A DNA stretch of 34,923 bases, taken from positions 1-34,923 of the forward strand of contig JAFXAW010000015.1 in the NCBI GenBank assembly GCA_017522015.1, given 5' to 3'. Below, one piece after another: positions 1 through 34,923 of this stretch. This DNA is from Oscillospiraceae bacterium (GTDB lineage Bacteria; Bacillota; Clostridia; Oscillospirales; Oscillospiraceae). The notes beneath the pieces were generated by a model. That model did no database searches. It was given only the letters and a program-made list of their open reading frames with translations, and was not told where the DNA came from. Within the stretch, counting starts at the first letter, position 1, and each line of letters opens with the position of its first letter. Position numbers and translations under genes: made by a program.

Positions 1-38
1 ATGCCGAGGCGCTTTTTGTCAAAAAAGGTGTATAGACA

Positions 39-302
39 ATGCGAATAAGCCATTTAGAACAAGCTTATATTCTCTGCTCCAACATCGTACCGCCTATGAA
101 CAATACCACAATAGTAAGCAGTCAGCTTCGCCACACATATATCACCAATCTGATATATGCCTCTGTCGATCCCAAAACTGTTCAGTACCTCGCAGGTCAC
201 GAGAACAGCAAAATTACGATGGACATCTACGCCAAGGTTAAGTATAATAAACCCGAACAGCTTTTGGCTGTTGTGAATACGGCGTTCGGTCAACCAGCCT
301 AA
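39..302 (+). pseudogene. Tyrosine recombinase/integrase, C-terminal remnant
   Basis: The readable part carries the end of a phage/transposon-type tyrosine recombinase catalytic domain: LRHTYITN (box II Arg), then LAGHENSKIT (the His of the GH motif), then MDIYAKV with the presumed nucleophile Tyr. A complete enzyme is 350-400 residues, but only about 87 are open here. The reading frame upstream (AEALFVKKGV, positions 3-32) also looks integrase-like and is cut by TAG at 33-35, so the ATG at 39 is probably not a true start. The His normally three residues before the box II Arg is Ser. I infer a decayed or frameshifted integrase; the gene also runs off the window edge, so a longer intact form outside cannot be fully excluded. 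Confidence 0.65.
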
Positions 303-325
303 CCAAGTTTGACTGGGTTTGTAAT

Positions 326-349
326 GGGTTAAATTAGGGGTTAAATTAG
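326..349. repeat. Tandem 12-bp direct repeat
   Basis: GGGTTAAATTAG occurs twice without spacer (326-337 and 338-349), starting 24 bases after the integrase stop. Short direct repeats next to an integrase can be arm-type recombinase binding sites, but that role is an inference. Confidence 0.6.
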
Positions 350-359
350 GAGAGCGATG

Positions 360-390
360 CCGAAAACCCTTGATACACAAGGGTTTTCGG
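360..390. repeat. Perfect 13-bp inverted repeat
   Basis: CCGAAAACCCTTG (360-372) and CAAGGGTTTTCGG (378-390) are exact inverted copies around a 5-base loop. There is no T-tract immediately after it on either strand, so it is less likely a terminator than a recombination or element-end structure associated with the upstream integrase remnant. Confidence 0.55.
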
Positions 391-481
391 GTTTGCGAGA
401 AGAAGTAGTACGGTCTCAAGGCCGCCCGTCGCGCTCCCCAGTTCTCCAAGCGCTAAACGCTGGAAATTATTTCTTCTATTC

Positions 482-514
482 AAAGAGCCACCCAATTTGG
501 GGTGGCTCTTTTTT
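482..514 (+). terminator. Intrinsic terminator
   Basis: A 12-bp perfect stem, AAAGAGCCACCC (482-493) with GGGTGGCTCTTT (500-511), closes a 6-base loop and runs into a T-tract. Confidence 0.85.
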
Positions 515-523
515 ACACAAAAT

Positions 524-556
524 AACCCGGAATTATCGCAATTCCGGGGTTTTTCT
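524..556 (+). terminator. Second intrinsic terminator in tandem
   Basis: AACCCGGAATT (524-534) pairs with AATTCCGGGGTT with one bulged G, followed by TTTTTCTTT. Together with the hairpin just upstream it insulates the BlaI/M56 genes from transcription coming from the left. Confidence 0.75.
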
Positions 557-642
557 TTAGCTACTCAAAAGGGCGCTCGGCGATGTGATTTGTCGGGCGC
601 TCCGTGCATTTTGAGGGCGCTGAGATCGGGTGAAAATCCATC

Positions 643-692
643 TTGACAAATAAGCTCTACACTTGTAGAATATAATTACACTACAATTGTAG
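643..692 (+). promoter_or_regulatory. blaI-like promoter with two BlaI/MecI-type operator dyads
   Basis: The -35 TTGACA (643-648) and -10 TAGAAT (666-671) are 17 bases apart. Two dyads of the BlaI/MecI type (core TACA...TGTA) are present: CTACACTTGTAG at 657-668, in the spacer and overlapping the -10, and the perfect palindrome CTACAATTGTAG at 681-692 just downstream. Binding of a BlaI dimer at these sites would block RNA polymerase, so the gene pair is probably autorepressed, as known for blaI/mecI systems. Confidence 0.85.
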
Positions 693-705
693 AGGGAGTG
701 ATTTG

Positions 706-1083
706 ATGCGTGATGCGATGCGGCGCCTGCCGGATGCGGAGCTGGAAGTTATGCAGGCGATCTGGGCCTGTGAGGCGCCGGTTGCAAGGGCTGAAATTGA
801 AGAAATCCTGTTCAAGACACATCCGATGGCTTTGACTACCTTATTGACGCTTTTAACCCGTTTGGCGGAGAAAGGATTTGTCCGGATTGAGAAGATTGGT
901 CGAAGTTCGCGGTATACTCCGCTTGTGAGTCAGGAAGATTACCTTTCTGCACAGAGCAGGCGTTTTGTTGACAAACTCTGCAGAGGCAACATATCCACAT
1001 TTGCCGCCGCTCTGTGCAACAGCGGTTTGACGAGGGAGGAACTGGCGCAGCTTCGCGAAATGCTGGAAAGGGGAACGCTATGA
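706..1083 (+). CDS. BlaI/MecI/CopY-family transcriptional repressor
   Basis: A 125-residue winged-helix protein matching the BlaI/MecI/CopY family in length and plan. The N-terminal part (PDAELEVMQAIW, then a helix-turn-helix through TLLTLLTRLAEKGF and the wing around RIEKIGRSSRYTPL) binds DNA; the C-terminal helices (SRRFVDKLCRG onwards) are the dimerisation arm that the cognate protease cleaves in the family. The start is put at ATG 706 because GGGAG lies 7 bases upstream; TTG 703 is too close. Its stop overlaps the next gene's start as ATGA. Two operator dyads lie in its own promoter. The regulated stress is unknown: no beta-lactamase or penicillin-binding protein gene is adjacent. Confidence 0.88.
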   Translation: MRDAMRRLPDAELEVMQAIWACEAPVARAEIEEILFKTHPMALTTLLTLLTRLAEKGFVRIEKIGRSSRYTPLVSQEDYLSAQSRRFVDKLCRGNISTFAAALCNSGLTREELAQLREMLERGTL

Positions 1084-2558
1084 TCCTGATCCGCGCGTTT
1101 TGGGCACTTTTCCTTGCGGGCTGTGTCGCCTATGGCTTCCATCGCTCGTGGAAATGGGAACACGGCGCGCCCCTGCCGGAGACGATCTTCGGTGATGATA
1201 AGCCGAGGACAAAAGATACTGCGGTTTGGCTGGACCCGTCGTTTCTTCCCGTTATTCTGCTGCTCATTCTGGTTTTGCTTGGCGCTATGGATGGCAGAGA
1301 CGGCGTGGAACGCTTTTTGTCCCTGTCATTGGACGTTATGTTTGTGATCAGCGTATATTTTCTGCTGCTCATCGTGCTGCTTCCGGTTTTCCGCAAATAT
1401 TTTTCTGCGCGCGCCTGCGCCACCATGTGGATATTGCCCGTGTTTATGTTTTGGCAGGCACATATTCTGCTTCGGAATGCACCGGTTCCGTCGATTGTGA
1501 TCTACATTCCCTCGAATGTACTTGAAGTCCTGTTTCTGATATGGGCCGCCGGTTTCGTTGTTGTGTTTGCAGGCAAGTATATCTCCCATTATATATTCCG
1601 TCACAGCGTGATGTCCGCCTCCACACCGGTCAAAGACCCGGAAACACTTGAACTCTTTGCGCAGGAATTGGAGCGGCTGGAATACTACCGTCCCGTCCGG
1701 CTGGTGATAAGTTCTGCAGTGACTGTGCCACTCTCTATGGGCAGAACGAAACGAAGCCGTGTGACTGTCCTGCCAAACCGGGAGTTCACGCAGCAGGAGC
1801 TGCGCTTCGTTTTTCGGCATGAGATTCACCATCTCCAGAGAGGTGACGTCAGCAATAAGGTGTTCTTTGCTTTCTGTCAGGCACTCTGTTGGTTTAATCC
1901 CTTGATTTGGATCGCCACCCGTAAGGCCAGCGATGATCTTGAGCTTTCCTGTGACGAGATCGTTCTGGAGGAAATGGATGAACATATGCGCAGACAGTAC
2001 GCAGCGCTGCTTCTGGACACCGCCGGTCGCTCCGGAGGCTTTACCACCTGCCTGTCCGCAGCGGCTGAAACCATGCGCTATCGGCTGAAAAATGTTGTGA
2101 CCGTTCGAAAGCGTTGGCCGGGAACGGTGCTGCTGTCTGTCGCCATGTTCCTTTGCGTGATGGCCTACGGCACGGTTGCTGTCAGTAACGATAGAGGAAC
2201 GGTAGCAGAGCTGATTACGGAATACCGCACGGCTGCGGATGTTCGGTCGGTCTTCTATCAGCCGGAGGGAGAAACCCGGCTTAGCGAAGTGCATGCCTGG
2301 GAGAGCGAGGCGCTGTTTTCCTATCTTACATCCCTTGAAGTGGAAAAACTCAGCAGCGCAAATGAGATCCATGATCTCGGTGGACAACGGGTTTCCGTGG
2401 TGCTCGATAAACACGGAACAATGCAGCTGATCTTCCATGATCGGTTTATCGAAGTGTATCATTATCATAATGGCGGCAAAACCGAATACTACTATCTGCG
2501 CTCTGCCCTTGACTGGGATGCAGTCACCGGATGCCTGGATTTGGAAGCGGAGCGGTAA
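1080..2558 (+). CDS. BlaR1/MecR1-like M56 membrane metallopeptidase
   Basis: A 492-residue membrane protein starting in the ATGA overlap with the repressor gene. About five hydrophobic segments lie in the first 190 residues, followed by a cytosolic zinc protease domain with FRHEIHHLQRGD (HEIHH at about residues 247-251) and the downstream acidic motif SCDEIVLEE typical of M56 peptidases. A final membrane segment (GTVLLSVAMFLCVMAYG) leads to a tail of about 120 residues predicted outside the cell. In BlaR1 this outer domain is a penicillin-binding sensor with SxxK; here the tail is much shorter and I see no such motif, so it likely senses something else. By family analogy it cleaves or triggers release of the adjacent repressor. 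Confidence 0.85.
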   Translation: MILIRAFWALFLAGCVAYGFHRSWKWEHGAPLPETIFGDDKPRTKDTAVWLDPSFLPVILLLILVLLGAMDGRDGVERFLSLSLDVMFVISVYFLLLIVLLPVFRKYFSARACATMWILPVFMFWQAHILLRNAPVPSIVIYIPSNVLEVLFLIWAAGFVVVFAGKYISHYIFRHSVMSASTPVKDPETLELFAQELERLEYYRPVRLVISSAVTVPLSMGRTKRSRVTVLPNREFTQQELRFVFRHEIHHLQRGDVSNKVFFAFCQALCWFNPLIWIATRKASDDLELSCDEIVLEEMDEHMRRQYAALLLDTAGRSGGFTTCLSAAAETMRYRLKNVVTVRKRWPGTVLLSVAMFLCVMAYGTVAVSNDRGTVAELITEYRTAADVRSVFYQPEGETRLSEVHAWESEALFSYLTSLEVEKLSSANEIHDLGGQRVSVVLDKHGTMQLIFHDRFIEVYHYHNGGKTEYYYLRSALDWDAVTGCLDLEAER

Positions 2559-2589
2559 AAGTGTTTTCTGCGAAAGAATCCAACATAAG

Positions 2590-2622
2590 AGCGCCCGGTG
2601 AGTTAACTTGCCGGGCGCTTTG
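2590..2622 (+). terminator. Probable terminator after the M56 gene
   Basis: AGCGCCCGG (2590-2598) pairs with CCGGGCGCT (2611-2619) around a 12-base loop. The following TTGTGTGATT is a poor T-tract, so termination may be partial and some transcription could continue into the XRE gene. Confidence 0.6.
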
Positions 2623-2753
2623 TGTGATTGTGGCACGGAGTATGTCATCCATGCTGCTGCGCAAGGATGTTTATCTTGAAAATCCCTGCGCAACAAATCA
2701 TTGCTTGACTTATTCATGCATTTCTTTCTATGATCGAGGCGAGGTGATGATGA

Positions 2754-3437
2754 ATGTCTATTTCGAATAACTTACGCCAACTCCGTTTGAATTCCGGCAT
2801 GACGCAGGAACAGGTCGCGGAAAAGATCGGGCTTACACGTCAGGCGCTTTCCAGCTATGAGTCCGGACGAACACGCCCGGATATCGACATGCTTGTGCGC
2901 TTGAGCGAAGTCTATGAAACGGATATTGACGGCATCGTTTACGGGCAGGATCGTGCGCTGAAATCCATGCGGATTCTCAAACGGGTTTCAATATTTCTCC
3001 ATGGGATCATAACGCTCTTGACGGTAATGAGCTCTGCCTTCCTTTGGAGCGCCAACCGGTTTTATGCAATACAACCGGGATTGGTTTCGGCAGGGGAGAA
3101 GATACTCCTTGAGACCCACGTTCGCTTAAGCACGGCCTGGAAGACTGTGGACGGTGTAATTCTGACCGTTGCATTTGTCGGTTTCTTATCGCTCCTGATC
3201 CTGTGTGCAGCGTGGAGATGCCGGATTCCGATGAGATCGAAGCTTATATATGCAGTATCTCTTGCAGCCGGTATCCTTGCGATTGCAGCGCTTTTTGGAA
3301 TAATCGACCCTGTATATGCGCCGATAAGCTATTTGATTACCCCGATATACGTAGTGGCAGAAATGCTTATTCTGTTTGCAATACATTTTGTGAGTGAATT
3401 TATTCAAAAGCGGCGCGGAAAAGGGAGCGAACACTAA
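2754..3437 (+). CDS. XRE-family regulator with four C-terminal membrane segments
   Basis: A 227-residue protein. Residues 3-60 form a Cro/C1-type helix-turn-helix (LRQLRLNSGMTQEQVAEKIG, then LTRQALSSYESGRTRPDIDML). The rest holds four hydrophobic stretches at about residues 77-100, 124-145, 155-180 and 187-210, suggesting a membrane-tethered DNA-binding protein. GAGGTGAT sits about 5 bases before the ATG. One-component regulators with this plan occur widely in Firmicutes next to stress or transporter genes; the signal is unknown. It lies 195 bases after the BlaI/M56 pair on the same strand and could be part of that envelope-stress response, but no operator dyad of the BlaI type was seen directly before it. 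Confidence 0.8.
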   Translation: MSISNNLRQLRLNSGMTQEQVAEKIGLTRQALSSYESGRTRPDIDMLVRLSEVYETDIDGIVYGQDRALKSMRILKRVSIFLHGIITLLTVMSSAFLWSANRFYAIQPGLVSAGEKILLETHVRLSTAWKTVDGVILTVAFVGFLSLLILCAAWRCRIPMRSKLIYAVSLAAGILAIAALFGIIDPVYAPISYLITPIYVVAEMLILFAIHFVSEFIQKRRGKGSEH

Positions 3438-3603
3438 GACGGATGATCCGTATGAAACTTGGAAATGATGGCCGGAATTACAGGCGTTACATTGCTTTAT
3501 GCGCAAAATGCACAGCGTATTGCGAAAAAGGTGCCTTGTTTTGCGCAGCTTCAACCAAAATACAAGAATATTAAAAATATTCATAAAATTATGAAAATAG
3601 GAC

Positions 3604-3632
3604 TTGATTATTCAATATATATGCATTATATT
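3604..3632 (+). promoter_or_regulatory. Promoter of the ABC importer operon
   Basis: TTGATT (3604-3609) and TATATT (3627-3632) are separated by 17 bases in a strongly AT-rich stretch, about 38 bases before the lipoprotein gene. AAAGGAGA at 3652-3659 is its ribosome site. No riboswitch fold was recognised in 3438-3600. Confidence 0.65.
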
Positions 3633-3669
3633 AGACCTGTAATTTAATTATAAAGGAGATCATCCAAAA

Positions 3670-4542
3670 ATGAAAAAGCTGATTGCTTTGCTGCTCGCGC
3701 TCGTCATGGTTTTTGCCATGTGCGCATGCGGCAATACCGAACCCGAGAAGGAACCCGAGAATGAGGCCAACAACGAATCTGCCAACACCAATGAAATCAC
3801 CACGCTGATTCCCGGCACGCTGACGGTTGCCACTTCTCCGGACTTTGCCCCCTATGAGTTCTATGCTCTGGACGAGGATGGCAACGCTGTTCTCGCCGGC
3901 TTCGAAGTCGCGCTTGCACAGTACATCGCGGATTACTGCGGTCTGAAGCTGGAAATCATCCCGATGGACTTTGACGGTACCCTCGCGGAGCTGCAGAAGG
4001 GTTCTGTTGACCTCGGCATGGCCGGTTACTCTCCCAAGCCCGAGCGTGAAGAGATCATGGACTTCTCTGATGTCTTCTACACCGGCGGTCAGTCCTTTGT
4101 CTGCCTGAAGGGCAACGAGGATAAGTTCAAGAGCCTGGAAGACCTCAACAATGCGGATCTCTCCGTTGGTGCGCAGGTTGGTTCCATCCAGGTTGACCTG
4201 GCGAATGAATTCTCTGCGGATGCGGACATCGTTGAGCTGGTTAAGGTTACGGACATCATCGCCGAGATTCTCGACGGTAAGCTGGACGGCGGCTACATTG
4301 AGACTGCTGTTGCCAAGACCTATGCCGTGAACTATCCGGATCTCTGCGTGGTTCTCGATGTGCCTTATGATGCAGAAGGCAGTGTCGTTGGCGTCAACAA
4401 GGGCAACGAAGCGCTCCTGAAGGCTGTCAATGAGGCGATCAACAAGGCTCTGTCCGACGGCAGCATGGATAAGTTCGTGGCTGAGGCCAACGAGCTCGCC
4501 GCCGGCGAAATCTACGAAGGCCTGCTCGAGTCCGAAGGCTGA
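3670..4542 (+). CDS. Amino-acid ABC transporter substrate-binding lipoprotein (family 3)
   Basis: A 290-residue lipoprotein: a signal peptide (MKKLIALLLALVMVFAM) ends in a lipobox with candidate lipidated Cys 18 or 20 (MCACGN), followed by an acidic linker rich in Glu and Asn (about residues 22-45). The mature domain has the solute-binding family 3 pattern: GTLTVATSPDFAPYEF, then GFEVALAQYIADYCGLKLEIIPMDFDGTLAELQKGSVDLGMAGYSPKPERE, and YIETAVAKTYA near the hinge. It delivers a polar amino acid or derivative to the permease encoded next. Its codons are strongly biased, as expected of an abundant binding protein. The ligand cannot be read from sequence. Confidence 0.92.
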   Translation: MKKLIALLLALVMVFAMCACGNTEPEKEPENEANNESANTNEITTLIPGTLTVATSPDFAPYEFYALDEDGNAVLAGFEVALAQYIADYCGLKLEIIPMDFDGTLAELQKGSVDLGMAGYSPKPEREEIMDFSDVFYTGGQSFVCLKGNEDKFKSLEDLNNADLSVGAQVGSIQVDLANEFSADADIVELVKVTDIIAEILDGKLDGGYIETAVAKTYAVNYPDLCVVLDVPYDAEGSVVGVNKGNEALLKAVNEAINKALSDGSMDKFVAEANELAAGEIYEGLLESEG

Positions 4543-4574
4543 TTTACATACCTGATTTGAGCTGTTCTTTTCAG

Positions 4575-4606
4575 TCCCTCTCCGCCGCATGGTGGAGAGG
4601 GATTGT
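4575..4606 (+). terminator. Hairpin between binding protein and permease genes (attenuator)
   Basis: TCCCTCTCC (4575-4583) pairs perfectly with GGAGAGGGA (4594-4602) but is followed only by TTGTTATC. Such a leaky hairpin after a binding-protein gene commonly lowers expression of the permease and ATPase or protects the upstream mRNA 3' end; that role is inferred. Confidence 0.6.
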
Positions 4607-4635
4607 TATCACGTTATTTGAAGGAGTGTAATGCC

Positions 4636-5475
4636 TTGTTCACTGCTGCAGGATTCAAGCGCGCGTTTGAATACATGACACTTTTTGAGCAGGGACTGGT
4701 CTGCACCGTCATGCTCTCGGCCTTTACGGTCATTTTTGGCTTTATATTGGCGCTCGTTCTTGCGCTGATGAGGCTTTCGAACATTTGTCCGTTTGCTTTT
4801 CTCAGAACGGACAGGGAGGGGCATCTGCGTGAGCAGGGCTTCCTCTTCCGGCTGAGCAAGTTTAATCCGATCAGCTTTGTTGCCTCGGTCTACGTTGAGG
4901 TTTTCCGCGCGACGCCTCTGCTCGTGCAGATCTTCATCGTTTATTACGTTGTGCTGGCGGATTTGCCGCTTCCGACGTTCAAGCTGTTTGGCATGATCCG
5001 CTTTAACCGCTTTATCCCCGGCGTTATCGCGCTGAGCATGAACTCCGGCGCTTATCTGTCGGAGATTATCCGAGCCGGCATCCAGTCCATCGACGGCGGT
5101 CAGACCGAGGCGGCAAGAAGCCTCGGCATGTCGCAGATGCAGAACATGCGCCACATCGTGCTGCCGCAGGCCATCAAGAACATCTTGCCTGCGATCGCAA
5201 ACGAGTTTGTCACGATCATCAAAGAGTCTGCCATCTGCTACACCATCGGCGTGCAGGAGATCATGTCGGCGGTTACGTCGATTCGTGGCGCGACGTTCCG
5301 CATCGCGGAGCCGCTCATCATCGCAACGGCGATTTACTTCTGCCTGACCTTCCCGACCAGCAAGATCATCGCGTACTTTGAAAAGCGTATGGGTGCCGGT
5401 GATAAGCGAAACGGCGGCGGAAGGAAGGCCAAAAAGGCTGCGGCCGCGCTTGCGAAAAGGAGGAACCAGCTGTGA
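4636..5475 (+). CDS. Amino-acid ABC transporter permease (HisM/GlnP family)
   Basis: An inner-membrane permease with the conserved EAA-type loop [31 protein letters not shown], which docks on the ATPase, and preceding motif [20 protein letters not shown], typical of polar amino-acid importers. A hydrophilic insertion around [20 protein letters not shown] separates the first membrane helices. The only good ribosome site is AAGGAG at 4621-4626; the in-frame start 9 bases downstream is TTG 4636, giving about 279 residues. The nearer ATG at 4631 is out of frame. The Lys/Arg-rich tail overlaps the ATPase start. It probably acts as a homodimer because only one permease gene is present. Confidence 0.9.
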
Positions 5476-6245
5476 CAGATATATTGATCCGTGTCCGTGG
5501 CCTGAAAAAGTACTACAATCAGGGCGCGATCAAGGCGCTTGACGGCATTGATGCCGACATCAACAAGGGCGACGTGATCACAGTGATCGGCCCTTCCGGC
5601 GGCGGCAAGTCAACTTTCCTGCGCTCTCTGAACCTTTTGGAAGTGCCGACTGAGGGCAGCATCATCTTTAACGGCGTGGACATCACCAAGAAGAAAGAGC
5701 TCAATTCCGAGGGGAAAATGGTGAGGCTGGATCTGAATAAGCACCGCGAAAAGATGGGCATGGTATTCCAGCACTTCAACCTTTTCCCGCATCTTTCGAT
5801 TCTGGACAATATGACGCTCGCGCCGGTCAAGGTCAAGGGCATGAACAAAATCGAAGCGGAAGATAAAGCAATCGCTCTGCTGGAGCGTGTCGGGCTTGGG
5901 GATCGCGCAACCGCCTATCCCATCCAGCTCTCCGGCGGACAGAAACAGCGTGTTGCAATTGTTCGCGCGTTGATGATGGAGCCGGAAGTCATGCTTTTTG
6001 ACGAACCGACGAGCGCGCTGGACCCCGAGATGGTCGGCGAGGTTCTGGAGGTTATGAAGGAGCTGGCGGAAAGCGGCATGACCATGGTGGTCGTCACGCA
6101 CGAAATGGGCTTTGCACGCGAGGTTGGCAACCGAACTTTCTTCCTTTGCGAGGGCAAACTCATGGAAGAGGGTACACCGGATGAGGTTTTCAACAATCCG
6201 AAGAATCCAAGACTTCATGACTTTTTGAGCAAGGTGCTGTTATGA
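5472..6245 (+). CDS. Amino-acid ABC transporter ATP-binding protein (GlnQ/HisP family)
   Basis: A 257-residue ATPase that powers the importer. Walker A is GPSGGGKST (about residues 39-47), the Q-loop is [13 protein letters not shown], the signature is LSGGQKQR, Walker B is [14 protein letters not shown], and the switch His is in [12 protein letters not shown]. An insertion around [18 protein letters not shown] before the Q-loop is common in this subfamily. The GTG start overlaps the permease stop as GTGA, with AAAAGGAGG just upstream, and its stop overlaps the next gene as ATGA, so all three products are probably made by coupled translation. Confidence 0.94.
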
Positions 6246-7696
6246 GCGAATTCAAAAAACAGATACTGGATTATATCGACGCTCACGCCAATGATTTCAT
6301 CGGCGTGAGCGATGCAATATGGGAATATGCGGAGCTTTCCTTAAAAGAATTCAAATCCGCTGCGCTGTACTGCGAGGTTTTGCGCAAGAACGGATTCACG
6401 GTGGAAGAAGGGCTTTGCGGCGTGCCGACGGCGTTTTCTGGCAGCTTCGGTTCGGGAAAGCCCGTGATCGGCATTTTGGGCGAGTTTGATGCGCTTTCCG
6501 GCTTGAACCAGACCGGCGGTGTGGCAGAGAAGATGCAGTTCCTGCCCGGCGGTGGCGGACACGGATGCGGGCACAATCTGCTCGGCGCAGGCTCGCTCGC
6601 GGCGGCTTTTGCGGTTAAGGATTATCTCGAAAAAACAGGGAAGTCCGGAACGGTTATCTATTTTGGCTGCCCTGGAGAGGAGGGCGGCGCCGGCAAAGCC
6701 TTTATGGCGCGCGAAGGTGCGTGGAAAAAGCTGGATGTGGCGATCACATGGCATCCTGCTGATGTCAACCGTGTGGTTTCCGGCTCCTGCCTTTCCTGCA
6801 TTCAAAAGGAGTATACTTTCCGCGGGATTGCTTCCCACGCTGCAGGAGACCCGGAGCGCGGACGCAGCGCACTGGACGCGGTTGAGCTGCTCAACATCGG
6901 GGTGCAGTATCTGCGCGAGCATATGCCGCAAACCGCGCGTGTGCATTACGCCATTACGGACGGCGGCGGCCTGTCGCCGAACGTCGTGCAGCCGACGGCG
7001 AGCGTGCTCTATATGGTCCGCGATCATCTGGTCGGCGAAGCGCTGAAACTTGAAAAACGTGTGGACAAGATTGCGAAAGCTGCCGCCATGATGACGGAGA
7101 CGGAGGTCTCTGTGCGCTTTATTGACGGATGCGCGAATACGCTTGCCAACAAGGCGCTTGAGGAACTGATGTACAGGAATATTGCGGAAGTACCCGTGCC
7201 GGAATACACGGCGGAAGAGCTTGACTATGCTGAGGCACTGGTCAAATCCTATGAGTCCGGCCCGCCGAGACCGCTTGCGCAGATTTATGCCAACGAGTTT
7301 GGTGACAATGAGATCGCCTTGATCAATGAGAAAACCGACGGCGGAAAGAAAGTCATCAACAATTTCCTGATGCCCTACAAATTCTCCAAAACGGTGGAAA
7401 TGGGCTCGACGGACGTTGGCGATGTGAGCTGGCAAACGCCAACCGTGCAGATCGATGCGGCTTGCCAGCCGAACGGTTCTCCCGGACATTCGTGGCAGAA
7501 CGTGTCCTGCGGAAGGAGCAGCATCGGCTATAAAGGCATGCTGTATGCAGCCAAAGCGCTTGCCTTCCTTGCAGCGGACATTCTGGAAGACCCGTCGCTG
7601 CTGGATGCGCCGAGAGCGGAATTTGAGAAAACGGTGAAAGCCGCAGGCGGTTACGACTGCCCCATTCCTCCCGACGCTGTGCCAACGGCGCTGTAA
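6242..7696 (+). CDS. M20 family amidohydrolase (AbgB-like aminoacylase)
   Basis: A 484-residue metal-dependent hydrolase very close in length to AbgB (p-aminobenzoyl-glutamate hydrolase B, about 481). Metal-site motifs are [10 protein letters not shown] (residues 103-112), [11 protein letters not shown] (142-151, with the catalytic Glu) and TWHPAD (169-174); [21 protein letters not shown] is the start of the lid/dimerisation domain; [10 protein letters not shown] carries a late conserved segment. M20D enzymes remove acyl groups or cleave amide-linked amino acids in the cytoplasm. The gene overlaps the ABC ATPase gene by ATGA, so the imported compound is probably its substrate: an N-acyl amino acid, dipeptide or aryl-glutamate conjugate. 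No AbgA partner is present; many family members act alone. Confidence 0.88.
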
Positions 7697-7724
7697 ATGA
7701 ATAGCTAAAGCAAATGAAATAAAG

Positions 7725-7763
7725 AAATCCCCCGGAAATACAATGTTTTCCGGGGGATTTTTA
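7725..7763 (+). terminator. Terminator of the importer/amidohydrolase operon
   Basis: AAATCCCCCGGAAA (7725-7738) pairs with TTTCCGGGGGATTT (7747-7760), followed by TT. It is a strong intrinsic terminator just after the M20 gene. Confidence 0.88.
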
Positions 7764-7858
7764 TTTGCATTACTGTGCACTTATTCTCTGTGCTGTGCAC
7801 GTTTTAAGCTGCGCTGACGCGATGTTACGGAGAAATCCGTGTGTGGTGGGAGAAACAA

Positions 7859-8812
7859 TCACACGCCCTTAAAAAGGACCTTCAGCGCGTTCCAGTAATA
7901 GTAGGGAACCAGGTAGTCGGTATGATAGTAATCAGAGACACAGAAATAGATGTTGTTGGCGGTGGGATCATCACCGTAGGAGAAGCAGGGCTCCTTCGTC
8001 AGGAATCCCATCTCCCGCGTCATCTCAACAATGTCCCGCTGGCCGCCGTTGCAGGCATAGATGAAGAAGGGCAGCTCGGGATTGGCCTTGATGGGCGCAG
8101 TGACGTAGTCAATGACGTTCTGATCCGTCCGGTCTGCTTTGCTGATGTTGTCCACAAAGACGTCACAGCTGATGGGCACATACCATCTGAAATAATCAAA
8201 GCTGTGATGAATCATGCGCCAGGTCATCGCGCCGCCGCGGGAATAGCCGGAGAATGCGCGGTGATCGCGCGAGGCCTTGATTCCTTCTTCGGTGGCGGAT
8301 TCAAGATATGTGTTGTAGCGGGTCTCCACGGCGGGGATGATGCTCTCAACCACTTCGCGGTAGAAATAAGGCGGCAGGGCCTTCCAGAAGCCGTCTCCGG
8401 CCTCAACCATGCCCGATTTCATGCGCTCGGCGGTGTCACGGATCGGATTCATATAGTAGGTGGTCGATACAATGATGCAAGGCTCGATCTCGCCGCTTTC
8501 GAAAAGCATGTCGAGCATGGGTTCGTTTCCGCCACGGGACAAAATGGACGGCTCACAGGTGTTGCCGTGCTGGTAATAGAGCACATTGTAACGCTTGGAC
8601 TTGTCCTCGGGGTTGTAACCGTAGGGGAGATAGACATAGCAGTATTTGTGATAGGTGATGCCGTTTTCATATACTGCGGTGTCATACTCCACAATCTCGG
8701 AGGTGCCGCGCTTGGCGGCAACTGCCGTGCGCAGGCCGGGATGCTCCTCAAAAACCGTCTCAAAATCGATGATCTCGCCGGGTTTTCCGATTACTTTTCT
8801 AAATTCGCTCAT
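7859..8812 (-). CDS. Alpha/beta-hydrolase, CE1/feruloyl-esterase-like
   Basis: A 317-residue esterase of the CE1/esterase-D type. The nucleophile elbow is GYSRGG (Ser 191); likely partners are Asp 260 (GGQRD) and His 297 (YYHTDYL), and YYQHGNTCEP (79-88) forms the oxyanion-side loop. The sequence VYLPYGYNPEDKSKRYNVLYYQHG is typical of carbohydrate esterases that remove acetyl or feruloyl groups from plant polysaccharide. There is no signal peptide, no cellulosome dockerin and no carbohydrate-binding module, so it should act inside the cell on imported oligosaccharides or small esters. AGAGGAGA lies 7 bases before the ATG. It stands alone, convergent with the importer operon. Confidence 0.8.
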   Translation of the reverse strand: MSEFRKVIGKPGEIIDFETVFEEHPGLRTAVAAKRGTSEIVEYDTAVYENGITYHKYCYVYLPYGYNPEDKSKRYNVLYYQHGNTCEPSILSRGGNEPMLDMLFESGEIEPCIIVSTTYYMNPIRDTAERMKSGMVEAGDGFWKALPPYFYREVVESIIPAVETRYNTYLESATEEGIKASRDHRAFSGYSRGGAMTWRMIHHSFDYFRWYVPISCDVFVDNISKADRTDQNVIDYVTAPIKANPELPFFIYACNGGQRDIVEMTREMGFLTKEPCFSYGDDPTANNIYFCVSDYYHTDYLVPYYYWNALKVLFKGV

Positions 8813-8960
8813 CTTGCAGTCTCCTCTTTAAGTTATGTATGGATTGGATTATACGAAAAACGCAAATGTGTGCACAGGGGAAAGGTTGTAAGGCCGCGGA
8901 TGCCGCAATAACAGCTTAAGCGACGGCCCGGGTCCTTACGCAGAAAGGATTTCTTTGACT

Positions 8961-8989
8961 ATTATATCATGCCTCTGTTTCTGCGGCAA
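8961..8989 (-). promoter_or_regulatory. Promoter candidate for the esterase gene
   Basis: On the minus strand TTGCCG (8989-8984) and TATAAT (8966-8961) are exactly 17 bases apart, with an extended -10 TGA before TATAAT. It would give a 5' leader of about 140 nt before the esterase ATG. A second TATAAT at 8853-8848 lacks a good -35. Confidence 0.6.
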
Positions 8990-9103
8990 TATAAACTTCT
9001 CTCCGGAGGGAAGGCGGGCTGCCCGGAATCTCCCGCCAATCTTTGCAGCGCAGAATTCAGACTTCGCTTCAGCGTCCATGTAAGATAGAGAAATGCAGCA
9101 AAT

Positions 9104-9150
9104 CAAAAAGCAATCCCCCGAATCTGACATAACAGCAGATTCGGGGGATT
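9104..9150 (-). terminator. Terminator of the CODH/ACS operon
   Basis: A perfect 15-bp stem, AATCCCCCGAATCTG (9112-9126) with CAGATTCGGGGGATT (9136-9150). Read on the minus strand it follows acsB by about 22 bases and runs into GCTTTTTG. A T-rich stretch on the plus side also makes it potentially bidirectional. Confidence 0.88.
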
Positions 9151-9172
9151 TTACCTTTTAAGTAAAAATCGC

Positions 9173-11302
9173 TTAGAGGAGGGGCTCCATCTCCAGCACG
9201 GGATGCCCAACCTCGGCAAGATAGTTCATGAGGCTCTCTTCGTCTTCACAGATGGTCTCATCGGCAATCATATCTGTGAAATTCTCCACGCCGTAGAGCT
9301 CCTGCGCCGCCGCGTTGAGCTTTTCGCGGACAAGCTCCTTGAGTGCCTTGGGCATCCAGACGATGCGTCCGAGGCCGCCTTCTGCCTTGAGGAATTTTTT
9401 GGAGGAGATGAAGTGCTTGCCGTGGCCCATGAAACCGGGCGTCTGCACGCCACCTCCGGTCATGGAAGCCATCTCCGAGAAGGTCATGCCGAGCGGTGTC
9501 ATGCCGAAATGCTCGCGGTTGACGATCACAAAGCCGTTGGAGCAATACTCGATGCCGCAGATGCACTCGAAGCAGCCGCAGCTTGTCATGGGATCCTGCA
9601 GGATGGAGTACAGCGTCACGTGCTCCAGCGCGCCGTGGCTGTATTTGTAAACAGCTTCGTCAACATCTTCCCAGATGCCGATGTGCTCGTCAACGACCTT
9701 TTCCTTGGTCACGACCTGGCAGGGACCGTTGGGATCGAGCTCATTTGTGGCCTTGGCATCCAGCCAGCTGACCGCGCCGCACAGGCCGAGACGCTCGGGC
9801 GTGACAACGCATACATGGGAGGGGGAGAAGCTCTGGCAAAGCGTGCAGGTGTAGAACACATTGACGCTCTCATCGGTGAGCGTGCGCAGACGCTCATCGC
9901 GCTTGTCATAGAAGCTGTTGGCGAGCGCGCGCATCTCGTGCAGTTCTTCAGGGATCGTGAAGATGGTCACCTGGCACTTGTCGACGACACTCTCGTATTC
10001 GTTTTTGATCTTGGCATACAGAACCTCGCCGAGATGGCGCGCTCTGAAGCCGGCCTCGTAAGCGCCGACGCTGACACGGATGCGGTTGACGTCACGCTGA
10101 CCGGTGTGCATGATGCCCTCGATGCAGTTGAGGAAGTTGTGGAACTTACGCTCAATGACAGGCTCAAAGTCCGGCTGCATGCTCTTGCCGGCCACTTCGA
10201 CCAGCATGCCAAGGCCCATGCTGTGACCCTGCTCAAACTCATCAAAGTCGGGACCCTTGAGGATGATCTTGTGATCCTCGATCTCGTGCAGTTCGCGGGT
10301 GCGCACCAGCTCAAAGCAGTCATAGACCGAGCCGTTGATGTCGATCTGCGTATCCTTCTTGCGGATGATCTCGCCCTCAAAAGCGGGGGAGAACGCAACC
10401 GGAATATCAATGTTCGTGACCTTGATCTTGATGTCTCTGGCCTCGAGGGAGGTTTCAATGAAATCCGCGCTGTTCGGCTGGACAATCAGGCTCTTGGGCA
10501 CGCGCCATATGTTCTCTGTCTCATTGGTGATGACAGGGAAGCCCAGCGCAATGGCGCCGCCGCCGCAGCCGACAACGATGTCGCGCAGGGGCGCGAAGGC
10601 GTTGACAAAAGCGTGGATGCGGTGGAAAGTGTAGTCCTGAAAACCGTCAAAATCGCCGGGCTGGATCGCGCCAAAGATCATGGCGGCACGTACGACGAGG
10701 GAGATGATGTGTCCAACACCCCAGATTTCTTTCGTCACGGGAACGACACGCACCGGGAAGCCCATGCTGATGTTCATGCGCTCTGCCTGATCGATGATGT
10801 CGCCGATCAGGAAAACGAAAATGCCCTTGCTCTGATAGCCCTTGATGAGCGCTGCAGCCTCCTCGTCGGAGGGGGCGGGGTCGATAATCACGACAAAGCC
10901 GGGGATGTCGTCCGTAACCAGCGGCACGCCCAGCTCACGGACTTCTGCATCGGAGAAGTGACCGTGATATTTCGTTCCCGCATAGGGGGTGGGGGTCTTT
11001 ACGTACTTGCAGGCCTCAATGATCTCCGCGGCCATGGCGGTGCCGATGCCGCTCATGAACACGTCCGTGGTGCGCGGATTGTGGGTCATCATGCCCTTGA
11101 TGTGATCAAGTGCATCGTTCATATCGGCCAGATTTGTGATCTTCTTACCCGCATACGCCAGCGAGCAGGCGAGGTTGTAAGCGGTGTCCGGCATGGCGAT
11201 GGGAGTATCCGGCCCCATTTCGGCCGTAATGGCATCCAGTTCCTTGCGCGCGATCGCGTACATCTCATCTGAACCGCGGAAAACTCTGTCAAACAGTCCC
11301 AT
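9173..11302 (-). CDS. acsB: CO-methylating acetyl-CoA synthase, A-cluster subunit
   Basis: This subunit joins CO, a methyl group from the corrinoid protein and CoA to form acetyl-CoA in the Wood-Ljungdahl pathway. It has 709 residues (Moorella AcsB 729). A-cluster ligands are all present: Cys 486, 489, 498 and 508 (CTLCQSFSPSHVC, then GLCG) for the Fe4S4 cubane, and Cys 575-Gly-Cys 577 (SCGCFEC) for the distal nickel. Every one sits exactly 20 positions before the known Moorella ligands 506, 509, 518, 528, 595 and 597, so the difference is confined to the N-terminal side. The CODH-binding domain, the middle domain (GCGGGAIALGFPVITN) and the C-terminal A-cluster domain are complete. AAAGGATA precedes the ATG. 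It is the last gene of the operon. Confidence 0.97.
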   Translation of the reverse strand: MGLFDRVFRGSDEMYAIARKELDAITAEMGPDTPIAMPDTAYNLACSLAYAGKKITNLADMNDALDHIKGMMTHNPRTTDVFMSGIGTAMAAEIIEACKYVKTPTPYAGTKYHGHFSDAEVRELGVPLVTDDIPGFVVIIDPAPSDEEAAALIKGYQSKGIFVFLIGDIIDQAERMNISMGFPVRVVPVTKEIWGVGHIISLVVRAAMIFGAIQPGDFDGFQDYTFHRIHAFVNAFAPLRDIVVGCGGGAIALGFPVITNETENIWRVPKSLIVQPNSADFIETSLEARDIKIKVTNIDIPVAFSPAFEGEIIRKKDTQIDINGSVYDCFELVRTRELHEIEDHKIILKGPDFDEFEQGHSMGLGMLVEVAGKSMQPDFEPVIERKFHNFLNCIEGIMHTGQRDVNRIRVSVGAYEAGFRARHLGEVLYAKIKNEYESVVDKCQVTIFTIPEELHEMRALANSFYDKRDERLRTLTDESVNVFYTCTLCQSFSPSHVCVVTPERLGLCGAVSWLDAKATNELDPNGPCQVVTKEKVVDEHIGIWEDVDEAVYKYSHGALEHVTLYSILQDPMTSCGCFECICGIEYCSNGFVIVNREHFGMTPLGMTFSEMASMTGGGVQTPGFMGHGKHFISSKKFLKAEGGLGRIVWMPKALKELVREKLNAAAQELYGVENFTDMIADETICEDEESLMNYLAEVGHPVLEMEPLL

Positions 11303-11325
11303 TGTCTGTATATCCTTTCACTCCG

Positions 11326-12099
11326 TTATTTCTCTTCTTCAAGCCGTGCCTGAATCTGTCGGATCTCCTCCACAGTCTTCGGACTGCGGTCAAAGGGGGA
11401 GAGGCCGCATCTGTCGGCCTCGGCGGTGTCATCATTGTAGCTGATAAAGCCCAGCAGCTCGGATTCCGGTATGCGCTGCGCAATAAACTCCCGGTCTGCT
11501 TCGCTGCGGATTTTGTTCGCGACCACGCTGACCCGGTTTACGCCCAGCTCCTGCGCCAGGGACTTGACCTTCCTGTAGGTCTGGATGCTGCGCTCGCCCG
11601 GCTCGATCACGACGATAAACCTGTCCACAAAATCGGTGGTGCCGCGTGCCAGGTGTTCCAGTCCGGCCTCCATGTCCATAATGACCACTTCGTCCTGGCG
11701 AAGCACAAGATGGCTGAGGATGCGCTTGATCATCACATTCTCGGGGCAGACACAGCCGCTCCCTGCGTTATCAACCGTGCCCATGACCAAAAGCTTCACA
11801 CCGTGCTTTTCCAGCGAGAAGCGATCCGGGATGTCGTCTACGCGGGGATTGATGCGGAAAAACTTTCCGAAAGTCTCCTTCGTGGCGCCTGTCCGTTCGG
11901 CGATCAGCTCAGTCATCCTGGAAATGGGCGTGATGGAGTCGATTTCCTCCTGCGTGAATCCCAGCGCGGCGCCAAGATTGGCGTCCGGATCCACGTCGGC
12001 GGTGAGCACACCCTTGCCCTGCTGCGCGTAGAGCCTTGCGAGTATGGCGGATAAGGTGGTCTTGCCCACGCCGCCCTTTCCGGTAACAGCTATCTTCAC
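11326..12099 (-). CDS. cooC: CODH nickel-insertion ATPase CooC
   Basis: A 257-residue MinD/SIMIBI-type ATPase. The deviant Walker A is GKGGVGKTT (residues 7-15), a switch motif lies in ADVDPDANLG, and DMEAGLEHL is the Walker B-like segment. The nickel-binding CxC pair of the family is present as Cys 116-Val-Cys 118 (GSGCVCPEN). Dimers bind one metal ion through these cysteines and deliver nickel to the C-cluster of CODH (or to ACS for AcsF-type members) on ATP hydrolysis. The start is GTG 12099 with GAAGGG upstream; only 18 bases separate it from acsA and 23 from acsB, so it belongs firmly to the operon. Confidence 0.93.
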   Translation of the reverse strand: MKIAVTGKGGVGKTTLSAILARLYAQQGKGVLTADVDPDANLGAALGFTQEEIDSITPISRMTELIAERTGATKETFGKFFRINPRVDDIPDRFSLEKHGVKLLVMGTVDNAGSGCVCPENVMIKRILSHLVLRQDEVVIMDMEAGLEHLARGTTDFVDRFIVVIEPGERSIQTYRKVKSLAQELGVNRVSVVANKIRSEADREFIAQRIPESELLGFISYNDDTAEADRCGLSPFDRSPKTVEEIRQIQARLEEEK

Positions 12100-12117
12100 A
12101 GTATCCCTTCCCGAAAA

Positions 12118-14016
12118 TCAGATTCCGATCGCAGCGCGCTTGGCTTCAATGCCGTCAATCATGGCCTTGACCAGCTCTTTCGGATCCATATTGATGATGT
12201 AGCCCGCGCCGACCATCTCGCGCGTTCCGTTCGTGATGAGCTCCATCATTTCCTCGCTGCCGGTTACCTGCGGCTCGATGCCGAGGTATGTATCAATGCC
12301 GGTTGCCACAACATAGTTGGCGATGGAGACGGCCTTTTCGCTCATCCATTCCGGCGCGCAGCCGACAACGGGGAGCTGTGTCACATCAATGCCCCAGTCC
12401 TTCGCAATGCCGGTGACGAGGAGCATCATGCGGCTGATGTCCACGCAGGAGCCCATGTGCAGCACGGGCGGAATGTCGGCAAGCGTGCAGACACGCTTGA
12501 GGCCTTCGCCGCAGAGCTCTTTGGCTTCCTTGGACATGAGGCCGGCCTTGGCGCCGGCCTGTGCGGAGCATCCGGTCGTCACGACCAGAATGTCGTTTTT
12601 CAGCAGCTCTTTCATGATCTCAATGTGGGAATAGTCCGGCCGCACCTTCGGGTTGTTGCAGCCCACGATGGCCACGGCACCGCGCAGAACGCCGGATTCC
12701 ATGCACTCGATCAGGGGCTTGTAGGTGCTGCGCAGGTCAACGTGACTGTTCGTGACCGTGTCAAGCGTCTCAATAATGCCCTCGCAGGAATAGCCCACGG
12801 TGGCTTTCTGCCGCATATTCTCGGGAACAAAGACCTTCGAAGGATCGCGGTTCTCAAAGTTGTCAATGGCCATACGGACCATCTCGCGCGCCTGCTCACG
12901 GGCGGTTTCCTGCGTGAACTGCATGTGGATCGCGTCCGGAATGCGGGCGATGGGGGAGGTGGTGACAAACTTGGTGTGGAAGCACTTGCTCAGCGGCCCA
13001 AGAGAGGGGAAGATGCACTGCACGTCCACCGCGATCATCTCGACCACGCCGGTGAGAATGGCGTTTTCCTGCTGCAGGAAGTTGCCGGCCATCCGGATGC
13101 CGTGACGCATCGCCACCTCATTGGCGGTGCAGCACAGGCCGCAGATGTTGATGCCCTTCGCGCCCTTGCTGCGGGCGTATTCGAGCATATCCCGATCCTC
13201 GGCCGCCACAACCAGCATCTCGCTCATTGCGGGGTCATGGCCGTGAATGATGATGTTGACCATTTCCTTGTCCAGGCAGCCCAGACCGGCCTCGGTGTTG
13301 GTGGGCTTGGGGGTGCCGAACAGAATGTCGGTGAATTCCGTTCCCATCATGGAGCCGCCCCAACCGTCAGCCAGTCCGCTGCGGAGGCTCTGGCGCACAA
13401 GCGCCTCAGGCAGCGCGGTGTTGCCCATGTGGGTCATGTGCATGGCAGTCGTCACCTCGCGGTCGACAGCCCGGGGGGCGATGCCCTCACGCTGCCAGAC
13501 CTGCTGGCGCTCCTCGGTGGCACGCTCGAGGAAGAGAAGATTGCCAAAGGGTTTGCCGTACTCCAAAAGACCCTTGTATGCGCAGTCGTGCGCGATGTCG
13601 TACAGGTCGCGCCCCTCGGTCTCGATGCCCCATTCGGCGGCGAGATCCAGAAGCTTCTTCTCGTCGGTTACTTTATAGTTTCCGTCAGCAGATGCGCTAT
13701 AGAGTGTGTGCGCAATTTCGCGGCCGTGATCGGAATGTGCAGAGCAACCGCCCGCCACCATCCGCAGATAGTTGCGTCCGGCGATCGCCCCGGCGTCCGC
13801 ACCGCAAATCCCGCGGGGGGACTTGGGCGTGATCCGGCACGGTCCCATGGAACAAATACGGCAGCAAATTCCGCTGTCGCCAAGCTTGCAATGGGGAGTC
13901 TGGTTCTTGCTTCTGCTCTCCCAGGTATCTGCACAGACTGCACAGGCCTGCTCTTTCAGCTTGACGGACACCTCTTCCATCTGCTCAACTGTTGTGAAGT
14001 GGTCCCATCTCTCCAA
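12118..14016 (-). CDS. acsA: Anaerobic carbon-monoxide dehydrogenase catalytic subunit (Ni-CODH)
   Basis: This enzyme interconverts CO and CO2 at a Ni-Fe-S C-cluster and feeds CO to AcsB. The N-terminal Cys set for the D- and B-clusters is visible (HCKLGDSGICCRICSMGPCR). C-cluster ligands are also visible: IIIHGHDP (His), NICGLCCTANE, DVQCIFPSL, VGCNNPK, TTGCSAQAG and GSCVDISR, plus the catalytic Lys in EWMSEKA and His in GGCSAHSDHGRE. An AAGGAG at 14031-14026 lies 9 bases before TTG 14016, giving 632 residues, normal for CooS/AcsA; a frame opening at TTG 14049 would bury that ribosome site. The acsA name is chosen because of the neighbouring acsB; cooS is the alternative label. Confidence 0.96.
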   Translation of the reverse strand: MERWDHFTTVEQMEEVSVKLKEQACAVCADTWESRSKNQTPHCKLGDSGICCRICSMGPCRITPKSPRGICGADAGAIAGRNYLRMVAGGCSAHSDHGREIAHTLYSASADGNYKVTDEKKLLDLAAEWGIETEGRDLYDIAHDCAYKGLLEYGKPFGNLLFLERATEERQQVWQREGIAPRAVDREVTTAMHMTHMGNTALPEALVRQSLRSGLADGWGGSMMGTEFTDILFGTPKPTNTEAGLGCLDKEMVNIIIHGHDPAMSEMLVVAAEDRDMLEYARSKGAKGINICGLCCTANEVAMRHGIRMAGNFLQQENAILTGVVEMIAVDVQCIFPSLGPLSKCFHTKFVTTSPIARIPDAIHMQFTQETAREQAREMVRMAIDNFENRDPSKVFVPENMRQKATVGYSCEGIIETLDTVTNSHVDLRSTYKPLIECMESGVLRGAVAIVGCNNPKVRPDYSHIEIMKELLKNDILVVTTGCSAQAGAKAGLMSKEAKELCGEGLKRVCTLADIPPVLHMGSCVDISRMMLLVTGIAKDWGIDVTQLPVVGCAPEWMSEKAVSIANYVVATGIDTYLGIEPQVTGSEEMMELITNGTREMVGAGYIINMDPKELVKAMIDGIEAKRAAIGI

Positions 14017-14054
14017 AGCTAAACGCTCCTTCCAAACTTCGTAAATCAATCGTT

Positions 14055-14152
14055 GCGGCCTGTCCCAAAACGGAAAGGGAAGGCCGCTTGTGTTGGATGT
14101 TCAATGCTGATTTTGATCAATACGCTTTGCGGCATGCGCCGCGGCTGTCACT
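14055..14152 (-). other. Hairpin cluster between cooT and acsA
   Basis: The 151-base gap between cooT and acsA holds a strong bulged hairpin, GCGGCCTgTCCC (14055-14066) with GGGAAGGCCGC (14077-14087), a perfect small one, GCGGC (14129-14133) with GCCGC (14138-14142), and a weaker one just after the cooT stop. None has a T-tract on the minus strand, so they look like mRNA-processing or stability elements rather than terminators. Confidence 0.5.
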
Positions 14153-14167
14153 GAAAGTGTCAGGCCG

Positions 14168-14359
14168 TTACGCACCCACCACAACAAGGGAATTGCCCAC
14201 CAGGTCAACGCTCTGGATCGATCCGTTCAGGACGGTGGTGCCGCCCAGAAGGTCGGTGATCGTGATCTGAAGCCCGTCCACGGCGACCTCTGTGATGCTG
14301 TCGGCCACCTTGGCGCGCTCACCGGTGCTGTCAACGAAATACACGGTTGCAAGGCACAT
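14168..14359 (-). CDS. cooT: CooT family nickel-binding protein
   Basis: A 63-residue protein beginning MCLATVYFVD, the hallmark of the CooT family, in which Cys 2 takes part in nickel binding by the dimer. CooT helps supply nickel for CODH maturation (first known from the Rhodospirillum rubrum coo operon). The rest is a small beta-barrel-like sequence (GLQITITDLLGGTTVLNGSIQSVDL). The start is ATG 14359 with AAGGAG 8 bases upstream; the open frame extends further up but lacks a ribosome site. It is the first gene of the CODH/ACS operon, 151 bases before acsA. The pairing of CooT and CooC suggests two separate nickel-handling steps. Confidence 0.9.
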   Translation of the reverse strand: MCLATVYFVDSTGERAKVADSITEVAVDGLQITITDLLGGTTVLNGSIQSVDLVGNSLVVVGA

Positions 14360-14612
14360 GTTGTTTGCTCCTTCCAAAAAGAATACTTGGATGCAGGGGA
14401 TGTTCCGGCTTAGCATGGCCGGATTGCGGAAACTCTATGCCGCCCACGGGCAGATCCCGCTTACAAGGGGTGAGAGCGCCGGGCCAGGTGCTTGTGCATA
14501 GCCGCTGGATTCCGGGGCTCGAGCCTCGTGTTTCGCAGGAGAAAATCATTGTAGGAAATGCCAAAGAAAAATAAGAACGATATTGGCTTGTTCTTCCAGC
14601 ATAGCTTTCCAT
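14360..14612 (-). promoter_or_regulatory. Long structured 5' leader of the cooT-acs operon
   Basis: From the predicted start near 14611 to the cooT ATG there are about 250 untranslated bases, with no convincing ORF. The sequence is rich in possible stems: TCCGGC (14404-14409) with GCCGGA (14418-14423), GCGG (14426-14429) with CCGC (14440-14443), CGGG (14447-14450) with CCCG (14456-14459), and the palindrome GGCTCGAGCC (14516-14525). I could not match it to a known riboswitch (no clear B12 box, TPP or SAM core). A metal- or cofactor-responsive RNA is possible but unproven. Confidence 0.4.
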
Positions 14613-14617
14613 ATGAA

Positions 14618-14646
14618 ATATTATCACACTATTACCCATTATTCAA
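14618..14646 (-). promoter_or_regulatory. Promoter candidate for the cooT-acsA-cooC-acsB operon
   Basis: On the minus strand TTGAAT (14646-14641) and TAATAT (14623-14618) are 17 bases apart in an AT-rich region. This is the best-spaced pair between the nadE terminator and cooT. The -10 matches the consensus at only four positions, compatible with dependence on an activator. Confidence 0.5.
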
Positions 14647-14685
14647 GTGTAAACTATGCTTAATTTATGTTTTTTTCAATTTGGC

Positions 14686-14701
14686 ATAACACAAGTGTTA
14701 T
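14686..14701. promoter_or_regulatory. Inverted repeat upstream of the acs promoter (possible operator)
   Basis: ATAACAC (14686-14692) and GTGTTAT (14695-14701) are perfect 7-bp arms separated by AA. It lies about 40 bases upstream of the predicted -35, a usual position for an activator such as a Crp/Fnr or LysR-type protein. It is not the CooA consensus (TGTCG...CGACA). Confidence 0.5.
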
Positions 14702-14735
14702 AATTGCGCTGTGCTGTAACAGATGATAAATATTG

Positions 14736-14780
14736 TAAAAAATTACAATGGTGACTCCGAAAGCTTCGGAGTCACCATTG
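14736..14780 (-). terminator. Strong terminator after NAD synthetase gene
   Basis: A perfect 16-bp stem, CAATGGTGACTCCGAA (14746-14761) with TTCGGAGTCACCATTG (14765-14780), has a 3-base loop and is followed on the minus strand by TAATTTTTT. It ends nadE transcription 48 bases after the stop and separates it from the acs operon. Confidence 0.93.
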
Positions 14781-14827
14781 TGTTACATGATGTTTATTGT
14801 ATAGAGTTGTCCGCGAGGGAAGACCGG

Positions 14828-16747
14828 TCAGTTATTCGTCAATGCTTCGGCCTCCTGCAGCCAAAGCGCGGCGGAAGCATCGGAGGGCATATCCCAGTCG
14901 CCTCTCGGCGAGAGCGAGACCGTGCCGACCTTCGGACCGTCCGGGAGGCAGGAGCGCTTGAACTGCTGTGTAAAGAAGCGCCGCAGAAAGGTTTTGAGCC
15001 AATGCAGGATTGTGTTTGCGTCGTAGGTGCCGGCAAAGGCATGTTTTGCCAGACGGAAGATCCGCTCCGGTCCGGCACCGGTGCGCAGCAGATGATAGAG
15101 GAAGAAGTCGTGCAGCGCATAGGGGCCGACGAGATCTTCTGTTTTTTGCACGATCTGTCCGTTTTCCGCGGGCAGCAGCTCCGGCGAAATCGGCGTTTCC
15201 AAAATGTCGCGCAGGACAGCGGCGGTATCCGCTGAGAAGTTTTGCATCTCCTGCTCAAGTATATGGCGGATCAGCGTCTTGGGTACGGATGCATTGACGC
15301 CGTACATTGACATCTGATCGCCGTTATAGGTTGCCCAACCGAGCGCCAGTTCGGAGAGATCGCCCGTGCCGACAACAATTCCTCCGCATTGATTGGCCAC
15401 GTCCATCAAAACCTGCGTGCGCTCTCTTGCCTGACTGTTTTCAAAGGTCAGGTCTGTGCGTGTGGGATCGTGCCCGATGTCGGCGAAATGTTGCAGAACG
15501 GATTGGCTGATGTCAACGGTTTTGAAGCTGACGCCAAGCTGCGCGCAGAGCTTTTCGGCATTGTTTTTTGTGCGAGCGGTCGTGCCGAAGCAGGGCATGG
15601 AGATCGCGAGGATATCGGTCCGCGGGCGGCGGAGCTGATCCATCGCGTGAACCATGACGAGCAGTGCGAGGGTGCTGTCAAGTCCGCCGGAGATGCCGAC
15701 GACGATTTTTTGACAGCCGATGTGCTCAATGCGCTTTTTCAGGCCGTCGGACTGCATGCGCATAATGGCTTTCGCGCGTTCCCGGCGCACGGACTCATCC
15801 GCAGGCACAAAGGGCTGCGGGTCGATCGGACGCGTCAGCACAGTTTCACGCAGCGGCAGGTGGAAGGGGATTGCGCGAAAGCTTCCGTTCGGCCGGAAAG
15901 CAGAATTGCTGCGGCGCTCGAAGCAAAGGCGCTGCAGATCCAGCTCGGTGCTGACCATGTCGCTGTCGGCAAACGGCCGTTTTTCCGCAAGCAGGACGCC
16001 GTTTTCGCAGATCAGACTGTGACCGGAGAACACCATACCCTGCGTGGATTCGCCGTGACCGGCGTTGGCACAGACATAGCCGCAGAGAAGCCTTGCAGAC
16101 GTGGCATTGACGAGCAGGCGGCGGTATTCGTCCTTTCCAACCAGCTCGTCGGAGGCGGAGGGATTCGCAATTACCGTTGCGCCGGCAAGACAGAGCTTCG
16201 TCGAGCGCGTTTCGGGCGCCCACAGATCCTCACAGACCTCCACACCCAATACGAACGAGGGCAGCTCTTCACAGCGGAAAAGCAGATCAAGCCCGAAAGG
16301 AACGGTTCTTCCGCGCAGCGTGATCTGTCCGGCGCCTGAATAATCCTCGCCCGATGTAAACCGGCGCGCTTCGTTGAAGCCACCGTGATTTGGCAGGACG
16401 GACTTCGGCACGATTCCCAGAATCGCACCGTCGTGCAAAACGGCAGCGCAGTTATAGAGCTTGCCGTCTGTGCGCAGCGGAACACCCACCACGACAACAC
16501 AGCGCTTTCCGGCCGTGTCGTCACACAGCCGCAGCAGGGAAGCCTCTGCTGCTGTGAGCAGCGTGTCCGTAAAGAACAGATCGCCGCAGGTGTAGGCGGT
16601 CAGGTGCAGCTCCGGCAGAACGAGCAGGGCGATTCCCTCTGCCTCCGCACGCGCAATGCAGCGCGCGGCGCTGTCTGTGTTGAACGCAAGGTCTCCAACG
16701 CGAACGGCAGGGCTCGCCGCTGCGACTTTCAAAAATCCATGTTTCAT
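14828..16747 (-). CDS. nadE: Glutamine-dependent NAD+ synthetase
   Basis: This enzyme makes NAD+ from deamido-NAD+, ATP and ammonia released from glutamine. It has two domains: an N-terminal nitrilase-type glutaminase (MKHGFLKVAAASPAVRVGD; catalytic Glu in LVLPELHLTAY; Lys in GIVPKSVLPNHGG; Cys in GVEVCEDLW) and a C-terminal ATP-pyrophosphatase synthetase domain with P-loop GISGGLDSTLALLV and downstream GTGDLSELALGWATYNGDQMS. The start is taken at ATG 16747 because the family begins near MKHGF and the resulting 639 residues match clostridial enzymes; an in-frame extension upstream has no family-like sequence. GAGG lies about 9 bases ahead. Monocistronic, bounded by a strong terminator. Confidence 0.95.
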   Translation of the reverse strand: MKHGFLKVAAASPAVRVGDLAFNTDSAARCIARAEAEGIALLVLPELHLTAYTCGDLFFTDTLLTAAEASLLRLCDDTAGKRCVVVVGVPLRTDGKLYNCAAVLHDGAILGIVPKSVLPNHGGFNEARRFTSGEDYSGAGQITLRGRTVPFGLDLLFRCEELPSFVLGVEVCEDLWAPETRSTKLCLAGATVIANPSASDELVGKDEYRRLLVNATSARLLCGYVCANAGHGESTQGMVFSGHSLICENGVLLAEKRPFADSDMVSTELDLQRLCFERRSNSAFRPNGSFRAIPFHLPLRETVLTRPIDPQPFVPADESVRRERAKAIMRMQSDGLKKRIEHIGCQKIVVGISGGLDSTLALLVMVHAMDQLRRPRTDILAISMPCFGTTARTKNNAEKLCAQLGVSFKTVDISQSVLQHFADIGHDPTRTDLTFENSQARERTQVLMDVANQCGGIVVGTGDLSELALGWATYNGDQMSMYGVNASVPKTLIRHILEQEMQNFSADTAAVLRDILETPISPELLPAENGQIVQKTEDLVGPYALHDFFLYHLLRTGAGPERIFRLAKHAFAGTYDANTILHWLKTFLRRFFTQQFKRSCLPDGPKVGTVSLSPRGDWDMPSDASAALWLQEAEALTNN

Positions 16748-16823
16748 TTCCACAACCTCATTGATCGGTAATCCATGTTGTGATTTAACTTCCCGCATAG
16801 GGCGGAAAGCTCTTTTGTCTTTT

Positions 16824-16852
16824 ATTATAGCATGATCTCGCCGGATATTTCC
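16824..16852 (-). promoter_or_regulatory. nadE promoter candidate (extended -10)
   Basis: On the minus strand TGC precedes TATAAT (16829-16824), an extended -10 that can work with the poor -35 at 16852-16847. It lies 77 bases before the nadE ATG. Confidence 0.5.
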
Positions 16853-16943
16853 ACTATCAATTACAAAAGATTCCTTATGTCCGTTTGCCGCGGAATTTGA
16901 GAATTTCCCGCAGCGGACGCTTTTCTTTCTGTTGAGTTTGGTG

Positions 16944-16949
16944 TATAAT
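16944..16949 (+). promoter_or_regulatory. -10 element of the GNAT gene
   Basis: A perfect TATAAT at 16944-16949 lies 38 bases before the GNAT ATG. The -35 is weak (TTTTCT at 16921-16926, 17 bases away). Confidence 0.5.
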
Positions 16950-16987
16950 GGCGCGGACAACAAATCTGGCAAGCGAGGATAAATACA

Positions 16988-17614
16988 ATGACGCAAAAGA
17001 ACTATTGCATTCGCCACGAGCGGGAGGAAGATCACCGCAAAGTGGAGTGGCTTATCCGGGAGTCATTCTGGAATGTCTACCGTCCGGGTTGCCTCGAACA
17101 CTATGTAATCAATCAGCTTCGCAATGACGCGGCCTTTGTGCCGGAGCTTGATTTTGTGATGGAGCAAAACGGTGAGATCATCGGGCAGAATATGTTTATG
17201 CATGCTGAGATCAAAGCGGATGACGGAAGAGACATTCCGATCATGACGATGGGGCCGATCTGCATCACGCCGGAATTGCAAAGGAAGGGCTACGGAAAAA
17301 TCCTGCTGGACTACTCTTTGGAAAAAGCCCGGGAACTCGGCTGCGGCGCGCTGTGCTTTGAGGGAAACATTCGCTTCTACGGCAAATGCGGCTTTGATTA
17401 TGCAAGCAAGTTCGGCATCCGCTACCATGGGATGCCGGAAGGTGTGGAGGCATCGTTTTTTCTGTGTCAGGAGTTGATTCCGGGATACCTGGATGACGTG
17501 ACCGGCGTGTACACGCCGCCGCAGGGATACTTCGTCGATGAAAAGGAAGCGGAAGAGTTTGACAAGGCCTTCCCGTATAAGGAGAAGCTGAAATTGCCGG
17601 GACAGCTTGTGTGA
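16988..17614 (+). CDS. GNAT-family N-acetyltransferase (YhbS-like)
   Basis: A 208-residue acetyl-CoA-dependent acyltransferase. The first half has the GNAT core: IRHEREEDHRKVEWLIRESF (strand 1 and helix 1), IMTMGPICITPELQRKGYGKILLDYSLEKA with the pyrophosphate-binding QRKGYG, then GCGALCFEGNIRFYGKCGFDYAS (motif B). The last 50 residues (GYLDDVTGVYTPPQGYFVDEKEAEEFDKAFP) are typical of the YhbS/predicted-acetyltransferase group with a C-terminal extension. The acceptor is unknown. A GAGG-containing ribosome site lies near 16975. It is divergent from nadE and appears monocistronic. Confidence 0.87.
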   Translation: MTQKNYCIRHEREEDHRKVEWLIRESFWNVYRPGCLEHYVINQLRNDAAFVPELDFVMEQNGEIIGQNMFMHAEIKADDGRDIPIMTMGPICITPELQRKGYGKILLDYSLEKARELGCGALCFEGNIRFYGKCGFDYASKFGIRYHGMPEGVEASFFLCQELIPGYLDDVTGVYTPPQGYFVDEKEAEEFDKAFPYKEKLKLPGQLV

Positions 17615-17664
17615 GAGAAATCAACGGAACACAAGCGCAATAAAAATCGGATAACCCGGAAGTA

Positions 17665-17700
17665 AACAGACCGGAGGCGAAAGCCTCCGGTCTGTTCGTT
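17665..17700. terminator. Bidirectional terminator between GNAT and APH-GNAT genes
   Basis: A perfect 14-bp stem, AACAGACCGGAGGC (17665-17678) with GCCTCCGGTCTGTT (17683-17696), is capped by a GAAA tetraloop on the plus strand. It serves the two convergent genes; the T-tracts are short on both sides. Confidence 0.85.
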
Positions 17701-17719
17701 TATAGCAGTCTTTGCGAGC

Positions 17720-19132
17720 CTATTCGGACTTTTCCGAATAGGCGGAGATGACTTTCTCCATGAGATAGAAGCTGTTGCCGTACATCTCCGTCTCTCCGAC
17801 CGTTTGAAAACCTGCCTTCTGATAGGTCCTGCAGGCGGGAATGTTGGATTTTACAGCGGACAAATGAATTGCAGAGCAGCCCGCTTCGCGCAGGATGGGC
17901 GTGATTCTCTGCACCATTTCATAAGCCAGACCCTTGCCCCGGTGTGCTTTGGTAATCACAACTCTGGCGATTTCCCGTGCTTGGTCTGTCTGCGACCAGC
18001 AGGGGAGGGCGTCCAGCTCATTTTCCGGCACAACGGAGAGCGCGCCGACAATTTCATCTGCGCTCGTCAGCACATATAAATTTGCGGTTTCCAGATCGTG
18101 CGCAATTTCCGCCTCACCGGGATAGTAATCGTTCCACACGCAGAACGCGCTGCCTATGGCGTTTTTGTAAAGGGACAGAATGTCCGCGGCGTCTTCCCGG
18201 TGTGCAAGCCTGAAATCCAATTCGTGATTCATGGACGCATACTCCCGCCACAGCTTTTCGTAAATTTCGTTCATCTGCGCCACGATCGCGGAGCTCACGG
18301 GCACCTGTTTGTCCATAAAACGCATGCCCCGCTCGCCCATGAAGTCCACACAATACACGAGAGAGTAGAAATGGAAGGCCCTTTTCTCTGCCTCTGACAG
18401 ATGCATTTCGTTCAAAAGAAAGCTCACGTAGTCCGTATCATACCCCATGTTCAAAAGCGCCATATGCGTCATTGCCACATAGGTCAGTTTATCCCCGACG
18501 CCCATCCAGTCTATATCAATGACGCCGCTGAGCCGGCCCTCGTGAATCAGCAAATTCTTGGTGCTGATATCGTCCAGATAAGCGATGGGCTGAATGCGGG
18601 TGAAATAGTCCTCGAACTTTTCGGCTTCTTTGAGAAGGCGCTCTGCTTTTTCGGGATCAAAATGGCATCCGTTGCTGCGGATGCGGTCTTTGGCCCGAAG
18701 AAGAATGTCCTCCACAAAGGCGGTTTTCCAGCTCCAGTCTTCGGGAATGTTTTCCATCGGCAGGGCAGATACTTTGTTTTGAATATCCACGACTTCCCGG
18801 GCGATCTCCAGCTTTTCCGCTGCCGTTAAGTCCTGATATACGATCCCGATATCCTGCCCCTCCAGGTATGACAGAATAAGATATTCAAATTCCTCGAAAA
18901 TGCCTTTTCCCAGTATTCGAGGCACCGGAATATCAAGCCCTGCCAAACGCTCCAGCCAGTAAACCGTGTCCTTATAAGCGCCCGCTTCTTTGCTGCATCG
19001 AACCACTGCTTTTCGGTTTGCAAATTCTGCGATATATACATAATTACCCTGTCCAACTGTACAGCGGGCTATGTCCCTGGGTTCCTCTTCGAAGCAGTCT
19101 ATGCAAAGTTTTGCTATCTTTTCTTCATTCAT
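17720..19132 (-). CDS. Fusion of APH-like kinase and GNAT acetyltransferase
   Basis: A 470-residue two-domain protein. Residues 1-300 are an aminoglycoside-phosphotransferase/choline-kinase-like fold: GQGNYVYIAEF (nucleotide loop), KAVVRCSKEAG, the hinge YLILSYLEGQDIG, and the catalytic loop YLDDISTKNLLI followed by VIDIDWMGVGD. Catalytic Asp 188, Asn 193 and Asp 206 are present, but the usual His of HGDxxxxN is Leu 186. Residues 305-465 are a GNAT domain with RVVITKAHRGKGLAYEMVQRI (CoA loop around 398-403) and SNIPACRTYQKAGFQTVG. The order is opposite to the known bifunctional AAC(6')-APH(2'') resistance enzyme. The substrate is unknown; a cellular small molecule is as likely as an antibiotic. 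Its ATG follows the upstream gene's stop by 17 bases without a clear ribosome site. Confidence 0.85.
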   Translation of the reverse strand: MNEEKIAKLCIDCFEEEPRDIARCTVGQGNYVYIAEFANRKAVVRCSKEAGAYKDTVYWLERLAGLDIPVPRILGKGIFEEFEYLILSYLEGQDIGIVYQDLTAAEKLEIAREVVDIQNKVSALPMENIPEDWSWKTAFVEDILLRAKDRIRSNGCHFDPEKAERLLKEAEKFEDYFTRIQPIAYLDDISTKNLLIHEGRLSGVIDIDWMGVGDKLTYVAMTHMALLNMGYDTDYVSFLLNEMHLSEAEKRAFHFYSLVYCVDFMGERGMRFMDKQVPVSSAIVAQMNEIYEKLWREYASMNHELDFRLAHREDAADILSLYKNAIGSAFCVWNDYYPGEAEIAHDLETANLYVLTSADEIVGALSVVPENELDALPCWSQTDQAREIARVVITKAHRGKGLAYEMVQRITPILREAGCSAIHLSAVKSNIPACRTYQKAGFQTVGETEMYGNSFYLMEKVISAYSEKSE

Positions 19133-19149
19133 GGTTTCATCTGTTAAAA

Positions 19150-19809
19150 CTATTTTATCAGGTCCTCTGTATTTACATCAAACTTGATTCGCTCATGGCT
19201 ATCTTCCCTGCTTAAAAGAACAAGCGTCTCGTCTGCCATTCGTTTAGGTGGGAAAACAATGCCGTCTGCTTCACAGCGGATTTGATAGAATTGCTTTACC
19301 CAATCGGGTAGTTTTTCTACCTCATCCTGAATCTTTACAAGTGTTCTCTTGCCAACTCTTCTGTCCATATAGGCAAAGATACGAAGTAGATAATTATCGG
19401 AGCGGAGCGATGTTGTGATGTCTGTTTTAAGGTAATTGGTAACGGCATTGATGAAATCTGTTTCGCACAATTTACCTTCTGGCATCCATTTGCTTTTGTT
19501 CAACTCTTCTTGAACTCGTTTTTGCTCATCCCATACCGCCTGAAAACTTCCCAATGTTTGTATGTTCACATTGGTTTCGTTAAGCACAGTGTATTCGTCG
19601 TCCCATTTGGCGTACCCAATATCCCACGAAAAAGCAACCAACTCTTTTTTGTTGCAGTTAATAGTTGCTCTGCCGTAGGCATTATTCACCTTGTGATAAC
19701 TGGTATAGAAATAAGTTATTTTATCTTTGAGAGAATCACAAAGCAAATTATTCATCTGTTTTTTAAGATTACTCCAAGACTTATATTTGCTTCTTTCATC
19801 GGAAATCAT
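19150..19809 (-). CDS. SF0329-like protein, possible independent internal start
   Basis: ATG 19809 is in frame with the upstream methyltransferase and is preceded by AGAAGGAG, 6 bases away, an ideal ribosome site. From here 219 residues encode an AT-rich sequence I recognise, from memory and without a search, as like the SF0329 family of small uncharacterised proteins: WSNLKKQMNNLLCDSL at the start, TINCNKKELVAF in the middle, DRRVGKRTLVKIQDEVEKLPDW near the end. Function unknown. It may be translated alone, as part of the fusion, or both. Its base composition suggests it arrived by transfer at the 3' end of the rRNA methyltransferase gene. Confidence 0.6.
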   Translation of the reverse strand: MISDERSKYKSWSNLKKQMNNLLCDSLKDKITYFYTSYHKVNNAYGRATINCNKKELVAFSWDIGYAKWDDEYTVLNETNVNIQTLGSFQAVWDEQKRVQEELNKSKWMPEGKLCETDFINAVTNYLKTDITTSLRSDNYLLRIFAYMDRRVGKRTLVKIQDEVEKLPDWVKQFYQIRCEADGIVFPPKRMADETLVLLSREDSHERIKFDVNTEDLIK

Positions 19810-21210
19810 ATTTGACTCCTTCTCGCTCTCGTCGGCCTTTTCCCTACTCAAACAAACAACAGTCTCCACATGTGCGGTGTGGGTGAACATATCCACGGCG
19901 CAGCCGGCGGTGGGGGCGTAGCCAAAAGCAGCGAAGCGTCCGATGTCCCGCGCCAGCGTAGCCGGATCGCAGGAGACGTAGACCACGCGCTGCGGCGACA
20001 TATCCGCAATCGAGGCGATCACATCGGGGCTCAGCCCCTTGCGCGGCGGATCGACCACGACCGCATCCGGCTGCGTTCCCTCGCGTGCCAACTCTGCCGC
20101 GGCTTCCGATGCGTCCGCGCAGAGAAAGCGAACATTCCGGATGCCGTTGCGTTCGGCATTACGCTTCGCGTCCTCGACGGCCTCGGGAACGATCTCCGCG
20201 CCGATGACCTGTGTTGCCCCGCGCGCGAGGCACAGGCTGATTGTACCGGTGCCGCAGTAGAGATCCAGCACCGTGCCCGCCCCGTCGGGGGATGCATATT
20301 CCAGCGCCCGGGCGTAGAGTTTTTCCGCCTGCGGCGGGTTGATCTGGAAGAAAGAGCGCGGCGAGAGTTCAAAGCGCAGGTCGCAGAGCTCCTCTGTAAT
20401 TGTGCTGCTGCCCCAGAGCGTGTGGAATTCGCCGCCGAGTACCGTGTTGCCCCGCGTTTTGTTGACACACAGGACAATGCTCGTCAGTTCGGGACATGCA
20501 CTGCGCAGCTCTTCCACGAGCAGCGCGGTCTTCGCGCTGCCGAAGCCGCGTGCCGTGACGACGCAGGTCATCGCCTCACCCGTGCGGAATGCATTTCGGG
20601 TGAAGATGTGGCGAACCTGCCCCTTGCCGTCCGCTTCGCTATAGGGCTTGATGTCACAATCACGCATCCAGCGCAGCACGGCCTGCGCTGCAGCGGCGGA
20701 AAGAGCAGACTGGAGCAGGCAGTGCTCTGCGGGAATGACATCATGGCTGCGCGCACGGTAGAAGCCCGCGACGGGGCCATCCGCCCCCTGCGCAACCGCG
20801 AGGATGGACTTGTTGCGGTAGCCCTCCGTCTTTTCCGCACCGAGAATCTCCGATATGCGGAAATCTGTGCCGCCGATGCGCCGCAGCGCCTCGTTGACGC
20901 GCTCCAATTTGAAGGAAAGCTCTGCTTCGTAGCACAGATGCAGCAGCGCGCAGCCGCCGCATTTGCCGTAAAGCGGGCAGGGGGGCTCGCACCGCTCCGG
21001 TGAAGCCTCCAGAAGCTGCATCCCGCGCGCCCACACGGCAGAGGCCGTCACTTTGACGAGCTTGATTTCCCAGCGTTCACCGGGGATTGCGCCCGACACA
21101 AAGACCGCACGGCCGCCGATCCGGCACACGCCGGAGCCGTCCGAGCCCCAGCTTTCGATGCGGACCGTATAGCATTGATTTTTTAGTAAGATCATGTTCT
21201 CTTGTTCCAT
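19150..21210 (-). CDS. 23S rRNA (uracil-5)-methyltransferase RlmD-like, fused to an SF0329-like domain
   Basis: A 686-residue product. Residues 1-460 form a complete RlmD/RumA-type enzyme: an N-terminal TRAM domain, Fe4S4 cysteines (Cys 78, 84, 87 in CPLYGKCGGC; a fourth probably in AEHCLLQ), SAM motif DLYCGTGTISL, VVDPPRKGL, and catalytic Cys in VYVSCDPATLARD. The family normally ends just after HVETVVCLSR. Here the frame continues without a stop through KADESEKESN into about 219 residues resembling the SF0329 family (KYKSWSNLKKQMNNLL, and later MDRRVGKRTL). GC by eye is about 60% in an RlmD line (20101-20160) and about 38% in a tail line (19441-19500). The tail has its own ribosome site and ATG, listed separately. 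Confidence 0.85.
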   Translation of the reverse strand: MEQENMILLKNQCYTVRIESWGSDGSGVCRIGGRAVFVSGAIPGERWEIKLVKVTASAVWARGMQLLEASPERCEPPCPLYGKCGGCALLHLCYEAELSFKLERVNEALRRIGGTDFRISEILGAEKTEGYRNKSILAVAQGADGPVAGFYRARSHDVIPAEHCLLQSALSAAAAQAVLRWMRDCDIKPYSEADGKGQVRHIFTRNAFRTGEAMTCVVTARGFGSAKTALLVEELRSACPELTSIVLCVNKTRGNTVLGGEFHTLWGSSTITEELCDLRFELSPRSFFQINPPQAEKLYARALEYASPDGAGTVLDLYCGTGTISLCLARGATQVIGAEIVPEAVEDAKRNAERNGIRNVRFLCADASEAAAELAREGTQPDAVVVDPPRKGLSPDVIASIADMSPQRVVYVSCDPATLARDIGRFAAFGYAPTAGCAVDMFTHTAHVETVVCLSREKADESEKESNMISDERSKYKSWSNLKKQMNNLLCDSLKDKITYFYTSYHKVNNAYGRATINCNKKELVAFSWDIGYAKWDDEYTVLNETNVNIQTLGSFQAVWDEQKRVQEELNKSKWMPEGKLCETDFINAVTNYLKTDITTSLRSDNYLLRIFAYMDRRVGKRTLVKIQDEVEKLPDWVKQFYQIRCEADGIVFPPKRMADETLVLLSREDSHERIKFDVNTEDLIK

Positions 21211-21264
21211 ATCTCCATACTAACACAAACCCGTTGAATTTTCACTTTATTTTTTGGAAAAATA

Positions 21265-21273
21265 TGCTACAAT
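21265..21273 (+). promoter_or_regulatory. Extended -10 promoter of the CapA-like gene
   Basis: TGC directly precedes TACAAT (21268-21273), an extended -10, 61 bases before the CapA-like ATG. The -35 region (CTTTAT, 21245-21250) is weak. Confidence 0.5.
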
Positions 21274-21334
21274 GGCAATATAAGTCGAAATGTGTCACGA
21301 CAGATGTGAAATAACATCCGGGAGTACTTATTTT

Positions 21335-22594
21335 ATGAGACGTAAGAATACAGGTTTGCTGACGGTTTTGCTTGTCCTCGTGGTCGCCGGGCTGCTTGGG
21401 CTGGTGATAAGCAGGAGTCTGCATCAGCGCCCCGATACAGAGGAAACGCCGGAGATGGGGGAGCAGCCCGAGGAGACCCTTGAGGCGCGGCTTCTCGTTG
21501 CGGGAGATATGGTTATCCACGACGGCCTCAACAGCGAGGCGAAGACGGACAGCGGCTATGATTACACGCCGATTTTTGCCGGCGCAGCACCGTATATCCG
21601 GAGAGCGGATCTTGCCGTCGGCACGCTGGAGACGACATTTTCGGACACGGCCCAGTACACGGGTTATCCGGTTTTCAAATCCCCGGTGGAGCTGGCGGCG
21701 AACCTGCGAAGCCTTGGTTTTGACCTGATCAACACGGCAAGCAATCACTGCATGGACGGCTACAACGGCGGGCTTGTCCGCACGATCGATAAGCTGGAGG
21801 AAAACGGCCTTGCCCATGTCGGCACCTACCGCTCTGAAGAGGAGCGCAATCTCAACAGTGGCATCACGGTGATGGATGCAGACGGCATCCATATTGCGTT
21901 TCTCTCCTATTCCTACGGGACAAACGGCATCCCGGTGGATCGACCCTACGCGGTGAATCTGATTTACAGGGATAACGATCCGGATGCCGGGATTGATTAT
22001 GACCGGATCAAGGCGGATATGGAGGCTGCCCGGGAGCTGGATGTGGACCTCATCGCCGTGTTCATGCACTGGGGGAAGGAGTATCAGACAGAGCCGAACG
22101 GCGAGCAGAACGAGCTGGCGGATTTCCTGTTTGCGCAGGGAGCGGATCTGATCCTCGGCGGGCACACGCACGTTCCGCAGCCTATGGAGCTGCGCCGTGT
22201 GACGGGTCCGGACGGGAAAGAGAAGACCGGCTACATCTGTTATTGCCTCGGCAATCTGGTGTCCTGCCAGTATGACGTCAATACGAACCTGACGGCGGTG
22301 GTTAACATTGACCTTGAAAAGGATCGTGCCAGCGGAGAAACCTGCATCAAGAGCGTCCATTATGTGCCGATGTATATGATGAACCTGCACGACTACGATG
22401 TGACGGATGCCGGATGGAAATATCGGCTGCTTGATCTGCATAAGGAGCTTACGGCGTATGAGAGCGGCAGATCGGAATATCTGACAGAGGATATGTATGA
22501 AGATATGCTCGCGGGCTTGGGCGTGATCCACAGCATCATGGGCGAGGAATTTGACATTGCCTATGCGCAGCAAGCCGGTGACGAACCGGTATAG
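21335..22594 (+). CDS. CapA-family (PGA_cap) metallophosphatase-like protein, membrane anchored
   Basis: A 419-residue protein with one N-terminal membrane anchor (LLTVLLVLVVAGLLGLVIS) and an extracellular CapA/PgsA-type domain: RLLVAGDMVIHDG, VGTLETTF, NTASNHCMDGYNGG, FMHWGKEYQ and LILGGHTHVPQPME, the metal-site motifs of the calcineurin-like superfamily. The family includes poly-gamma-glutamate synthesis proteins, but no pgsBC/capBC genes are here, so a general cell-envelope role is more likely. ATG 21335 has GGGAG 11 bases upstream; the frame is open further upstream, but the membrane anchor begins right after this Met. It ends at a convergent terminator. Confidence 0.87.
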   Translation: MRRKNTGLLTVLLVLVVAGLLGLVISRSLHQRPDTEETPEMGEQPEETLEARLLVAGDMVIHDGLNSEAKTDSGYDYTPIFAGAAPYIRRADLAVGTLETTFSDTAQYTGYPVFKSPVELAANLRSLGFDLINTASNHCMDGYNGGLVRTIDKLEENGLAHVGTYRSEEERNLNSGITVMDADGIHIAFLSYSYGTNGIPVDRPYAVNLIYRDNDPDAGIDYDRIKADMEAARELDVDLIAVFMHWGKEYQTEPNGEQNELADFLFAQGADLILGGHTHVPQPMELRRVTGPDGKEKTGYICYCLGNLVSCQYDVNTNLTAVVNIDLEKDRASGETCIKSVHYVPMYMMNLHDYDVTDAGWKYRLLDLHKELTAYESGRSEYLTEDMYEDMLAGLGVIHSIMGEEFDIAYAQQAGDEPV

Positions 22595-22647
22595 CCGGAT
22601 TTTGTTTCGGCTCGCGTAGCGCGGATGAAGTAGTAAGAGTCAAAAGA

Positions 22648-22684
22648 AGGGGCGGAAGAACACATGGTGTCTTCCGTCCCTTTC
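22648..22684. terminator. Bidirectional terminator after the CapA-like gene
   Basis: GGGGCGGAAGA (22649-22659) pairs with TCTTCCGTCCC (22670-22680) with one G-U pair, extended by ACAC/GTGT over a bulged A. CTTT follows on the plus strand and CTTCTTTTG on the minus strand, so it serves both convergent genes. Confidence 0.8.
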
Positions 22685-22712
22685 TGCCGTGTACGCGCTT
22701 TATTTTCGTGGC

Positions 22713-23522
22713 TCAGTTGAGTGCCTGTGTGACCTCCCGATAACTGCCGACATCGCAGGGAGGGCAGTCATCCGGCGGATAGAACTCCTCGACAGGGAAG
22801 CGGATGCGGCCGAACAGCGTGCACGGATCGTCTTCCGGCGAGCCGACGCATTCCTTTTCGGGCATGCAGTAATCATAGCTGGGCATGAGCAGCTGCACAT
22901 CGCGTTCCAGACGCACGATGGAGAACTGACCGAGCGAGACGAGCCAGGCGCGCGTGAGCCCGGAGGTCTCGATGGGGCTGGAGAAGGCAGCGGCTATAAT
23001 CTCCGGAATTTCCGACGGAACATCCTCAGGCGTGAGATGGGGCAGCGGCGCGTCACAGAGCCCCATGCGCAGCGCAATGGGATCAACCGCGTCCACAACG
23101 GCGATGGGCAGACCGTTTGCGCTGCCGCTGCCGGTGCCCGCAGAGGAAAACTGCTTTGCGCTGCCTTCGCTGCCGAAAAGGATCACGCGCTTGTCAAACA
23201 CGGCCAGCCCCTCAACCGGAAGCGAGGAGGGATAGGCTTCGCCGCGGATTTTGTAGTAATACCGGACGTCGACCGTATAGAAACCGCGGTTGAAGCTGAT
23301 CTCCTCCACGTGCAGCCCAACGTGCAGCAGCTCCGAAGCGCGCGGGCGGATGCTGGATGCGGAGAGCAGCGCGGGCAGAGAATCCGTTGTCGGAAACACC
23401 GGCAGATCTTCAATACAGTCGGAATCGCGGCAACTGTCGAATATCTTTCGCGTTTGTACGCAGACGGCTTCCCGGATGCAGGCTTCGCTGTCGACGGGGC
23501 CGGGCAAGACCTTATCAGCCAT
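22713..23522 (-). CDS. Cys-rich conserved protein of unknown function
   Basis: A 269-residue protein I cannot name with confidence. It begins MADKVLPGPVDSEACIREAV and contains CVQTRKIFDSCRDSDCIEDL near the N-terminus, a pattern I associate with uncharacterised clostridial proteins, then ARASELLHVGLHVEE and FYTVDVRYYYKI (beta-rich), a Gly/Ser-rich linker (SSAGTGSGSANGL), and a Cys-rich end (YCMPEKEC, DDPCTLF, DDCPPCD). No signal peptide or membrane segment is seen. The start is set at ATG 23522 because GGGAGG lies 7 bases upstream; a Met five codons earlier lacks that. A role in spore structure is one possibility, but nothing here proves it. Confidence 0.7.
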   Translation of the reverse strand: MADKVLPGPVDSEACIREAVCVQTRKIFDSCRDSDCIEDLPVFPTTDSLPALLSASSIRPRASELLHVGLHVEEISFNRGFYTVDVRYYYKIRGEAYPSSLPVEGLAVFDKRVILFGSEGSAKQFSSAGTGSGSANGLPIAVVDAVDPIALRMGLCDAPLPHLTPEDVPSEIPEIIAAAFSSPIETSGLTRAWLVSLGQFSIVRLERDVQLLMPSYDYCMPEKECVGSPEDDPCTLFGRIRFPVEEFYPPDDCPPCDVGSYREVTQALN

Positions 23523-23739
23523 ATAAGTACCTCCCAATGCAGAAAATTTGAAGTATTTTTGCGGGCTCAGTACAGTTTATGCGGAGCTTGCCGCCGTGTG
23601 AAGAAGATGGGACGGAAAATCGTTTTTGTGCGCATCAGAGCGGAAAAGTCCTGCACCTGTCTTCCGGCGCGCGGTTTGGTGCTTTACTGCACAGAATTTT
23701 TATGCGAAAGAGGTTTCTTTTTTTCGGGATCCATGGTAT

Positions 23740-23748
23740 GCTGTTAAA
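23740..23748 (+). promoter_or_regulatory. Extended -10 promoter of the DUF4364 gene
   Basis: TGT precedes TAAAAT (23743-23748), about 20 bases before the DUF4364 ATG. No good -35 is seen. The rest of the 246-base gap (23523-23768) holds nothing I recognise. Confidence 0.4.
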
Positions 23749-23768
23749 ATAGTAAAGGAGAGGTGTAT

Positions 23769-24290
23769 ATGGAGCGTTTTGGCCTGATCCATGATAAGCT
23801 GGATCTGAAGATCCTGATCCTCTACGTTTTGTCCCGCCTTCCGGATTTCATCGACAGGGAAGAGCTTTCCGAGCTGGTGCTGCTGGACGAGGGCGTGGGT
23901 TATTTTGATTTTACACAGTGCCTTGCCGAACTGCAGGATTCGGAGCACGTCGAGCGCAAGGGCAGCGCATTCCGTACAACGGAAAAGGGCAGGAAGAATT
24001 GTGCCGCCGTGGAGAGCAGCCTGCCGTATACGATGCGCATGAAGGTGGACAAGGCGATCGTGCCCGTTGTACGCGCGATGAATCGCAATTCCATGATCCG
24101 CGCTTCGCACGAGAGTCTGCCGGAGGGCGGATGCATGGTGGAGCTCAGTATGGGCGACGGTATCGGCGAAGTGATTTCCCTGCGCCTGCTGGCGGCCGGC
24201 GAGGAACAGGCAAAAAAGATGGAAGAGAAGTTCCACGCAGAGGCGGAAGCTTTCTATAACCGTGTTGTGGAGATTCTTTCGGAAGAATAG
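23769..24290 (+). CDS. DUF4364 family protein
   Basis: A 173-residue protein with the shape of the clostridial DUF4364 family: an N-terminal winged-helix-like region (DKLDLKILILYVLSRLPDFIDREELSELVLLDEGVGYFDFTQCLAELQDSEHV) and a C-terminal alpha/beta part (MVELSMGDGIGEVISLRLLA, then a charged helix through EEQAKKMEEKFHAEAEAFYNRVVEIL). This suggests DNA binding or a small-molecule-sensing regulator, but no function is established to my knowledge. AAAGGAG lies 8 bases before ATG 23769. The stop is 12 bases before asnA, so the two are very likely cotranscribed. Confidence 0.75.
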   Translation: MERFGLIHDKLDLKILILYVLSRLPDFIDREELSELVLLDEGVGYFDFTQCLAELQDSEHVERKGSAFRTTEKGRKNCAAVESSLPYTMRMKVDKAIVPVVRAMNRNSMIRASHESLPEGGCMVELSMGDGIGEVISLRLLAAGEEQAKKMEEKFHAEAEAFYNRVVEILSEE

Positions 24291-24302
24291 GAGTAAATGA
24301 CT

Positions 24303-25313
24303 ATGAGCATCGTAATCCCGGAAGGCTACAGGAGTCCCTTGGGTATTTATGACACGCAGATGGCGATCGGTTTGCTGCATCGGCTGTTTGAGGATAATCT
24401 CGCCGCTGCGCTGAACCTCTCGCGCGTGTCCGCGCCGCTGTTTGTGGACGGAAGCACCGGCCTCAACGACAATCTCACCGGCGTGGAGCATCCTGTGGAA
24501 TTCCGGATCCCCGCCACGGGGACAGAGGCACAGGTCGTGCACTCTTTGGCAAAGTGGAAGCGCATGGCGCTTTACCGCTATAAATTCTATCCCGGCAAGG
24601 GCCTTTATACGGATATGAACGCGATCCGGCGGGACGAGACGCCGGACAATCTGCATTCTATTTACGTGGACCAGTGGGACTGGGAGAAGGTTATCACCGA
24701 GCGGGACCGTACGCTGGACTATCTCAAAAGCACGGTGATTGACATCGTCCGCGCGATCTGTGATACGCAGGACACCCTGCAGGTGATCTATCCCAAGCTC
24801 CTGCAGGTGCCGAAGATCAACCGCAGCGTGAAGTTCATCACCACGCAGGAGTTGGAGGATCGCTGGCCGGATAAAACGCCGCGGGAGCGGGAGAACCTCA
24901 TCACGGAGGAGTACGGCACCGTGTTCCTGATCGGCATCGGCGGAACGCTGCGCTCGGGTGAAAAGCATGACGGCCGCAGCCCGGACTATGACGACTGGAG
25001 CATGAACGGAGACATCCTGCTGTGGAACAGTCTGCTTGGCTGCAGCTTTGAGATCAGCTCCATGGGCGTGCGTGTGGATCCGGAAACACTGGACAGGCAG
25101 TTGTGCCTGGCAGACTGTGAGGATCGGCGCGAGCTGCTTTATCATAAGATGCTGCTTGACGGGCTGCTGCCGCAGACCATCGGCGGCGGTATCGGACAGT
25201 CCCGGCTGAGCATGATTCTGCTCGGCAAGGCACACATCGGTGAGGTGCAGGCCTCCGTTTGGGATGCGGAGACGCTCCGCGTCTGCCGCGAGGCGGGCGT
25301 CGCGCTTTTGTAA
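24303..25313 (+). CDS. asnA: Aspartate--ammonia ligase (AsnA)
   Basis: This enzyme makes asparagine from aspartate, ammonia and ATP. It has 336 residues (Escherichia coli AsnA 330) and the class II synthetase-like fold: ALNLSRVSAPLFVDGSTGLNDNL near the N-terminus, VHSLAKWKRMALYRY, GLYTDMNAIRRDE, VDQWDWEKVI, EEYGTVFLIGIG, and the motif 3-like GGGIGQSRLSMILL. GGAG lies 9 bases before ATG 24303; an ATG at 24297 is only 3 bases from it. It follows the DUF4364 gene closely. Its presence suggests asparagine supply through ammonia rather than glutamine. Confidence 0.95.
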   Translation: MSIVIPEGYRSPLGIYDTQMAIGLLHRLFEDNLAAALNLSRVSAPLFVDGSTGLNDNLTGVEHPVEFRIPATGTEAQVVHSLAKWKRMALYRYKFYPGKGLYTDMNAIRRDETPDNLHSIYVDQWDWEKVITERDRTLDYLKSTVIDIVRAICDTQDTLQVIYPKLLQVPKINRSVKFITTQELEDRWPDKTPRERENLITEEYGTVFLIGIGGTLRSGEKHDGRSPDYDDWSMNGDILLWNSLLGCSFEISSMGVRVDPETLDRQLCLADCEDRRELLYHKMLLDGLLPQTIGGGIGQSRLSMILLGKAHIGEVQASVWDAETLRVCREAGVALL

Positions 25314-25340
25314 CGACGGGCCGTGAAACAGAATGCAAAC

Positions 25341-25360
25341 CTACTGCAGGTAGCTTTTTT
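25341..25360 (+). terminator. Weak terminator after asnA
   Basis: A short stem, CTAC (25341-25344) with GTAG (25350-25353), is followed by CTTTTTT. The stem is only 4 bp, so termination is probably inefficient. Confidence 0.35.
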
Positions 25361-25377
25361 GGAAAGAAAACACGAAG

Positions 25378-25899
25378 ATGAACAACAAGATTTACAAATT
25401 GGTATTGGCCTCTGTATTCTGCGCTTTGGTATTTACTTTGACGTGGGTGTCATTTCCTGCGCCCGCCATTGGCAATGTGAACATGGGCGACTGTATGGTG
25501 ATCCTCTGCGCCTGCATTTTGGGCGGCCCGTATGCGGTTGCGGCCGCTGCTTTAGGCGCTGCACTTTGTGATTTGGCAAGCGCTTATGCCATTTATGCGC
25601 CCGGCACGCTGGTGATCAAGGCACTTATGGTGCTTGTCATTCTGCTGATGAGAAAATTTGTGTTCAAGAAGGATAATCTGCTTTCTGTGATTATCCCGGG
25701 GGCCTGCGCAGAAGTTATGATGATTGTGGGATATTTTGCCTATGAGGCGCTTGTTCTCGGATATGGCTTCGGCGCGATTGCAAACGCGCCCTTTAACGCA
25801 ATACAGGGTGCCATCGGTTTGATTGCCGCTTCGCTGCTGTATTCCGTGCTTAAAAAAGCGGGGATTCTAAAGGTAATTACCGAGAACAGAAACCGCTGA
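25378..25899 (+). CDS. ECF transporter S component (substrate-binding membrane protein)
   Basis: A 173-residue membrane protein with five or six hydrophobic helices: LVLASVFCALVFTLTWVSF, GNVNMGDCMVILCACILGGPYAVAAAALGAALCDL, TLVIKALMVLVILLM, LLSVIIPGACAEVMMIVGYFAYEAL, and the last around AIQGAIGLIAASLLYSVL. The segments GNVNMGD..ILGGP and G..GA.L.DL are typical of energy-coupling-factor S components of the riboflavin/HMP-like group, which bind a vitamin and use a shared EcfAA'T module encoded elsewhere. The substrate cannot be assigned; no FMN, TPP or other riboswitch was seen before it. The ribosome site is weak (GAAAG). Confidence 0.8.
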   Translation: MNNKIYKLVLASVFCALVFTLTWVSFPAPAIGNVNMGDCMVILCACILGGPYAVAAAALGAALCDLASAYAIYAPGTLVIKALMVLVILLMRKFVFKKDNLLSVIIPGACAEVMMIVGYFAYEALVLGYGFGAIANAPFNAIQGAIGLIAASLLYSVLKKAGILKVITENRNR

Positions 25900-25925
25900 A
25901 TATCGTTTTTCCGAAAAAGATGACG

Positions 25926-25967
25926 AGCCCTCCGTTCACAGCAAAGCGTGATGAACGGAGGGCTTTC
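25926..25967 (+). terminator. Terminator after the ECF S gene
   Basis: A perfect 13-bp stem, AGCCCTCCGTTCA (25926-25938) with TGAACGGAGGGCT (25952-25964), followed by TTC; the T-tract is short. Confidence 0.75.
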
Positions 25968-26025
25968 GGCTGAAGTGGTCCGTATTTTTGCGCAATTAAA
26001 GAAAGTGAAGTGAATCGGGAACTTT

Positions 26026-26054
26026 TTGCCGGTTTTTTCGTCTATATATATAGA
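26026..26054 (+). promoter_or_regulatory. Promoter of the unknown lipoprotein gene
   Basis: TTGCCG (26026-26031) and TATAGA (26049-26054) are 17 bases apart. AGGAGG at 26067-26072 then precedes the GTG start by 7 bases. Confidence 0.6.
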
Positions 26055-26079
26055 AAACGAATTTTGAGGAGGTAGCCTC

Positions 26080-26751
26080 GTGAAAAAAACCATAGCCTTG
26101 GCTTTGGCGCTTGTTTGTGTGTTGTGTCTGGTCGGGTGTAGCAACCCAATGCCGGATCAAAATGCGATCAGCAATTCCGGCCCTTTCGGGAATGGTGATG
26201 ACACCGTCTTTGCGCCCCATAGAGAGGATTTCTCGTCGGAGACTGAAAACTCGGTTTCAGAACAGTTTGGCAATATGACCGAAGTGAAAAAGGCGTATAT
26301 TATGCGCACGAATGCCTGGTTCTTATCCGATGCCCTGACTGATTTCAGTCAAGCAGTTACAACCGAAATCGTCTATGTTGCTCCTGGAGGGGAGCCTGGT
26401 ACAGCCGATGATATGGCCTACTCCTTTTATGTAGTGAACGAAAACGGTGAAATAGAATGGGGCTGTTCAGCATATCCTCCTGAGGATTCTTCCGTGCCTT
26501 CCGGCTTTTCCGGTTTGACGCATGAAATCATACAGGATGCCTTGGCCGGGATTGCGTATGAAGATTATATCATTACCTATGATCAGAGGCTGGGTACTGT
26601 TTTTGTTTGGGTACGGTGTGAAAGTGAGGATGTGATCATCACCTATCCGACGCGCTCTGATTTGTTAGGTCTTGAAAACGGCGGCATTTATGCGCTTGGC
26701 GAACTGCAGAGCATTTTGACAGAGGTATACAATAGTGAAATGCGTTCATAG
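26080..26751 (+). CDS. Lipoprotein of unknown function
   Basis: A 223-residue predicted lipoprotein: signal MKKTIALALALVCVLCLVGC with lipobox LVGC and lipidated Cys 20, then a polar Ser/Asn/Asp-rich linker to about residue 70. The mature domain contains SDALTDFSQAVTTEIVYVAPGG, DDMAYSFYVVNENGEIEWGCSA and YDQRLGTVFVWVRCESEDVIITYP, a mixed alpha/beta pattern I do not recognise. GTG is the start codon, with an ideal AGGAGG. Monocistronic between terminators. It should sit on the outer face of the membrane. Confidence 0.75.
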   Translation: MKKTIALALALVCVLCLVGCSNPMPDQNAISNSGPFGNGDDTVFAPHREDFSSETENSVSEQFGNMTEVKKAYIMRTNAWFLSDALTDFSQAVTTEIVYVAPGGEPGTADDMAYSFYVVNENGEIEWGCSAYPPEDSSVPSGFSGLTHEIIQDALAGIAYEDYIITYDQRLGTVFVWVRCESEDVIITYPTRSDLLGLENGGIYALGELQSILTEVYNSEMRS

Positions 26752-26823
26752 AACGTGGGATGACAAACAGCCAATGCAGAGAAGCGTTATCGGCATTTCC
26801 TGTAACAGAATCAAATAACAAAG

Positions 26824-26857
26824 AGCAGCCGTGCTTTTGCACGGCTGCTTGCTTGTT
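26824..26857. terminator. Bidirectional terminator between lipoprotein and MBL genes
   Basis: A perfect 11-bp stem, AGCAGCCGTGC (26824-26834) with GCACGGCTGCT (26839-26849), with loop TTTT. TGCTTGTTTTA follows on the plus strand and CTTTGTTATTT on the minus strand. On the minus side it ends the hxlR-to-MBL gene run. Confidence 0.87.
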
Positions 26858-27703
26858 TTATCGTTTTGCGCCTTTGGGCACCGGCAGGATCAGCACGCCG
26901 GCGTCGCCCTGTTCGTTGGTGTAAAAGTACATCCGGTTGCGATAGCTCGGCAGAATGGTGCTGCGATAGCTGCAATGTGACGCCTCGCTCAGATGCTCGG
27001 CCACATCAATATAGCACTGCACCTCCGCCTTCGGCACCAGCCGCTCGCTGTGTCCCGAGACAAGATGGTCAAAGGGCAGCTCCCGCAGCTCGCGCAGCAG
27101 CGTGAGGTGCTTTTCGACGGAGCAGGACTCGGGATTGGCCAGCGAAATTGCCGGGCCAATGGCATCTCCGCCGACGAGGAAACGGCGCTCGGGACAGAAG
27201 AAAACGCAGGAGCCGGGGCTGTGGTTGCCCACGAGAATTGTGCGCACAGTCGCCCCGCCCAGATCGAAGACCTGTCCGTTCTCCAGCGGCAGCGTGGTCG
27301 CCGGATCGTAGCGGAGAAAGGCCTCGGCGTCAAAGCCGCCGTGCTCGGGAGCGGGCGCAAAGTCAATGACATTGTCGTTGCTCTCGTCGCAGCGTGACCA
27401 GTCCGTTACGCCCAGGTCGAGATGGGACTGCCACACCTCGGGAAACTGCCAGTTGCCGCCGTTGTGATCGACGTGTCCGTGTGAGCACACCACCGTCAGC
27501 GGGAGCTCTGTGAGCGAGCGGATGAAGCCGGCAAGGTCGCCGTAGCCAAACCCGGTGTCGATCAGCAGCGCGCGCTCTGTGCCGACCAGCAGCGTCATGA
27601 ACACCAGCTCGCCGTAGTTGCTGCGGATGTGAAAGACACCCGGCAGAACTTCAAAGGCCGTATAGCATGCGTTTCCGCATTCAGGAAAATTCGTCGGACG
27701 CAT
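26858..27703 (-). CDS. Metallo-beta-lactamase-fold hydrolase
   Basis: A 281-residue MBL-fold protein. Zinc ligands: SHGHVDHNGG (His 75, His 77, Asp 79, His 80), NHSPGS (His 161), VGGDAIGP (Asp 180) and a late SGHSE (about His 227). The variant NHSPGS and the length fit the glyoxalase II-like/general MBL hydrolase group rather than a beta-lactamase. There is no signal peptide, so it acts in the cytosol. It starts 4 bases after the pta stop, and is probably translated by coupling since its ribosome site (AGGCG) is poor. A thioester or phosphoester substrate linked to acetyl metabolism is conceivable but unproven. Confidence 0.85.
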   Translation of the reverse strand: MRPTNFPECGNACYTAFEVLPGVFHIRSNYGELVFMTLLVGTERALLIDTGFGYGDLAGFIRSLTELPLTVVCSHGHVDHNGGNWQFPEVWQSHLDLGVTDWSRCDESNDNVIDFAPAPEHGGFDAEAFLRYDPATTLPLENGQVFDLGGATVRTILVGNHSPGSCVFFCPERRFLVGGDAIGPAISLANPESCSVEKHLTLLRELRELPFDHLVSGHSERLVPKAEVQCYIDVAEHLSEASHCSYRSTILPSYRNRMYFYTNEQGDAGVLILPVPKGAKR

Positions 27704-27707
27704 AGAC

Positions 27708-28712
27708 TTAACGCCTTACGCTGCGCACAGCCAGCATGATGATGTTGCCGGTAAGCTCGGAGACCGGGGAGCTGCGGGAGCAGTCGCTTGTCGGCTGCGC
27801 AAAACCCATCAGAATCGGGCCGTAGTCGTCGCACTTGCCGACCAACTGGCACATCTTGATTGCGATGTTGCCGGCGCTGACGTTGGGATAGATGAGGATG
27901 TTGGCCTTGCCCGCAACGGCGCTCTCACGCTTGACCTTTTTGGCGGCCACCTCGGGGCTGAGTGCGGCGTCCAGCTGGAATTCGCCGTCGATCTTCAGGT
28001 CGGGGCGCTTCTCGTTGGCAATGCGCACGGCCTCGCGCACGCGACTGACCATTTCATGCTCGGCGCTGCCGTCCGTGGAGAAGGAGAGCATGGCGCAGCG
28101 CGGCTCCCAGTCAAACAGAGCCTTGACCGTCTCACAGGCGGAGATGGCGATGTCCGCGTGCTGCTCGGGCGTCGGATCAACGCAAACGGCACCGTCGCCG
28201 TGCGCAACAAGGTTGCCCTCGCTGCCCGTGAAGTAGGGCGCGTCCATAATTCCCATGCTGGAGACCGTGCTGATCCCCGGCGCGAGACCGATCATCGTGG
28301 AGGCGGCCAGGATCACTTCGCCCGTGGCGTGCGAAAGACCGGCGAAAACGCTGTCCACTTCGTTGAGGGCCTGCAGGGCGTAGGCGAAATACATGGGGTC
28401 CTTACCCTTGCGGTTGACGGCCTTCTCGCTCAGCCCGGCTTCGGGATGCTGCTCGACGTAGCGGGAAGCGACACTGGCGCGCAGTTCTTCGGTGTTCTCG
28501 ATGATCTCTGCGCCCTCGAGGGAGACGCCGTACTGCTCAGCGGCTGCACGGATATCCGCCTCAACGCCGACGTAAACGGGGATGATGGCACCCACATCCT
28601 GCGCGCCGCGGGCGGCCTTGAGGATCTTCTCCTCGGTGGCCTCCGGGAAAGCGATGCGCTGCGGGTTTTCCTTGGTGATGGAGATCCATCTGTTGAGCAT
28701 GTTCTGATTCAT
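27708..28712 (-). CDS. pta: Phosphate acetyltransferase
   Basis: This enzyme converts acetyl-CoA and phosphate to acetyl phosphate and CoA, the step before acetate kinase in acetate formation. It has 334 residues, the usual length of the short bacterial Pta. Family motifs are visible: RIAFPEATEEKILKAA, GKDPMYFAYALQ, FAGLSHATGEVILAASTMIG, FTDGSAEHE-type (here FSTDGSAEHEMV), DGEFQLDAALSPEVAAKK and GKANILIYPNVSAGNIAIKMCQ. AGAGGAA lies before the ATG. No ackA is in the window. It connects the acetyl-CoA made by the CODH/ACS operon about 14 kb away with ATP formation. Confidence 0.96.
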   Translation of the reverse strand: MNQNMLNRWISITKENPQRIAFPEATEEKILKAARGAQDVGAIIPVYVGVEADIRAAAEQYGVSLEGAEIIENTEELRASVASRYVEQHPEAGLSEKAVNRKGKDPMYFAYALQALNEVDSVFAGLSHATGEVILAASTMIGLAPGISTVSSMGIMDAPYFTGSEGNLVAHGDGAVCVDPTPEQHADIAISACETVKALFDWEPRCAMLSFSTDGSAEHEMVSRVREAVRIANEKRPDLKIDGEFQLDAALSPEVAAKKVKRESAVAGKANILIYPNVSAGNIAIKMCQLVGKCDDYGPILMGFAQPTSDCSRSSPVSELTGNIIMLAVRSVRR

Positions 28713-28769
28713 GGTTTGTTCCTCTTTTCGTATTGTGTAAACGGCAAATGATTTGACCGGTTTTGGGCT

Positions 28770-30140
28770 TTATTCCCAGAAGTCGCCGCAGTCGGTGATG
28801 TGGCTGATGCGCTCACGAAGCTCCAGCATGGCTGTGTAGGTGGGCATGATGAAAACAGGCGTCTCCGCCGCGGCGACGGCATCCAGCAGCTCGCCGTAAT
28901 CCGTGCAGACGCAGAGCTTGTCCTCGGCAATTCCGGCTTCCTGCAGGCGCTGCGCCATATCCTGCGCACGCGTACCGGCAACCGTGACGCTTTCAAGCAT
29001 ATCGCCCATGCCGACGAGCATCTCAAAGTCCACATCCTGAATCCAGGAGATGTCTGTGCCGTCGGCAATGTTGTTGTTGAGGCAGATGACAAAACGCGCC
29101 GGGCTCTCCAGATTGGCAAGGAAATTGAGCACCTGGTTGCAGCCTGCGGTGTTTTTGATGAGAATCATGCGTACCGGCGTGTTGCCGAGCGTGAAGCGCT
29201 CCATGCGGCCAAAGCCGCAGCGGAAATCGCGGCAGGCACGCAGCGATGCATCAAGCGGAATGCCCGCTGTGGTGACGGCAGCAACAGCGCCGATGGCGTT
29301 GTAGACGTTGTAGCCGCCCGGGAGATTGACATAGCACTCGTGATCTTCGGCGTCGACGCGCAGCGAGACGAGCGAGCCGTCCGCATTGCTCTGCAAAAGC
29401 TGCGTGACGGAAAAGGCCGGCGCCGGGCGCTTTGCGCCGCAATCCGGACAGGACCAGTCGCCAAGATGGCCGTAGGTCTTGTGCCCGTATTGATACGCCG
29501 CGCCGCAGCGCAGGCAGCAGGGGGCGTCGGACTGTTCCGCAACCCGTGTTTTGTAGAGCTCGGCATCCACGCCGTAGAAGACGACCTTGTTCGGTATGTC
29601 ATCGGCGAGGGAGGAGGTCAGCGAGCAGTCCGCATTCAGGCAGACCGTGGCGTTCGGTGCGCCGAGCAGACCTGTGCGGATGCTCTCAAGCGTGACGGTG
29701 ACATCGCTGAAACGGTCAACCTGATCCCGAAACACATTCGTCACAAGAATGACCTCTGGCTGCATCAGGGCAAAGACCTTTTTCGTCGCGGCCTCGTCGC
29801 ATTCGATCACGGCCCAGTCCCTTTTCAGCTTGCCGCCGAGCGTTGCGTTGTCGGCAAAATCGGCGGTGATGCCCTGAATGAGATTGGAGCCGGAGCGATT
29901 GGCAAAGTAGTTCAGCCCGGCGTCGGCGAGCGCCTGCTCCATAATGCGCGAGCTTGTGGTTTTTCCGTTCGTGCCGGTGACGGCAATGATGTGCGCATCT
30001 TTTGCCAGAACCGCGATGAGATCGGGGCAGATTTTAAGCGCGACCTTGCCGGGCAGCGCCGTTCCGCCGCGTTTTAGCATTCTTAGGGCAAACCGCGTCA
30101 TCCGACAGGCGAGAATTGCAAGAGAGACTTGAATTTTCAT
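28770..30140 (-). CDS. murT: Mur ligase family protein MurT (lipid II isoglutaminyl synthase subunit)
   Basis: A 456-residue Mur ligase of the MurT type. P-loop VTGTNGKTTS at residues 54-63; ECDEAATKKV and TNVFRDQVDRF are the magnesium/ATP region; a Cys4 zinc ribbon (CCLRCGAAY, then CPDCGAK) is inserted in the central domain, diagnostic of MurT; the C-terminal half is the DUF1727 domain with NTAGCNQVL. MurT activates the D-glutamate alpha-carboxyl of lipid II, which GatD amidates. GatD is normally adjacent, but here the neighbours are apbE (18 bases upstream) and pta (57 bases downstream). AGAGG precedes the ATG. Confidence 0.9.
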   Translation of the reverse strand: MKIQVSLAILACRMTRFALRMLKRGGTALPGKVALKICPDLIAVLAKDAHIIAVTGTNGKTTSSRIMEQALADAGLNYFANRSGSNLIQGITADFADNATLGGKLKRDWAVIECDEAATKKVFALMQPEVILVTNVFRDQVDRFSDVTVTLESIRTGLLGAPNATVCLNADCSLTSSLADDIPNKVVFYGVDAELYKTRVAEQSDAPCCLRCGAAYQYGHKTYGHLGDWSCPDCGAKRPAPAFSVTQLLQSNADGSLVSLRVDAEDHECYVNLPGGYNVYNAIGAVAAVTTAGIPLDASLRACRDFRCGFGRMERFTLGNTPVRMILIKNTAGCNQVLNFLANLESPARFVICLNNNIADGTDISWIQDVDFEMLVGMGDMLESVTVAGTRAQDMAQRLQEAGIAEDKLCVCTDYGELLDAVAAAETPVFIMPTYTAMLELRERISHITDCGDFWE

Positions 30141-30158
30141 AGTACAAAACCTCTTGGT

Positions 30159-31187
30159 TTACTGAGGATAAGAAAGGACATAGGGAGAATCTTTGCGAGG
30201 GGTGAAAACGTCGGACAGTCCGCCTGTGAGCACAATTCTTCCGTCCTCCGTGATGAGCAGGAGTTCAAAAGTGTCAAGCTCTGCCTGCAGCCGAAGTGCA
30301 GCTTCCTCGCCCAAAACAAAGAGCGCGGTGGAAAGCGCATCGGCCAGCGCACCATCCTGACAAACAACGGTCACGCTGCGCAGATCACTGTCGCAGGGAT
30401 AGCCGCTGCGCGGGTCGAAGATGTGGTGATAGGTTTTTCCGTCCTGCTCGAAAAAGCGCCGATAGCTGCCGCTCGTGATGACGGCCGTGCCGCCGCCGAC
30501 AGAGAGTGTGCCGACGGAGACGCTCTCGTCAAACGGATCCTGCACAGCGATCTCCCACAGACCGCCGCCCGGCTTCTCTCCGAGCGTCTGCACGTTCCCG
30601 CCGAGCGAGAGGATGCCGCTTTCTACGCCCGCTGCGCGCATTGCGTCCGCCGCGTGCTGTGCGGCATAGCCCTTGGCAACGGCGCCAAAGTTCAGCGCCA
30701 TTCCATCCGGAAGGCCGGCGCCCGTATTCGTCACGGTTACCTGTGCGAAATCCACGCATTCGAGCAGAGTTTGGATTTCCGCTTCTGTCGGCACATGGTA
30801 CTGCGCATCGACAAAACCCCAAGCCTTTACAAGCGGATAGACAGTCGGGTCGAAAGCGCCGCCGGAGGCCTCATACACCGCTTCGCAGGTGTGGAGCATG
30901 GACAGCACCGCCTCGTCCTGCACGGTCTCGCCGTGGTTGAGCCGATAGACGGCGCTGCCCTCTGTTTCCGGGTCGAGCAGCTTGTCCAGCGAGCGGAGCG
31001 CATCCGCCGCGGCCTCAAGTCCGGCCTCGGCATTCTCGCCGTAGGCAGTCAGGGACATGTAGGTGTCCATCGCAAAAAGAGTGCAGGAGCTTTTATCCGG
31101 CGGCAGGGAACAGGCACAAAGGCCAAGCAGCAGTGCAAAAGAGATCAGCAGACTACAGAAGTGCCTTGTGTTCCTCGTAGAAGGCAT
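30159..31187 (-). CDS. apbE: FAD:protein FMN transferase (ApbE), lipoprotein
   Basis: This enzyme attaches FMN covalently to Thr/Ser of flavoproteins such as Rnf or Nqr subunits, using FAD. It has 342 residues. The signal peptide ends in a lipobox (LLLGLCAC), so it acts outside the membrane. Family motifs: FAMDTYMSLTAYG, GGAFDPTVYPLVKAWGF, ALNFGAVAKGYAAQHAADAM, ILSLGGNVQTLG, and HHIFDPRSGYPC with the magnesium/FAD region DALSTALFVLG. The ATG at 31187 has GGAGG 6 bases upstream and lies inside the end of the aldo/keto reductase gene, a 35-base overlap. The flavoprotein target is not in the window; Rnf is a good candidate in an acetogen. Confidence 0.93.
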   Translation of the reverse strand: MPSTRNTRHFCSLLISFALLLGLCACSLPPDKSSCTLFAMDTYMSLTAYGENAEAGLEAAADALRSLDKLLDPETEGSAVYRLNHGETVQDEAVLSMLHTCEAVYEASGGAFDPTVYPLVKAWGFVDAQYHVPTEAEIQTLLECVDFAQVTVTNTGAGLPDGMALNFGAVAKGYAAQHAADAMRAAGVESGILSLGGNVQTLGEKPGGGLWEIAVQDPFDESVSVGTLSVGGGTAVITSGSYRRFFEQDGKTYHHIFDPRSGYPCDSDLRSVTVVCQDGALADALSTALFVLGEEAALRLQAELDTFELLLITEDGRIVLTGGLSDVFTPRKDSPYVLSYPQ

Positions 31188-32172
31188 GATAATCCTCCAG
31201 CATGAACGGCATCAGCTCGGCAGCGTTCAGCCCGTAGGGGCATTTCTTCGCGCACTGGCCGCAGTGGATGCAGTTTTTGATCTGCTCCATCTTCGCCTGC
31301 GTGTCGGCGCCAAGCAGCGGACGCCAGGGGGAGCGGCGCAGAAGCATGTTCATGCGCGCGCAGGTGTGAATTTCAATCCCGGCAGGGCAGGGCTCACAAT
31401 AGCCGCAGCCGCGGCAGAAGCTGCCGGCAAGGGAAGCACGGTCTGCCTCGATTGCGGCGATCAGCTCTTCGTCAAGGTCGGGATCTTCCTCTGCCAGCGC
31501 GAGCCACTCTTCCAGCTCGTGCATATGCTGAATGCCCCAGATGGGCACAACGTTCGGTTTGGTTTTCATGAACGCGTGGCAGGCCCGCGCATTGGTCAGC
31601 AGTCCGCCGGCCAGACCCTTCATCGCGATAAAGCCGACGTTCTTCTCCGCGCAAAGCGCCACCAGCTCATGCTCGCGCTCGCCGCTCAGATAGCTGAAGG
31701 GGAACTGCATCGTTTCAAACAGGCCGGAGTTCACAAGATCGAATGCCAGCTCGATATCGTGCGTCGTGACGCCGATGTGCAGGACCTTGCCCGCAGCCTT
31801 CGCGGCATATGCGGCTTCCAGCATTCCCTCGCTGGGCATTTCCTTGACAAAGTGGAACTGGAAGAGGTCGATGTAGTCACTTTGCAGGCGCTTCAGGCTC
31901 AGGTCGATGTGCGTTGCCACATCCTCGCGTGTTTTTCCGCCGCTCTTGGTGGAAATGATATAATTCTCGCGCGGAATGCCCGCAAAGGCTTCGCCCAGCT
32001 TCTCCTCGCTGTCGCTGTAGCCATTGGCAGTGTCAAAATAGTTGATGCCGCCATCCAGCGCAGCGCGGAGTATGCGCGAAGCGGTTTCTCTGTCCGCACG
32101 CTGGATCGGCAGCGCGCCGAAGCCGGGCTTGGAGACAACAAGCCCGGAGACGCCGAGTGTGATCTTATTCAT
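31153..32172 (-). CDS. Aldo/keto reductase with C-terminal 4Fe-4S ferredoxin domain
   Basis: A 339-residue cytosolic oxidoreductase. Residues 1-270 are an AKR barrel: GINYFDTANGYSDSEEKLGEA (Asp and Tyr), ISTKSGGKT (Lys) and DLFQFHFV (His) form the tetrad. The tail has two Cys clusters, CRGCGYCEPCP and CIHCGQCAKKCP, for iron-sulfur centres, plus HTCARMN between them. This fusion is common in anaerobes, with electron transfer from ferredoxin assumed. The start is ATG 32172 with GGAGG 9 bases upstream; it overlaps the end of the HxlR gene by 8 bases. The regulator is likely to control it directly; a reactive carbonyl or quinone is a plausible substrate class. Confidence 0.9.
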   Translation of the reverse strand: MNKITLGVSGLVVSKPGFGALPIQRADRETASRILRAALDGGINYFDTANGYSDSEEKLGEAFAGIPRENYIISTKSGGKTREDVATHIDLSLKRLQSDYIDLFQFHFVKEMPSEGMLEAAYAAKAAGKVLHIGVTTHDIELAFDLVNSGLFETMQFPFSYLSGEREHELVALCAEKNVGFIAMKGLAGGLLTNARACHAFMKTKPNVVPIWGIQHMHELEEWLALAEEDPDLDEELIAAIEADRASLAGSFCRGCGYCEPCPAGIEIHTCARMNMLLRRSPWRPLLGADTQAKMEQIKNCIHCGQCAKKCPYGLNAAELMPFMLEDYHAFYEEHKALL

Positions 32173-32617
32173 GTTCAGATTCCTCCGTTGTTTCTTTTTC
32201 AACCGGCAGCCCGTCTTCATCATAGCCGAGATCTGCCATGATGTCTCCAAGCGCTTCGGAGAAAGCATCTCCGGTGTGCACGACAAAGGCATCGGGATCA
32301 ATGCTGATGCCAAGCTCGTGCATCCGGCGGATGCTCCAAATGTACAGGCTGTCAAGTATGGGCATCAATTCCCGACCCTGCCTGGTGAGGACATATTCAA
32401 CTTTCAGCGGAATGGTGTTGTACTGAATGCGTTCCACAAGGCCGTCCAGCGCGAGCTCACGCAGCTGCTCGGCCAGCACTTTTTCGCTGATCGGCAGCGT
32501 CTTGCGCGTCTCGTTGAAGCGAATGCATCCGTAGTGATGAATGTGGTTTAGAATCGTCATCTTCCACTTTCCGAGCAGACACTTTCGCACATAGTGATAT
32601 GGATTGACGTATTCCAA
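32165..32617 (-). CDS. HxlR-family winged-helix regulator
   Basis: A 150-residue DNA-binding protein. Residues 5-100 match the HxlR winged helix: [77 protein letters not shown]. The Cys usually near the start of YodB/HxlR redox sensors (before LLGKW) is present as Cys 13. A longer acidic tail ([31 protein letters not shown]) is unusual. The start is TTG 32617 with AAGGGGG about 8 bases upstream. Its promoter and operator-like repeats are shared with the divergent SDR operon. Members respond to electrophiles, quinones or disulfide stress, so redox or ligand control is inferred. Confidence 0.88.
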
Positions 32618-32673
32618 GCTGTATCCCCCTTTGACAAGGCCGAAAAGCCGCTTCTCCTGTTAAAAACAACCAT

Positions 32674-32702
32674 ATTATACTATATAAATTTGAAAAATCC
32701 AA
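32674..32702 (-). promoter_or_regulatory. Promoter of the hxlR-AKR-apbE-murT-pta-MBL run
   Basis: On the minus strand TTGGAT (32702-32697) and TATAAT (32679-32674) are 17 bases apart. It lies 57 bases before the TTG start of the HxlR gene. Confidence 0.7.
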
Positions 32703-32708
32703 CAATTC

Positions 32709-32733
32709 ACTTACAAAAAAGTAAGTTACTTAC
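32709..32733. promoter_or_regulatory. HxlR-type operator candidate
   Basis: ACTTAC (32709-32714), GTAAGT (32721-32726) and ACTTAC again (32728-32733) form an inverted repeat with a further half-site. This ACTTAC/GTAAGT pattern resembles sites bound by HxlR/YodB/QorR-type proteins. It lies between the two divergent promoters and covers the -35 of the SDR operon. Confidence 0.6.
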
Positions 32734-32757
32734 AAAATTGTTTGTATTGCATATAAA
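32729..32757 (+). promoter_or_regulatory. Promoter of the SDR-HAD-cyclase operon
   Basis: CTTACA (32729-32734) and TATAAA (32752-32757) are 17 bases apart; the -35 overlaps the third ACTTAC half-site. The leader to the SDR start is about 65 bases, ending in AGGAGG. Confidence 0.55.
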
Positions 32758-32827
32758 GCGCGCTTGTCTTATCATAGATATTGCAACAAAATGCCTAATT
32801 TTAAAACACTTTAGGAGGTTTTTAGAA

Positions 32828-33622
32828 ATGGTAGCAATTGAAAAAGATTTTGTCAAGAACATGTTCTCCGTCGAGGGCAAAGTGGTTCTCGTGACCGGCG
32901 TGACCGGCGCTCTGGGCTGCGTTCTGGCAAAGGGCTACGGCTACGCCGGCTGCAAGGTCTTCATGACCGCGCGTAACGCCAAGAAGCTGCAGTCTCTGGA
33001 AGAAGAGTTCAAGGCCGAAGGCATCGACTGCGCCTACTTCGCCGCGGATCCCGCCAAGGAAGAGGATGTGGACGCGCTCATCAAGGCTGTTGTCGCCAAG
33101 TACGGCGAGATCAACATCCTGGCTGTTGCGCACGGCTTCAACAAGCCCGCGAACGTCCTGGATCAGAGTGTTGAGGATTGGCAGTACATCATGGACGCCG
33201 ACTGCAAGAGCGTTTACATCGTTGCCAAGTACGTTGCGCACCAGATGGTCGCGCAGGGCAAGGGCGGCAAGATGGTCATCACCACCTCTCAGCGTTCCAA
33301 GCGCGGCATGGCCGGCTACACCGGTTACTGCACCTCCAAGGGCGGCGCTGACCTGATGGTCAACTGCCTGGCCTGCGACCTGACCGCTCAGTACGGCATC
33401 AACGTCAACTCCATCTGCCCCACTGTCTTCCGCAGTGACCTGACCGAGTGGATGTTCGATCCCGATTCCGCCGTGTACAAGAACTTCCTCGCCCGTGAGC
33501 CGATCGGCCGTCTGGGTGAGCCGTCCGACTTCGTCGGCTATGCTCTGTTCCTCAGCTCCGCCGCTTCCGACTTCATCACCGGCGCGAACTGCGACTGCTC
33601 CGGCGGTTACCTGGTTGTGTAA
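32828..33622 (+). CDS. Short-chain dehydrogenase/reductase (SDR)
   Basis: A 264-residue classical SDR that interconverts an alcohol and a ketone using NAD(P). Rossmann motif TGVTGALG (residues 23-30); TARN at the end of strand 2; NNAG is replaced by AHGF (101-104); active-site Ser 154 (ITTSQRS), Tyr 167 and Lys 171 (YCTSK); C-terminal [13 protein letters not shown]. The atypical AHGF in place of NNAG is seen in some gluconate 5-dehydrogenase-like members. AGGAGG precedes ATG 32828 (the frame is open upstream but without a site). Codons are strongly biased to GCC, GGC, AAG, ATC, TGC. The next gene follows in 41 bases. Confidence 0.9.
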
Positions 33623-33663
33623 TCTTTCCGAGAAGTATTTCTGCTGAAAGGAAGTAAACCGAA

Positions 33664-34599
33664 ATGAACATTAAGAACGTGGTCGTCGTCGGCGCCGGCA
33701 TGATGGGCAACGCCCTGGCGCAGGTTTTTGCGTCCAACCCCGAGCTGAACGTCAAACTCAAGACCCGTAGCCTCAAGCCGGACCGCTGGGAGCCCATCGA
33801 GAACAACCTCGACATCATGATCGCCCGCGGCGCCGCCACCGAGGAAGAGAAGAAGGCTATCCTCAGCCGTATCAACTTCGTCACCGACATGGCCGAAGCT
33901 TACGCCGATGCGGACTTCGTCATCGAGTGCTATCCCGAGGTCATGGAGACCAAGCAGCAGCTCTTCTGCGAGATCGAGCAGTACTGCTCCGATAAGTGCA
34001 TCCTTGCCACGAACTCCTCTGTTATGAGCTCCACCGAAATCGGCTCCAAGTGCGCCCATCCCGAGCGCGTTGTCGGTGCCCATTTCTGGAATCCCGGTCA
34101 CCTGATCCCGCTGGTTGAGGTCATCAAGTCCGACGCCACCGAGGAGTGGGTCATCGAGGAGACCATGGAGCTGATGACCAGCTGCGGCAAGAAGCCCGTC
34201 TACTGCAAGAAGGACGTTCCCGGCTTCGTCGCCAACCGTCTGCAGCACGCCCTGTGGCGTGAGGCTTTCTACATGGTCGAGAACGGCATCGCCGATGCCA
34301 AGACCGTGGACGATGCCTGCAAGTACGGCCCCGGCCTGCGCTGGCCCGTCATGGGTCCGATGGAGAACTCCGACCTCGTCAGCATCGAGCTGAGCAAGAA
34401 CATCCACGACTATATCCTGCCCTATCTGGCCGATAACCACGAGCCGTCCAAGTGCCTGGCTGAGATGCTTGAGCGCGGCGACAACGGCTTCAAGACCGGC
34501 AAGGGCTGGCAGGAGTGGACCGCCGAGGAGATGCAGGCTTCCAATACCGGCCTGCGCGAATATCTGATCGATTATATTGCCAAGCAGAAGAAAGACTAA
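33664..34599 (+). CDS. 3-Hydroxyacyl-CoA dehydrogenase-family NAD-dependent dehydrogenase
   Basis: A 311-residue dehydrogenase of the 3-hydroxyacyl-CoA/L-carnitine/L-gulonate dehydrogenase superfamily. NAD motif VVVVGAGMMGNALAQ (Gly 10, 12, 15); ADADFVIECYPEVMETKQQLF; NSSVMSSTEI; catalytic His 140 and Glu 152 in GAHFWNPGHLIPLVEV; and DVPGFVANRLQHALWREA starting the helical dimerisation domain. The residue following the first strand (TRSLKPDRWEP) is not the acidic residue usual at that spot, so cofactor choice is uncertain. Substrate unknown; CoA thioesters and free hydroxy acids are both possible. GAAAGGAAG precedes the ATG. Heavily biased codons, as in the SDR gene. Confidence 0.88.
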   Translation: MNIKNVVVVGAGMMGNALAQVFASNPELNVKLKTRSLKPDRWEPIENNLDIMIARGAATEEEKKAILSRINFVTDMAEAYADADFVIECYPEVMETKQQLFCEIEQYCSDKCILATNSSVMSSTEIGSKCAHPERVVGAHFWNPGHLIPLVEVIKSDATEEWVIEETMELMTSCGKKPVYCKKDVPGFVANRLQHALWREAFYMVENGIADAKTVDDACKYGPGLRWPVMGPMENSDLVSIELSKNIHDYILPYLADNHEPSKCLAEMLERGDNGFKTGKGWQEWTAEEMQASNTGLREYLIDYIAKQKKD

Positions 34600-34629
34600 T
34601 ATAAATTATTATTTGGAGGTAATTTTACA

Positions 34630-34923
34630 ATGGGTAAGACCGTATTTGTTGACCTGACTCATCCCTTTGGTGCTGAGATCCCGCGTTGGCCTTATTTCGA
34701 TAAGCCCGAGATCGTTGGCGCTCATTCCATGGCTAAGGGCGGCGTGCTGACGCAGCGCATCACCTGCACCATGCACACCGGCACGCACTGCGACGCTCCC
34801 CGTCACGTCATGGAGTATGAGTTCGACGGCCGTCGCGCTCGTTATTCCGACGAGATGCCCATCGACGCTTACACCGGCACTGCTGTTGTCCTGAAGATCG
34901 ACATCGAGCCCTGGGGCCTGATC
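34630..34923 (+). CDS. Cyclase-family (kynurenine formamidase-like) metal hydrolase, partial
   Basis: Open to the end of the window (98 codons; a full protein is about 210-260). The N-terminus (MGKTVFVDLTHPFGAEIPRWP) and the metal motif HTGTHCDAPRH (His 49, His 53, Asp 55, His 59) define the cyclase family, which includes kynurenine formamidase and isatin hydrolase and cleaves amide or lactam/lactone bonds. GGAGG lies 12 bases before the ATG. It is the third gene of the SDR-HAD operon, 30 bases after it. A ring- or lactone-opening step in the same pathway is inferred. The C-terminal part is not visible. Confidence 0.88.
   Translation, partial: MGKTVFVDLTHPFGAEIPRWPYFDKPEIVGAHSMAKGGVLTQRITCTMHTGTHCDAPRHVMEYEFDGRRARYSDEMPIDAYTGTAVVLKIDIEPWGLI

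Follow-up and report, generated by a model that had tools for sequence, protein, structure and literature searches.

A predicted anaerobic phloroglucinol-degradation operon, cut by a contig end, in a gut Oscillospiraceae bacterium

The right-hand end of one contig from an Oscillospiraceae bacterium encodes a pair of dehydrogenases and a hydrolase of ring-opening type beside a divergent HxlR-family regulator, which raises the question of what compound these enzymes act on. The window analysed here is the whole of that contig (C15, 34,923 nucleotides), and the host genome is 1.87 Mb and 91% complete. A preliminary description, made without database searches, recognised no pathway and proposed that a cyclic or conjugated small molecule might be degraded or detoxified. 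Judged from sequence, we put the probability at about 94% that the locus is an anaerobic operon for the degradation of phloroglucinol, a ring-shaped piece of plant polyphenols, with the gene order PGR-TfD-DPGC-TAL and cut by the contig end. What the analysis establishes is which genes are present, how closely they resemble characterised enzymes, which diagnostic residues they carry, how they co-occur in relatives, and that a DNA motif is associated with HxlR. The features, with names as predicted, are as follows.

31153-32172, minus strand: ferredoxin-domain aldo/keto reductase (Pfam match above the curated cut-off).
32165-32617, minus strand: HxlR-family regulator, divergent from the operon (PF01638, E=3.9e-24; TTG start as listed).
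32704-32746, no strand: operator-like palindromes and direct repeats with ACTTAC / GTAAGT half-sites (putative function).
32813-32818, plus strand: AGGAGG, likely ribosome-binding site of PGR, the first operon gene.
32828-33622, plus strand: SDR-family phloroglucinol reductase (PGR; E=4e-145 to PDB 5g4k, with 210 identities over 261 aligned residues).
33664-34599, plus strand: (S)-3-hydroxy-5-oxohexanoate dehydrogenase, or triacetate-forming dehydrogenase (TfD), 3HCDH family (PF02737 and PF00725).
34630-34923, plus strand: dihydrophloroglucinol cyclohydrolase (DPGC), first 98 residues, running off the contig (PF04199).
C37:46205-47218 (L006:6206-7219, minus strand): complete DPGC, 337 aa, on contig C37 of the same genome.
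L006:5253-6113, minus strand: TAL, a beta-keto acid cleavage enzyme (BKACE), on contig C37, adjoining the complete cyclase.

The window genes listed above all had Pfam matches over the curated cut-offs; the HxlR domain scored 84.8 bits against a cut-off of 20.8, and an ApbE flavin transferase was found beyond HxlR, on the same strand. The tight operon and the divergent regulator of the preliminary description were both borne out, with intergenic gaps of 41 nt (PGR-TfD) and 30 nt (TfD-DPGC). The contig end at 34923 cuts the operon inside the third gene, the PF04199 cyclase, and extension to the right led, as had been anticipated, to further operon genes, the complete cyclase and the BKACE on contig C37. 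The end of C37 overlaps the last 300 nt of C15 with 292/300 identical positions and 8 mismatches; the 98 DPGC residues encoded there are identical in both contigs, and no mismatch alters the protein. In the sister genome G001, a single contig carries HxlR, PGR, TfD, DPGC and TAL, whose proteins are 98-100% identical to their counterparts in the window and on C37, and TAL is followed by the same gene as on C37. The operon is four genes, broken only by the contig end, with the fourth gene on C37; the join rests on the 300-nt overlap and the contiguous sister genome, not on reads. When the overlap stretch was compared with the sister genome, 299/300 positions matched in C15 and 291/300 in C37. 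Because the C37 end is farther from the sister, the assembly may mix strains, and the C37 end could represent a strain variant or, with lower probability, a further copy. No MFS transporter, such as accompanies the described phloroglucinol cluster, was recognised by eye among the flanking ORFs viewed on either side, part of which were scanned.

The gene content corresponds to a pathway described by Zhou et al. 2023 (PMC10470551), whose text reports that the purified Clostridium scatologenes enzymes PGR, DPGC, TfD and TAL degrade phloroglucinol, that DPGC is a cyclase-family enzyme, TfD a 3HCDH-type enzyme and TAL a BKACE-type triacetate acetoacetate-lyase, that the organism grows on phloroglucinol, and that the four homologous proteins were found in phloroglucinol-grown cells. 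All four enzyme families and the diagnostic residues of DPGC, TfD and TAL are shared, in a comparison made by gene families and published residues rather than by direct alignment of the proteins. The window PGR is 80% identical (210/261 aligned residues) to the solved enzyme 5g4k, entitled 'Phloroglucinol reductase from Clostridium sp.', and the strain behind 5g4k and 5g4l is ATCC BAA-442 according to the text of PMC10470551. Both proteins have the SDR fold, and both carry T-x-R-N at the NADPH motif (TARN in the window, TGRN in 5g4k), which is printed as TR(S/N) in that paper's text. The structure model of PGR had a mean pLDDT of 80, with the active-site stretch 155-170 mostly below 50; the fold match alone is weak evidence because SDR folds resemble one another. 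Gluconate 5-dehydrogenase and FabG-type reductases were among the best NCBIfam names for the SDR, but these identities were rejected, as they scored below cut-off and 5g4k is far closer. Ten proteins were compared with NCBIfam, and none of the matches listed reached its cut-off; for the two SDRs the list covered the best 25 of 216 and of 227 matches.

The other three enzymes carry the residues expected of the pathway. In DPGC, Trp20 and Tyr22 replace isatin hydrolase residues, as in the C. scatologenes enzyme; both are present in the window fragment and in the C37 copy, and in 79 of 80 related loci. Among solved structures, kynurenine formamidases come closest to DPGC in sequence (E=1e-5). When TfD was aligned to 4kug, with positions counted by hand, Lys56 was found to be replaced by Ala and Asn221 by Gly, whereas the catalytic Ser119, His140 and Asn191 were present; the text of PMC10470551 states that the same CoA-contacting Lys56 and Asn221 of 3-hydroxybutyryl-CoA dehydrogenase are lost in the C. 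scatologenes TfD. In TAL, Trp21 of the C37 protein aligns with Glu14 of KCE (2y7d), and Trp occupies this position in all 65 of the 65 loci with TAL. The NCBIfam name '3,5-dioxohexanoate:acetyl-CoA acetone transferase' was dropped as evidence for the TAL candidate since the score was only 212.6 of 430 bits.

The very strong codon bias noted earlier was also found. The effective number of codons (ENC) was 29.6 and 30.2 for the two complete operon genes of the window and 30.1 for each of the two C37 genes, whereas five neighbouring genes in the window ranged from 36.1 to 52.3 and three further genes on C37 from 36.8 to 44.6; all of these genes were chosen and named by eye. Four genes of a second cluster, on contig C29, had values of 29.5-31.7, so that strong bias is not unique to the operon.

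In the proposed pathway, PGR would reduce phloroglucinol to dihydrophloroglucinol with NADPH, and DPGC, as a metal-dependent cyclase-family hydrolase, would open the ring to (S)-3-hydroxy-5-oxohexanoate. TfD would oxidise this product to triacetate (3,5-dioxohexanoate), which TAL would cleave with acetyl-CoA to acetoacetate and acetoacetyl-CoA, both of which could feed acetate/butyrate fermentation. The overall reaction is most likely phloroglucinol to acetoacetate and acetoacetyl-CoA, and by analogy we infer the same four reactions in the Oscillospiraceae host as in C. scatologenes. The pathway is already described, and the locus is a further copy in a gut bacterium rather than the unknown pathway that had been supposed; the earlier idea of degradation of a cyclic small molecule was right in outline, as regards catabolism, ring opening and a cyclic substrate.

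The preliminary description had named two findings that would speak against its reading, a match to a characterised pathway with the same gene order and rarity of the gene set elsewhere. As to the first, gene content and residues match the C. scatologenes pathway, and the order PGR-TfD-DPGC-TAL is shared with Eubacterium ramulus, which the text of PMC10470551 names as carrying a phloroglucinol cluster. In the two E. ramulus loci (L090 and L094), PGR is 81%, DPGC 77-78% and TAL 76-77% identical to the proteins described here, and an HxlR homologue lies within the stretch fetched. In contrast, TfD is only 50% identical, and HxlR is approximately 6 kb downstream and not divergent. As to the second, the genes do co-occur elsewhere. 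Among 150 family genomes (window genome and sister included), PGR (E up to 1e-95) was found in 28, DPGC in 28 and both in 27, with PGR lacking DPGC in one and DPGC lacking PGR in one; the two counts were separate draws, taken as the same genomes by their handles, and TfD was outside that count.

A scan of named genomes with the DPGC alignment yielded 239 relatives, and the loci of the 80 best were mapped. At the cut-offs used, PGR was found in 74 of these 80 loci, TAL in 65, TfD in 64 (beside DPGC in all 64) and HxlR in 51, so that 6, 15, 16 and 29 loci, respectively, were without them, some being cut by contig ends. A divergent HxlR followed by exactly PGR-TfD-DPGC-TAL was present in 27/80 loci, and the same four genes without HxlR in 17/80. 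PGR and DPGC without TfD or TAL above the cut-offs occurred in nine loci (L033, L037, L040, L042, L074, L078, L096, L103 and L105); L096 and L105 run into a contig end shortly afterwards, and absence refers to the stretch fetched. All four genes were also found in one stretch in the sister genome and six other relatives, in the order PGR-TfD-DPGC-TAL in 6/7; these seven were picked for their long matches among the 17 genomes, out of 60, that gave a DNA match. The 80 loci include two E. ramulus records, one with the accession prefix cited in PMC10470551, and Coprococcus catus; Coprococcus species are reported in the text of PMC5633678 to degrade phloroglucinol in the rumen.

Several minor variations were seen in these loci. 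A different order, divergent HxlR then PGR-DPGC-TAL-TfD, was present in 7/80 (L034, L060, L064, L066, L071, L073 and L091). Among the loci looked at, including L021-L027, L070, L090 and L094, TfD identity to the window fell into a high group (at least 79%) and a group near 50% (48-54%), and PGR and DPGC identities varied more smoothly; TfD may come in two kinds. A small gene that looks cupin-like by eye (116-117 aa; for example L083:7772-8119, from Flavonifractor sp. An112, and L034:2544-2894) was present in 53/80 loci, and in 49/80 it was at least 50% identical, on the same strand and directly before PGR. The window operon is without it; the sole relative in the genome (C12:74394-74714) is 36% identical, and the word 'cupin' is absent from the main text of Zhou et al. 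2023 (PMC10470551).

The operator-like repeats that had been described between HxlR and the operon were confirmed as two 15-nt direct repeats, 87% alike, starting at 32704 and 32723 (19 nt apart), and an exact ACTTAC-N6-GTAAGT palindrome at 32709. Allowing two mismatches or fewer, this pattern matched twice in the window compared to 0.26 expected (2 of 100 shuffles reached two matches), and GTAASTTACTTAC matched three times, always overlapping the 32709 site, compared to 0.24 expected; both patterns were written after the site had been seen. Across 46 divergent regions, no hexamer was more enriched than ACTTAC/GTAAGT (35/46 compared to 8.0 in shuffles). Because that count includes hits inside reading frames (e.g. 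L064, L073 and L096), a stricter count within the 250 nt before the first operon gene was preferred. The hexamer was found there in 30/46 loci with a divergent HxlR and in 1/18 without any HxlR (Fisher p 1.3e-5, which is optimistic because the loci are related); this count leaves out 16/80 loci with no PGR, with HxlR not divergent or with less than 250 nt before the first gene. The exact motif was absent from the 250 nt in 16/46 divergent-HxlR loci, and as a control it occurred within the DPGC gene body in 10/46.

The HxlR relatives in 51/80 loci share 51-98% identity with the window's HxlR, and 51/52 aligned proteins, that one included, retain Cys13. Most likely HxlR binds the ACTTAC/GTAAGT repeats and represses the operon as long as no phenolic signal is present, acting as a putative phenol-released repressor. 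Our confidence is evenly divided on a fuller proposal. In it, these close relatives, which share at least 51% identity with the window protein and conserve Cys13 and an NPY close to the N-terminus, would form a previously undescribed regulator dedicated to the phloroglucinol clusters of gut Bacillota. It would repress through this operator, and a phenol or the oxidation of Cys13 would release it. A text search, mostly outside subscription journals, found no paper linking HxlR with phloroglucinol or anaerobic polyphenol breakdown, and this likely control switch seems undescribed for the phloroglucinol cluster. CatR and YodB of Bacillus subtilis are HxlR-like regulators of the DUF24 family, which is the HxlR family. 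According to the text of PMC6212828, CatR senses catechols and controls catDE; the window protein faces a different operon, and its phenol sensing and thiol switch are putative. The locus supplies a candidate regulator and operator for the phloroglucinol cluster; the text of PMC10470551 names only a transcriptional regulator and a transporter, and not 'HxlR', for C. scatologenes.

The likeness to CatR and YodB and the conserved Cys13 would also suit an operon that detoxifies quinones or electrophiles rather than one of carbon catabolism. This is improbable in our view, since the operon includes TAL, which makes central metabolites using acetyl-CoA, has very strong codon bias, and has its four homologues in the proteins of phloroglucinol-grown C. 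scatologenes (text of PMC10470551). Even less credit is due to a new redox module that would take in the ferredoxin-domain aldo/keto reductase and ApbE across HxlR. Both genes are adjacent, lie on the HxlR strand and persist in the sister genome; however, aldo/keto reductase homologues were found in 3/80 loci and ApbE in 1/80, the sister genome counted in both, and the codon bias of the two genes is ordinary. The aldo/keto reductase is present where it had been described, but neither gene is a conserved member of the system.

Enzymes of the cyclase and BKACE families have varied substrates, which makes conceivable the same chemistry on another cyclic polyketone, such as resorcinol or a phloroglucinol bearing an alkyl or acyl group, with retuned PGR, DPGC and TAL homologues. 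The genome also encodes these four families a second time, at 27-41% identity, which likewise makes a retuned set conceivable. Though marginally the strongest of the three alternatives, this one is still unlikely, given the close match of the SDR to the solved phloroglucinol reductase and the conserved signature residues of DPGC and TAL, and a resorcinol route would presumably not need the dehydrogenase and BKACE. Phloroglucinol degradation is the reading we retain.

The leads left are the HxlR regulator and the second cluster, on C29 (L007 = C29:52000-68000, 1277-14781), which carries a cyclase, 3HCDH, BKACE and SDR that are 27, 35, 41 and 32% identical to DPGC, TfD, TAL and PGR, respectively. 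CoA-transferase genes, a thiolase, MerR, a sodium symporter, LysR and a pyrogallol-hydroxytransferase-like Mo enzyme with FeS subunit were also present; several of these names were assigned by eye. The thiolase and CoA-transferase genes lie in the C29 cluster, in contrast to C. scatologenes, where homologues are within the phloroglucinol cluster according to the text of PMC10470551. A PF02550 search of the genome for another CoA transferase gave no match. The C29 BKACE has Gly where TAL has Trp. The C29 cyclase was found in 37/150 family genomes (39 at E 1e-20, less two weak ones), 19/37 of which were without PGR at E 1e-95. Of 20 neighbourhoods of this type that were fetched, several cut by contig ends, 18 had the 3HCDH, 16 MerR and 14 the BKACE; the SDR was at least 61% identical in 9 and 30% in a tenth, and the Mo enzyme was present in 6 (2 at 80% or more, 4 at 35-48% identity). 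The C29 cluster is probably another ring-cleavage pathway.

Phloroglucinol could be supplied within the same genome by the pyrogallol hydroxytransferase homologue on C29 (E=7e-248 to 4v4c) and by a DAPG-hydrolase (phloretin hydrolase) family protein encoded on C25. In the region L110:3733-8321 (minus strand), the C25 gene adjoins what look, from their sequence, like a glycyl-radical enzyme and its activase.
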